Source of the DNA: Sphaerolaimus hirsutus
Taxonomy: Eukaryota; Nematoda; Chromadorea; Monhysterida; Sphaerolaimidae
Assembly (NCBI GenBank): GCA_964036195.1
Contig: OZ038456.1
Span: forward strand, 24,157,792 to 24,221,791
Reading direction: 5' to 3'
Length of the DNA stretch: 64,000 nt
The position numbers and the translations under genes were made by a program. The notes beneath the pieces were generated by a model that did not search any database, was not told the DNA's origin, and was given only the letters and a program-made list of their open reading frames with translations. Of the stretch, positions 1 through 64,000 are shown piece after piece (positions within the stretch are counted from its first letter, which is position 1; each line of letters begins with the position of its first letter).

Positions 1-716
1 CAAAAAAGCGCCAACCGTGAATAGAAAATTGGTTATAATACCGTGAAAATGCACAATACAGTTGATCAATTTTGAGTAAAATACAACTGAATAAATATTG
101 ATAAATATAGGTAAGGGTGTTAGGAGACATAAATATTTATCAAATATTGATTACCTAGGTAATATTTGGGGTCAAATGTATATACCGTATTTCCTTGAAT
201 TAACCCCCTCGAAATACCTGCCGTTTTTAATAACGTACATCATGTATGCATTGTACATGATGTGTTATTTGCTGCCAATTTCCATCGCAGATACATATAA
301 AGTAGTTTGTATATGTATGTATGCATATACCGTATTTTCTCGAAATATCCCCCCTTTGAATTAATTAAAAATAAACCCCCATGGGGGTAATCCAAGGGGA
401 TTTTAACAATGTAAACATTGTAGTGGTTGATTGAACTTCGATGGCGGAAGTTAAATCGACTACTACGACATCGGCGGTACCGGTGCGTCAAATGAAGTAC
501 AGGAAAAAATTTTTGGCGCTGGCGCTATTGGCGCTTGGCGCCATTACCCTCTGGCGCCATTGGCGCTTGGCGCTGAGGTTCAGAAAAGCGCCATGGCGCT
601 TTTGGCGCTTGGCGCTATTGTGCTCTGGCGCCATTGGCGCTTGGCGCTGGGGGTCAGAAAAGCGCCATGGCGCTTTTGGCGCTTGGCGCTAAAAGTCTGG
701 CGCTTTTTCCATCACT
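1..716. mobile_element. GGCGCC-word MITE, left part outside window
   Basis: Positions 510-716 are an array of GGCGCTTGG/GGCGCCATT words ending in TTTTTCCATCACTA, the right terminus of the TAGTGATGG hAT-like family. Positions 1-510 match the interior of the complete relative at 12511-14837 (segment about 12716-13270). They also carry fragments of the TACCGTATTTCCTCGAAATA family near 181 and 328. The left terminus lies upstream of the window. Apparent reading frames here are only translated repeats. Confidence 0.75.
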
Positions 717-1154
717 AGTCATGACAATTGACACTATGCATGACATTTGACACTTAACAAAACTTGGGAATGCCCCCAGTTCCATGAATAAACAGGTAGA
801 AACTCAGGCAACATGATAAAATTTTACAAAAAATATGAATTTTTATGCAATTTTACAAAAAAATATGGTTTTTATCCAATTTTACAAAAAAATTTACCAA
901 AATTTGAATTTTTATACAATTTTTATTTTTTTTGTTTTGAAATTTTCCATTTTATTTGATTTTATTCTTAAATTTTTCATTTTATTTTTATATTTTTTTT
1001 GAGATTGTGCCAACCCTGATTGTGACAGTTATTGCAAAAAGATGCAGTACAAGCAAGGACATTGCAAAGACATTGCACGAGACGTATGCTGCTGCAGTAA
1101 GTAAATCAGCGATGGTACTCAGTCGGGAATTTATTCGGAAATGCTTTTTATAAC

Positions 1155-1190
1155 TAGTGATGTAAAAGCCATGGCGCTTTTACATCACTA
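1155..1190. mobile_element. 36-bp minimal TAGTGATG element
   Basis: A near-perfect palindrome that begins TAGTGATGTAAAAGC and ends GCTTTTACATCACTA with about six bases between. It is flanked by TTTATAAC on the left and GTTATAAC on the right, a 7/8 match to an 8-bp target duplication. It carries the same termini as the GGCGCC-word family and nothing else, so it looks like a terminal-repeat-only derivative. Confidence 0.7.
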
Positions 1191-1234
1191 GTTATAACTC
1201 AGGAAACGCTTGGTGAAAATTGTTGAAATTTGTA

Positions 1235-1729
1235 TACTGTAAAATCTCTAATAATATGACTGTCACACTATTGTTTTCAGCACATTTTTTGGGGTCACAC
1301 TATTGGAGATGTCGCATTATTGGACAGTGTCACATTATATTTTGCCTCAAATGAACTCCACCGACCACATAACTCAAGTTGAGGGTGAGATTTATATTTT
1401 TCACAATTTTCTAGAGAGATTTAATTATATTTTCATTTTGAGAGATTTTCTGAGATTTTTTAAAATATGAGAAAATCTCTCAAATTCTGATATTTATATT
1501 TATTTATATTTTTTCCAGGGTTTTTTGAGAGAGATTTAATAATATTTTTTTCTTGGGAGATTTTCTGAGATTATATTTAATTATTATTTTTTTTAATTGT
1601 CGATTTTTTCAATGCTAGTCGCATTATACTCACACAATGTGGCCATGGGTGTCGCACTAATGGAGATATCGCATTATTGGAGACATCGCATTATTGGAGA
1701 CCTGTCGCATTATTAGAGAATTTACGGTA
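1235..1729. mobile_element. MITE, TA target, GTCGCATTATTGGAGA words
   Basis: The ends are TACTGTAAAATCTCTAATAA on the left and TTATTAGAGAATTTACGGTA on the right, inverted copies sharing TA at the border. The arms repeat a word close to GTCGCATTATTGGAGA (near 1300-1330 and 1650-1715), and the middle is AT-rich with AGAGATTTTCTGAGATTT repeats. No coding potential is seen. Confidence 0.65.
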
Positions 1730-1768
1730 TTTGGATTTGGGTTGGATTATGATAATGGCACTGCACAC

Positions 1769-2294
1769 CAGTTGTTAAAACGTATTTACGTTCACTCGAT
1801 AAATACGGATACTCGAGTACTGCGTAAATACGTTTACGTTTCCTCCCGAAAAAAATACCGGTACGCACTTACTCGCGTACTTTTTGAAAGTACGCGAGTA
1901 CCGAAAAGTATTTAAGCGGGACATAGAAAGTTACATTTTGACAGACAGAACGTGACAAAAAAGAACATTTTCCTAAGAAATAGTTAACGGGAGAACAAAA
2001 CACATATTTGATGTATTCTTGAGTTAAAATTGACAAAATTTCTTATTTTTACGTTTTCTGTGAGAAAAAATACTCACTGTAACATTTTATATGAGAAAAA
2101 TACTCACTTTTACGTTTTCTGTGAGGAAAAATACTCAGTTTTACGTTTTCTCTGAAAAAAGTATTTTACTCACGTTTTACGCAGTGTAAAAGTATTTAAA
2201 AATATTTTAGGTTTTCTGTACTCAGGGTTGAGTAAAAACAATACTTTACGTTTACATTTACTTTGAAAAAAGTTCAGTACTTTTAACAACTCTG
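1769..2294. mobile_element. hAT-like MITE (CAGTTGTTAAAA...TTTTAACAACTCTG)
   Basis: The terminal inverted repeats are CAGTTGTTAAAACG and TACTTTTAACAACTCTG. The flanks CTGCACAC (1761-1768) and CGGCACAC (2295-2302) match at 7 of 8 positions, as expected for an older hAT target duplication. The arms are built from TTTACG/CGTAAA words. There is no transposase. Relatives lie at 2666-3353, 44215-45053 and 60228-61938. Confidence 0.75.
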
Positions 2295-2665
2295 CGGCAC
2301 ACACTAGGATGTTTAATGTGTTATTTTTAATCTTCATCAGCTAGTTGATTCCAGCAAACTCAGTTGTGCTCAGACGCTGAAAAATGAGTTTACCAAATTC
2401 TTAGTTTACCATTAGTAAACTAGTGTGTGCAGCGCCAATATGGTTTCAGGTTGGAGCTAACATGAAAATCGAAGCATCCTTCTACAACCCCCCCCCCAGA
2501 CTACAGATAGGGTGTGGCTACATACACCCAAATTATCATCTTCCTATACTCCCTATAAGTTGAGTCAGAGGCAGTTCACATGCTGGCTGAGAATCGTAAA
2601 TGAGCTTTAAATGACATTTTCTTGAAATGTTTTTTTTGGAGTTATCAACTTTTGGTATTGGAGGC

Positions 2666-3353
2666 CAGAGTTGCGAAAGCGTATTTACGCTTACCCGAAA
2701 TACCCGGGTAAATGGGTATTTATACTTACGCTTACGCTTTCATAAAATTCCCATAGGCTTTTTTACGCTTTCCCGACCAAAATACCCGGGTACTAAAAGC
2801 GTAAAAAAGCTTTTCACAGTTTAGTTTTACGCTTTTGAAAAAGCGTAAAAACAGAAAAGCGAGAGTTAACGAGACTGCGTACCAAAAAATGACTGTGTGT
2901 GTGCAGTAAAGCACTGGAAATAGTGGCACATGTACAAATTGTGTCGCAATATACATGTCTTGTTAATATGTACTGTGTGATCGAGCAAAATTGTGGCTTC
3001 AGGTGAGAAAACGTTGTTGCTGAAAATGGATACCGACGACGATTTTATCGCTCTTGACAGCACTAACTCCACGTTAGAAGATGAAGATGACTTCAGTGTT
3101 GCTGCCGATGAATAACCAAACAAAATGTGAGGGCAGACTATGCTAACTGGACATCCGAAAAATATCACCGAGACCTCGATTTGGAAAGAATTCACTGAGC
3201 AAAAAGCCTCTAAAAGATTTGTACGCTTACACGTTTATTTACGCTTTCCTAGGTATTTTAAAAATACGTTACGCTTTCAGTATCCATATTCAAAATTTGG
3301 AAAGTGTATTTACGCTTACGCTTTCCAAAAATACCAGTATTTTAACAACTCTG
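2666..3353. mobile_element. hAT-like element, exact 8-bp TSD TTGGAGGC
   Basis: CAGAGTTGCG...CAACTCTG ends lie between exact TTGGAGGC copies at 2658-2665 and 3354-3361. The subterminal arms repeat TTACGCTT and TACCCGGGTA words. Inside, 3028-3114 encodes a 29-codon acidic reading frame starting MDTDDDFIAL and ending in a stop. It may be a remnant of a transposase N-terminus, but it is too short to assign. Confidence 0.8.
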
Positions 3354-3404
3354 TTGGAGGCCTCATCTCTTTTCGCATGGGCTCCATTCAAACCATGTAT
3401 TCAA

Positions 3405-6287
3405 ATGCAGCGCCACATCCTACTGATGCATATCCTGCTTGTTCAAGATCCACAACTGAGAAAGGAAGCAGTGTAACAAGAAGCACTTCAACAAGCACAA
3501 CCAGGTGCCACTCCCAGACCATGTAAAATGTAGAGTAAAGTTTAAAATGTCATGTAAAATGTCATGCAAAGTGTCAATTGTCATGCAGAATGTCATGCAA
3601 AGTGTCAAATGTCATGACAAATGTAAAGTGTCAATTCTCATCCCATGCAAAGTTCAGTAATAAAATCTTTCCTTTTTTGTTTTGATTCACATTTTACATG
3701 ACATTTGACACTTTACTTTACACTTTACACGGTCTGGGACTGCCCCCAGCAGTGGCTCCACATCATCCACATCAGAGCTGACATCCATGCCAGCAACCAT
3801 TGGATGGGACACCACAAGCCTGAATGTGACCAGGAATGCAACTGAGCAGAACAGGGGTATCTTGAATTTTGACCCTCCGAGTGGTTGGATAGATAGCAAA
3901 TCGCTCCTCCGGAGGGATAGATAGCTGAAAAATTTTCTGGGGGGGGGTTGGGGGGGGTTTTGGGGGGGGGTTGTGGTGGTTCGATATATAGGCTTTTTCG
4001 GGGCATAGAAGGAAGAAAAGGGAGAAAAATCGCTAAAAGTAGGTGTAAAAAAGCTCAAAATGGGTATACAAGAGCATATAGTACTTAAAATAGCTGAAAA
4101 TAGGCAGTTAGACGCATGAACCAGTGATTTTGGAGGTGAAAATCTATATATAGGTATGAAAAATAGCGATTGTGAGCGAAAATTAGGGTATAGTTTCTGA
4201 AAAATCGCTCCAGATAGGTAGATAGCTGGGCGATTTGGGGGGGGGTTTAGGGGGTAGTAGCCCAAAATTTTGCCTCCGGGATAGATAGATAGCTGAGCGG
4301 CCTCCGGGATAGATAGATAGCTGGGCGGTTTGGGGGGGGGTAACCCCCCCCCAACCCCCCCCATTCGAGACCCCTGGAGCAGAACATCACAACAAGCACA
4401 GACAGCCAGCTGGAAGCGGGCAACAATGCATTGACCATCATCATTGCATGTGCGTGCATAAATATAACATCAAAGGTCCAACGAAGGACCTGCTAGGTTG
4501 TAAATAATATTAACAAATGCCAGTTTTTTTGGCAATGACGCACAGGTAGGGTTCAAACGATATATCGTATCGAATATCGAATATCGGATATCGACCATTT
4601 TTTAATATCGAATATCGATATCGAAAATTTTGAAAAAATATCGAATATCAAATATCGATATCGAAAATTTTGAAAAAATATCGAATATCGATATCGAATA
4701 TCGACCATATTTTCAATATATCGAACCTGTATAATGTCCTTAATTAAGTTATTATTTTTGTTTTGAGATATTTGTGATTAATTTGATTTGCTTATAGTAT
4801 ATAAGTTGATGAGTAAAAGTAAAGTATTTAATGTCATCTTTGTTGGAGTGCTTACTCCACATACCTACTGAACTACCTAGCTCAAATTTGAAGCCAGAAA
4901 ATGCTGATATGCTGCTTTTTTGCAACATGCCCTTAAACAATTGGGTTATAAGTATGAATTGTAATATCTACCAATTTTTGTTTGTCTGATACAATTTGAT
5001 TTGTCATGTTTTTTCTTCGATTTTATCATTCTGACCATTGTAAACCTTGTTAAAATCAATTGTACTTTTCAGTAAAGAGATAATCAACCATGTTTGCAAC
5101 CATATAAAGATACAATATGCTGCTTGAAATATGCCTTGCTATACCAAAAGCTAAATATCGAATATCGAAAATATCGAAATATCGATATCGAATATCAACC
5201 ATTTTTTAGTATCGAATATCGATATCGAGGGTCCATATCGTATCGAATATCGATATCGAAAATTTTGAAAAAATATCGAATATTGAATATCGATATCGAA
5301 AATTTTGAAAAAATATCAAATATCGAATATCGATATCGAAAAGTGATATCGTTTGAACCCTAACAGGCCAAAAAAGCCACACTAGCCAGGCTTTTCGTTG
5401 CTAATGACAAGCATAGGGATGAAAAGAATATTTTTATTGACCCTGTTTTTAAAAATATTTTTGTTTAAACATTGTTTTAAAATAAATGTTTTTAAAGATC
5501 CCAAATATGGTCATGAGTCAACATAACAGGTATTTCAGAGAAGTGCCAGTACTTTGTGATGGTAAATATGTCCATAGAATGGCTGTGGAGCCATGGCCCA
5601 TGCGCATTATAAGTGGGGCTGGTGAGTTCTGTCAAAAATATCCATTTTGATGTCTACTGGTTACGTATATCAATTTTTCTTTAAAAAATCAGTAAAAAAA
5701 CAAGTGCCAACCCTAGACAGTATGTTTCACACTGTACAAGTATGTGGGACCACATAGGCTGGATATTGTATACTACAGTAACGGCTACTGATTAGACAAT
5801 AGCATGAACAAATGGAAGCTTTCACACTAAAAATGCTTCAAAACCAATGAAACAACAACCAATAGTAATGTGTATGTGAAATATTGTGTACGTGACTGTG
5901 CACAAACAAAATGCAAAATACCTAGTGCATTAAGTACTGAAAAGTTTGGCTGATGTTTAATAAAAGGTTTTGGTGGCTGTTTTTTAAAAGACATTTTAAA
6001 ACGATGTTTAAAAAAACACCAGCCACCCCTAAAACAACCTATTTTTAGCTTTCTGTCAATAAGCTATCACTATCAGTATGTGTGATAACCATGTGTGTGT
6101 GGCACCATTTCTCTAGTGCATTACCTTGGAAAAATGGTGAAATGTGAAAGTATAATGCCACATTTCAGCAATGGTGGGTGCCTTTCTGTTCACGCTAATG
6201 CTGTTGGCTGTGGCATTTGTCATCATCTGGAACACTGGCAGAATTCTCCAGCAAAGAGTGGCAAGTCAGGGTGTGATCCCTCAGTGA
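3405..6287 (+). CDS. Ser/Thr-rich single-pass membrane protein, 3' part
   Basis: I recognise no named family. Three exons fit by phase. The first ends at 3504 (start uncertain, acceptor perhaps near 3409) and is rich in Ser and Thr (SVTRSTSTSTT). The second, 3750-4449, continues SSGSTSSTSELTS and carries N-glycosylation sequons NVT and NAT. The third, 6169-6287, encodes a strongly hydrophobic segment (MVGAFLFTLMLLAVAFVIIW), then NTGRILQQRV and a stop at 6285-6287. Junctions are 3504/3750 (phase 2) and 4449/6169 (phase 1, GCAT|GT...AG|CA). This reads as a mucin-like extracellular stalk, one membrane helix and a short basic cytosolic tail. Intron 3505-3749 is a MITE. A hAT element at 3852-4376 interrupts exon 2 and brings in-frame stops, so this copy looks broken unless that element is polymorphic. 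The N-terminus and signal peptide were not found. A poly(A) signal, AATAAA, lies at 6343-6348. Confidence 0.55.
3505..3749 (+). mobile_element. Introner-like MITE acting as a GT-AG intron
   Basis: It starts GTGCCACTCCCAGACCATGT and ends ACGGTCTGGGACTGCCCC, followed by CAG. The same CAG precedes it (3502-3504). The arms repeat TGTAAAATGTCATG words in inverted orientation. Read as an intron, GT comes from the element's first bases and AG from the right CAG copy. Removal joins ACC AG to C AGT GGC and keeps the Ser/Thr-rich frame open. Relatives are at 9273-9438, 46983-47175, 47321-47487 and 50740-51041. Confidence 0.7.
3852..4376. mobile_element. hAT-like element in an exon, exact 8-bp TSD GAGCAGAA
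   Basis: The ends are CAGGGGTATC and GACCCCTG between exact GAGCAGAA copies (3844-3851 and 4377-4384). The interior carries GATAGATAGCTG repeats and long G runs. No GT-AG pair that I tried removes it while keeping the frame of the surrounding Ser/Thr-rich exon. A diverged relative ends near 6946. Confidence 0.85.
4547..5362. mobile_element. TAGGGTTC hAT-like MITE with ATATCG word arms
   Basis: The termini are TAGGGTTCAAACGATATATC and GATATCGTTTGAACCCTA. ACAGG is present on both sides. Both arms are dense arrays of ATATCGAATATCGATATCGA-type words; the middle is unique AT-rich DNA. It lies in the last intron of the membrane-protein gene. A sister copy with a clean 8-bp duplication is at 24654-25417. 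Confidence 0.75.
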
Positions 6288-7200
6288 ATAACTGCTTGAT
6301 TCTGATACATTCTGTGTGATGATTTTGTTGTGGGCTAGATGGAATAAAAGCTTTACTAATGACACATTACCATGCACTGAAAATACACTACTGTTCAGTA
6401 GGGTTGGGAACCTGACCTGAACCTGATACCTGCACGTTTTTTGAAACAGAAACCTGACACCAAACTGTAAAAAAATGTTTCATTCTTGAGGCCTCAGCAG
6501 CCACAGCATGTCAATATGTCCAATAGGTGCAGCTATCACCCACTCTCCCAATAAACAGAACCATTACAGTATTTCTCCGTGTAAACCGCCCAGGTGCTAT
6601 ACAAAACTGAGGCACTTTCCAGCAACCTTTTCCTGAAACTTGTATAACGCCTGGGCGTTAAGTCAGACCTATTTTGAACTGTTTTTCACCTACTTTTAGC
6701 GATTTTTTCCCTTTTCTTCCTTCTATGCCTTGGAAAAGCCTATATATTGAACCCCACCCCCAAAAACAAAATTTTTTTCAGCTATCTATCCCTCCGGAGG
6801 AGCGATTTACTATCTATATGAGCCCCGGAGGGGTTGAAATCCACTAAACCCCCGGTAAAATTTCTCAAAAATTGATCTGGATAGGTAGGTAGATAGCTGG
6901 GTGGTTTGGGGGGGGGGTGTAGAACCTCCCATTCGACACCCCTGCCTCAAATTGCAGGTATACATAGAATTAATTTTATAACTTTTTCTGCAGCTACAAT
7001 TAGAGGGAACTTCTTTTTTAGAGGGATGCACACTATTTCTTTCACCAGATTTTACAAACATTCAACCAACAGTGAACAATAGCTTATTTCACATTCACAA
7101 CAACTCAAATGTAACAAAATGGTGAACCAGGCCTAATACAGAGCTGACAGTGAGTTGTCTTTAAGAGGAAAAATAAATGTATTTACTCAGTACTTGAGTA

Positions 7201-7678
7201 TACCGTATTTCCTCGAAATACCCCCCGGGGGGTGATTGTTTCATAGTGGTCCCGAGAGGGGGGGGGGGTTAAACGAGGGGGGGGGGGTATTTCGAGGGGG
7301 GGGGGGGTTATTATTTCACAAGGAAATTTTTGAAAACCAAGTACGAAATTGTCATCTGAAACGTAAGCAGACGTCGAAAAATGCAACAAAAACCGCCATT
7401 TATAAGGTTCTGTAGACTAATATTAGTATGTAGATGGTATGTACACTGTTCTAACGTGACACCGACATTGTTTTAACGTGTGTTCCGCAGTACACAGAAC
7501 ACAAACTGCAGTATTTGTCATGTACGTTCTCTTTACACTCAATCTGGGGGGGTATTTCGAGGGGGGGGGGTGATTGTTTCATAGTGGTCTCGAGAGGGGG
7601 GGGTCAAACGAGGGGGGGGGGTATTTCGAGGGGGGGGGGGGTATTTCGAGGGGGGGGGTATTTCGAGGAAATACGGTA
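7201..7678. mobile_element. TACCGTATTTCCTCG MITE with poly-G/C words
   Basis: The inverted ends are TACCGTATTTCCTCGAAATA and TATTTCGAGGAAATACGGTA with TA at each border. The arms repeat a word close to CCCCCCTCGAAATA plus CTCGAGACCACTATGAAACA. The interior is AT-rich. Other copies are at 27981-28218, 52159-53838, 62062-62149 and inside an intron at about 56460-56745. Confidence 0.7.
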
Positions 7679-9272
7679 TGTATTCTTTGAGAAATATACT
7701 GTATTTTTCGAAATACCGCCAGGGGGTTTGTTTTTAACAGTGGACTTTTTGAGGGGGAGGATTTTGAGCTTTTCACGAGTACATTTCTTTTTTTTCATTT
7801 ATTATTTTTTAGTTTACATAATTATTTATCTAAGGTATCACAAAAATATCTTGTTACACGACTAAATATGATGCAACGCACACCAGTTGATGGCCGAAAT
7901 TTATAAAGCGATAAATCTGTTAACAAATTTCAGTTCACCGGAATGAATCATTTTTGTTCTACATGAGCAGCAGTTGACGGAATCCTCATTCCGATAAACT
8001 CAAATGTGTTCAAAACAAATCCACTTTGGAAATTCACATGTCAACTAGTTTGCTTAGAATCGATAAATCCATGAAATGGATAAAAAATACCATTGAGATC
8101 AATAAAATAAGAAACCTCGATAACCCGTTCAGGTAAAAGTGAACGTTAAAAAGAACGGCGCACCATTTCTAGCTGATGATAGTTTTTTATGAATTCAACT
8201 AGCAAACTGATATTCACAGTGGCAGCGTGCCAATGATAACTCATGTATGAGAATCTTGTAAAAGACTGAAGACATCATTGCAGAAACATTCTTTTACTCG
8301 GCGGACATCACACTTAGTATGAAAACCAACCATAACACATCTGAAAACTGAACCAAAAATTATACAGTTTTTTCATCATATTTTGTGTTTGCTATGAAAA
8401 AATCAATTACGAAATTTATCACAAGATTTTATTCATTAAATCATGGTAGGTTTCCATACTAGGTGGTCTGTCTGCCGCGTATACGCAAAAACTTTTTTGC
8501 ATTATTTTCCACGAATTACCGGCGCTAGCTAAGTTGGCACAGTGCCAACATTAAGATATAAGTTTGGTGCTAATCACGTAAGTGGACAAGTGGCAAGTAA
8601 AGTTGCAAGCATTTAGTCAAGTGACACGGTTAAGCGAAAAATAAAAGTGCTCACCACAAAAAATTTGGTTGACAATTTTGTTTCAGCTTACAACTTGTCA
8701 TGCTACTTTAACCACTTGTAAAATTTGGGGTGTAATCTCATTTTTTAAACTCAACCAGAAACGCTGCAACCGAAACACAAAATGCCTGAAATGTTTGTAA
8801 ATAAATGTAATGAAGGCACAATTGACTAAAGTAATTCACTAGGATTTGAGCATTAAAAAACCCTGACCACAAAAATCCCAAGCAGCAAATATAGCCCACA
8901 GTGGATGAAGGTTTGAATGCATCTACCGTATTTCTTAGATTTTATTGACTGTTCATTCACATTGGCTAACCCTTTTTCTTTGCCAGATCTGTGTGGCATC
9001 AGAAAAATACAGTGCCAAATACGGAGTGAAACATATTTACAATCCCACACCCTATAAAATGTTATTCAAACATGTGAAATGTCCATATATTTACAATGCC
9101 CAGTGAACTTTTCTGTTGAATTTTACATGGCGTGGGCCCAGATGACATTTTTATGCTATTTTGATTTCAGTGCGCAGCCAATAGACTATATATCGAGGAA
9201 GAAAAATTGCTCGACACGCATAACTATTAAAATAACAAAAAAACACCAAAACATTCCCACCAAACCAACCAG

Positions 9273-9438
9273 GGGGCAGTCCCAAGCCCTGTAAAGTGTC
9301 AAATGTAAAGTCAAATGCAAAGTAGTGTCAATCAAAACAAAAAAGAAAAGATTTTATTACTGAACTTTGCATGACAATTGACACTTTACTTTGCATTTGA
9401 CATTACATTTGACACTTTACATGGCTTGGGATTGTCAC
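9273..9438. mobile_element. Introner-family MITE outside any recognised gene
   Basis: It begins GGGGCAGTCCCAAGCCCTGT, ends CATGGCTTGGGATTGTCAC and is flanked by CAG at 9270-9272 and 9439-9441. The inner arms carry TGTAAAGTGTCAAATG words. With the CAG duplication but no flanking reading frame, it supports a 3-bp CAG target for this family. Confidence 0.65.
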
Positions 9439-9996
9439 CAGATGACATACCTTACAGGATTATTTAACATCCAAGCCATCAAAATAGACCCAATAAAGCA
9501 AGAAGGAAAATAACCCGCCAACAAAATACAAATCAAAGAGAACTCAACTCAACCCGTGCACCAAAAGTGGATCCATTAAGGCGCAATTTCCGGAGTTACC
9601 CAGGTCCCAAATTCAATTAGAACGTAAGGCGCCCGATAAGGAGCAATCGCCTCAAATACGATCTAATTGAATCTGGCCCCAGCAGTTGTCGTCGCGGAAA
9701 CGCTGTCCAGTGAAACTGCCGTCTGTGAATGGTAAAAGTTATCTTTTTGGTGAATTGGGAGGTGCTAATCGAGTTGTGCCCGATTTTTCGGGTAGGTAAT
9801 GCGGTAAATCGGGAAAATTGATAAAAAGCGCGAATTACCAGGCACAACCTAAAACGCCGATCATTTGCACATGCAAAACCAAAAAGTGGCGATCTGAACG
9901 CACTTAAATTTGTGCTAAACGCCATGGCAGGTTTCTAACGACACAGCGCCAAGTGCATTTGGCCCAAATCCTCATAGCAAAACGGGATGTCAGCAC

Positions 9997-11289
9997 TAGG
10001 GATGGCCACAAAATGTCTTTTTTAACGACCCTGTCTTTTTTTAAAGACGGTCTTTTTTAAAAGCTCCCAATTATTGTTATGAGACAAGATATACAGGTAT
10101 ATCTAGGGTTGGAAAAAAAACGTTTTTTTTAACTCGATGTTTTTTTTTAAAAAAAAACGTTTTTTTTTTAAAGCTCCCAGATATGACCTAGTGTCAACAT
10201 ATATAGGTATATCAGACACTGGCAATACTCTGTGATGTTAAATATGACCATATAATGGCTGTGGAGCCATGGGATAGCATTATAAGTGGTGATTTGTGTC
10301 AAAAATATCCATTTTTCGTCGACATATCGTTCGTATATCGCCTTATAGTCGAATGTTCGTGACTTCAGGTAAAGTTTGGCACGGAATGGTGATCAAACAA
10401 GGTTATAAAAGGAGGTTGTTACTTTGGGAGTGAAGTTACACACTGTGGAGGTACATGGAAGCACATTACCTCAATATTATATATTACAGCAACATATGTC
10501 GGCTTATTCACCCATGGTAGCACATAGAAATGGATGTTTTGATACTAAAAATGCAACAAAACTAATGAAAACAACCACCAATGTCAATTTGTGTGTGAAA
10601 TTGCGCGCTTGCACGCAAAAATTTTGCAAAATACCTAGTGCTTAGTACTAAAAATTTAGGCCGATGTTTTTTTTTTAAAAAACATTTCGGACGTCATGTT
10701 TTTTTTAAAAAAAAAAAACGTTTTTTTTTAAAAAAAACGTTTAAAAAAAACATCGGCCAACCCTAGGTATATCAGACAAGTACCAGTGCTTTGTGATGTT
10801 AAATATAGCCATAGAATGGCTGTGGAGCAATGGGATAGCATCATAAGTGGTGATTTCTGTCAAAAATATCCATTTTTGTGTCGACTCATTATGCATATCG
10901 CCTTTTGTCAAATGTTTGCGACTCAAATGAAGTTTGGCATGGAATAGTGCTTAAATAAGGTTGTAAGAGAAAACTAATACAGGGTGAGTGATGTTTCACA
11001 CTGTAGAAGTATGTGGGAGCACATTGCCTGGATATTATATACTACACTAACATATCACAGCTTATACTCATGCAATAGCATGAGCAAATGGAAGATTTGT
11101 CACTAAAAATGCTTCAAAGACCAATGAAAACAACCACTAATGGTAATGTGCATGTGAAATTACAAAATACATAGTGCATAAGTACTAAAAATTTTGGCTG
11201 ATGTTTTTTTAAAAAGACGGTTTTGATGTCTGTCTTTAAAAAAAAGACATTTAAAAAAGACGGTTAAAAAACGACAGTGGCCATCCCTA
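9997..11289. mobile_element. TAGGGATGGCC hAT-like element, TSD GTCAGCAC
   Basis: TAGGGATGGCCACAAAATGT and GTGGCCATCCCTA ends lie between exact GTCAGCAC copies (9989-9996 and 11290-11297). The arms use GTCTTTTTTAAAGAC-like words. The core shares a conserved stretch with the other TAGGG elements (GTGATGTTAAATAT..., GGCTGTGGAGC..., TATCCATTTTT). A second family member is nested at 10104-10765. Confidence 0.85.
10104..10765. mobile_element. Nested TAGGGTTGG element, TSD GGTATATC
   Basis: The ends are TAGGGTTGGAAAAAAAACG and ACATCGGCCAACCCTA between exact GGTATATC copies (10096-10103 and 10766-10773). It inserted into the conserved core of its own relative. The arms are TTTTTAAAAAAAACG words. Homologous copies lie at 13653-14356, 18019-18678 and 62778-63444. 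Confidence 0.85.
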
Positions 11290-11621
11290 GTCAGCACCAG
11301 TAAAAAAAGCCAAGCGCCGCTGTCACTAAACAGTTCTTGAGGAAAAACCAAAATCCAAGTGTGCATAATCCAAGCACTCCTAATGTAAATCAATGCATTG
11401 TTTGTTCTGTAAATAGCAGCATAATCCAAACAGAAATGATGCAATTCTTCATCTAAAATCCAAGCATTTGTTTTGTGTGTTTATCCAAGTAACACGGTCA
11501 AAAATATATACAGCATCATTATGAAATGTTAAAGTTCAAATGCAGATCAATCCTTCAGTTGTATTTCAAAATCATCAAATACAGCCCAGCTATCTATCTA
11601 CCCTGGAGGCCGCTATCAAAT

Positions 11622-11914
11622 ACTGATGTGAAAAGCGGCAGAAATTTGGCGCCAAGCGCCTGGCACTTTTCTGACCCTCAGCGCTAAGCGCCAATGGCGC
11701 CAGAGCAAAATGGCACCAAGCGCCAGAAGCGCCATGGCGCTTTTTGCTTTGGCGCTAGCGCTAGCTTTGGCCAGGCTAAAATAGCTCCAAGCGCCATGGC
11801 GCTTTTCATGGGCATGGCGTCAAGCGACAATGGCGCCACAGCAAGATAGCGCCATTGCGCTTTTCGCTTTGGCGCTAGCACCAGGCGCTAGTGCCATGGA
11901 ACTTTGCATCACTA
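11622..11914. mobile_element. Decayed GGCGCC-word MITE
   Basis: It begins near CTGATGTGAAAAGCGG and ends GCCATGGAACTTTGCATCACTA. The interior is degenerate GCGCCAAGCGCCATGGCGCT words. The ends match the TAGTGATGG family imperfectly and no target duplication was seen. A partial CAGGGACATAGCTAGG hAT fragment with long G/C runs follows at about 11970-12065. Confidence 0.55.
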
Positions 11915-12510
11915 CGCTCTGTTATCTATCTATCCTTGAGGCAAAATTTTGTGCTACTATCCCCTACCCTCAGGGACATAGCTAGGATTTTTGAGCGGGG
12001 GGGGCGGATTGTATACGGAGCCTGGCGAACGGGGGGGGGGGGCGCCCCCCCCCCTAAAATTTTACCCCTGTAGTAGGGAATGGCGCAATGGCGCTGGAGC
12101 CATTCGTAGGCGCCACGCCATGGCGCCACTGGCGTTGGCATTGGCACCAAAACAGCAATAAACGTCAGTATTTTACAGGTATATAGTGCGACATGGAGTG
12201 GAATTGAGTCCATGTTCACTGGCTTTGAAGCCGCGAAGACCGGTCAGCCGAAAATATATGTTGTGAAATGGAAAATGCCCCCCCCCCAAAAAAAATCACC
12301 TGGTGTGATTTTTGAGAAACTATACCACAATTTTAGCTCAAAATCACCAGTGCATGTGTCTAACTGCACATTTTCAGCTATTTTTAGTACTATATGTATT
12401 TTTAGTACGATATAGTATTGTATAAATACCCATTTTAGTCATTTACCCTACTTTTAGCGATTTTTCTCCGTCATCTTCCTCATACACCTTGAAAAAGCCT
12501 ATATATCAAG

Positions 12511-14837
12511 TAGTGATGGAAAAGCGCCATGGCGCTGGCGCCTGGCGCTAGCGCCAAAGCAAAAAGCGCCATGGCGCTTTTGGCGCTTGGCGCTAAAACG
12601 CTCTGGCGCCATTGGCGCTTGGCGCCGAGATCTGAGAAAGCGCCGTGGCGTTTTTGGCGCTTGGCGCCATTTCCTGGTGGCGCTATTGGCACCGGGCGCT
12701 GGCATTTAAACAAGCGCCAAAAAAGCGCCAACCGTGATTATAAAATTCTTATCATCAGGTGAAAAACGACAAACCAGTTGATCAATTTTGAGAATAACTG
12801 AATAAATATTGATAAATATAACGGTGTAAGGGGGTATTTATATTCATTAAATATTGATTAGGTAATATTTGGGGCAAATGTATATAGGTACTCTATTTCC
12901 TCAAAATCCCCCCAGGGGGTTTCTTTTTTCAGAGTGCAAATTTTGAGGGGGGTATTTCGAGGTTGGGGTTTATTTTTCGCCACGAATTTTCGTATAGGAT
13001 CGTGTAAAGAATAGGCATTTACATACCCATAACTGGTAATAAACATGACTAGGTAAATGGTATATAGTAGGACCTATCAATGTACGGCTGTTTGGCTGAA
13101 AAATAGGTATATTATCCCTTGGGATTTTAACAATGTATGAAACATTGTAGTACTTGATTGAACTTTGATGGCAAAAGTCAAATCGACTACTGAATATGAC
13201 ATCAGCGGCATGTCGCAGTTACGAATTCATTGTTCTACAAACGAATTGCAGAAAAAACGTTTGGCGCTGGCTAGGGATGGCCAGCGCTTTTTTTTAAAAA
13301 AACGCCGCTTTTTTTTAAAAAAAAGCGCAAGGGTCCCAGCGCTTTTTTTTAAAAAAGAGCGCTGGTGAAAAATTTTGTACCTATGCAGTAGGTTTTTTGT
13401 AAATTTTTTTTGCGCGCAAGCGCGCAATTTCACATACACATTACCACTGGTGGTGGTTTTCATGGTTTTGTGTATTTTTAGTGTCACTGCTTCTATTCCT
13501 GCATGCTATCATATAATAATAAGCAGATGATATGTTAGTGTAGTATATAATATCCAGCCAATGTGCTCCCACATACTTCTACAGTGGGAAACATCAGTCC
13601 CAATGTATTAGCCTTCTTTATAACCTTATTTAAGCACCATTTCATGCCTAACTAGGGTTGGCCGATGTTTTTTTTAAAACGTTTTTTATTAAAAAAAAAC
13701 GTTTTTTTTTTTAAAAACATGACGTCCGAAATGTTTTTTTTTTAAAAAAAACATCGACAGAAATTTTTAGTACTAAGCACTAGGTATTTTGCAAAATTTT
13801 TGCGCGCAAGCGCGCAATTTCACACACAAATTGACATTGGTGTTTGTTTTCATTGGTTTTGTGGCATTTTTAGTATCAAAGTATCAATTTATATATGCTA
13901 CCATGGGTGAATAAGCCGTCATATGTTGCTGTAGTATATAATATTGAGGTAATGTGCTTCCATGTACCTCCACAGTGTGTAACTTCACTCCCAAAGTAAC
14001 AACCTCGTTTTATAACCTTGTTTGATCACTATTCCGTGCCAAACTTGACCTGAAGTCACAAACATTCAACTATAAGGCGATATACAAACGATATGTCGAC
14101 GAAAAATGGATATTTTTGACACAAATCACCACTTATAATGCTATCCCATGGCTCCACAGACGTTATATGGTCATATATAACATCACAGAGTATTGCCACT
14201 GTCTGATATACCTATATATGTTGACACAAGGTTATATCTGGGAGCTTTTAAAAAAAAACGTTTTTTATTTAAAAAAAACGTTTTTTTTATTTAAAAAAAC
14301 GTTTTTTTTTTAAAAAAAACATCGAGTTAAAAAAAAACGTTTTTTTTCCAACCCTATGCCTAACTTCACTTAAATAGCAATTTACATAACGAGTCAACAT
14401 GAAAAGTGAAATTTTTGGCATAGAACCCCACTTATAATGCTATCCCATTGCTCAACAGCCATTCTATGGCTATATATCATCACAAGTGCTGTCACCTGTA
14501 TGATATACCTGTACATTTTGACTCAGAACTATATTCGGGAGCTTTCTAGGAAATGTCTTGACATTTTTTTGAAAAAAAGCGAAAAAAGCGCGTTTTTTTA
14601 AAAAAGAGCGCTTTTTTTTAAAAAAAAGCGGGGCCGTTAAAAAAAAGCGCTTTTTTCCATCCCTAGCGCTGGCGCTATTGGCGCTTGGCGCCATTACCTT
14701 CTGGCGCCATTGGCGCTTGGCGCTGAGGTTCAGAAAAGCGCCATGGCGCTTTTGGCGCTTGGCGCTATTTTGCTCTGGCGCCATTGGCGCTTGGCGCTGC
14801 GGGTCAGAAAAGCGCCATGGCGCTTTTTCCATCACTA
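12511..14837. mobile_element. Complete GGCGCC-word hAT-like element
   Basis: It runs from TAGTGATGGAAAAGCGCC to GGCGCTTTTTCCATCACTA, with flanks ATATCAAG (12503-12510) and ATATCGAG (14838-14845) matching at 7 of 8 positions. Left and right GCGC arrays bracket a unique interior (about 12736-13260) that is also found at the window's start. The right array is split by a nested TAGGGATGG element at 13272-14665, which inserted into a GCGCTGGC word. Long frames in the arrays are artefacts. Confidence 0.8.
13272..14665. mobile_element. Nested TAGGGATGGCC element, TSD GCGCTGGC, with third nesting level
   Basis: The ends are TAGGGATGGCCAGCGC and TTCCATCCCTA between exact GCGCTGGC copies (13264-13271 and 14666-14673). 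The arms use AAAAAAGCGC words. A TAGGGTTGG member occupies 13653-14356 with exact TGCCTAAC duplications (13645-13652 and 14357-14364). This is therefore three levels deep: GGCGCC element, TAGGGATGG element, TAGGGTTGG element. Confidence 0.85.
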
Positions 14838-14845
14838 ATATCGAG

Positions 14846-17798
14846 CCCCTACAAACACCCCCCCCCCCTTTTTTTCCAGCCATAATCTGAAACTGCTCTG
14901 CTATCTATCCAACCCCCAGAGGGTTAAAATCTAGAATACCCGTGATTCGTTGCTTAGATAATACAGAATTTCTATTATAATTTTCTACACTTCCACTTGG
15001 ATTTTGCTTCATTTGGTGCTTAGATTACAATGGATTGGATTATGCACACTTGAATCATGACGCAGACAGAGCTTTTTCATTATAAAAAAATTTCTCACAG
15101 AAACGACTCTGCACACCTGATTTTGCATGTGCAAAGCCAGCGAGCTGCCATACAACCAGATGGAACACGAGCGCATACCTTCGCGAGTACACGCGAGTGT
15201 GTTCCATTTTTCATCCCGAACGGTTGTCAAGCTCACGTTTTACATGTAAAATACTCCATTTTACTTGCCAAAACATACGGTTGTCAAGCCCTAGACATGT
15301 TTTTACTTGCTGAATTAGTGTGACGCTTGTCATGCCAGAGTATGCCAGTTTACATGCCAAAGTATTACAGTTTTCAAGCCCTAGACATGCCAAAAAAAAT
15401 AAGACACTTTTCATACAAAAGTATACCAGTTTACATGCCAAAGTATTACAGTTTACCAGCCACACTAATTGTTTGCATCATATTAGCATGCTCCAAATGC
15501 ACACGTTGAAAAATGTACCAGATGCGGCATTTCCATGCGCACCAGAGATGAAATCAAAGATTTGTAAAAATCAAACAACGGACTGTAACGCGGCACGACG
15601 TAAAACACTCAAGTGGATAAAGCGAGTGCCATAGTTGAGTGAGCGGCACCATGAAAAGCATAACATGGACAAAAATGAAACAGGTGAGTGACTTAAAAAC
15701 TTGGCATATTGAGCATTTTTCACTTTGTGAATCAGTGTTCAGTCTTCAGTGTGAATCAGTGAATCAGGTTTTTGTAATTGCATAATACCATTTTCACGTG
15801 TAAAATTTACATATCATTTTTGTTGCCAAATATGCCAAATAATTAATTGAATATTTTCAATGCGCCAAATAATTAATTGAAATATTGTTAATTTTCTATC
15901 ACTTCAGTTTTACCTACCTATATTATCATCAATTTTCCATTAAATTGCAGGTATGGCAGATTCTACAAGTACAGGTACGGAATGTCTGTTTTGGACTAAG
16001 TGTGTATCATCTTACCGCATGTGAAAAAGCCCTATACAAATAAATTGGATGGCAAAACTTTGGCTGGTAAAGTGGAATACTACAGCAAGTAAAATAGCAT
16101 ACTTTAGATGAAAAACGGCACATTAAATTAGCATGTAAACCATCATAATTAGCTAGTAAAGTAGCACAAAATACTTGAAAAGTGGCATACTTACAGCAAG
16201 TAAACTGACACAGTTTGGATGAAAAGTGGCACACTAGAGCAGCAAGTAAAGTGTCACACGTAGCTAGTAAAGTGGCATAGTCCAGCATGAAAACCGTGAG
16301 CTTGACAACCGTAAGGGATGAAAAGTGGAATTCTCTCGTACACGCACGCGCATGCACGCACGCACGCACGCATGCTGCCTGCCGCGTCGCTATGCCGCCG
16401 CAGCTGCAGCCGCTCGCTTTAGCCCATGCCGCGTCCGATCAGATCAGCCAGCGTCCAATTACAAGCGCCGCCGCCAATTGTAAGGCTCTACGCACTAGTT
16501 GACAAGGACACACAACTGTCAACTGGTTCTCGTTCCAATTCAAAGCTGGTTCGCGAGCCGACGAACGACGTTCAAATGCGAAAGTGTTGAATCGTGTCGC
16601 AAATGAAGTTGCAGTGATGAAAAAGCATTGTGTCAAGTGTCAAGTGCAATGTGCAAGAAGTAGTAATGCGTGTAGAATAATGCTAATAATACTCGTGAGC
16701 AAGCTTTGAATTGGGATGGGAACCAGTTGACATTTGGTGCCCTTGTCAACTAGCTAGTGTGTAGGACCTGATTCTTGCCGCGTGGCTTTTCGAAAACAAA
16801 AAGTCACGTAACTAAATAATTTACATAAATTCTATATCAAATTGCAGCTGGGATTTGTCATTCGGTAGTTTTATTTTATTGAGAGTATACATTTGTATTG
16901 ATAACCCACACTCAGCGCGCACGACTTACAGTGGGACGACAACAAGCGATACAATTATACTGGAGAAAAATACCTAAATATTGACGCAGCGCCAATGCCT
17001 AAAAAAACAAAACGGAACTATGGCGACACACACGCTGGATGTCAACTGAATTCGTGTCAACTCAATTTTAGTGATTATGTGATTTCAACTTTCCTAACTG
17101 ATAGAGCATATGTAATTTTACACCATTTTTCACAATTTACACAATTTTACACCATTTTCATTTTTGCCGTTAAGTGTGGTGCAAAAAAAACATGTTTGTG
17201 TTATTTAGTTGACATTGAGTTGACACGAATTTGCGATGTCAACTAGCGTGTGTGGGCCCGATGTGACAGTATACATATGCCTTTGAATGTATCTATTCTA
17301 TTCTTTGAGGATATTTTTGCGATGCAGCAAACTATTTTGTTGAAGGGACTGATACAATATCACTGGACACTACCACTTATTTTTTATAATTCGCGCAGCT
17401 GCCAACAATTTTTTTAGCGAAAAAAATGCAGAGCAGAGTTTTAGCGGATCGAATTTTATCGATAAAAATTCAAGTTCGCAGTTTTGTTTTCAATGGTCGA
17501 GTTTTGCGCTTGATTAAAAATTCTGAGTTTCAGCGGTGCATAGATTATAACTTGTAGTTTACAGCTGCGCAAGTATTGTATAAAAAAGAAAAAACAACAA
17601 ATAAAAACAAAAACAAGATAAAAACGGTCGCAAGAACGCGCATACATAACCCAAGATTTATCCCCTCACGTCAGCGGTAAATATTCATACTTTTTCTTAT
17701 TTTTTTTCATCAGCGACTTTTTTAGAGAATGTACATATCTAACCTAAAAATGATACGTATATTTTTTAAATCGGGATATTTAGAAGCATATTTCATAC
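14846..17798. other. Repeat-rich intergenic stretch, no gene seen
   Basis: Near 15090-15470 and 15990-16400 are inverted arms made of TTTTACATGCCAAAGTAT-like words, including CGGTTGTCAAGC near 15221 and GCTTGACAACCG near 16299; these look like one large word-array element. Two GTTGAC-word MITEs lie at about 16485-16770 and 17022-17262 (CTAGTTGACA... and GTCAACTAGCGTGTGTGGGCCC). The rest, about 17263-17798, is AT-rich with no recognised feature. Confidence 0.5.
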
Positions 17799-18883
17799 TA
17801 CCGTATTTCTTCTAATAGAACGGCGCCGTTCTATTTTTTTCGTCAACTTTTTTACCTGCCGTTCTATTGGAGGTGCCGTTCTATTTGTTTCACCATACAT
17901 TTTCACATGATTTTCTTTTGAACACAGTATTTTTTTGTGAAACATGCGACATTTTAATATCAGAGCATCAATTTTAACAAAACAAATGTGAAAACAACCC
18001 CCGAATCATAGTTCTGAGTAGGGTTGGCCGATGTTTTTTTTTAAACGTTTTTTTTTAAAAAAAACATGACGTCCGAAATGTTTTTTTAAAAAAAACAGCG
18101 GCCGAAATTTTTAGTACTAAGCACTAGGTATTTTGCAAAATTTTTGCGCGCAAGCGCGCAATTTCACACACAAATTGACATTGGTGGTTGTTTTCATTGG
18201 TTTTGTTGCATTTTTAGTATCAAAACATCCATTTCTATGTGCTACCATGGGTGAATAAGCCGACATATGTTGCTGTAATATATAATATTGAGGTAATGTG
18301 CTTCCATGTACCTCCACAGTGTGTAACTTCACTCCCAAAGTAACAAACCTCCTTTTATAACCTTGTTTGATCACCATTCCGTGCCAAACTTTACCTGAAG
18401 TCGCGAACATTCGACTATAAGGCGATATACGAACGATATGTCGACGAAAAATGGATATTTTTGACACAAATCACCACTTATAATGCTATCCCATGGCTCC
18501 ACAGCCATTATATGGTCATATTTAACATCACAGAGTATTGCCAGTGTCTGATATACCTATATATGTTGACACTAGGTCATATCTGGGAGCTTTTTAAAAA
18601 AAACGTTGTTTTTTTTTAAACGTTTTTTTTTTTTTTTTAAAACATCGAGTTAAAAAAAACGTTTTTTTTCCAACCCTAGTTCTGAGCACCCTTGATGTTC
18701 TCGCCACCAATTTTTAAAATATTTTTGTGTTTTGGCACCCTTGAAACGTAATTTCTACCTGCCGTTCTATTGGAGGTGCCGTTCTATTGGAGGCTGCCGT
18801 TCTATTCTTTTCGTGGGTGTAAAATTGTGCCAAAAACTGCCGTTCTATTGGAGGTATGCCGTTCTATTAAAAGAAATACGGTA
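17799..18883. mobile_element. TACCGTATTTCTTC MITE with GCCGTTCTATT words
   Basis: The ends are TACCGTATTTCTTCTAATAG and TTAAAAGAAATACGGTA with TA borders. The arms repeat GCCGTTCTATTGGAGGT. A TAGGGTTGG element is nested at 18019-18678 between exact GTTCTGAG copies (18011-18018 and 18679-18686). The terminal first half matches the CGAAATACCCC family, but the repeated word differs. Confidence 0.75.
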
Positions 18884-19399
18884 CTACACTACAGGTCATA
18901 ATTAAAGTGAACTATTTAAACCAACAATGTACCGCAAACAATGCGCCGCGTAGAAAATGGAATATGTTTTTGTAAGCTAATGGGCAGCGTATTGTAAAAT
19001 GTATTTCGCTTTATTTGAAAACATAAATTACGTAATTACCTAAATATGTAAGCATGCCCAAATTTACGCAATTAAGTACTCTTGTTCATATTTACGCATA
19101 CATAAATTTTTACTGAAACGCATCACACCTGCAACAACTCGCGTCCAGTAGAGTTCGGACACATTTTTGAATGGCATATTCAGCGGTTTTTTAATCAACA
19201 ATGTAAATTTTTGCAAGCTCAAAAACGATACGACACAACTCCATATTTAATATAAATATCGACATACGCGGTGTGTGTCGATATTTATAGCCAATGTCGA
19301 TCTACGCCAACAAAAACAACAACCAAAAACGAGCCCGGTCCGAACCCTACATGGCGCCCTACACCCTACAGGGGGAGGGCGGCGCCCTACGCCCTCCCC

Positions 19400-22300
19400 T
19401 CAGCGCATCTGCACCGTACTCCAGTGCACGGCCACATCTGGATTGCTCATGCTCGTCATGGCGCTGACGGGTCCAGCCATGCTCGCCGGGGCCATGCTCA
19501 CGGCCACGCCCACGCCCACGGGGGGTCCCAGGGGTCCGGGGGGCGGCTGCGCTTGCGGCTGGCTGGGCCCCCCCTGCTGCGTCACGCCGGGGGGTGCTTG
19601 CTGGCTCTGCTGCTGCTGCACCAGCGCCGACTGGGCCGTGTGCGCCGCCGACTGCAGCGCCGCCGATGCCTACGCGAGCGGGTGAGCGGGCCCGGTGGAC
19701 ACTGGCGCGCAAATTATGCATGCCACCGTGCACAAGAGATGCGCGCGTGCGCCACCCCCTGGTGGTTGGCTGGCACGGCCTACACTTCTTGGGTACCCCC
19801 CATCCCTGGCTTACCCCCCCCCCAAAAAAAAACGCTACAGCTATTTATGTGTGTGTCACGAAGGCCGCTCAGCTAGCTATCTATACCCTACCAGCCACTT
19901 TTCGTGATAAAAATATGGCCCAAATTTTTCAAGTTTTGCAGAACGATTTTGACAACCGGCAAAAATAGAATAGCATCATAATCACACCCAGGGACGTAGC
20001 CAGGATTTCTGAGCGGGGGTGGGGCGGCTTGTATACGGAGCCCGGCGAACGGGGGGGGGGGGCGGCGCCCCCCCCCCCTCCTCAAATTTGACCCCTAAAG
20101 TTGCGGAATGGAGTTATGGCGCTGGCGCCATTCTTAGGAGCCTTGCCATGGCGTGATTGGCGTTGGCGCCAATGCCTACAATATAATAAAATGTCAATAC
20201 ATAAGTGTATTAAAATTGGTACCGCATTTAGTAATTTGAAAGGGGGTTTTTATATTACTGCTAGGTACATAACAATGAGGGAGATTGCAAGGTACGAAAT
20301 GCGCGCTTGCGCGCCAATTTTTTTAAAACAACCTACAAAATCGCTAAAGAAAAGTGCCATTCTTCGCAACTTTTCTGTCTGGCCCGGGAAGGGGGGGGCG
20401 CCCCCCTGGCTACGCCACTGATCACACCGTGCATCCCGCAACCACCAGGGGCTAGATTTAATTATGTCAAAGGCGCCGACACCCGAGCGCCCTACATTGG
20501 AACCACACACAAACTAGTTGACATCAAAATTCGTGTCAACCAAATTCAATTCAAAGTTTTGTTATTTAACTGACATTCAGTTGACACGAATTCAACTGTC
20601 AATTTAAGTGTCAACTAGCATGTGTGGGCCCAACGTCATTGAATTTGTGACCAGGCAGACTAAATTTGCGCCAAGCTCGCGCCGCACAGGCAGCCGCGCG
20701 CTGAACGCTTCAAAATTGCCAAAAATGTGACAAAAATTGAGTGCGCGACGGCAGCGGCGCGCTCACATTGCATTCATCTGCGGCCCTTTTGCAAACGGCA
20801 AAGCCAAATGCCGAAATTCATTTTGTGGTTACTCACGCGGGTTGAGAGCTTTGCATGTGGAAAAACAGTTTTGCGAAGTTGTGGTTGGCGTTGACGATAT
20901 GACTTCGATATCGATATTTGTTCATGAAACTCGATATCGATGTTTGTTCATGAAACTCGATATCGCTATTCTTTCATGAAGTCGATATGGACTGTCCATA
21001 TCGATATTAGATAAGTAGGAAAAATGTTCGATATCCGATATTCGATTTGAAAAAATAGTTGATACTCGATATTTTTTTCAAAATTCTCGTTATTGGTATT
21101 CGATACTAAAAAGTAGTCGATATTCGATGTGAAAAACAACAGTCGATGTTCGATACACTCAATGGTCAAAATTCGATACACCAACCCAGCACTCACATTC
21201 CAACCCTGCAAAACTACTTTTGCACATGCAAACCCTTAAACTCAGCCACCCAAACCAGGACGATAACCCACCTGATGCTGATGCTGCCTAAACAGCGCGT
21301 AGAGATCCTCATAACGTTCCCGTTCCCTTGTCAACTCGCGCGCCAACGAATCGTTCTCTTTACGCAGTTCCGCGTTCGAACGTTCCAGTTCGGCGATGTA
21401 GGCGGCGTCGCGGCTGCTACGCTCCGCCCCCAAAGTGGCGCCTAAGGGTTTAAAAAAAGAAAATGTCGTTTTTCAAAAGTTTGTTTTTGAAAAACCCGGG
21501 GTGTTGAAAAACAACGACGTTTTTTTATCCCTAATGGAGATTCTTCTGCTCTCTAAATGATTTTCTACCAAATTACGGCTTAAAGTTGCTTGTTGTTTTT
21601 TTCAAAGTTCCCAGATATGGCCTTGCGTCAACACATATAGGTATATCAGACAGTGGCAATACTCTGTGATGTTATTCATGACCATATAATGGCTGTGGAG
21701 CCATGGGATATCATTATAAGTTGTTATTTGTGTCAAAAATGTCCATTTTTTTCGACATGTTCATATGTCGCCTTATAGTCGTATGCTCGTGACTTCAGGT
21801 GAAGTTTGGCACGGAATAGTGATCAAACAAGGTTATCAAAGTAGGTTGTCACTTTGGGAGTGATGTTACACACTGTGGAGGTACATGGAAGCACATTACC
21901 TCAATATTTTATGCTACAGCAACATATGACGGCTTATTAACCCATGGTAGCACATAGAAATGGTTGCTTTGATAGGCGCTCCACACGGTGGTTGACGCTA
22001 CTTTTTAGAAGTCAATTGAGTCAACTCAGAGTCAACTGTTTTCTTTTGAGTTGACCCCAGAACCTATTTAGTTGAAAACGTGCGCACTTTTTTTGTGTCA
22101 ACTGAAAAATTTGGACAGTTGACGATTTTGAGAAAGTGACAAGTCAACTAAAATGACACGCGTGCACTAAAAAGTGTACGTTTTTCATTCAGTTGACATT
22201 TCTTGATGATTACCTTTGTCAATTGGGTGATTTTATTAGGGAAAAATCAACTTTAGTTGACATTTTTGCTGCACTCAAATAACTGATTTTTATAGTGAAA

Positions 22301-25300
22301 ATGTCAACTAGTGAAAAATGTGTATGTAGTGCATGCAAGTGTACGTTTTTAGTTGACATTTTCATTTTACAGAAATTCAATTGACACAAGTAGTCGCTCC
22401 TTATTGTCAACTGCCCAAAATAGTGCAAAAAAGTATGAAAAAGTAGGTTTTTTTGCTAGTTGACACTGCACTCCCCGACTTTCTAAAAGTACCTTTATTA
22501 ATTCATTTTTTATTGAAAATGTATGAAATTTGAGACTCTGATAGAGAAAAATTTCCTCCATCTTTCATAGAAGAACTTTTTACATGAAAAATTATAATAA
22601 AGTTTAGAAAAACATTTTTGTCCAAATTTTTTGCTTGAGTTGACATCAGGTTTTTGTACTGATCGTACGCGCACGCTCACTTGACAACCATGAATTTTTA
22701 ACTTTGTCAACTTCTAAAATTTTTTTATCACAAAACCTACTAAAAATGTAATTTGATGCTGGAGTAGTGAGGGAAAAGGTGAAAAAGTGGATAAAGACTG
22801 GTAAATGCAGACTGTCATGGATAAAATGTCCAAATTGCTCAATTGACATATCATTATGATTGTATTTGTCAAATTCATGAATTCATGCTCAACTCAGCAA
22901 TTTTTCACTTATTTTCAAAAATCATTTTTGAAAGTCAAATATGTTTCCATTCTCAACAATTAAAAAATATATGTTTGAATATTTTTCCTCTATCAAATGA
23001 CATGTATTACATAATTTAAATTGCAGTAAAAACATAACTTTGAAATATTTATACATAGAATTTTCTAAAAATCATATATTTTGTTTCCTGTATGCATTTC
23101 TTTTTGTTCAGTGATCACTGTGTTCCAAATTTTCTTATCATTTTGCTGGTACTGTTTGCAATATGATATACATTTGTTGTGTTCAATAAAAAATAAATTT
23201 TGGTTTGATGCAAAATAATTTTTTCATCTATCATTAAGGCATCATTCAAACATGTTGTTATATCAAAAAATTGCCCTATATTAATACTACATGAATCACC
23301 AAAACAATATTCACACAATTACACATGTCACAAATTAAAAATTTTTCAATGTGTAACAAGAAAATAAATTTTAAAATTATCATACTTTACTTTAACATGA
23401 ATAATTGAGTGTCACAATATCAAATGGATTTTGTTAAACAACTTAGGAACATTTAAATCACACAAATAGCATTAAAGAAGGCTGGGTCAACTCATTTCTG
23501 AAAATGTATTTTTCGCAGTTGACAATATCGTTTAACAAACAGACCTAACTACCCAAAAAATAACAAAAAACAGGTTAACACATACGCAGTTGCGTAAATG
23601 TCTACTAAGAAATAGGTTGTGTCAACTAAATGGAGTTGACTCTGAGTTGACGCTGGAATCGATGTCAACTAGCGTGTGCAGCGCCATACTAAAAATGCCA
23701 CAAAACCAATGAAAACAACCACCAATGTCAATTTGTGTGTGAAATTGCTCGTTTGCGCGCAAAAATTTTGCAAACTACGTAGTGCTTAGTACTAAAAATT
23801 TTGGCCGATGTGTTTTTTAAAGGGTTTTTTTTTTACGTTTAAAAAAACATCGGCCAACCCTAATCCTTAATTCTTTTTGTCAGCTATTTTTCGCTGACTT
23901 TTGTTCTGATAGATAAACAGTGACAATTCCGAAAAAGACAAGAAAACTGTTAAGGGAAGTTGTAAATAAGTGGTAGACCAAGTGAAAAGTACACTCATAA
24001 GTGAGGAGTATTGTATAACATCTTCGTTGTTACTTCACTGATAGGCATGGACTGCGGATTGTTTCAAAAATGGCAAAATGATACATACAGAAAAATCATT
24101 TTCGAGAATTTTTACTCTATAAAGTCAAAGTGCACTTTGACAAATGACAAAGGCAGATTGGAATAAAAGAACCGAGATTGAAATTACCCAAAATTGTCTA
24201 GATTCACAAACATCAACGTCTCTGCTATCAGTTCCCCATTATCATACACTAAGCATTTTTCCCTCAATTTACCCCCCCCCCCAACCCACCGGCAACAGGG
24301 ACGCCAGGGGCGTGTCCCATGGGCACCTGGGGGGCCTCATCATAGCGGGGTCTTTTGCGGTCGTCAAACCTGGCCCCCGTGTCGGCGTACACGCTGGTGG
24401 CGCCCCCGTAGGGGGTGGGGCCCCCCGTAGCACCCCTCGTTACGTAGTCGTCCCGTGGCTGGGGGAGACGGGGGTGTGGAATGTATGCTAGTTGATGGGT
24501 GGAATTTTTACTCTATAACTGATAAATTTGTGCGGAATTCTTTCCAGCTATCTATCTATCCCGGAGAAACTGTTTTTAAAACGTTTTTTTTTAAATGGCA
24601 GACAAAATTGTCAGCGCTGATTCACTGGGTATCTTCGCGGTTTAAAACACCGGTAGGGTTGGGACGATATATCGTATCGAATATCGAATATCGGATATCG
24701 ACTATTTTTTCATATCGAATATCGAATATCGATATCGAAAATTTTGAAAAAATATCGAATATCGATATCGAATATCGACCATTTTTTTCGATATTTTCGA
24801 TATTCTATACTCCCTGGGCCTGACTTCAAATAAGCCAGGAATGGCACTATTAGAAGGCGATTTCATAAGCAATTTTAACAAATTTTGCGCGCAAGCGCGC
24901 ACTTTGTTCTCACATGACAGGTATTTTTGTTTCAGCACTTGCGGCAGCATCAAATCTTGTGCAATATGCTCTCTCAGATGTTCACATAAGAGTATATGTA
25001 TGTTTAATAGCTACTTACACCATGGAAATATCAATGGCACCATGACATGGCACCTATAAATGGAGCTGGCACCTTTTCCTTACCACATCTGTCACACTTT
25101 AAAATCATTTTGTCATTTTGATCATTGTGTGCCATTTAAATTTGTATCATCTACTTTTCAGTAGAGATGATCAGTTGGGTTTGTGATCAAATGGAAAAGC
25201 AATATGCCAAATGAGATATGCCCTGCTATACCAAAAGCAAAATATCGAAATATCGAAAATATCGAAATATCGATATCGAATATCGAGCATTTTTTAATAT

Positions 25301-27104
25301 CGAATATCGAATATCGATATCGAGGGTCCATATCGTATCGATATCGAATATCGAGTTTCAGAAAAAAATATCGAATATCGAATATCGATATCGAAAAGTC
25401 ATATCGTCCCAACCCTAAACACCGGTAAACAACGACAAGGGTATAGGCGCCTGAAATAGGCGTATTATAACACATTTTTCACCCCCATCAACCCCCCTCA
25501 CAAACTTCATGTCACCCCCATCAACCCCCCTCACAAACATCATGTCACCCCCATCAACCCCCCCTCACAAACATCATGTCACCCCCATCAACCCCCCCCC
25601 CTCACAAACATCATGTCTATTCCACGGGTCCAACGGCTGCTGCATATGAGGGGGTGCGGGCCGGGGCACGGCCACAGGAGCACCCATATGCTGGGGGTGC
25701 TGCGTGTGCGGGGGAGGGGGGCCCATGTTGCCGGGACCCCCCATGGGACCCCCCTGGGGGACGACTGCTGGGGCGCCGGGGGCAGCGCCGCGGATGCGAC
25801 GTTCCTTTTCGGCTTCTGGGTCCACGTGCCAGTATCTTGGGGGGGGGGGGGTTGCATAGAAGAGAAATTAGCAAAAAAGTAAAAAGTCTATCCAGTAGGT
25901 CTTTTGCGAAATTCCATGTACAAATTCATCTTCAGGTTAAAATTGACTACAAATTGAATTTTGTGGCATTTTTGATGTCACAGCTACCATTTTGCATTTC
26001 ATCAGCAAGGGACTCAACGGCAGGGCAGATTTTGCGTAAAATTTCGCACACATTTGTTGCCGAATTTTATCTTGAAAATTTTCCATTAAATTACATTTTC
26101 ACACTCAAAATTCTTATAAATTACTGCGACACCGCAAGACGCATCCAACACACGACACGACGTTAAAAAATCTCAAAACCCAAAGCCCCCCAAAAAAAAA
26201 TCTCACCTGCACCTCTGTCCCCTCATGCACTTGCCCACTTTGTACTCCTTGCAGAAGGGGATGCCGTTGATGTTGTCCTTGACCGTGATGGCGGCGATGG
26301 CGCACGCGAGCTGCAGGGACACTTCCCCCGTGCGCTTGTACCTTTCCGCGTCTTCGCGAGTCGCGTGCACGTACCTGGGGGGCGGAGTCTATTTGGGGGC
26401 GGAGTCGGGGAGCTTTCTCTATTTTACAGGAAAAAACAGTTTGGCGCGTTAGGAGAATATCTATTCAAAATGAGTCAGACAATCTTGGGCGTGCTCATAC
26501 TCTGCAGAATGTCAAATGTTATGCAAAGTGTCGTGTAAAATGTCTAAAACTTTACTGGACATCTACCATTTTACATGTTTGTTCGTCAAGGTTTCTCTGG
26601 CACCACATTTAATCACAACTTAAGGGTAAGTAAGGCATCACAATGGCATGCTTTATTTACGTGTAAGGCGCTTTACGTTATTTATTTGGGGTGTTGGTTG
26701 GCACGGTGCCAAGTGGGTGGCGTGGGGGCTTTCAAGCGCTCCAGGCTTTCTCTTAAGAATGGAATTTTCAGCCCAAAAAGTCCCTCAAAAACCCCATCAA
26801 ACCTGCACGCGTCCCTTCGGCAGCCCCGATTCTGATAATCGATGCAAAAGTTGATTTCATCGCGATTTTTCGGCCTCTCCACATCGGGCGGGTGGAAAAA
26901 CTTGCATCTGGTCCCGCGGCTGCACACATTCTTCAAATAGTCCCGACACACGTCGCTGCGGTCCCAATCGTTTTGTACCGCGTTCGGATGTCCCTCGGAA
27001 TTTGCGGATTTGGACGGGGTGTGCTGGGCCGAATTGGAACCGGTCCCTGGTCCCGACGAATTTTCGGGACTGTGATCGCCGTTTTGCTTGCTGCCGGAAT
27101 TCAT
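19400..27104 (-). CDS. ZC3H10: ZC3H10-type CCCH zinc-finger RNA-binding protein
   Basis: Six exons (ATG to stop) join in phase: 27104-26803, 26374-26207, 25835-25610, 24458-24290, 21441-21272 and 19669-19400, giving 434 aa. Finger 1 is CRDYLKNVCSRGTRCKFFH (about aa 53-71). Finger 2 has C87, C95, C100 and H104; finger 3 has C142, C150, C156 and H160. A low-complexity Pro/Gly/Gln region follows, then a predicted coiled coil (AELERSNAELRKENDSLARE, about aa 300-320). A Gln/Pro-rich end closes with VHWSTVQMR. Finger spacing, coiled coil and overall length match metazoan ZC3H10, which in mammals binds RNA and is linked to microRNA control and mitochondrial gene regulation. Introns 1 and 2 both split the Arg codon after the third Cys of fingers 2 and 3. 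The GC-rich exons contrast with AT-rich introns full of MITEs. The start codon is the first ATG before finger 1. Terminal exon 6 is assigned by splice phase and composition, so it is less certain. Confidence 0.88.
19989..20420. mobile_element. hAT-like MITE, TSD ATCACACC, in ZC3H10 intron 5
   Basis: CAGGGACGTAGCCAGG and CCTGGCTACGCCACTG ends lie between exact ATCACACC copies (19981-19988 and 20421-20428). G/C runs such as GGGGGGCGCCCCCC stand next to the termini. It carries no transposase. A fragment of the same family is near 11970. Confidence 0.85.
20499..20631. mobile_element. Short GTTGAC-word MITE
   Basis: The inverted ends are GGAACCACACACAAACTAGT and TAGCATGTGTGGGCCC. The body consists of GTTGACA/TGTCAAC words such as AATTCGTGTCAAC in both orientations. 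It lies in ZC3H10 intron 5. Longer relatives are at 21975-23685, 17022-17262 and 54681-54870. Confidence 0.65.
21480..23865. mobile_element. TAGGG-family core split by a 1.7-kb GTTGAC-word element
   Basis: About 21590-21974 and 23686-23865 carry the conserved core and right end of the TAGGG family (ACATCGGCCAACCCTA at the right); the left end is decayed. Between them, 21975-23685 starts GGCGCTCCACACGGTGGTTG and ends GTCAACTAGCGTGTGCAGCG, with GTTGAC/GTCAAC words in both arms and an AT-rich middle. All of it lies in ZC3H10 intron 4. Confidence 0.7.
24654..25417. mobile_element. ATATCG-word hAT-like MITE, TSD AACACCGG
   Basis: TAGGGTTGGGACGATATATC and ATATCGTCCCAACCCTA ends lie between exact AACACCGG copies (24646-24653 and 25418-25425). 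Both arms are ATATCGAATATCGATATCGA arrays around an AT-rich core. It lies in ZC3H10 intron 3, so it probably lengthens that intron without touching the exons. Confidence 0.88.
25480..25615 (-). repeat. About 33-bp tandem repeat copying the ZC3H10 exon 3 donor
   Basis: Four tandem copies of a unit ending CTCACAAACATCATGTCA on the + strand, with variable C runs. On the gene's strand each unit repeats ACATGAT|GTTTGTGAGGGG, which includes the last bases of exon 3 and its 5' splice site. The copy farthest from the exon reads GAAGTTTG and has lost the GT context. Use of a distal donor would add Val-Cys-Glu-Gly codons and reach a TGA. Confidence 0.75.
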
Positions 27105-27980
27105 GATTTTGGGGCGATTTTTTGGTGGTGAGTTTTGATTGATCGGTTTTTGGAGGGGTTAAAAAGCGAACCAAGCCGACTTTTTTCTTTCTTTTTTATT
27201 GTTTTGTTTATTCTAGAGATTTGGATACGGTTCTTTAGTTTCGGATACTGGAATGTTGAGCAGTTTTCGGGTAAACCGTTCTGAGCCATTTCCCAACTTA
27301 TTTTTATCATAGCTACCTAATCTGAATAAAAAAGCTCTAGGTTATTCTGATCACTTTAAGTATTCATTGGCGGAAATCGGTATATCTCCAAAACTGTACA
27401 TCTCCGCAAATGTTCATGTGACCGCAAAAGGAACGTCCGAGAAATGAATTAACACTGTCATTATCCAATCAAAAGTTATAGCGCTTCAAACTTCCGGATG
27501 CCAGCCATACAAAAACCGCATGAACACGAACAGCAATGCATGTGACTTTCAAACTTCATATTTTGGCTGACGTGCAATTTTAGCCAAAAGTTACGTGCGA
27601 CAGTGGAAATGTTGAAAGCGGAAGCACACAGGAACAGACTTTCGTGTGAAAAATACATTGTAAAAAAATATATACGTGTTTTGTCATCAAGAGAGTGATA
27701 AATATCATAGTCTATTACTATCACTTATCACATATAAATGTATTACAAAAATCACGCACACGCGGTAGAGGTGCTGCTAGGGCCGGCATATGGTTCGTCT
27801 ACAGTAAATCCTAGAATAAGTCCCCGGGGGAGTTATTTTTTCGTCAAATATTTTTGACGGGCGGACTTATTCGAGGGGGCGTTTTTTTTCGTCACAATAT
27901 TCAGGAAATTTTTTAAAAATTGATTTGTGTGAACAGGTTAAAGTAAATTCATCAATCCATCTCAGAATCATTCAAATACC
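27105..27980. other. ZC3H10 upstream region
   Basis: This is the presumed promoter and 5' UTR of the leftward ZC3H10 gene. It is AT-rich with pyrimidine runs near 27180-27200. I see no clear TATA box or CpG island. A CCCCGGGGGAGTTATTTTTTC fragment near 27820 resembles the CCGTATTT word families. No other gene is seen. Confidence 0.4.
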
Positions 27981-28218
27981 TACCGTATTTCCTCGAAATA
28001 CCCCCTCGTTTGACCCCCCCCCCTCTCGAGACCACTATGAAACAATCACCCCCCCCCCCTCGAAATACCCCCCGCTCGTTTAACCACCCCCCTCTCGAGA
28101 CCACTATGAAACAATCACCCCCCCCCCCTCGAAATACCCCCCCTCGTTTAACCACCCCCCCTCTCGGGACCACTATGAAACAATCACCCCCCGGGGGGTA
28201 TTTCGAGGAAATACGGTA
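27981..28218. mobile_element. Complete short TACCGTATTTCCTCG MITE
   Basis: It runs from TACCGTATTTCCTCGAAATA to TATTTCGAGGAAATACGGTA with TA borders. The interior repeats CCCCTCGAAATACCCC and CTCTCGAGACCACTATGAAA three times. Because it is complete and only 238 bp long, it is a good reference copy for the family. Confidence 0.8.
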
Positions 28219-29182
28219 TACGCGAACTGAACAACAAAAAACGATATACGGCTACACACTGCATACATAAACAAGAGCGTGCTGTAAGCGTAACATTCTT
28301 TAGTGTTTATCGTTGCACACTGCACCCCCGTTGCGGCGTGTTACCAACTCGTCATAATCCATATTGTCATGTTCTCTGTTGTCAAGCGCCGAATCGTTAT
28401 GGTCTTCAATTGGCATTGTCTATATTGTGAACATAGGCGGCGCACGGTCCCAATTTGCGCTTGTGACATTCACAATGGGCAAAATTTCCCCTTGTGGCAC
28501 CTTTTATCAGAGCCCTTATGTGAATTTGGCAGCCAGCCAATAACTTTGAAATCTCTATAAATATATATAAAGGTGGCTAAAAATAGGTATATAATCATGG
28601 GTATATACATGAAAACAGTGATTATAAAGGTGAAATGGAGCAAATTTCAACGATTTTGAGCTAATTTTGGGCATTCGCTCTCATTTGTACATGGTCGGGC
28701 TGAAAAGTCCCCGGGCAATGCTCGCCATTCGCGCTAGGGGTAAGCTACGGTTATAAAATTTTAGCACGTTGATATATCAGGTGTTTTGAGTTTTCACCCA
28801 AAATTTCACCCCTCTAGCTCCACCCACTGCGGAACTGTGGGGGTTACAATTTCGGTCATTTTGTACTGATGTACAAATGGTGCTCTAGCTCAACGCTGCT
28901 TTAAGTTGTGGTCATGAAACTTTGGCTAGTGTAAGCCACCAGTGTTGGCAATGTGCCAGCACTAACCAACATTAGCTATGATATCATAAGCCTAGTCCAT
29001 ATTGCCATTACTGCCACTACTCTCACTACCAAATTCATCATTCTGCCTCTATGGTTGGTCAATATAGGTTAATACAGGAGGCGTTTTTCATGCACACTGC
29101 TGTTGAACACAGGTAATGTGTCCACTACAGATTAGTAATGAAACACAAATGAAATTTAATTGACATAATAATTTACTGCACA

Positions 29183-30471
29183 TGTGCTGACCGTGGCAAA
29201 ATGAATGGATAAAGAAATACAGAGAATTGATAATTAGGCTCATATTTACATATTTACTTATTTGCACTCTTTTACAATTTATGCACTATATTTATTTACC
29301 ACGCAAATTGTATTTCCTGCACTATATTATTTACTCATGGAGAATATTCAATTAGGAAAGTGTTCTATAAGTTATTGATAGATTCATGTGGAATGTTTAG
29401 GTTAAAGGGTCAAATAAGTTATTATTAGGTGTATTAATATAAATTAGGCTCATTCAACTCGCCGTAATTTTCTGATCATGATTATACATACATTTGCATA
29501 GTTTACTTGCAGTTTACAAAAGTCAAATCTCGTAAATATTTACGTGCTGCGTAATTATCTAGGCCAGCGTCCTAATAGAGAAATGGTGCCCTGCGTGCAA
29601 CTAGCATTTACTTTACAAAGCCCTTCGCATAGGTATAATTGTCATAACCCTGTTCACAACTATTTATATTTACTTAATAATTATAATACCTTGCTCAATC
29701 GAATATATTATAAACTCTGCTCAATTACAATACCCATTTACCTCAAATAAGTCCCAATTTGCTAGATTATTCAACATACGTTTCCAGGAAGTGATTATTA
29801 TTATCATGTTGAATATACCTTATTCTATTTACGTCATTAGGAACATTTACACTACTATTTACAGTTTTCAAACCCTATTTTATTAGTTCCAATGTGCGTC
29901 AATGTTTTCTGACAAATTGAAGCAAATTAGTAAATCGGCCGAGTTTGCCGACTTTGCGCCTCTCAAGATTAATAGTTTTCTATTAGCCCAATTTGTACTT
30001 GGTATTTCTTTACCATAATTGTTTGAATGTATGCACGCGCGGTATAAGGCAACTGTTTCGGCTAGATGTGTTTATTTGTTGCATTCATGTCCTATTTGTG
30101 CATTTGTATTAGGAAATTACTGTAGCTGTTTTTCTATACGTGATTTCCGTGTCTTAGCTACTTTGAGAGTTTTTACTTCAGTCTGCGGACCCACCCCAAG
30201 TGAACAAAATAAGCTAGCGATAGAAACTTCGACTAGGAAGCTCGCTAGGCTTTGCGCTTTTGTAACACGCTGTATCTGATCGAAATAAAGTACCTGAAAC
30301 AATTCGAACCCCCTTTCAACACGCAATCACGAAATAAACTCAACTTGGCTGTCGACAAGTGGACGTTCGGCTACAACGGGAAATCAACCACTCTAAAGGC
30401 CGTTTCTCACTACGGTCTTGGAGCTGCTGGATTCGGTGGTAGAAGACGCTGACTTCGGTGGCTTCATCACA
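29183..30471 (+). repeat. 5' LTR of the BEL/Pao element
   Basis: 1289 bp starting TGTGCTGACCGTGGC and ending GGCTTCATCACA. A poly(A) signal AATAAA lies at 30284-30289. Small frames within it recur identically in the other LTR and are not taken as genes. Confidence 0.93.
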
Positions 30472-31699
30472 TGGCGCAGCGAGCAGGGTGATTGCATGAC
30501 ATTGTGCTATCACCAAGCCGGAACGGACATTGTGTGGCAGTTGGCAGAACTTCAAAAGTCCTGCTGAACATCAATTGGCCTTGGCTGAGCGTTGGCTGTT
30601 GATTTGCAGACAGCATTGTGCCAGAGTCACGGCACTCCTGTCTACATCTTGGGAGCGGTTCTACGCTCACGCGCGGAGGACACTGGAGTTCTGACAAGTC
30701 TGTCAGGATTTCAGGCAGCTTTCACCAGTGTTCTGGCAAGGTGCTAGACGCTGGGCGGCACCGGCATTTGACAAGGAGTCATTGTCGGACGGTGGTCAAA
30801 CTTTCGCTGGACGCTCCTGGACATCTGGACTCCAGTGACCGCTCGCACGTCCTTCCTATGCCAAGGGAGGGTGACCTGACGGAGACAGGATCGCCACAGA
30901 GCCACGCTAGTCAAAGGGCTGTTTTTTGGGCATTCGCGGAGGTCCCTCGCTCCACTGGGTAAGAGTGGACTCATACCTCGGAAGTGCAAAAGTAGGGGTA
31001 TCAGTGTACAAAGGGCTGTAGCTGACAGAGGGCTGTAGCTGACAGAGAGTGGATTTGAAAACCAAGTATTAGGATACTTGGTAGCATGTAGGGGCTTTGC
31101 GGAGCTCCCATCAAATATACACGCTGTGCCTGCTCGGTACCATCAGATCAGACAGCACAAAAGTGCCAGAATACTGCATTGCACAGGCGCAATTGCAGAG
31201 CAGTGTACAGAAACACTGCCCAGAATCGGAAAGTGCACCAGAGTGCACAGGAACGTGTCACAGGCGACACGGCAAGCGCAGCACTGCGCACAGCGGCACA
31301 GGAGCCGCTCAGGAAAGCAAGTGGCCGGCGTGGTCACAAGGCACACAGGCGTGCCAGAAAGAGCGCCAGAGCGCTCAGAAAGAGTGTGTACGGACCCTCC
31401 TTGGGCGCACACTGCTGGGCAAATAAATTGTTTATTGTCCAGGTGGATTTGACCAGTGTGTTGAAGTCAACGCGTGTAAACAATCACGTCAGGGGCTTTA
31501 GGAACACACCTGGTGCCAGTGCAGTAAAGGTCAACGCGTGAGAACACGTCAGGGGCCTGTAGGACTGCATTGGTATTGTGCGTGGCACAACAAATCCGTG
31601 GTGCACAGAGCACCACACAGAAAGACGCAGAGAAGCGTCCCAAGCGTCACAAGCGACGCACTATAAAGAGAAACAGTGAAGGAAAATTCATCAGCGAAA

Positions 31700-34600
31700 A
31701 TGGTTTCGCCAACAGGTCACATCAGAAAGACCCTGGGGCCAGCAAAGCACAGGGTGGAAAGTAGATTGGCAAGAGAATTTGCCAAGTATGACCTGGAGCT
31801 ATTTGCGGAAGCATCAAAGGAAGATAAGAGAACAGAGATGAGAAGAGTGATTGCAACTATCAAACAGGAGGGTGCAAAATTGGAAAGTGCAATGACTGCA
31901 GTGAGAACTCAATTTGACGCATGGAGGGACATCGTCAAGGACATTGATGAACCCGACCAGTTGGAACAAGAACAGAAGATATACCAAGACTCATATGAGG
32001 AGTATGCAAACATGTCAGACTTGGTGACACAGAAAATTGCAGCCATGAATGTATACATCGAAGAGTTGCAAGACATGATCCAGCAACAGAGCGGAAATAC
32101 CATGTATGAAGTCAATACAGCATTCATACAGCAGATGGCTGCCCAGATGGCTCTGACAGCTCAGGGAGCTGCTCCGGGGGCCAGTTCAACCAATGTAACC
32201 ACAGCAAAGAGCGTCAAATTACAGAAACTGGAAGTGGAACAGTTTACTGGGGAAATTGTCAAATTTAGATCATGGTGGCAAATGTTCGAATCCCACATTC
32301 ACAATCGGACAGATTTGGAGGACATTTCCAAGTTTTCATACTTGAGGAGCTTGCTGAAAGGCTCAGCATTTGGCATGATCAGTGGATTGAGTGTGACCGC
32401 AGAGAATTATGCACCCGCAATTGCAATGCTCAAAAAGAGATATGACCAGCCAGTTGTGGTCAGAAACACGCTGATGAGTAATATCATGAAGCTGCGACAG
32501 GCCAGGAATACCTGTCAGGATATGAGAATTTTGTTTGATGCAATTGAAAGGCTGCTCCAGCAGTTGGAGTCACTGGGTGAATCAGTGGAACATCCAATGC
32601 TGTTGAGCCAGCTACAACAGAAAGTGCCACCCGAGGTTCTCAGAGAAATCCAGAAGGAACAGGGAACTGAGGAAGCCTTGACGGTGGAAAATTTCAGAAA
32701 GCTGTTTGGCAAGCAGCTAGCGCTCAGTGAGGCTGTACAGCACGCACAGCAAACTGAGGCACCAGTTCAGCAATCGCGCCAAGGGTTTGGGAATAATCCC
32801 CGCGCACAGCAATTCAATAATCGGTTTCAAGGCAATGGGAACCGATTCAGAGGGCCAGAGAACCCAAGGACCAGCACAGGGAGCATGTCTGTGATCCAGA
32901 ATGGACAGAGTGCACCACAGGCTGGATTCATGAATCCTGGGAGGCCGTGTGTGTTCTGCAATGACACACAGCAGTTACACTTTAATGATAAGTGTCCAAA
33001 GTTCAAAACTGCCAGAGAAAGGAGAGTGATTTTGTCAAAGGCAGAGCGATGCCTGAGATGCCTGCAGAAAGGGCATTACATGAATCAATGTCAATTTACG
33101 AGAAATTGTTTCTATTGCAAGTCCAATAGGCACCACACTGCGGTGTGCCCAGAGAAATTTGGTGACAATGGCAATGGAAACGCTGGACGGCAAATTCCAG
33201 CGTTCAGAGCAAATGGTCAACAGAATGGCCAGCAATCAGCAAACAATGGCAGAAAGTCTGTGCCGACGGCCGGTCGACCAGCACAGAGCCAACAGAGAAA
33301 AGCCACAGTGAATTGTGTCACTGTGGAAGAAGCTGGACCAGAAATGGTAGAGACAGAAACCATATCCAGCACAGTGGTTACAGAACCAAATACAAAGCAA
33401 CAAAATACGTCAGTGAACCTGTCAGTAAACAGGAATATGTCAATGTTGATGACAGCCAGAACCGTGATTGAGGCTTCAGAAATGGATACAGAGATGGAGC
33501 CTGAACAGCCACCACTACAGATTCAAGCGTTCCTGGACACAGGATCCCAGGGAACGTACATGTCAGAGAAAGTGGCCAAGAAACTCAATTTGAAGAGTAC
33601 AGGTGAACACCACATCCAGGTGTACACATTCGGAAATGAAAAGCCGCACTATAAAGTAGTACAGCAAGTGGAATTCAGAATGCGGCTCAGAAATGGCCAG
33701 AAAGTGGAAATGGTGGCAGATGTGGTCCCGACGTTGACCACAGAACAAGTCAAAGTGCCTGTATCAGAACAGGACGAAAAGTACCTGCAGAAGTACTTCC
33801 CGGATGAGAGTTACTTTGCAGACAGAATTCCCAAGGAAAAGGGGACAGAGTGCAAGTTCAAGCCAGACATTATAGTGGGCTTGAATTATTTCTGGGACTT
33901 GATGTCCAGAAACACCAGCACCACCAAACTTCCGTCAGGATTGTATGTCATTCCATCAGAATTGGGATTGCTGATGGGAGGTGGGCAGCTGATGAGCAAC
34001 AGAAATCAATGGACCACGGATGGCGCATATCCGGTGGTGGTTAATACAATTGTGCATCAAATTCAGAGAGAAAAGTGGTACGAGGAAGCACCGTTGTCAA
34101 TTGCTCCTGTACCAAATGTCAAGGATATGGATAGACTGGATACCATTGGCATAATGGACCAGCCAGACCTCGTCGAGGATGATGAGGCCATCAAGCAATT
34201 CAATGAGGGTGTACAGAGAAATCCAGATGGACGGTACTCTGTAAAGTTCATGTACAAACCAAATTTGCATGAACTCCCAGATAACAAAGCAATGGCGTTC
34301 AAAAGGTTCAGATACCTCACCAATAGGCTCAAGAGAGACCCAGAATTACTGGAGAAAATTCAGACAATCATGAAAACGCAAGAGGAGCAAGGAGTGATTG
34401 AGAAGGTTCAAGAGGATATTATGGATGGCAGAAAGTTCCATATATTGCCTCATCAACCAGTGATAACGCCAGAGAAAACTACCACAAAGGTCAGAGAGGT
34501 ATATGATGCCTCAGCAAAACCGCCAGGCATGCCAAGCTTGAATGAATGCATGTATCGCGGTCCAGTGATACTACCACAGCTGGTAGGGATGCTGATGCGA

Positions 34601-37600
34601 TTCCGGTTGCATGGAATCGCCCTGGTTGCAGACATAGAGAAAGCATTTCTGCAGATTAGTCTGCAGGACAGTGACAGAGATGTGACAAGATTTCTGTGGT
34701 ACAAAGATCCCACGAAACCATCTATGGAGGACAATATTCAGATTTACAGATTTGCCAGAGTACCATTTGGTATAATCTGCAGCCCAGCGCTGCTGGCGCT
34801 GACAGTCAGATACCATCTGAATCAAGCTGGCACAGAAAATGCAAAATTGATCGATGAAAATCTGTATGTGGATAATTTGATCCTCAGTGTAGATACAGAG
34901 CAGAAAGCAATCGAATTGTACCAGGAATCCAAAGTGCTGTTCACAGAGGCACAGATGAATCTGAGAGAATGGAACAGCAACAATAAGAGTTTTACTTGGC
35001 AATTGGCAGAGTCAGATGTAGCCAAGGAAATTGTCACAACAGTCCTAGGAATGAAATGGGACACAGAGAGCGACCAGATGTGGCTGAAAACGCCAAAAAC
35101 AGTTCAGCAATCACAATTATCAGAAACTGACCAGAAAATCAAACTTCCCACGAAAAGGACAGTTGCAAAGGTGACTGCGGGATGTTTTGATCCAATGGGA
35201 CTTGTCAGTCCTGTCCTACTGCCAGCAAAGAGATTTTTGCAGACGTTATGGCATTCAGGACCAAGTGCCAAAGAATGGGACACACCCCTGTCTGAGGAAC
35301 AGACAGCAATTTGGCAGCAATTAGAGACAGAATTGCTCAAAGTTGGACAGATCAAGTTCAATAGAAATTTGAGTTATCAGAGTGGTGCAGATGCACAACT
35401 GCACATTTTCGTCGATGCCTCAGCAATGGCATACAGCGCAGCGGCATACATATGCCAGAAAACAGAAAATGACAGCGGCACGTCAAGCCTGCTGTACTCC
35501 AGATTGAGACTCGCTCCAAAGAAACCAGAAGTGACAATTCCACGGCTGGAATTGTTAGCAATGTTGATCGGCAGCAGAATGTCAAAGTTTATTCACAAAG
35601 AGCTCAAGGACGTCAAATTCAGTCAAACAGTTGTATGGTCAGATTCAACCTGTTGTCTGAAGTGGCTGACAACAGCGAAGCCACTGGCATGTTTTGTCAA
35701 GAACAGATTGGATGAAATCAGGAAAATTCAGAGTGAGACAGAGAACATGCACATCAGACACATCGCAGGACTGGAGAACCCAGCTGACATGGCCACAAGA
35801 GGCATGAATATGTCAGAGTTGGAAGGCAGTAACCTGTGGTGGAAGGGGCCAGAATGGCTAATGACTGGAGAGTGGCCAGAGCCGAAAGTGGAGCCAGTTA
35901 CGCCAGAAGTAATGGCAGAAATCAAGAAAGAAGAACTCAAGTTCCCAAAAGCCAGTCCAATTTACCTGGGCGCCACACAGCAAGTGGCCAGTGACCCAGA
36001 TGTCAGCAATGTGCAAATTTATGAAAGCAGGCAAAGCAACCCATTGGGAATTGAGGTTCAGAGATTTTCATCACTGACAAAATTACTGGATGCAACAGTA
36101 TACGTGATGAGATTTGTGCGACAGATGCACAAAAAGCGCAGCAAAAATGACAGTCAGAATGGATTGTCAGAAATCATGAAAAGTATCTGTGGTACAATAA
36201 AACCACAGGGAATTATCAGTATTGAAGAGAGAGAGATTGCGTTGAAATATTGGATCAAAGTGACGCAACAGAATCATTACAAAGGAGTGGCAGAGATTCT
36301 GGCAACAGGCCACAGCAAAGGCAGCCATAATGGCAAGAAAACAGCTGCAGACCAGCAGTTGATCAAATGGCTCAATATGCAAATGCATCAGGATGGAATC
36401 CTGAAGTGCCACGGCAGAATGGAGCATACTGACCCACAGGAGGTCACAGTGCCACTCATACTGTTGCCAGCAATGGCTACAGTGACTCAGCTGATCGTCA
36501 GAGACCAGCATGAGAAGTTGATGCACGCAGGAGTGCAACACACATTGGCAGCGATTAGACAAAAGTACTGGATTACACAGGGCAGACGGGTGATCTACAA
36601 TGTGACCAGAACCTGCCCAACCTGTAAGAAATTGGGAGCGAAGCCGTACCAGCTTCCACCAATGCCGGATTTACCAGAAACCAGAATTCAGAGAGCTAGA
36701 CCGTTCCAGTACACGGGCTTGGATTATTTGGGACCAGTTTGGTACAAAGTGGACAAAGATCACAGGAAAATGTGGATCTGTTTGTTCACATGTATGGTGA
36801 CACGTGCAGTTCACCTGGAAAGTGTGCTGGACATGACAGCACAGGAATTCCTGAATGCAGTCAGGAGATTCATCGCCAGGCGCGGAAAGCCTGAGGCAGT
36901 GATTTCAGACAATGCAACGCAATTCAAATTAACAGAGAAAGTGCTCAGCTCAAGCACTGACAAGGCCATTAATACTGGGAAAGAATGGTCAGAGATGGTC
37001 AAAAGTGGAGCAGTACAGACTTACTGCTCACAGCAACAAATCCAGTGGAACATGACTACTCCTATGGCACCATGGCAGGGAGGAGTCTATGAGAGAATGG
37101 TGGGCATCACCAAGAAACATTTCAAGGCAGCTGTGGGGCACAGAATGTTAACCCTACAAGAATTGTTGACACTTCTGCCAGAAGTTGAGGCAGTGATCAA
37201 CAGCAGGCCAATCTCTTACATCTATGGTGATGTAAAAAGTCTCAGAGTGCTGACGCCAAAGGACTTCCTGACAGGGGAAGGTCAGATTGGAGCACCACAG
37301 TTTGACGCAGACAAAGATGGAGAATTTGTGCCCAGAATGGATAACGCAGCGAAACTGCAGAAATATTGGGAGACAACCCAGCAAACTTTGGATAAGTTCT
37401 GGGACTTGTGGCATCAAGAGTATATCCCGAGCTTGAGGGAAAGAACTCAGGTGACGCACAAACATGGCAGATTGACAGCGACGCAAGAACCCAAAGTGAA
37501 TGAAGTTGTGCTGATTTATGAAGAGAACATGCCCAGAGGTGCATGGAGGATGGGTCGCATCGAGCAGTTAGAATCCAGCAAAGATGGACAGATTCGCTCA

Positions 37601-39370
37601 GCGAAAGTCAGAACTGCCAACAGAAATGTGGTCAGCAGACCACTCAATCAATTGTATCCGCTGGAAATCAATTCAAAGACAATGGATATCCCAGAGACAG
37701 CAGTGACAGTCAAAGTGGATTTACTGGACCCAGCAATTGTCCAGAAACATGTCAGAAATCAGAGCTCGAACAGAGACTCTGTACCAAACCCTGCTCAGAG
37801 GAACTCAGCATTAGATAGAGTCCTGAGGAGTGCAACAGGGAAAACCACAGCAACCACCAGCAGTCTAGTGATTGGAATGCTGTGCATGGTGTTGATGCTG
37901 ACAGGCATGTCAGAGTCAGCAACGCTGAGAGAAGCCGGCAAGGCTTACAGCGAAGTATTTTCTAGAACATACGTTCTAGAAACCTCGACAGTAAGGCCAC
38001 CATCATTGGCAGCGCATCATGGATTGCCGCCTTTGCCTTCAGAATGGCCACCAAAATCTGTCAGAGAAATGCAGACTTATGAGAGATTCAAGGATGCAAT
38101 CAAAGATCATCCTGTGGAACAGGTGATCAGCTCACAAAGCCAGAAGTATCAAATTTGTACCAGTGGGAGGCATGGACATGCGCTTACAGTTCCTGAAGAA
38201 GTGCAGTGCCATATCCCACCAAGGAATTTTGTCAAGGCAATGAAAGTTACACTTTACGCACAGAGACAGATTCCACAGAAAGAGAAAGCATACAGATGCT
38301 ACATCAGAATCAAAGAAATCATCACACACACCAGTTTCTGGGGAGCGAAAGGCATTACAGGCAATTTTGAGAAATACCAGCAAGTTGGCGTGGTAGCCTG
38401 TAACTATGCAAGAATTCACAAGATGTTCAGAGGAACACCTTTGGTGGAAATGGAGCCCAGAGTGTGGACAACCAATCAAACCTTGAAAGTGGAATATTCA
38501 TGGTGTTGCCATGACAAAGAGAATGTCGTCAGTAACTTCTACATGGAAGAAGGAACCGTGGCTTCACTTGATGGAAAGACTGTAATCAGCGACTTGCAAG
38601 ATTTCAGCCAGTGCAGAGCCATGATGGGACATTGCAGAGACCACAATTATGGAATCACAGTGTGGGATACGGAGAACTTCAAGCATCAATGTGCATATGA
38701 GAGAATTGGCAGATTCAAATCAGAGATATCTGGCCAGACAATTATTGTATCAAAGTTGCAAGCAGCATATTCCCACAGCAACAAAACAAAGAGGCCAATT
38801 GGCTCAGAATGTGTTCCAGGAGACACATACTACACCGATCAAGGAGGTGTATTCATCCAGTTTGACAGAAGAGAAGATGTGCCTGTGGAATGGGCAATGC
38901 CAGGAAAGATAGTGGAGGCAAGAGAGTCGACAATCAGTGGAACATTGTATGCCAGATTGGACGACAGAAACTCCAAGTTTCAGTTCCTGCAACATGTAGT
39001 CAGAGAGATGACTCAGGCACAATTTGCGATTGTATGGCATCAGCTATGTCAACTTCGCAAGAACCAGCTGGACATGTTGACTCAGCTTTTCCGCATCGAT
39101 CCAACACTGGGGATTCGAGCCATGCTGGGAAGACAGGATGTTCATGCAGAATGGGCTGGAGAAGCAATTATGTTTTGGGAATGCAAGGAAGTGCAGCCAT
39201 ACATAGTTTATCAGACAGGAAAAGTGGGAGAGACATCATTACAAGTACACACCAATGAGACTGGACAAAGATGGGCCCTTGTGGTTCAAGAGCCCAGGCA
39301 GCAGAGACTTGGTGGAGAAATCACCAGAAGAGGATTGCAGCCACACCACACCGCACCTGTACAGAAATGA
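31700..39370 (+). CDS. Gag-Pol-Env-like polyprotein of the BEL/Pao element
   Basis: One open frame of about 2556 codons. I choose ATG 31700, because the frame opens earlier only from a GTG. Using residue numbers from the frame opening (31676), an N-terminal coiled, charged Gag region and a DUF1759-like segment (about aa 180-340) come first. CCHC-type knuckles follow around aa 424-492. An aspartic protease with DTGS is at about aa 620. Reverse transcriptase has its catalytic box as YVDN, not YVDD, near aa 1063. RNase H follows near aa 1240. The integrase has an HHCC zinc motif (about aa 1612-1655) and D, D, E residues near aa 1682, 1741 and 1800. Beyond it, a hydrophobic segment near aa 2060 resembles a signal sequence and starts an env-like ectodomain with many cysteines. 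The frame ends at 39370, before any membrane anchor. Polyprotein cleavage sites are not evident. Confidence 0.9.
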   Translation: MVSPTGHIRKTLGPAKHRVESRLAREFAKYDLELFAEASKEDKRTEMRRVIATIKQEGAKLESAMTAVRTQFDAWRDIVKDIDEPDQLEQEQKIYQDSYEEYANMSDLVTQKIAAMNVYIEELQDMIQQQSGNTMYEVNTAFIQQMAAQMALTAQGAAPGASSTNVTTAKSVKLQKLEVEQFTGEIVKFRSWWQMFESHIHNRTDLEDISKFSYLRSLLKGSAFGMISGLSVTAENYAPAIAMLKKRYDQPVVVRNTLMSNIMKLRQARNTCQDMRILFDAIERLLQQLESLGESVEHPMLLSQLQQKVPPEVLREIQKEQGTEEALTVENFRKLFGKQLALSEAVQHAQQTEAPVQQSRQGFGNNPRAQQFNNRFQGNGNRFRGPENPRTSTGSMSVIQNGQSAPQAGFMNPGRPCVFCNDTQQLHFNDKCPKFKTARERRVILSKAERCLRCLQKGHYMNQCQFTRNCFYCKSNRHHTAVCPEKFGDNGNGNAGRQIPAFRANGQQNGQQSANNGRKSVPTAGRPAQSQQRKATVNCVTVEEAGPEMVETETISSTVVTEPNTKQQNTSVNLSVNRNMSMLMTARTVIEASEMDTEMEPEQPPLQIQAFLDTGSQGTYMSEKVAKKLNLKSTGEHHIQVYTFGNEKPHYKVVQQVEFRMRLRNGQKVEMVADVVPTLTTEQVKVPVSEQDEKYLQKYFPDESYFADRIPKEKGTECKFKPDIIVGLNYFWDLMSRNTSTTKLPSGLYVIPSELGLLMGGGQLMSNRNQWTTDGAYPVVVNTIVHQIQREKWYEEAPLSIAPVPNVKDMDRLDTIGIMDQPDLVEDDEAIKQFNEGVQRNPDGRYSVKFMYKPNLHELPDNKAMAFKRFRYLTNRLKRDPELLEKIQTIMKTQEEQGVIEKVQEDIMDGRKFHILPHQPVITPEKTTTKVREVYDASAKPPGMPSLNECMYRGPVILPQLVGMLMRFRLHGIALVADIEKAFLQISLQDSDRDVTRFLWYKDPTKPSMEDNIQIYRFARVPFGIICSPALLALTVRYHLNQAGTENAKLIDENLYVDNLILSVDTEQKAIELYQESKVLFTEAQMNLREWNSNNKSFTWQLAESDVAKEIVTTVLGMKWDTESDQMWLKTPKTVQQSQLSETDQKIKLPTKRTVAKVTAGCFDPMGLVSPVLLPAKRFLQTLWHSGPSAKEWDTPLSEEQTAIWQQLETELLKVGQIKFNRNLSYQSGADAQLHIFVDASAMAYSAAAYICQKTENDSGTSSLLYSRLRLAPKKPEVTIPRLELLAMLIGSRMSKFIHKELKDVKFSQTVVWSDSTCCLKWLTTAKPLACFVKNRLDEIRKIQSETENMHIRHIAGLENPADMATRGMNMSELEGSNLWWKGPEWLMTGEWPEPKVEPVTPEVMAEIKKEELKFPKASPIYLGATQQVASDPDVSNVQIYESRQSNPLGIEVQRFSSLTKLLDATVYVMRFVRQMHKKRSKNDSQNGLSEIMKSICGTIKPQGIISIEEREIALKYWIKVTQQNHYKGVAEILATGHSKGSHNGKKTAADQQLIKWLNMQMHQDGILKCHGRMEHTDPQEVTVPLILLPAMATVTQLIVRDQHEKLMHAGVQHTLAAIRQKYWITQGRRVIYNVTRTCPTCKKLGAKPYQLPPMPDLPETRIQRARPFQYTGLDYLGPVWYKVDKDHRKMWICLFTCMVTRAVHLESVLDMTAQEFLNAVRRFIARRGKPEAVISDNATQFKLTEKVLSSSTDKAINTGKEWSEMVKSGAVQTYCSQQQIQWNMTTPMAPWQGGVYERMVGITKKHFKAAVGHRMLTLQELLTLLPEVEAVINSRPISYIYGDVKSLRVLTPKDFLTGEGQIGAPQFDADKDGEFVPRMDNAAKLQKYWETTQQTLDKFWDLWHQEYIPSLRERTQVTHKHGRLTATQEPKVNEVVLIYEENMPRGAWRMGRIEQLESSKDGQIRSAKVRTANRNVVSRPLNQLYPLEINSKTMDIPETAVTVKVDLLDPAIVQKHVRNQSSNRDSVPNPAQRNSALDRVLRSATGKTTATTSSLVIGMLCMVLMLTGMSESATLREAGKAYSEVFSRTYVLETSTVRPPSLAAHHGLPPLPSEWPPKSVREMQTYERFKDAIKDHPVEQVISSQSQKYQICTSGRHGHALTVPEEVQCHIPPRNFVKAMKVTLYAQRQIPQKEKAYRCYIRIKEIITHTSFWGAKGITGNFEKYQQVGVVACNYARIHKMFRGTPLVEMEPRVWTTNQTLKVEYSWCCHDKENVVSNFYMEEGTVASLDGKTVISDLQDFSQCRAMMGHCRDHNYGITVWDTENFKHQCAYERIGRFKSEISGQTIIVSKLQAAYSHSNKTKRPIGSECVPGDTYYTDQGGVFIQFDRREDVPVEWAMPGKIVEARESTISGTLYARLDDRNSKFQFLQHVVREMTQAQFAIVWHQLCQLRKNQLDMLTQLFRIDPTLGIRAMLGRQDVHAEWAGEAIMFWECKEVQPYIVYQTGKVGETSLQVHTNETGQRWALVVQEPRQQRLGGEITRRGLQPHHTAPVQK

Positions 39371-40403
39371 ACATGGACAATGGAAGTCCGCACATGGAAT
39401 GGTGCACGTCACAGAGACGCCAATTGAAATGACATGGAAAGGACAGTGGCAGGCCTTCACGTTTGATGCGCCTCACCTGTTCACCAACATTGTCAACAGA
39501 GCGACCAATTTCATGGATGTCAGAGGCCAGATTCAGAGACTACAGAATTTGGAGCATGTGCAGAACCAGTTGATCGATTACACAGCAGATATGTCATTGG
39601 ATCCCAGAGTGATCAGAAATTCAATAGAAGGCATTGGAGCTGGAATTGGACAAACAGCAGCAGGAATCGGCAAAGCATATGGTCATTATATATCTGGAGT
39701 ATCAAAAGGGTACACCAACTTTATGGGAGGAATGCTGAAAGGACCCTTTCAAGTGATCATCAACACAATCGCAATGCTGCTGGGGATCACAATCCTGATA
39801 GCCGGAATTGTAGCTGCAGGATACCTGTGGTACAATTGGAGGATTGCCACAGGGAAACCAGTGATTCCACCGTGTGTATACACATGCATATGGAAATGCA
39901 TAGTGTGTCCATTCAAATGCATATGGCTATGCTTCAGAGCCATCAGATACACTATCAAGAAATCAACTCAGAAAGAGACCAATTATCCACAAAGAAAAGT
40001 GCGCAAGACAGAGTTGAGACCAGCAATCAAGAGGAGAGCCAGATCCAACTCAACACAGTCCATCAGATTTGCCAGGAGAGCAGAAACAGAGGACAGAATG
40101 GCAAAGTCACTATCAGCATACGTTCAACCAGATGAAAGTTCAGCTGATGAGGGACAAGTCAGAGCCAGGAACAGAGACAGTGTTCACATGCCTGATATCC
40201 ACAAATTCACCACACGCGAACGCGCAGGAAGCGACACGGGCAACTACCTGCTTCATCATCAGGCTAGGTCGGCGTTGGCATCACCAACAACCGGACCTGC
40301 AACTTCACGCACACCCACGACTTCGCGCACGACCACGTTCACCACCGAGGCGACTGTGGAAATGCCACTCATCACTTTGGCGCCCACCACCACCAGCATG
40401 TGA
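39255..40403 (+). CDS. C-terminal part of the env-like region, shifted frame
   Basis: 382 codons from an ATG at 39255, overlapping the end of the polyprotein frame by 116 bp in the +1 frame. It carries a long hydrophobic membrane segment at about 39750-39840, then a cysteine-rich juxtamembrane stretch and a basic, Ser/Thr-rich tail. The membrane anchor thus lies in a different frame from the ectodomain. Either a single indel has broken the env-like gene in this copy, or expression uses frameshifting or splicing. I do not attempt to join the parts. Confidence 0.75.
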   Translation: MRLDKDGPLWFKSPGSRDLVEKSPEEDCSHTTPHLYRNEHGQWKSAHGMVHVTETPIEMTWKGQWQAFTFDAPHLFTNIVNRATNFMDVRGQIQRLQNLEHVQNQLIDYTADMSLDPRVIRNSIEGIGAGIGQTAAGIGKAYGHYISGVSKGYTNFMGGMLKGPFQVIINTIAMLLGITILIAGIVAAGYLWYNWRIATGKPVIPPCVYTCIWKCIVCPFKCIWLCFRAIRYTIKKSTQKETNYPQRKVRKTELRPAIKRRARSNSTQSIRFARRAETEDRMAKSLSAYVQPDESSADEGQVRARNRDSVHMPDIHKFTTRERAGSDTGNYLLHHQARSALASPTTGPATSRTPTTSRTTTFTTEATVEMPLITLAPTTTSM

Positions 40404-40445
40404 CGTTGCTGCAACAACGGGGTGCAGCAACTCTTCCGCCCGGAG

Positions 40446-41735
40446 TGTGCTGACCGTGGCAAAATGAATGGATAAAGAAATACAGAGAATTGATAATTAG
40501 GCTCATATTTACATATTTACTTATTTGCACTCTTTTACAATTTATGCACTATATTTATTTACCACGCAAATTGTATTTCCTGCACTATATTATTTACTCA
40601 TGGAGAATATTCAATTAGGAAAGTGTTCTATAAGTTATTGATAGATTCATGTGGAATGTTTAGGTTAAAGGGTCAAATAAGTTATTATTAGGTGTATTAA
40701 TATAAAATTAGGCTCATTCAACTCGCCGTAATTTTCTGATCATGATTATACATACATTTGCATAGTTTACTTGCAGTTTACAAAAGTCAAATCTCGTAAA
40801 TATTTACGTGCTGCGTAATTATCTAGGCCAGCGTCCTAATAGAGAAATGGTGCCCTGCGTGCAACTAGCATTTACTTTACAAAGCCCTTCGCATAGGTAT
40901 AATTGTCATAACCCTGTTCACAACTATTTATATTTACTTAATAATTATAATACCTTGCTCAATCGAATATATTATAAACTCTGCTCAATTACAATACCCA
41001 TTTACCTCAAATAAGTCCCAATTTGCTAGATTATTCAACATACGTTTCCAGGAAGTGATTATTATTATCATGTTGAATATACCTTATTCTATTTACGTCA
41101 TTAGGAACATTTACACTACTATTTACAGTTTTCAAACCCTATTTTATTAGTTCCAATGTGCGTCAATGTTTTCTGACAAATTGAAGCAAATTAGTAAATC
41201 GGCCGAGTTTGCCGACTTCGCGCCTCTCAAGATTAATAGTTTTCTATTAGCCCAATTTGTACTTGGTATTTCTTTACCATAATTGTTTGAATGTATGCAC
41301 GCGCGGTATAAGGCAACTGTTTTGGCTAGATGTGTTTATTTGTTGCATTCATGTCCTATTTGTGCATTTGTATTAGGAAATTACTGTAGCTGTTTTTCTA
41401 TACGTGATTTCCGTGTCTTAGCTACTTTGAGAGTTTTTACTTCAGTCTGCGGACCCACCCCAAGTGAACAAAATAAGCTAGCGATAGAAACTTCGACTAG
41501 GAAGCTCGCTAGGCTTTGCGCTTTTGTAACACGCTGTATCTGATCGAAATAAAGTACCTGAAACAATTCGAACCCCCTTTCAACACGCAATCACGAAATA
41601 AACTCAACTTGGCTGTCGACAAGTGGACGTTCGGCTACAACGGGAAATCAACCACTCTAAAGGCCGTTTCTCACTACGGTCTTGGAGCTGCTGGATTTGG
41701 TGGTAGAAGACGCTGACTTCGGTGGCTTCATCACA
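40446..41735 (+). repeat. 3' LTR of the BEL/Pao element
   Basis: 1290 bp, nearly identical to the 5' LTR. Visible differences are one extra A near 40706 and single C/T changes corresponding to about 41219, 41323 and 41697. It ends CATCACA, followed by the GCACA duplication. Confidence 0.93.
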
Positions 41736-42017
41736 GCACATTTCAAAACAACATTAAACTCACTGCAATACAACATGATCTCAGATGATCACCAAAAACA
41801 TCCATCACAGTTCCCACGTTTCTTGCACATCACCCTCATCTGCATATTAATTTTACCTTAATAGCAATGATGTTGATGAAAGTGTTGAATACTATCAGCA
41901 CATTGCCAACACTGGTGGCTTACACTAGCCAAAGTTTCATGATCACAACTTACAGCAGCGTTGAGCTAGAGCACCATTTGTACATCAGTACAAAATGACC
42001 GAAATTGTAACCCCCAC

Positions 42018-43530
42018 CATAGACGAAAAAAGGTCCAAAATTCTGGCGGTGACAGTGAGTGACAGGCATTTTTGAGGCAGTGACACCAATATTTGTATAC
42101 CTATATATACCGTATTTCCTTGAAATACACCCAGGGGGCTTATTTTTTTAGTGTAATTTACAAGGGGGGGTTATTTTCCAGAATTTTTTCTTCTCCCAGT
42201 ACTTAGGTATTCCTTGCAAGTAACGTATGAAATTCCGGGATTTAGCAATCCCGATCCCAATCCCGAAAATTTTCAAATCCTATCCAGATCCCGATCCTGA
42301 GAAACTCCCAAGTCCGGGATCCCGATCGCGGAAAAATTAGTGGAATAAATAAAAAGTGAAAAATGTCATTTTTGCATGCAAAAATGTGAACACAAACCCC
42401 CAGCACCCATTTTATGCCAATTTTCTGGCATCCAACAGTGTTTTGAGACCTTTATGAACAACTGCAGATGCCAGAGCATTGGCCAAAATCTCTATCCCGA
42501 GACCGCAATCCCGATCCCAAAAAACTTTCAATCCCAATCCCGTAAACCCAATCGCGGCACATGCCGATCCCGATCCCGAAATCTCAAAAAACCAATCCCG
42601 ATCGCAATCCCGATCCCGAAAAGTCAATCCCGTTTGAACCCTACCTATCACCCACCCCCCAAATCGCCCAGCTACCTACCTATCCTGAGCGATTTTTGAA
42701 AATTTTTACCCAAATCATTTCTCAAAATCGCTACTTTTCATGCATTTACCGTATTTCCTCAAAATACCCTCTGTGGGGCTTATATATTTATTTTTAGCAT
42801 TTTTCACCTACTTCTCCATTTTATTTCTTCTGCACCTCAAAAAAGCCTATATTGAACCCCCGCGAAACCCTCCCCAAGCCCAACCCCGCCACCCCTCCAG
42901 AAAAATTTTCAGCTATTTATCCCTCTTGAGGAGCGATTTGCTATGTGTCCAACCCTTGTAGTGTCGAAATCTAGGAGATCCCTGCCTAACATAACTCTAT
43001 CATTGCATCTAATGTGTGTTCTGCAATATACAGATCACAAACTGCAGTTTTTGGTCGATTAATTGATGATCGATGTCACAAAATGGTCACAACTGCATTA
43101 GGTAATGATCGATGTCAAAAAATTCTGCGCACCGAAAAATTATCATTCTCACAAATACACAGCTGAGGGAAGTGAAAAACGATCTCCCAAAAGCTATGGG
43201 AAAATGCTTTTACATTCCCTGCAATGCTCACCTCTCCATGTGTTTGTGTACATCAAAACAATTTGAATTTTTACTCCCACTGGCTGTGTGCAAAAGGGGC
43301 AGGCGAGCCGTTTTTATGTGTGTCAAATGCTAATTTGGTGCGACGCTATTTGCTTGCGCTTCTACCTATTTATGGAATTCTCAAAATGGATTCTCAAATA
43401 TTGTGCCCAGAGCCGTTGCTCTAAAAATGTGGCGGTGATTGTCACCGCGATGACACTTCATTTTCTCGCGGTGACATCGAGAAAGCAGGCGGTGACAATC
43501 ACTGCGTCACCGCCACATTTTTTGTCACTG
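42018..43530. mobile_element. hAT-like element, TSD ACCCCCAC, splitting the foldback arm
   Basis: The ends are CATAGACGAAAAAAGG and TTTTTTGTCACTG, weakly inverted, between exact ACCCCCAC copies (42010-42017 and 43531-43538). GGCGGTGACA words stand near both ends. Within it are a CCGTATTTCCTTG fragment near 42112, CCCGATCCC-word arms near 42235-42643 ending CGTTTGAACCCTA (a TAGGGTTC-family member), and another CCGTATTTCCTC fragment near 42750. No transposase frame is visible. Confidence 0.75.
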
Positions 43531-43690
43531 ACCCCCACAGTTCCGCAGTGGGTGGAGCTAGAGGGGTGAAATTTTGAGTGAAAACTAAAAACACCTGATA
43601 TATTTACGTGTTAAAAGTTTATAACCGTAGCTTACCCCTAGCGCGAATGGCGAGCACTGCTCGGGGACATTTCAGCCCGACCATGTACAA

Positions 43691-45425
43691 TACATGCTTG
43701 TGAATGTCACAATGTGACAGTGAAATTTCTGCTTGTGACACCAAAAATTCCGCCTGTGACATCCACAAGCGCACAAGCACTTACCCTGCCTATGATTGTG
43801 AAATCAGACTATGGCTCTTTTGGTCTGTCTAGCTTCATCCAATGTTATGCATTTGTGCACCATCGATCAGAGGGGGAGTTATACAAAAGGGGGGGGGGCA
43901 TTTTTGAGTGAAAGTATAAGTAGAGAATGAGAATTGAAATGGGAAGTGGAAAGTGAAATGAGAAGTGAAAAGTGAAGTGAAATGAGAAATGAAAAGCAAA
44001 GTGAAATTTGAAATGAGAAGTGAAATAATAAGTGAAAAGTGACGTGAAATTAGAAGTGAAAAGCAAAGTGAAATTTCAAGGTGAAGTTTTTTGAAAAGTT
44101 TTTATTTATTTATTTGTGAAAATGAAATGTGGAGCCATACGTGTTGGGAAGCTTCGCTGCTCTCTTCTGGACGAACGGCTGTGGTCTACCAGGACGTAGC
44201 TGCGGGCTGGCAGCCAGAGTTGTTCAAATACTGGTATTTTTGGAAAACGTAAATGTAAACGTAAATACCTTTTCCAGATCTAAAGTATAAATACTAAAAC
44301 GTAAGGTATTTTTGAAATACCAAGGAATACGTAAAAAAAACGTAAACATAAAAATTTCAAGGAGTGCCCCATATGAGCAGAGCTTCTGTCGTTGTTGTCA
44401 AAGACCATTGTTGTGACATTTTCAACAATGTATAGGTACATAAGTTCCATCCACATTTTTCACTTACATTTCATAGCAAAAAATGTTATTTAAATTTTTG
44501 TCTATTTGTTAACGAACGTTGGTGCTGATGGCCTTGCAGTTTAGCAAACGCACGGATTAGCACGCTTCACTTTACAATTACATTACTTCAAAACTTCAGC
44601 AGGATATGATTAAAACAAAACAGTGAATGATTGTATTATCTACAACACAAACACACATTCCACTTTTCTGCCTGTATTTATAGGTAACACATTCCTAGAC
44701 ACTGTTCATATTCCAAAATTGACACATTGATTACATTTACAATTGATTTGTTACATTTATTTACAATATTTTCACTGTCAAAAATACAATTACACAACAT
44801 AATTGGCATTATTTACGTCCACTGGTGTCACTATTTACACAAAATCAATACGTGACTGCAGTTAGAGCACATTTCATAGACACGTTGTTTCGTGTAGCTG
44901 GATTTTTACGTTTTCTCTGGTACCCGGGTAATTGTGCCAGGAAAACGTAACAAAACGTAATGGTATTTTTGTAAAACGTAAACATAAACGTAAGTATAAA
45001 TACCCGAATAACCGGGTATTTCGGGTAAACGTAAATACGTTTTTCCAACTCTGCTGGCAGCCTTACCTCTGTAGCCACCCCATCCAATCCTGTGTTGACA
45101 TGTCCGCAGTGTATGTTGTGCGTGACTACCTGACTATCTGTTATTTGTGAAACTCAATTATTCACTCAATTGCTTGGGTTCCAGCCCTGTAATTTCTACA
45201 CCATACATACTCCCTGGCTCCACACAGGTTAAACTTTCAAATCCAAAGATATGACACAAGTGAAAAATCAACATGTTTTGCACTAAATCATCATTACCGT
45301 TATCAGAAACAATGCTGTTAAAGTCAGAATAAATCCTTTTCTTTTTCTTTTCTTCTTTTTCTTTTCACTTCGCTTTTCACTTCTCATTTCACTTCTCATT
45401 TCACTTCGCTGGCATTCTTCCGTAC
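43691..45425. mobile_element. Element with GTGAAATGAGAA-word arms, split by a hAT
   Basis: About 43905-44090 repeats GTGAAATGAGAAGTGAAAAG words, and about 45330-45415 is the inverted counterpart (CTTTTCACTTCGCTTTTCAC). The outer termini are not resolved. Between the arms, 44215-45053 is a separate hAT-like insertion. A smaller element with the same words is at 58807-59014. Confidence 0.5.
44215..45053. mobile_element. hAT-like MITE, exact TSD CTGGCAGC
   Basis: CAGAGTTGTTCAAATACTGG and TTTTTCCAACTCTG ends lie between exact CTGGCAGC copies (44207-44214 and 45054-45061). The arms use AAACGTAAATAC words. It belongs to the same terminal family as 2666-3353. No transposase is seen. Confidence 0.85.
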
Positions 45426-45826
45426 CAGCACCACGGCACCATTTCATCATCAAGTAAACAGCTGTAACAAGGTCGAACACTAATAAAAAGGTATAGGATA
45501 CATTGAAGTTGTCACGATTCGCGAAGCTTTTCCTGAAGCCTTATTCCGTTTCCCTTTCCTTATTCCGTTTTTTTCCTGAAGCCTTATTTCCTTCATTTTG
45601 GAACAATTTTTTCTATTTTTATAATGACGTCATGATGGATAAGTTTGTTCAGAAAACGTCAAGCGGAGTATACCTAAACACAAACACCGCCACGTGGAAG
45701 AAACCCAGTGATAAGAAATGATAATAATTTAATTATAAAGTAAAATACACCCATAATTCACGCATTATAGTTCTCATCCAGTCCCAGTACAACAAAGTCG
45801 TTAAAAAATGAGAATAATGTCATAAA
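45426..45826 (+). promoter_or_regulatory. Upstream region of the SLC22-like gene, with a CRE palindrome
   Basis: A perfect TGACGTCA palindrome (CREB/ATF consensus) lies at 45625-45632, 195 bp before the transporter ATG. It is followed by a 29-codon frame at 45633-45722 (MDKFVQKTSS...) that could be an upstream ORF. No TATA box is obvious. The assignment to this gene rests on position only. Confidence 0.35.
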
Positions 45827-48800
45827 ATGGATACAACAATTGAAAATGGCCTCGCTTTTAATGATATCTACACTAACATTGGCGGTTATGGAAACTACCA
45901 AATTTCATGCATTATTATAATTCAGCTGTTGAACATTTGTCACGCCGCTTCATTTACGGGAAGCTATTTTTCGCTGGGCAAAATTGAACCAGATGTAAAA
46001 TGTTTAGATGATAATGAATTTTGGGATGGCAATGGAACATTCATTGGAGATCTAAATAAATTTCGGAATGAAACCGATTTTCAAGAGGAAGACGAGGTAA
46101 GAGTTTGCGCCAATAAAATGCACTTACCTACTCGATGACTGACACTCTGCACGCGCAATAACGGCGCCACACATGAGGGTGCACTAATACGTACATCTGC
46201 CCGGTACGCACATCTGCCCGTTACGCACATTTGTCCGTTATGCCCGTTGGCCCGTTTTTTCACTTGACACTTTTTCAAGTGATTTTCAGATATGAGTGAA
46301 GTGAAAAAAGTTGAAGCGCAATGACATTAGTGAACTTTTTTCACTTCACTCATAGTTGAACATCACTTGAAAATGTGGCAAGTGAAAAAAACGGGCAAAT
46401 GTGCGTAAAGGGCAGATGTGCGTATACTCCGGTTACTTTACACCTTGCACGCGTGGTTCCCGCTGGAAGTGTGCCAACGATGGTTAACGCGTGCGAGTTT
46501 CATAAAAAGATAAAAAAATTGATTGTTGTTATAACGTTATTCATTAACATATTCATATCGATGAATTTTTTAAATCTTTTTACGGAAATCGCATGATTTA
46601 ATAATCATTGGCACGCTTCCAACACGAGACAAAAATCAGTGCGAGGGCAGAGTATCATGTACGCCGAGTATATTAGGCATGCCCCGCCACACATCCTAGT
46701 TTTCATGGTTCCAATTTGAAAACTAAAACGAAATTCTTTTTCTGCAATACTTAACTTCAAATTCTTTCAAAACATACATTCAAAGGTGAGTACAGCTTTT
46801 TGTTTCAAAGGAAACATCACCAAATGGTCAAACCAAATATCAAACACCCAATAAAATCAATACATCGAAACATTCATCACAGCTGTCCCCCACCTGCACA
46901 ATTCTGACCTACTGCAAAAACATCTCTACCACAAGCATATACTATTCCCAATATGAGGAATTTGGCTGGGCCTGTTTACCAGGTGCCAGTCCCAGACCCT
47001 GTAAAATTGCCTGTAAAATGTCAAATGTGATGCAAAGTGTCAAAGGTAATGTAAAATGCCTTGCAAAATGGCAAATGTATGTTTGCCATTCTGCAGGGAA
47101 GTTTACATGACTTTTTACACTTTGCATGACATTTAACATTTTACAGGGAATTACAGGGTATGGCACTGCCCCCTGGCCACATCACCAGCACAGTTCTCAG
47201 CATAAACCCAGCATTCAGCATTGTCAGCAATGTGTTCTGGGGCTATGCAGCTGACTATGTTGGCAGAAAGTTGTCAATGTGCATTGGCATTACAGGTTTG
47301 GATTTTTCATGAGTTTGTCAGGAGCCACTCCCAGACCCTGTAAAATGTCAAATGGCATGAAAAGTGTACAAAAGTCATGTAAAATGTCCGCTAAAATGTC
47401 AAATGACATGTGAAAAATAAAATATATTGACATGTTACAGGTAATTTTAAATGAATTTTAATTCTATGCATTTTACAAGGTCTGTGGGTGACAAGTGAGA
47501 AGAAGTATTAAGTATTTACCTCATAATTAGAGTTTAAGCCATAAATCAAGTCATGAATAAACTTCTGAATGACAAGGTTTTTCAGTTGTTGATTTACTTG
47601 TCATTTACAAGTTTTCTTCTCACTTGTCCCTTTGCAGAATTTGCACCTGAAGTAACCTGGTATAACTTTACTTATTGGCTCATTGATAGTTCTATCACAC
47701 AGGCGCTTTTGCATTTTCTGTGGGCACAGCACTCTCTACCAGCACTGAAATGTGCGGGGTGGCCAAAATAGTTGTGTAGATTGTTCAGAGTGAATAATCA
47801 CAATGATTTTTGATAACTTTGTAACTTTTGATTACCTGCCCTTTGTCTCTTTTTTACATGATAAACACTTTCCCACACAAGTTTGGCACCCATTTTTGAA
47901 TCAATATCGGATGCAACATCTCCAGCTATGGAGGGGGGATAAATAACTCTGTGGGTATATAGTTGTTACCGCCAATTCTGCAGTCTGCACCAATGGCGCA
48001 GTAACTCGCTCAGGGTGTGTTGCCATGTATGCAACAATTTTGTGGCTTTTTCAGTGTAAAAAACAAGTTCTGCACCCACTTGATTTCTTGCACTGTGGGC
48101 ACTGTATCTTGAGTTCTGGGAGGGGTAGAAAGCTGAAATTTTGGGGAAATGTTGCCAGCACCCCTCACACACTATGCACGAGCAGGCGGGCACCAGAAGT
48201 GCAAGACTTTTTATTAATGACTTCTTTAGTACTGCCGTACTCAATCAAATCTTGTCATCCCCTCATTCACTCAAATAAAGTCAAGTGGGTAGTGAACTTT
48301 TGGGATACCAAATTTTTTCCCACATATATGCCAGCCCTCCCTGCAGTGAGTGCGTCTCCCCCCATTGATGTGGGACAGGGGGGTTATGACTATATACCCA
48401 TCAAGTTCGAATCATATACCCATCAAAACGAGAAAAATGGAGAAAACGTTCGGTGCTGAACTTGAGTGGGAAGGTGTTTACCATGCAAAAAATCAAGATA
48501 AAACAAAATATACTCTGTACACAAGCAATCCATTGTGCAACAATTTCGAACACCCTGCTGTGTATTTCTGCTTTGTCCTGGGCAGCCAGCTATTCATAGT
48601 TGGCAACCCAATCACTGGTCTGTTGCAAGAGACTGTACCAAACAAATGGAGATTGTGGCAGGGATTTGCCCTACATTGGGGACCTGCGATGGTGGTGAGT
48701 GAAGGAATGTCTGCTTTTTATTAGAAGCAGTGGTTTTGAATTGATCATAATGTCAACTCAAAGTCTACTTTTGGTAGGAAGCAAGGGTTTTGATCATAAT

Positions 48801-51800
48801 GTCAACTCAAATGCATCCAATGATTCATGTGTTTTGGAAAAATCAAAGTGTGTCTGGGCTTTTGTCCAGTTCTAAGCTGTGCAATTTCTGTCCAGTGAAA
48901 GTTCTCAGTGAAAGTTCAGTGCCAGATTTCTGGCCAGTCTGCATTGATTTCATAAATATCTAGCCACATTTCATTAGTTTAACATTACTTCTACTGCTTA
49001 CTGCACCTTAACCACATTGTAATTTTTTTGGTTCACCCAACATGAAATTATACTGTTACAAATTTTGTAGGGTGCACCCCATGCATTAATGACAATCAAA
49101 ATTTCAGGTATGTGGCTTTTTAGCAGGCTGGCTGAAAAATTGGAGATATTACATACTCGTTGCAAATTCACTTGCACTGCCAATAATTGTTTTGACTATA
49201 TTTGTTGCAATTGAGAGCCCCAGATATTTATGTCAGAGAAAACAGTTTGTTAAAGCTGCAAAGTCTATCAATTGGATTGCTAAGTGATTGATTTAAATTT
49301 TGTGCTCAGAAAAACATACTCTTAAATAAGTTTTTTTTCCACCCAGGATGAATAGATCATCAATGAGGTATACCGCAGAAGACATGGCATCCATTGATTT
49401 AGGTGCTAAAAAGAAAGCAAAAGCTGAGAATCTCAATTTTCTACACTTGTTTGCTGCACCAAGACTGGCATTTTATTCATGTACACTGGCTCTGGTGAGG
49501 ATTTTTGCATATTGTGAAAAGTTTCAGTTATTGTAATGAATCCTATTCTTGCAGACAGCAATTTCAGTGAACACAATACTCTTTGTGATTATGATGAATA
49601 TTCACTCTCTAGCAGGGTCTCCATTTGTAAACATTTCACTAATGGGTCTGTCTAGAATATGGACACCCCCATTTGTGGTTTTACTTGAAAGAAGGCTGAA
49701 ATGGTTTGGAAGAAGAAATATGCTTATTATATCTCTAGGTACATAAATTTGACTGTATTATTTATATTTTAGAAATTTGAATGGCTCAAACAACAAAATA
49801 ATTTGCCCATAGGTTTTGTAAGCCTGTGTTTTGGTGGTATGATGCTGACATATGTCATTGGAAAGTGGGACGATTGGCATGCAGCGGCTACATTTTTTGC
49901 CATAAGTGGATATGCCATCACATTTGGTCTGCACAAGGTCACTTAGTGTGCACACAAGCTCAGTGAGTAATTGATTTACCTACACCTTGAAAATTTTTGT
50001 GGGGCCAAATTTTCATCATACTCCGCTGAATGAAGTACACTCTCAGTTTACCTAATTACTACAATTATCCTTTATTACCCAATGTGTGCCAATGTGGAAT
50101 GTGTGCTGTGCATTCCATCACATCACTTTCATTTATAACCAAAGCATTACACCCATAACAAAATTATTTTGACCAGTAACTATAACTAGAATTTCCATTG
50201 TTCAAGGTGGACAGTTCATAACTGAGATTTGACATAAATAGCTGGTAAATCAATTTCTCACTGAATGTGCATGCACACACAGATCCTTCAAAAGTGACAA
50301 AATAAAATTGTCCCCAACCAAATGCAGGCATAGTCTATGCTGCATACAAACAAAGTGTGGTAGAAATATACCCAACTTCAATGAGAGGCATAGCCTTAAG
50401 CACTTTCTCAATTTGCGCAATGGCTGGCACTGTGGCAGGGGCACAGCTGACCTACTTCAGCAAGTATTGGTTCCCTCTGCCATATGCTGGTAAGTTACTG
50501 GTTCCTTTGAAATGTATCATTTTTATTGGAGGCATCTAACATCACACCAAATGCCAGTGTGAAGACACTTCACAATGCTTCACAATGCATCACACAAACA
50601 AGATTACCAAGCCTCCCCTACACAGGTTCAGCACTGCTGTGCCTCACAGCAGCCCTGGTTGGCTGGATAGCCCTGCCAGAAACTCGAGACCTGCCGCTTT
50701 TTGACACCCTAAGAGCATTGAAGGCTGCAGCTGGTTCTGGTGTCACTCTCAAACCCTGTAAATTGCTCTGTAAAATGTCAAATGACATGCAGGGTGTCTA
50801 AAGTAATGTAAAATGCCTGGGAAATGGCAAATTCCATGCTCTGTGTAAAAAGTCATGTAAAATGCCCTGGATAATGTCAAATATGTAAATATTTGGCATT
50901 TTACAGGCCATTTTGTCATGTCAGAAATTTCAGAAATGGCAATGTATGTTTGCTATTCCCCAGGGCATTATATTACTTGAGATACCTTACACAACATTCC
51001 ACATTCTCCAATCCATTTACATGGTCTGTGAGTGTCCCCAGGTGGCTCCAGACACAATAGCAGCAATATAGCTGCAGCTAGTGATGGAATGGCGCCATGG
51101 CGCTGGCGCCATTTGAGGGCGCCAAAGGGCGCCGCGCCATGGCGCCATTGGCGCTTGGCGCCCTTTTTCTGTGGCGCCCCTGGCGCCTGGCGCCCACTTT
51201 CTGAAAGGCGCCATGGCGCCCTTGGCGCTTGGCGCCCTTTTTCTGTGGCGCCCTTGGCGCCTGGCGCCCTGCCCTAAAGGGGCGCCAAACTGGCGCCAGC
51301 ATGGTTTCAAGGTGACCGTCAGTAGATAATCGAAAATCGCCATTAAAATGGATGAAGGGTTAAGAGTGGGTGCAATTTTTTGCGTCCATCGGTTCAACAG
51401 ACGCATCTGACTGATCAGAAGGTGAGAATGATGAACCGTCGAACTTGCAAACACATAATCAATGGATTCAAATTGTCATATTACCGTTTTTGTCCATTTC
51501 CAGAAAACATTTGTGAGCAGGAAGCAATAAAACCTAATTTGTGTTATATGAACTGAATAATTTTTTTTGTCAAATGACAATTTTCATCGTGTTTGAATTG
51601 AATGTAACGTGGGGGTATGATGTTATGCTAAATGTTTTTGTCTCACTTTTGTTAATTACATCCTGGAGAAAGTGAATAAACACATAAATGTGTGCTCGAA
51701 ATTTCTAGAATAATGTTTTTAGAACACTCAGGGTACTGTACACACTTATTTTGCTTGGCGCCCCTGGCGCCTGGCGCCCTATTTTTTAAATGGCGCCATG

Positions 51801-54800
51801 GCGCCCTTGGCGCTTGGCGCCCTCTTTCTGTGGCGCCATTGGCGCCTGGCGCCCACATACCGAATGGCGCCATGGCGCCCTTGGCGCCTGGCGCCCTTTT
51901 CCCGTGGCGCCCTTGGCGCTTGGCGCCCACATTCCGAATGGCGCCATGGCGCCATTGGCGCCTGGCGCCCTTTTCTCTGGCGCTTTTCCATCACTAGCTG
52001 CAGCTAGCGTTGGGAAGAGAAGGAGCACTAGCGGTGGAGCCACGGCCGCCACTGTTCTTGGGAAGAGACGCAGAAGTGTGATGCATTCAACTTTGGATGA
52101 TGCACTTATTGTGCTCGGTGGGCAGGAGAGTGCAGCTCAGCAGGTTGGCTGGGGAGTCTACCGTATTTGCTCGAAATATCCCCAGGGGGTTTGTTTTCAG
52201 AGTGAGAATTTTGAGGGGGGGGGGTATTTCGAGGGGTGGTTAATCGAGGGGGGTTATTATTTCAACATAAATTTTCTGAACTCTCAGTACTAATAACGTA
52301 TGCAGACGTAGAAAAATTCAACAAAAACAACCATGTATAAGTATGTAGGTAGATGGTATAAACCATGTTCTAACATAACACAATCATTGCTTTTAACCTG
52401 TGTTATAAACTGGTGGAAAATATAATTGAGAAAATCACTTTATTGTATTTTACAAATCCCACATGCAGCCTGTTAGGCTCTCATCTTGTGTGAGGGTGCC
52501 CCCAAGTATTTACTATATATACCCTAGGGGGCACCCCCCTCAGGCCACCCTTGCTGCAGAAAAAAAATTTTTTCCACATTTTTTCCGGAAAATATAAATG
52601 AGAATTCATACAAATTTTTGTTCCTGAAGAAATTTATATTTTTAATATCTTTTTTTCTGGACATTTGAGACCAAAAAGTTTTTTTAACATTGGTAGATTG
52701 TAAGTATGTTTAACTTTTCTACCCCCTCAGAACCCCCAGAAGCCCCACACAATGATGGCGTTGTTGATCAAATCCAAAAAATATTTTTGAGAAAAACATA
52801 GGTTTGAAAAGGTGGACAATCCACTATCCCAAGCTATACATGGAGCACATGGGGGCCAGAATTGGCTCGCGCAGTGTCAGGGGCAACATATGGCTGCTCC
52901 TGGGCCCCATTTTCGCACTTATGTATTTTTTTATAGCAAATGATAAAAACAGCCCTGTGTAAAGAGGGCACTCGCGTGACAGCGTGTCCAGCACCTGCAG
53001 TGTCGTGATGCAAATTACAAAATACTTGTGCCCATTCAATGTGGGCACTAATTATCTGATAAAAACCTGTAGGGGCCAATGGGCAATGTGCCATGTATCT
53101 AGTGTGAGTGGGCCAAACAAATAAAGAGGTCATGTCGAGAAAATCAAAAATCACAGGTTTTTAATCACAACCACAATTTAGGTAATAACAAAGTTTAAAA
53201 TCATTGTTGACATGGCTCCGTGGCACATGTCTGTATATCTGGGGTAATTTTTGTGTGGGGGAGTGGGCAGGGGGTCAAAATATACCCCCTAATTACCAGG
53301 GGGTCAAAAGATGGCTTTGGGCAAGCCACAAGGACTTTTAATTTTTTGAAAAAGCACCAACACAAGTGTATTCATCACTTGTGTTGTAACCACACCAAAA
53401 AATGGCTGCACACTTCACCACAACTATATTTTGTGTGGTTTTTTGAAAATTCTCATTTATATTTTCCGGGAAAAAATTGGCAAAAAATCTTCATCAATCT
53501 GTAGCAGCAGAACAGGGGGGTGCCATGGGGTGCCACTTGGCATATATGTAGGCAAATGTTGTGGGCACCCCCACAACAAATGGCAGCCATATTGGGCAGC
53601 ACATATTCCTGTGAGATTGTTATGAAGAATGAGGTACCTGATTTCTCATTTAAATGTGCCACCAGTTTACATTGCCCAGTTCATAAACCGCAGCTTTTGT
53701 CATTGACATTCTCTTTACTCTCAATTGGGGGGGGGGGGGTATTTTGAGGGGGTTTATTAATTCATAGTGCCCATTTTGAGGGGGTATTTCGAGGGGGGTG
53801 TTTCGAGTGGGGGGGGGGTATTTTGAGGTAATACGGTATTTGATTTGTAAAATTTGTTTGAAAGGGTCATTTAATTTTTCACTCTGATAAAATAATACCC
53901 AGTAAATGCTTCTACTGAAATATAGTGTACAATGTGTCAGACAGCCCATTTAATCGGAAAAATATATCAATGTCTTCTTTAGAAAAATTTTTGAGGTGTC
54001 CAATTCTAAAAGTCTACAAGTCCAAAATATGAAAATTTAGAGTTAAGCCCGGAAACGTCATCTGGGGCTACTTCTGCACATTTTTCATCATTTTCCATAC
54101 ATTTTTTGACCTCACATGCCCATATGACAAAGTGCCAAATTTGACATTTTTTGGGAAAAATGCAAAAAGTTTGGGCAAGAAGTTGACAAGTCCAGCTGGT
54201 TTTGGGCTAAAAGTCGACAAGTCCATCCTCCGCATCCTTTTTTATGCAATTTATGGGAAAAAATGCAAGAACTGTGATAAGTCCACTATGGAAAGCGATT
54301 TCTGAAAGTCGAAAAGTCCATAAATTTCCCATAAGGAAGCCTCAAGGTCACCGGGAACAAAAATGTTCTCGCGTGCAAGAAGTCGACAAGTCCATTTCCC
54401 TCCCCAAAACGGTTTTGCTCTGACCGAATGGAATTTTATGGACACCCCATTTTTCACATATACGTCGAGAGCAGGGGCTGAAAATTTGACACTTTATTGT
54501 CAACATATGGAACTAAATGGAAAGCATGAGAGAGCCAAATTGGACACGCACCACGGGCCTGGAATAGGGTCTGAAACTTAAAATGCGATTTACTCAAAAT
54601 CGCATTTTGTGGACTTGTCGACTTTTAGAATTAGACGCCTCATTTATCTTGCACCATGCACAAGAGTAAACTCGATAAGTGGCCTTCACACTAGTTGACA
54701 AATGTGTGTCAACTCAGATTTCATTTTCCCGAATCATACAGCAGTCTCAAAATGCACATGTGGCAATGTTGAAAATATATATTATGGCAAGTGCATTGGA

Positions 54801-55028
54801 ATATCGCTCTGTGACACGTGAAACCGATATCTGAGTTGACACACGTGTGTCAACTACTGTGTGGGCTGCCATCGAAGTATTCACTATCAACTAATTTTAT
54901 TAAAGGTAAATAATGGCAATGATGACGATGATGATGAAGTTTTTGTCAATATCAATCAACGACAACGCAGCCAAACAGATCAAATCTCACAACAAGAAAA
55001 TGAACCTTTGAAAAATGACAAGATTTAA
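45827..55028 (+). CDS. SLC22-like organic ion transporter (major facilitator superfamily)
   Basis: Exons: 45827-46096, 46883-46982, about 47176-47320, about 47638-47703, 48600-48694, 49108-49283, 49347-49494, 49555-49738, 49813-49926, 50328-50489, 50626-50739, 51042-51080, 51998-52143 and 54906-55028. The start FNDIYTNIGGYGNYQI is typical of SLC22 N-termini. An extracellular loop with N-glycosylation sites follows, then the family A motif GYAADYVGRK after TM2, ESPRYL after TM6, a basic central loop, ERRLKWFGRR, the signature EIYPTSMRG before TM11 and LPETRDLPLFDT after TM12. The family moves organic anions, cations or zwitterions across the plasma membrane; substrate cannot be told. The tail is Gly/Arg/Ser-rich, then acidic, ending PLKNDKI. 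Exons 5-14 agree in phase. Problems: exon 3 has an apparent one-base slip near 47296, the exon 4/5 junction lacks a canonical donor, and the exon 2/3 intron lacks AG at the expected place. Several introns are MITEs. AATAAA is at 55500. Confidence 0.85.
46187..46433. mobile_element. Palindromic MITE with CGCACATCTGCCCG words
   Basis: The arms read ACATCTGCCCGGTACGCACA on the left and GCAGATGTGCGTAT on the right, with inner CACTTGACACTTTTTCAAGTG-like palindromes near 46260 and 46365. It lies in transporter intron 1, directly before a 250-bp MITE at 46423. Confidence 0.6.
46423..46672 (+). mobile_element. 250-bp TATACTCCGG MITE, copy 1
   Basis: It begins TATACTCCGGTTACTTTACA and ends GTACGCCGAGTATA. 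Near-identical copies in the same orientation lie at 55233-55482 and 57518-57768. The termini share TATACTC(C/G)G as short inverted ends. It has no coding potential. It lies in transporter intron 1. Confidence 0.75.
46983..47175 (+). mobile_element. Introner-like MITE between transporter exons 2 and 3
   Basis: It starts GTGCCAGTCCCAGACCCTGT after CAG and ends GGTATGGCACTGCCCC followed by CTG. Removing it exactly joins CCA G to GC CAC and gives the spacing between the exon 2 Cys and GYAAD expected for SLC22. The right flank is CTG, not CAG, so no AG stands at the exact border. The next in-frame acceptor is CACAG at about 47194, which would drop six residues. Confidence 0.6.
47321..47637 (+). 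mobile_element. Composite MITE intron between transporter exons 3 and 4
   Basis: 47321-47487 belongs to the introner family (GAGCCACTCCCAGACCCTGT ... ACAAGGTCTGTGGGTG), here with GA in place of the usual GT. It runs into a second inverted element (GACAAGTGAGAAGAAG ... CTTCTCACTTGTCCC), ending at the acceptor TTTGCAG|AATTTGCACC. The available GT donor is upstream at 47296. Confidence 0.5.
50740..51041 (+). mobile_element. Introner-like MITE as transporter intron 11
   Basis: It starts GTGTCACTCTCAAACCCTGT right after GGTTCTG and ends GGTCTGTGAGTGTCCCCAG right before GTGGCTCC. GT-AG removal joins codons in phase (G|GT) and continues the Gly/Arg/Ser-rich C-terminal tail. The inner arms carry TGTAAAATGTCAAATGAC words, as in the copy at 3505-3749. 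Confidence 0.7.
51079..51996 (+). mobile_element. GGCGCC-word hAT-like element acting as transporter intron 12
   Basis: TAGTGATGGAATGGCGCC and TGGCGCTTTTCCATCACTA ends lie between exact GCTGCAGC copies (51071-51078 and 51997-52004). A GT-AG intron from 51081 to 51997 uses GT at element positions 3-4 and AG made from the last A of the element plus the first G of the target duplication. The frame stays open, with three additional codons compared with the empty site. Confidence 0.8.
52159..53838. mobile_element. TACCGTATTTGCTCG element in transporter intron 13
   Basis: The left end TACCGTATTTGCTCGAAATA and right end TATTTTGAGGTAATACGGTA have TA borders; G-run words with GTATTTCGAG lie in both arms. 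The interior (about 52300-53700) is unique, with no convincing gene on either strand. Read through without splicing, this element would give the transporter a short chance tail ending near 52293. Confidence 0.6.
53839..54905. other. Rest of transporter intron 13
   Basis: 53990-54640 repeats a motif near AGTCGACAAGTCCA several times on both strands, probably another decayed word-array element. 54681-54870 is a short GTTGAC MITE (CACACTAGTTGACA ... GTCAACTACTGTGTGGGC). No exon is seen before the acceptor at 54905. Confidence 0.45.
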
Positions 55029-55232
55029 AAATGTGAAGGATTGATCCAAATCGTGATGCAGAAATATGTATGCCACACTAGTCCTATTACATGGAAATTT
55101 CGTCAGATATTTTTGATGTTGCTCACATGTAGTTCTGTGATAAAAATACCAATACAGCTGTAAAAATGCACGCCATGAAATTGTTGTCTGTTTATGAGTT
55201 GGGTAAAGAATTTTTTACTGCTGTGATTTTGT

Positions 55233-55482
55233 TATACTCCGGTTACTTTACACCCTGCACGCGTGGTTCCCGCTGGAAGTGTGCCAACGATGGTTAACGC
55301 GTCCGAGTTTCATAAAAAGATGACAAAATTGATTGTTGTTATAATGTTATTCATCAACATATTCACATCGATGAATTTTTTTCATATTTTTACGGAAATC
55401 GCATGATTTAATAATCATTGGCACGCTTCCAACACGAGACATAAATCAGTGCGAGGGCAGAGTATCACGTACGCCGAGTATA
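55233..55482 (+). mobile_element. 250-bp TATACTCCGG MITE, copy 2
   Basis: Near-identical to the copy at 46423 and in the same orientation, placed between the transporter stop (55028) and the cysteine-rich gene's ATG (55571). It may lie in the transporter 3' UTR or in the next gene's promoter. Confidence 0.75.
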
Positions 55483-55570
55483 CTGTATACATTTTTTACA
55501 ATAAAATATGTACCTAGTGGAAAAAGTGTGTGGCTGAACACGCGTTTAAAAGACTCAAAAACCAGTCCAA

Positions 55571-56940
55571 ATGAAAAATTTTATGTTTGCTGTTGTTACA
55601 TTACAAATTGCAATACAAATAACTGAAAATACGGAAGTGAAGCTTGGCTGCATAGGGAGTCCTTTGCTGTGCAAAACAAGGGCTACTGGTAAGAATTTTT
55701 ATTTATTTTTTATCAATAAATAATGGCTACTTTGTGACATGTTTTACATAGATTCAAGCTCACCATGTAGTAAAAGGTGTCACAAGAAGTTCAAAGACAT
55801 TTCAGTGCAGCCAAAATGTGACTTGCAAAAAATTGGCAGAAAGACAATTAGCAGATGCTGTTGCTACAGGTGTTTTTATTCATTTTCAATTATTGCACTT
55901 CTTGTACTTCTTGCAAAAAACTTGCATAAAAAAGACAAATAATTTGACTTCCAGGGAAACAGAGGAATCCAAGATAAACACTAACCAGAATACCAGTCTA
56001 CAAAGAGAATTGTCAACCAGAAAAGTGAGTGATACAGTGAAAAATGCTACACAGCTGTTAAAACAGAGTGTAAACTCAAATCAACTGCCAGATCTTAGTA
56101 GTGGCCAAACACAAAGTCAGAATAAACAATCAAATTTGGATACCACAGATTTTGGTCCAGATGAAGGGCCACTGATAGACAGTAAGTGATTTACATTTAA
56201 AAAACCCTACCAAAAACACCAAAAAAATACAACCCTAACATGCATCACAGTGGGTGATGGATTTAAAAGGCAGTGTTTCAGCCCAGAAAGTTGTGCACCT
56301 GAAGGTACCGCTAATCAGGAGTGTGAAACAGTGTGTCAGACAGGTGCAGATAAATCACAGTTGGCACTAGCTGCCAGTTTATGTGCACCGGCAACTGTTA
56401 CACATTGCTGTTGTGAATATGGTTGGTTTGGAGATTTTGAATTTGTAACACTAGTTTATAATGTAATGTATTTCCACAAAATACCTTCTGGGGGTTTATT
56501 TTTCATAGTGCACACTTTGAGGGGAAGTTATCTTTGGAGATATCAACATATTTACATGGCTACACAAACTAGTATGTGCAGCTGTGATGCAAACTGGCAG
56601 CAATAAATGCATCATGTACACTACATACATGATGTACATCATTCCAGAGGGGGGGGGTATTTCAAGGGGATGTATTAATTCATAGTGGTCATTTTGAGGG
56701 ACGGGGAGTATCTCCAGGGGGGGCATATTTTGCGGAAATATGGTATCCCATTTTAATTTTCCAGCATCCAACAACAGTGCCAACAGGGTCTGTTTTGCAC
56801 CTACCACTTGTACAGAACAGAAGTGTTGTGACAAATTGTGCACTGATCAAGCTGGGGGCAAGACCCTAAGATATGCAGCTTTTGACACACCAAGGCCCTG
56901 CTGCTGCATGTACAATAATAGACTGATTGAAGAGAACTGA
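55571..56940 (+). CDS. Secreted protein with three cysteine-rich CCC modules
   Basis: Not a family I recognise. Five exons join in phase: 55571-55688, 55752-55869, 55955-56181, 56251-56421 and 56765-56940, giving 269 aa. A hydrophobic start (MKNFMFAVVTLQIAIQI) looks like a signal peptide. Three modules each contain eight cysteines in the order C-x5/6-C, C-x3-C and a terminal CCC followed by a tyrosine one residue later (CCCYR, CCCEY, CCCMY). Modules 1 and 2 have a single Cys before CCC, while module 3 has an additional CC upstream in its place. Exon 3 encodes a Gln/Asn/Ser/Thr-rich linker of about 75 residues without cysteines. Module ends coincide with exon ends for modules 1 and 2. This suggests an extracellular, disulfide-rich binding or defence protein, but no function can be assigned. 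Intron 4 holds a CCGTATTT-family element. The gene starts 543 bp after the transporter stop and converges with the methyltransferase-like gene. Confidence 0.75.
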
Positions 56941-56990
56941 GCTGAGATGCATAACACTTTATGGATACATTCCAGTGGGTTATTTAAGGT

Positions 56991-56996
56991 TTTATT
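56991..56996 (-). terminator. Poly(A) signal of the methyltransferase-like gene
   Basis: AATAAA on the minus strand, 88 bp beyond the stop at 57084. The facing cysteine-rich gene stops at 56940, so the two 3' UTRs probably overlap or abut. Confidence 0.45.
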
Positions 56997-57083
56997 AGCA
57001 CATGTACATTGTGCACAAATAGATGAAACACATTGTGCATATATAAACTAATTGTAGAAATCACAAATTCCAGTAGGATATCA

Positions 57084-60037
57084 CTACTCATTATCTTGTT
57101 GCCCAGGAACCCAAGCAGCAAATAGAAACAGTCTCTCCTCAAACTTCATCTGGGCTTGTCTGCTATCAACAAACTCCTTGATAGCTCTATCAGTGCATTT
57201 TGGCTCATTCTTAACTGGTGGCAGCAAACCAGATTTGAGTATGGCACCCCAATCATTCCTGGACACAGTGACTGGCCCACTGGATACATAAGTGTCATTT
57301 TTGTACCCTGCCTATGTGGTCAAAAATCGGTTGATGTCACTCGGCTGAGACACACTAGTTTACAGTTGTAATTTCCAACTGATAGAATCTGTTTTAAAAC
57401 GTTTGAGGCAGCTGGAATGGATAATTTTTTACCTGTCAAAATTAATTGATTTATTCGGGTAAACTTGGTATTTAGGTAATAGTAGCTTATTCCGGTGAAC
57501 TCAAATGTATTCACAGCTATACTCCGGTTACTTTACACCTTGCACGCGTGGTTCCCGCTGGAAGTGTGCCAACAATGGGTCACGCGTGCGAGTTTCATAA
57601 AAAGATGACAAAATCGATTGTTGCTATAATGTTGTTCATAAACATATTCACATCGATGAATTTTTTCACTTTTTTTTATGGAAATCGCATGATTTAATAA
57701 TCATTGGCACGCTTCCAACACGAGACATAAATCAGTGCGAGGGCAGAGTATCATGTCCGCCGAGTATAATGTATCAGCTTTGGAAATTTCAGCTGTAGTA
57801 AACTAGTTTGCATAGACACATGTTTGAATCAACATTAAATGTCAAGCTAACAACACATCTGATCCAATGAAAAATCCCAGTAAACAAATTCTAACATCAA
57901 ATAGTATCAGTGCAAAGGTTCCAAAAATCAAACCTTAGCCAAAGCTTCAACTACTTGCTCCCTAGAAGGTGCCATTTTCCTCCACATAACCATTGCTTCA
58001 TTTGGCACAGGTAAAGGCGGGTTCTTTGGTCTAGTGACAATAAAAATTAGACCACCAGGTGCTAAATTTTGCTTGATGCCTGATAGGAAGCCAGCCAGAT
58101 CATTCACAACAAGGTAGAGTACCTGAGAAATAAATGGCTTACAAAGTATTGGACCACCAAACACAGCTTAAAATGGTGTGTAATGCATTGGCAGGTGCAT
58201 GAAGTGATGCACATCTACATGCTTCAACTGGCATGGGATTTTTGGTGAAGTGCTTTCCACATGCTTCACCCCACTTCAGCACAACTTTAAGAACTTCCAA
58301 CATTGTGGTAGCCATATTGAGAAGCATGAAGTGCCTTCATGCAGCTTTTTGTGATGTGTATGGAAGCACCTGCATGATTGGCAAAGCGTCTGGAACTTTT
58401 TCCACAAAGAAACTTCACGATGCTTCACCAGGCATTCACACACCAATTATTTGCTGTGAAAAAACTCTTTGCCATCAAAGAAAAAAGAAAAACCTCTTTG
58501 AGCACAATGATGTCATGCTGGCCCAACTGACTCAGGGCACCATAATCCCTGTCAGCAATGTTCACCTGAACCACCTTCATATTGTCCACAGTGTCAACAA
58601 AATCAGCTATTTCTGGCCTGCACACACATGTGACCATTTCAGCTTTGTATCTCTGTGCCAAAAGGGAACTGAATGCACATGCATCCTCGGAAATGTCCAT
58701 AATTCGCAGGTGTTGTAGGCGCTCGGTGCCGAGCCATTTTACTGGCACCTGGGTGAAATGTTTTAGTTCTAAGGGATTCCAGAGTGATGCACATGACAGA
58801 GCAGAGGCCAGTTCCGCAAATTGAGAAGTGAGTAGTGAAATGGCAAATGCGAAGTGAAATGAGAAGGAAATTGGCAAAAGCGAAGGAAAATTACTTTTTA
58901 TTTACTTACCATTTGCCAATTTACTTGCCATTTCACTCCGCTTTTGCCAATTGTCTTCTCAATTCACTTCGCATTTGCCATTTTACTTATCACTTCTCAC
59001 TTTGTGGAACTGGCACTAGGCTGTGGCAAGTTCCATCAGCGAGTGGACTTTCTTTGAATTGCACCATGGCACTTCTCCATGCTTTGCCAGCACAAGTAAA
59101 CGGCGAGAACTCGGCCGTAAAGTAAACCCGGCCGTAAAGTAAATCCGGCCGTAAGGCATAGCTGTACAAACGTATTTACGTTTACTCGATAAATACGTAT
59201 ACTCGAGTGCTGCGTAAATACGTTTACTTTTCCTCCCGAAAAAATACCGGTACTCACTTACTCGCGTATTTTGAAAGTACGCGGGTACAGAAAACGTGAT
59301 TGAGAACATTTGTTGAGTGCATAAAAAGCAAGAAATCACTCACACGAATATAAACGGCTGAAAAAATAGCGTAAAATAACGTTGGAAATTATAGAATTCG
59401 CGATGGGTGGGGATAGCGAAGACTCTCGCTTTCACCTATACCTATTTTTACGTTTTCCTAGGTACAAAACTAAAGTAGCACCCTCTACTTTACGGCCGGG
59501 TTTACTTGACGGCCGGACCATCCCCCAAGTAAACTACCTAATTCAATCTTTTGCAAGTAAACAACGGTGATAGAATATCGTACCGCACAATAGCGCGTGC
59601 CACTTTTATTGACGAAATGTTTAAATTTTGTAAACTATAATTTGATGAATAAAATCTCCTTATAAATTTTGTAATTAATTATTCCAAAGTAAAACCAGAT
59701 ATAATGAAAAAACCTGTATAATTTTTGGTTCATTATTCAGATTTCAGTTTATGGTAGGTTTCCACACAATGTCATACGTCGTACCACAACTTTTAACGAA
59801 AAATGAAGGACTTAAAACCCTACAGTTTTTCACCCTACACCCAACCTTCTCAGCCTCCCCAGTGGCACCCTTTTTCTTATCTCCAGTGCCAAAAACACCC
59901 CAATCTTCCGGATGCTCCAATTTGTACACCATCCAATCCCAAATTGCGGTATGAAATTTCTTCTCAAAAGTCACCAGTGTTTCACGTCGTTCGGAGGGTG
60001 TCATTAGGTTGTAGGGTTTCGGTAGGGATGCACTCAT
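57084..60037 (-). CDS. Methyltransferase-fold protein with atypical motif I
   Basis: Four exons in phase 0: 60037-59846, 58748-58494, 58122-57934 and 57311-57084, giving 287 aa. Exon 1 starts MSASLPKPYNLMTPSERRET. Exon 2 carries the Rossmann-like start LQHLRIMDISEDACAFSSLL, then QHDIIVLKEV, completed in exon 3 by the helix before NLAPGGLIFIVTRP, the usual post-motif III strand. The last exon ends FEERLFLFAAWVPGQQDNE. This order matches class I S-adenosylmethionine-dependent methyltransferases of an uncharacterised animal type. However, motif I lacks the usual glycine-rich loop (MDISEDAC in place of a DxGxGxG pattern), so catalysis is uncertain. A poly(A) signal (minus-strand AATAAA) lies at 56996-56991, 88 bp past the stop. 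Intron 1 is MITE-rich. A further exon near 59014-59070 was considered but not needed. Confidence 0.75.
57518..57768 (+). mobile_element. 250-bp TATACTCCGG MITE, copy 3
   Basis: Same family and orientation as the copies at 46423 and 55233, with a few substitutions. It lies in the last intron of the methyltransferase-like gene, antisense to it. Confidence 0.75.
58807..59014. mobile_element. GCCAGTTCC MITE with GTGAAATGAGAA words
   Basis: The inverted ends are GCCAGTTCCGCAAATTGAGA and TCTCACTTTGTGGAACTGGC. The arms consist of AGTGAAATGGCAAATGCGAA-type words. It lies in intron 1 of the methyltransferase-like gene, 58 bp from exon 2. Confidence 0.7.
59100..59530. mobile_element. Decayed element with CCGGCCGTAAAGTAAA arms
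   Basis: GGCCGTAAAGTAAACCCGGC-like words near 59110-59155 and the inverse near 59485-59510 (TTTACGGCCGGGTTTACTT) flank hAT-like TTTACG/CTCGAGT words (59165-59300). It lies in intron 1 of the methyltransferase-like gene. Termini are unclear. Confidence 0.45.
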
Positions 60038-60227
60038 TTTTAGGGCTTTTTTATAGATTTGATTTTACGAGTTTTTTATAGTATTTTTGAACTGGACTGC
60101 GACAATCGACGTTTCGAGATGATGTTTGAAATTTCGCAAAAAGCCGACAAATATTTACTTCAGTTGGTATGTAGTTTCAGTTATTAGCTGAAAAAGTGCC
60201 CAAAACAGCAGAGAACAATGTAGTCAG

Positions 60228-61938
60228 CATAGTTGTTAAACGTATCTACTTTTACTCGATAAATACATATACTCGAGTAAATACATTTACGTTTCCTGCG
60301 AAAAAGTTCATGTACTCGCTTTTACGTATTTACAGTTTTTGAAAGTACATGAGTACAGAAAACGTATTACAAAAATATCAATGTGGGGTTAGGTTAGGTA
60401 GGTTATTAAATAAATTGAAAATCATCATTATCGATTCTTGCTCATACGGTTCATTGCGTTATTTTTTCAAACCATTTACAAATACACTACCGTGCAGAAT
60501 AGTTGAGACTTTTTGCGCTGTGTGATTAATGTTGCCAGAATTTTGAAATGGTTGATATGCAAAACATTTGGATACTATACATGGGTACCCTGGGGGGTTG
60601 ATTACACATGCCCGGGATGACTGCCCCTCAAGTTCAAATCTGCGTATATTCCTAGTGTACAAACATATTAACTCAGTTTGTTCATGTTTCAGAATAGTTG
60701 AGACTTTTCATGTTTTGGGCAGTAGCCCCCCAGTATCTCACTTTAAAGTTTATATCCAATTTTTATGTTCATTTATAAACAATAATTTTACCATGGGAAC
60801 TGCTTGCCTGCATTGCTGAGCTCTCTGTGCAGCAAGAAACATTCTAAGCATGAACAGCATATGGCAATGCATATATGGAAATGTGGCATTTTTTGTTTGC
60901 TGCAGTTTTGCATCCATTGCCAGCAACTCAGAAATGGGGGTAGGCATACTACTGAGTGGGGCTATTTGGTGTGTAAATTTGAGGTTATGGCTGTGCTCTA
61001 TTAGGGAGAAAAGTTGGCCCAACTGTGAATGAGTAATGTGCAATTATTTTGTATGGAATGAAGATGGAAGCTTGTAAGTGCTATAGCTTTTGATTGGAAA
61101 GAGATATTGAAAAAACGTTTTTGTTATATCAATTCTCTCTGTCTAAAGAATGTTATAGACCATTCAATAACAAAATTTTGATGCTGCAAACCCCAGTAAA
61201 ATAAGCATCAAATATTTAGACACCATTGAAAACTTTGAAGTGCCATAACTTTTGATTGCAAAGAGAGATTGAACTCGTTGTTGTTTTAAACGAATCCTCA
61301 TTGTCTAAAGTATATGATAGCATGTTCAAAAAATTTTTTTTGTCATGTTCAAAAACTGGGTCAAATTGACATACGTAGTTTAGACAACACTAAACTGACC
61401 ACAAAAATAGAATTTGCATGTTGTCCCGATCATTTTAAGTGTTGAATGATTCAAAACAGCCCAGAAATGGTTGAGTTATTAAGCTTCAAACACACTCATC
61501 CACATTGCCAACTTTTTGTATATTTATTGACCATCTTTTTATAGACCCCCCTTATCTCAGGCCTGGGGGATTATTTGAGCAAACAAAATTTTTTCGTAGT
61601 AGCCCCAGCATCAAACCCCAACATACTCAAACAGCATCAAAATTGGGCAAGGGGCAAGAAATTGGGAAGCAAAAAAAGTGCGAAGGACCCCCAGCCTACT
61701 GTTTCTCTACGTGTGAAAAGTCTCAACTATTCTGCACGGTAGTGTACTTTGAAAAAGTTCAGCACTTTCAACAATATAGGAAAGATAGACAAAATGGGTA
61801 TATGAACACTAAGTAGAAACGTTTTGAGTAAAAGTAAAAAAATTACTTTACGTTTTCTGTACTCAGGGGGTGCGTAAAAATTAAATACTTTACGTTTACA
61901 TATACTTTAAAATAAGTTCAGTACTTTTAACAACTCTG
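60228..61938. mobile_element. hAT-like element containing a mariner-like insertion
   Basis: The ends are CATAGTTGTTAAACG and ACTTTTAACAACTCTG, flanked by GTAGTCAG (60220-60227) and GTAGCCAG (61939-61946), 7 of 8 matching. The arms carry TTTACG and CTCGAGTA words. The middle is occupied by the TA-flanked element at 60485-61744. Confidence 0.75.
60485..61744. mobile_element. Tc1/mariner-like non-autonomous element
   Basis: 1260 bp with perfect 29-bp inverted repeats beginning CACTACCGTGCAGAATAGTT and TA on both sides (60483-60484 and 61745-61746). An internal copy of CAGAATAGTTGAGACTTTTC is at about 60691-60710, close to the left end. The length is near that of an autonomous mariner, but no transposase frame or motif is seen. 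Confidence 0.75.
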
Positions 61939-62718
61939 GTAGCCAGTCGGTCGACATTGGCAAAATTCACTTGCAGCACCTATTTATTGATGACAACATA
62001 CTGGGTGGCCCGGAAAGTTTCTCAAAATCGGCGCCGCGAGAAAAAAAAGAACATTTGTGCCTACCGTATTTCCTCGAAATACCCCCCCCCCCCTCAAAAT
62101 GGGCACTATGAATTTGTGGTCCCCCCCGGTAATTCGAGGAAATACCGTAAATACAAACACTAGTTTTCAATCGAAATTTAGAAAACTTAGAAAATAACGA
62201 TGAATGAATTTGAATTCAATGAAATGTTTTATTTTACTTCTCATCAACTGCAGTTGACGGCCACCTCATTCTGGTAAACTCAAATCCATTGGAAGCTGAT
62301 TTGTGAGTTTTCAAAATTTCAGTCGAATCTTTACATCATTGTAAATAAACACATCATTGTGAGTACCTATTCACGTATTAAAATATTCGAGTGCCGGGTG
62401 CAGCGATGCCAGACAGTTTTCTGAGCACTTTCTGCGTTTTTGATGTTTTCAATAGTGACCTTTTTGTATTCTGTGTTTTTAAATGTTGTCACTCAAATAA
62501 AAAACAACCTAACAGGATGTATCGAATGATGACAATTAATTAGAACAGTATATCCTGGAGTTTCCATTTCCATGTTTTTTACATAGAAACACAGAAATTT
62601 GCAAAACTTCAGAGAACTCCAATCTCAGATGAGTTTCTTCTTAGACTACACCCAAACACAATGAGAAATGAACAAAGACAGTGTAACTGGAGTTACTTGA
62701 GAAGAACACCATAGACAC
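61939..62718. other. Intergenic, one short MITE, no gene seen
   Basis: 62062-62149 is an 88-bp TACCGTATTTCCTCG MITE. The rest is AT-rich unique DNA with no supported exon. Confidence 0.5.
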
Positions 62719-63834
62719 TAGGGTTCAAACGGGACCAGTTTTCGGGACCGGGACCAGAAATTTTCCAATGTCAGGACTAGGGTTGGCCGATGTTTTTTTT
62801 TAAACGTTTTTTTTTAAAAAAAACAACGTTTTTAAAAAAAAAAAAACATGACGTCCGAAATGTTTTTTTTTTTTTAAAAAACATCGGCCGAAATTTTTAG
62901 TACTAAGCACTAGGTATTTTGCAAAATTTTTGCGCGCAAGCGTGCAATTTCACACACAAATTGACATTGGTGGTTGTTTTCATTGGTTTTGTTGCATTTT
63001 TAGTATCAAAACATCCATTTCTATGTGCTACCATGGGTGAATAAGCCGACATATGTTGCTGTAATATATAATATTGAGGTAATGTGCTTCCATGTACCTC
63101 CACAGTGTGTAACTTCACTCCCAAAGTAACAACCTCCTTTTATAACCTTGTTTGATCACCATTCTGTGCCAAACTTTACCTGAAGTCACGAACATTCGAC
63201 TATAAGGCGATATACGAACGATATGTCGACGAAAAATGGATATTTTTGACACAAATCACCACTTATAATGCTATCCCATGGCTCCACAGCCATTATATGG
63301 TCATATTTAACATCACAGAGTATTGCCAGTGTCTGATATACCTATATATGTTGACACTAGGTCATATCTGGGAGCTTTTAAAAAAAAAACGTTTTTTTAA
63401 AAAAAAAACATCGAGTTAAAAAAAAACGTTTTTTTCCAACCCTAGTCAGGACCGGGACCGGGACTGGGATTGTCGGGACCGGGACTGGGACTAGGTCGTT
63501 AGAAATGTATTTTTTGGCAGAAATCACCTCTTATAATGCTATACATAACATCACAAACTACTACCGCTTGTCTCGTATACCTATATTTGTTGTCTCGCAA
63601 CTATATTTAGGAGTGTTGGAAACAAATTTTGTAGAAGGGATAGAAAAAAACGACATTTTTTCCATCACTTATCATCGAAGTCGGGACCACTGAAAAATTC
63701 CGGTACCGGGACCGGGACTGGGTGGTCGGGACCGGGACCAGGATTTTTTGAATGTCGGGACCGGGACCGGGACCACCCCAGTCCCGACTTTTTGCCGAAC
63801 CGGGTACCGGGACCGCGGTCTCGTTTGAACCCTA
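62719..63834. mobile_element. TAGGGTTCAAACGGGACC element with a nested TAGGGTTGG element
   Basis: The outer ends are TAGGGTTCAAACGGGACC and CTCGTTTGAACCCTA, flanked by ATAGACAC (62711-62718) and ATAGACAT (63835-63842). Both arms are GGGACCGGGACC words. Nested at 62778-63444 is a TAGGGTTGGCCGATG member between exact GTCAGGAC copies (62770-62777 and 63445-63452), with the same core as the copies at 13653 and 18019. Confidence 0.85.
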
Positions 63835-64000
63835 ATAGACATATAAATCACTCATTTGTGAAAAAACTCAATGCACATAAATTTTTCTTGTAAAAACATT
63901 GGGTGGGCCAGCTTACCAAGTTTCATCAAAAACAGGACCCAGACAATGGAAACGAAATTAATGGCTCCATATTTACACCAGTTTACAATGAAAACTCATA

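Follow-up and report, generated by a model that had tools for sequence, protein, structure and literature searches.

A hAT-like element with a frame-neutral putative intron in a probable tail exon of an SLC22-like transporter gene

Known systems

Splicing of hAT elements as introns is already known, and so are introners that leave whole codons behind; the introners of Aureococcus are said to have been described by Huff et al. in 2016. The origin of new introns is an old question, and passages of PMC9860276 present DNA transposons as a well-supported source. In the same passages the Aureococcus introners are described as derived from DNA transposons, with an 8-bp duplication and an addition of 12 bp, made up of 4 element and 8 duplication bases. 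Among the maize Ds and Ds1 elements, which are also hAT, exon insertions are represented by titles listed in PMC3260210, which report Ds1 in Adh1-Fm335 (Dennis 1988), the splicing of Ds1 from exons (Wessler 1991) and a de novo intron formed by Ds (Giroux 1994). According to part of PMC5432752, Ds1 begins with TAG and has three donors located 12, 22 or 33 bp from its terminus, together with two acceptors at most 24 nt from the other end.

The locus presented here lies in a 64-kb stretch of Sphaerolaimus hirsutus DNA (the window) and resembles the maize Ds and Ds1 exon insertions in being a hAT-like element with an 8-bp duplication and a probable exon location, and Ds1, as portrayed in that part of PMC5432752, in its TAG start. 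It differs from Ds1 so portrayed in that its putative donor is at element positions 3-4 and its putative acceptor straddles the border of element and duplication; and where the maize Ds titles report splicing, the junctions here are known from sequence alone. With the Aureococcus introners, as far as the passages of PMC9860276 describe them, it shares an origin from a DNA transposon, the 8-bp duplication and a predicted addition of a whole number of codons, but that addition, read only from the DNA, is 9 bp (2 element, 7 duplication) rather than 12. At 918 bp the element also stands against median lengths of 30-654 for introner families in those passages, and, unlike the introners described there, its sampled copies are not callable as exonic. 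It is like non-autonomous hAT MITEs generally in its short terminal inverted repeat (TIR), 8-bp duplication, lack of a transposase gene and thousands of copies, and unlike them in its long GGCGCC-rich arrays near both ends.

The element and its family

As shown in Table 1, the non-autonomous hAT-like element lies between exact copies of an 8-bp duplication, and its ends, TAGTGATGGAATGGCGCC and TAGTGATGGAAAAGCGCC, are identical over their first 11 bases. A preliminary description of this DNA had reported a hAT-like MITE with an exact 8-bp duplication, and this is borne out. The TIRs of hAT elements are short and begin (T/C)A(A/G)NG, a start with which the TAGTGATGGAA ends agree on both sides. 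The element also has the properties of a MITE, namely short length, the absence of a transposase gene and high copy number; by eye, no transposase-sized frame was seen in six-frame translations of the core and the element. Its 36 GGCGCC hexamers form two arrays, one close to each end. Because the repeats contain no stop codons, segments of these arrays can be read without interruption in more than one frame.

The sequence TAGTGATGG has five occurrences in the window, where 0.40 would be expected. A scan of the window for hAT-like ends with 8-bp duplications, allowing at most one mismatch, detected 11 elements, 10 of them with exact duplications, and 30 shuffles used as a control gave one match in total. 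Seven of the 11 begin TAGGG and have no GT at positions 3-4. The element-end DNA had 0 matches in viral_contigs and genome_contigs. The element's hAT-like family is very large: genome-wide, 9064 exact end matches (4470 + 4594) were found in the 348-Mb assembly, against 0 and 0 for the reversed control.

Sampling covered the initial 5.5 Mb of one contig, from which 28 loci were fetched. They contained 23 complete copies flanked by 8-bp duplications, 22 of which were exact, a figure that gives the form of the duplication and not its rate, as detection required pairs with at most one mismatch. hAT elements prefer targets whose second base is T and whose seventh is A; 24 of 46 readings had T in second place and, by symmetry, the same number had A in seventh, which is a preference and not a rule. 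The first base of the duplication, taken over 27 copies read both ways (n=54), was C in 26 readings, G in 20, A in 8 and T in 0. The proposal of the preliminary description that a G-first duplication marks exon tolerance is rejected as stated: G is common wherever the family lands (18/52 readings even when the exon 12 copy is left out), so a G-first duplication is no sign of such tolerance.

At 25 insertions, the exon 12 site among them, the flanks were joined and the open frames spanning the junction recorded; seven of the other 24 sites had long ones (L002, L005, L020, L022, L025, L026 and L027). A Pfam-A search returned nothing for six of these seven or for the exon 12 site; L026 had a single sub-cut-off match to Hid1 (E 0.0054, 15.5 bits vs a cut-off of 22.5) in a low-complexity stretch. 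Flank sequences were inspected at L020, L026 and L027. By eye, L020 looked coding, with a first exon ending at ~1973, a second beginning at ~4062 and the element in the intron between them. The two exons, of a gene only tentatively named dolichol kinase, had no match in Pfam or PDB when joined. In this soft check, made by eye on open frames, none of the 23 sampled copies was callable as exonic.

The host gene and the predicted splice junctions

The host protein matches the Pfam families Sugar_tr (4.2e-17) and MFS_1 (6.3e-14), with the transporter match ending at residue 497, and among solved chains the closest is organic cation/carnitine transporter 2, with residues 200-514 matched at E 5.9e-13. 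No homologous protein was found at E <= 0.001 among 8000 candidates scored. Exon 12 is a hand-made model based on sequence, frame and phase, in which the host frame stays open from the acceptor at 51042 to the donor at 52143 over 176 host nucleotides, with phases that match both neighbouring exons (phase 1 in, phase 0 out); no Pfam family was found in its open frame. Where the preliminary description placed the MITE in a coding exon, the element stands and the exon is probable: the insertion sits in a probable tail-coding exon of an SLC22-like transporter gene.

Table 1. Features of the element, its putative splice junctions and the host gene
Feature	Position in window	Strand	Remarks
Exons 1-11, SLC22/organic-cation-transporter-like MFS host gene	45827..50733	+	hand-made model, phase-consistent joining
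Left part of tail-coding exon 12, if spliced	51042..51080	+	39 nt: 37 host (including first duplication copy) + element TA
Left target-site duplication copy GCTGCAGC	51071..51078	+	exact 8-bp repeat
Non-autonomous hAT-like element (MITE)	51079..51996	.	918 bp
Left TIR TAGTGATGGAA	51079..51089	+	GT = element positions 3-4 (51081-51082)
Putative intron GTGATGG...CACTAG	51081..51997	+	917 nt; sequence and frame arithmetic
Internal competing donor AAG/GTGACC	51312	+	past in-frame stop of retained form
Intron-like stretch inside element	51422..51503	+	donor AAG/GTGAGA to acceptor TTTCCAG/A; competing
Two AATAAA hexamers (51526, 51675) in putative intron	51526..51680	+	possible premature polyadenylation
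Right TIR	51986..51996	-	TTCCATCACTA on + strand
Right target-site duplication copy GCTGCAGC	51997..52004	+	exact 8-bp; second possible acceptor CAG/C ending 52003
Right part of exon 12, if spliced	51998..52143	+	hand-made model
Last coding exon	54906..55030	+	joins 52143 in phase 0; tail reads ..VNNGNDDDDDEVFVNINQ..KNDKI stop

The AG of the putative intron consists of the last element base and the first duplication base. Splicing at 51080/51081 and 51997/51998 would add exactly 9 nt, 2 from the element and 7 from the duplication, and no stop, giving a predicted ..NSSNIAAATAASVGKRR.. in place of the ..NSSNIAAASVGKRR.. of the empty site; the preliminary count of nine retained bases, or three codons, was correct. 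The alternative acceptor at 52003 would preserve the frame too (+3 nt), and so would a direct junction of exon 11 with 51998, because the skipped piece is 39 nt. A GT occupies positions 3-4 of every TAGTGATGG end in both orientations. The further suggestion that any G-first insertion could be tolerated nearly holds: insertions were simulated in the host gene's own coding sequence, in which 408 of 1795 positions are G-first, and a stop codon was gained at 53 of the 408 (13%).

Donor scores were calculated with a frequency table. On this scale the donor at the element's left end, CTA/GTGATG, is weak (-2.1) and ranks 171 among the 586 GTs of 45.0-55.5 kb, and the best-scoring GT of 51042-52143 is the AAG/GTGAGA inside the element (6.6), downstream of an in-frame stop. 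The acceptor side is good, with pyrimidines at 11 of 15 positions. Among the donors of the host model, those of exons 9 (-3.4) and 11 (-5.5) score below the element's donor and that of exon 6 (-1.6) slightly above it, so that weak donors may be normal in this gene, or the gene model may be wrong at these three exons. With its weak donor, the splicing at the TIR junctions assumed by the preliminary description is unsupported.

Explanations of the insertion

We favor, with a probability of roughly 0.6, an ordinary hAT insertion in a tail exon, with an incidental GT...TAG pair and persistence mainly via the tail position. A non-autonomous hAT-like element from a family of thousands of copies would have inserted into exon 12 by cut-and-paste, generating the 8-bp duplication; element and duplication together indicate the transposition mechanism. 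Because the element's ends begin TAGTG and the duplication begins with G, the junctions incidentally carry a minimal GT...TAG pair; spliced there, the transcript would gain nine bases and no stop. As the donor is weak, a mixture of transcripts would be expected, comprising forms spliced at the TIRs, forms that skip the left part to reach the right-junction acceptor, forms that lack the exon altogether and forms that end prematurely inside the element. The insertion would persist mainly through its location in the cytoplasmic tail after the transport domain, and not through evolution of the family toward introns; the exon 12 tail follows most of the transporter-matched part, and the insertion could therefore be tolerated unspliced. 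Several observations count against this explanation, namely that frame neutrality and a stop-free spliced form would also fit a tolerated intron, that weak donors may be normal in this gene, that the acceptor side is good, and that the exon 12 model has no homologue among the 8000 candidates scored and no domain match.

A real possibility, if short of an even chance, is a partial loss of function, in which the transporter is shortened by read-through to a stop, internal polyadenylation or exon skipping, or in which the insertion segregates as a mildly harmful polymorphism. Retention of the element would yield a 585-residue product that ends at an in-frame stop in the left array, and exon skipping a 509-residue product; both would leave the transport part almost complete, since the matches end at 497 (Pfam) and 514 (solved transporter), and the two AATAAA hexamers could also shorten the transcript. 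Against this, signs of decay are absent, the frame on both sides of the element and the downstream exon being open.

It is rather unlikely that the element persists because it serves as a new intron, with most transcripts spliced from TA/GT to TAG/C and three codons added. The exact placement of GT and AG, the stop-free 9 nt, the fitting phases of the neighboring exons, the pyrimidine-rich acceptor and the precedent of the Aureococcus introners in passages of PMC9860276 speak for such an intron; the weakness of the donor beside a much stronger one within the element, the two internal AATAAA hexamers and a tail position where loss would also be tolerable speak against it.

We consider it unlikely that 51042-52143 is not an exon, its frame having arisen by chance and the element lying in an intron or elsewhere in the gene's 3' part. 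The tail has no homologue among the candidates scored and no domain match, the 111-codon frame across the element's site is unremarkable since 7 of the 24 other listed sites have frames of 102-173 codons, and the L020 copy with such a frame lies, by eye, in an intron; yet the host sequence is open across the empty site, the entry and exit phases fit the neighbors and the last exon finishes with a stop. A true introner family with ends selected for splicing, the "evolved intron mimicry" of the preliminary description, is very improbable, for although each TAGTGATGG end supplies the GT and 20 of 54 duplication readings the G, no other sampled copy was callable as exonic in the soft check, a T-A-G start is a general hAT feature, and most hAT-like elements of the window lack GT at positions 3-4.

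The present case is a single insertion in a seemingly dispensable tail, with putative splicing. It is improbable that this hAT family of ~4500 copies always forms a frame-neutral +9-nt intron with a G-first duplication in either orientation, which, if the spliceosome uses the weak sites, would make it an introner whose splicing comes from the end sequence and duplication length of its transposase, beside the CAG-flanked family of the preliminary description. No description of a hAT family with a +9-nt rule was found in the open-licence literature searched. The rule itself, by which a TAG-start TIR with GT at positions 3-4 and a G-first 8-bp duplication would always add 9 nt, is simple and lends itself to testing on the thousands of copies that a single genome carries.

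The focal element in its host gene

The preliminary description of a hAT-like element at 51071-52004 is borne out by the sequence, with an exact 8-bp duplication, GCTGCAGC, on either side of a 918-bp element with ends TAGTGATGGAA. TAGTGATGG occurs five times within the window versus 0.40 expected. When the 64 kb were scanned more generally for pairs of hAT-like ends flanked by 8-bp duplications, 11 elements emerged, with exact duplications in 10 of them; 30 shuffles as control gave one match in all.

The exons of the host gene were joined by hand under phase constraints and encode a 609-aa protein with Pfam matches to Sugar_tr and MFS_1, the least certain splice choices being those of exons 3, 4, 5, 6 and 9. 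SLC22 members are the closest solved chains (best, organic cation/carnitine transporter 2, residues 200-514), and a protein search with the product found no relative at E <= 0.001 among 8000 candidates scored. The element would lie at about residue 520 of the model protein, in the tail directly past the transporter-matched part. Elsewhere in the window, 31667-40400 contains a 2567-aa open frame followed by one of 398 aa and, judged from these frames, looked like a retroelement candidate.

Predicted splicing at the focal site

The frame-neutral splice proposed previously is correct as arithmetic and stop-free at this site: joining 51080 to 51998, and thus removing 51081-51997, adds 9 nt relative to the empty-site form. 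An alternative acceptor, CAG at 52003, would add 3 nt, and joining exon 11 straight to 51998 also keeps the frame because 51042-51080 comprises 39 nt. The predicted product stops after residue 509 if the whole of exon 12 is skipped, and after residue 585 if the element is retained. When insertions were simulated over the host gene's own coding sequence (1795 positions), 53 of the 408 G-first positions (13%) gained a stop, all 53 in one of three phases; the claim that any insertion at a G could be tolerated is therefore sound as an arithmetic rule with a known exception, and does not hold universally. Counting acceptors inside the duplication, 485 of the 1795 positions (27%) had at least one frame-neutral, stop-free option.

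Donors were scored with an approximate frequency table, by which the putative donor CTA/GTGATG scores -2.1, rank 171 of the 586 GTs in the 45.0-55.5 kb interval. Two donors inside the element, AAG/GTGAGA at 51422 (6.6) and AAG/GTGACC at 51312 (3.0), both lie past an in-frame stop. Since the gene-model donors of exons 9 (-3.4) and 11 (-5.5) score lower still and that of exon 6 (-1.6) barely higher, either weak donors are common here or the gene model is wrong there. The putative acceptor region is pyrimidine-rich (11/15) and the putative intron contains two AATAAA hexamers. From these signals, a mixed transcript outcome would be a fair expectation.

The family in the genome and the proposed intron mimicry

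A search of the 348-Mb assembly (762 contigs) for exact matches to the end pattern TAGTGATGGAANNGCGCCA gave 4470 in forward and 4594 in reverse orientation; its reversed control has zero in the whole assembly. With two ends per copy, this roughly suggests a family of ~4500 copies at an average spacing of about 77 kb. Twenty-eight loci, a small sample drawn entirely from the start of one contig, yielded 23 distinct complete copies with 8-bp duplications, exact in 22 of 23 under a script admitting only pairs with at most one mismatch. The consensus input was the focal copy and 19 of the 23; loci L001, L020, L022 and L026 were left out, having fewer than five 11-base words in common with the focal copy's core. 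Divergence from the resulting 16-copy consensus is 15.6% for the focal copy, 30.9% for L025 and 3.3 to 6.7% for the 14 remaining copies; judged by these distances, the focal copy is a divergent subfamily member, or older than most, despite its exact duplication. The consensus core carries a strong donor, AAG/GTGAGTG, at position 234 and an acceptor, TTTCAG, at position 454, perhaps relics of a transposase gene's first exons.

A G-first duplication had been put forward as the mark of exonic tolerance. In 27 copies (23 complete, two from the window and two with imperfect right ends from a wider scan), read both ways (n=54), the first base is C in 26, G in 20, A in 8 and T in none, the focal copy supplying 2 of the 20 G readings. 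G is therefore common wherever the family lands, and any excess must be judged against this base rate. The hAT target consensus is loose at the first duplication base; the preference seen in the 27 TAGTGATGG copies (T-first 0/54, C or G first 46/54, L001-L028 and window) is stronger.

At 25 insertions (23 copies and two in the window), the flanks were joined and the open frames spanning the junction tabulated. The focal frame has 111 codons, and frames of 102 to 173 codons occur at 7 of the 24 other sites, so frame length is not distinctive of the focal site. These comparable frames also favor reading 51042-52143 as not an exon, which we consider unlikely; exon 12, modeled with 176 nt of host sequence, is a probable exon, called from its open frame and matching phases. 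Pfam detected no match in the exon 12 frame, nor any family above cut-off at the focal site or the seven long-frame sites.

Sequence was inspected at three of the seven long-frame sites. By eye, L020 is gene-like with the element within an intron, and the sequences of L026 and L027 show no clear exon. No exonic copy could be called among the 23 by eye, open frame and Pfam, a soft check by which the focal exon itself would be unrecognizable without its neighboring exons. At 4883-5075 of L020 (G000:C1, about 4729782-4729974) lies a further element, palindromic and bordered on both sides by CAG, that resembles the "CAG-flanked" family of the preliminary description and seems, by eye, to break a coding stretch of the gene with the intronic TAGTGATGG copy; transporter introns at 46983-47193 and 50734-51041 of the window are made of similar sequence.

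Of the 11 window elements, seven have TAGGG at their start and offer no GT at positions 3-4. Together with the G base rate and the lack of a callable exonic copy, this counts against evolved intron mimicry and favors, without proving it, the reading that splice-like ends would be an incidental property of hAT-like ends rather than a product of selection for splicing. Overall, we give a probability of roughly 0.6 to an ordinary insertion into a tail exon with an incidental splice pair, persisting mainly through its tail position.

Known systems and nested elements

Introners have been described in 175 of 3325 genomes (Gozashti et al., 2022, PMC9860276), among them those of Aureococcus, which add 12 bp, the element contributing 4 and the duplication 8. 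Titles cited in PMC3260210 refer to maize hAT elements acting as introns, and PMC5432752 describes Ds1 splice sites. Set beside these, the proposed mechanism would count as a novel combination within an already known kind.

Three of the window's elements are nested one within another.

Triple nest of hAT-like elements in the window
Place in nest	Element	Coordinates	Duplication
Innermost	TAGGGTTGG	13653-14356	TGCCTAAC
Middle	TAGGGATGG	13272-14665	GCGCTGGC
Outermost	TAGTGATGG	12511-14837	ATATCAAG/ATATCGAG

This nest gives a relative order of activity for the three families.
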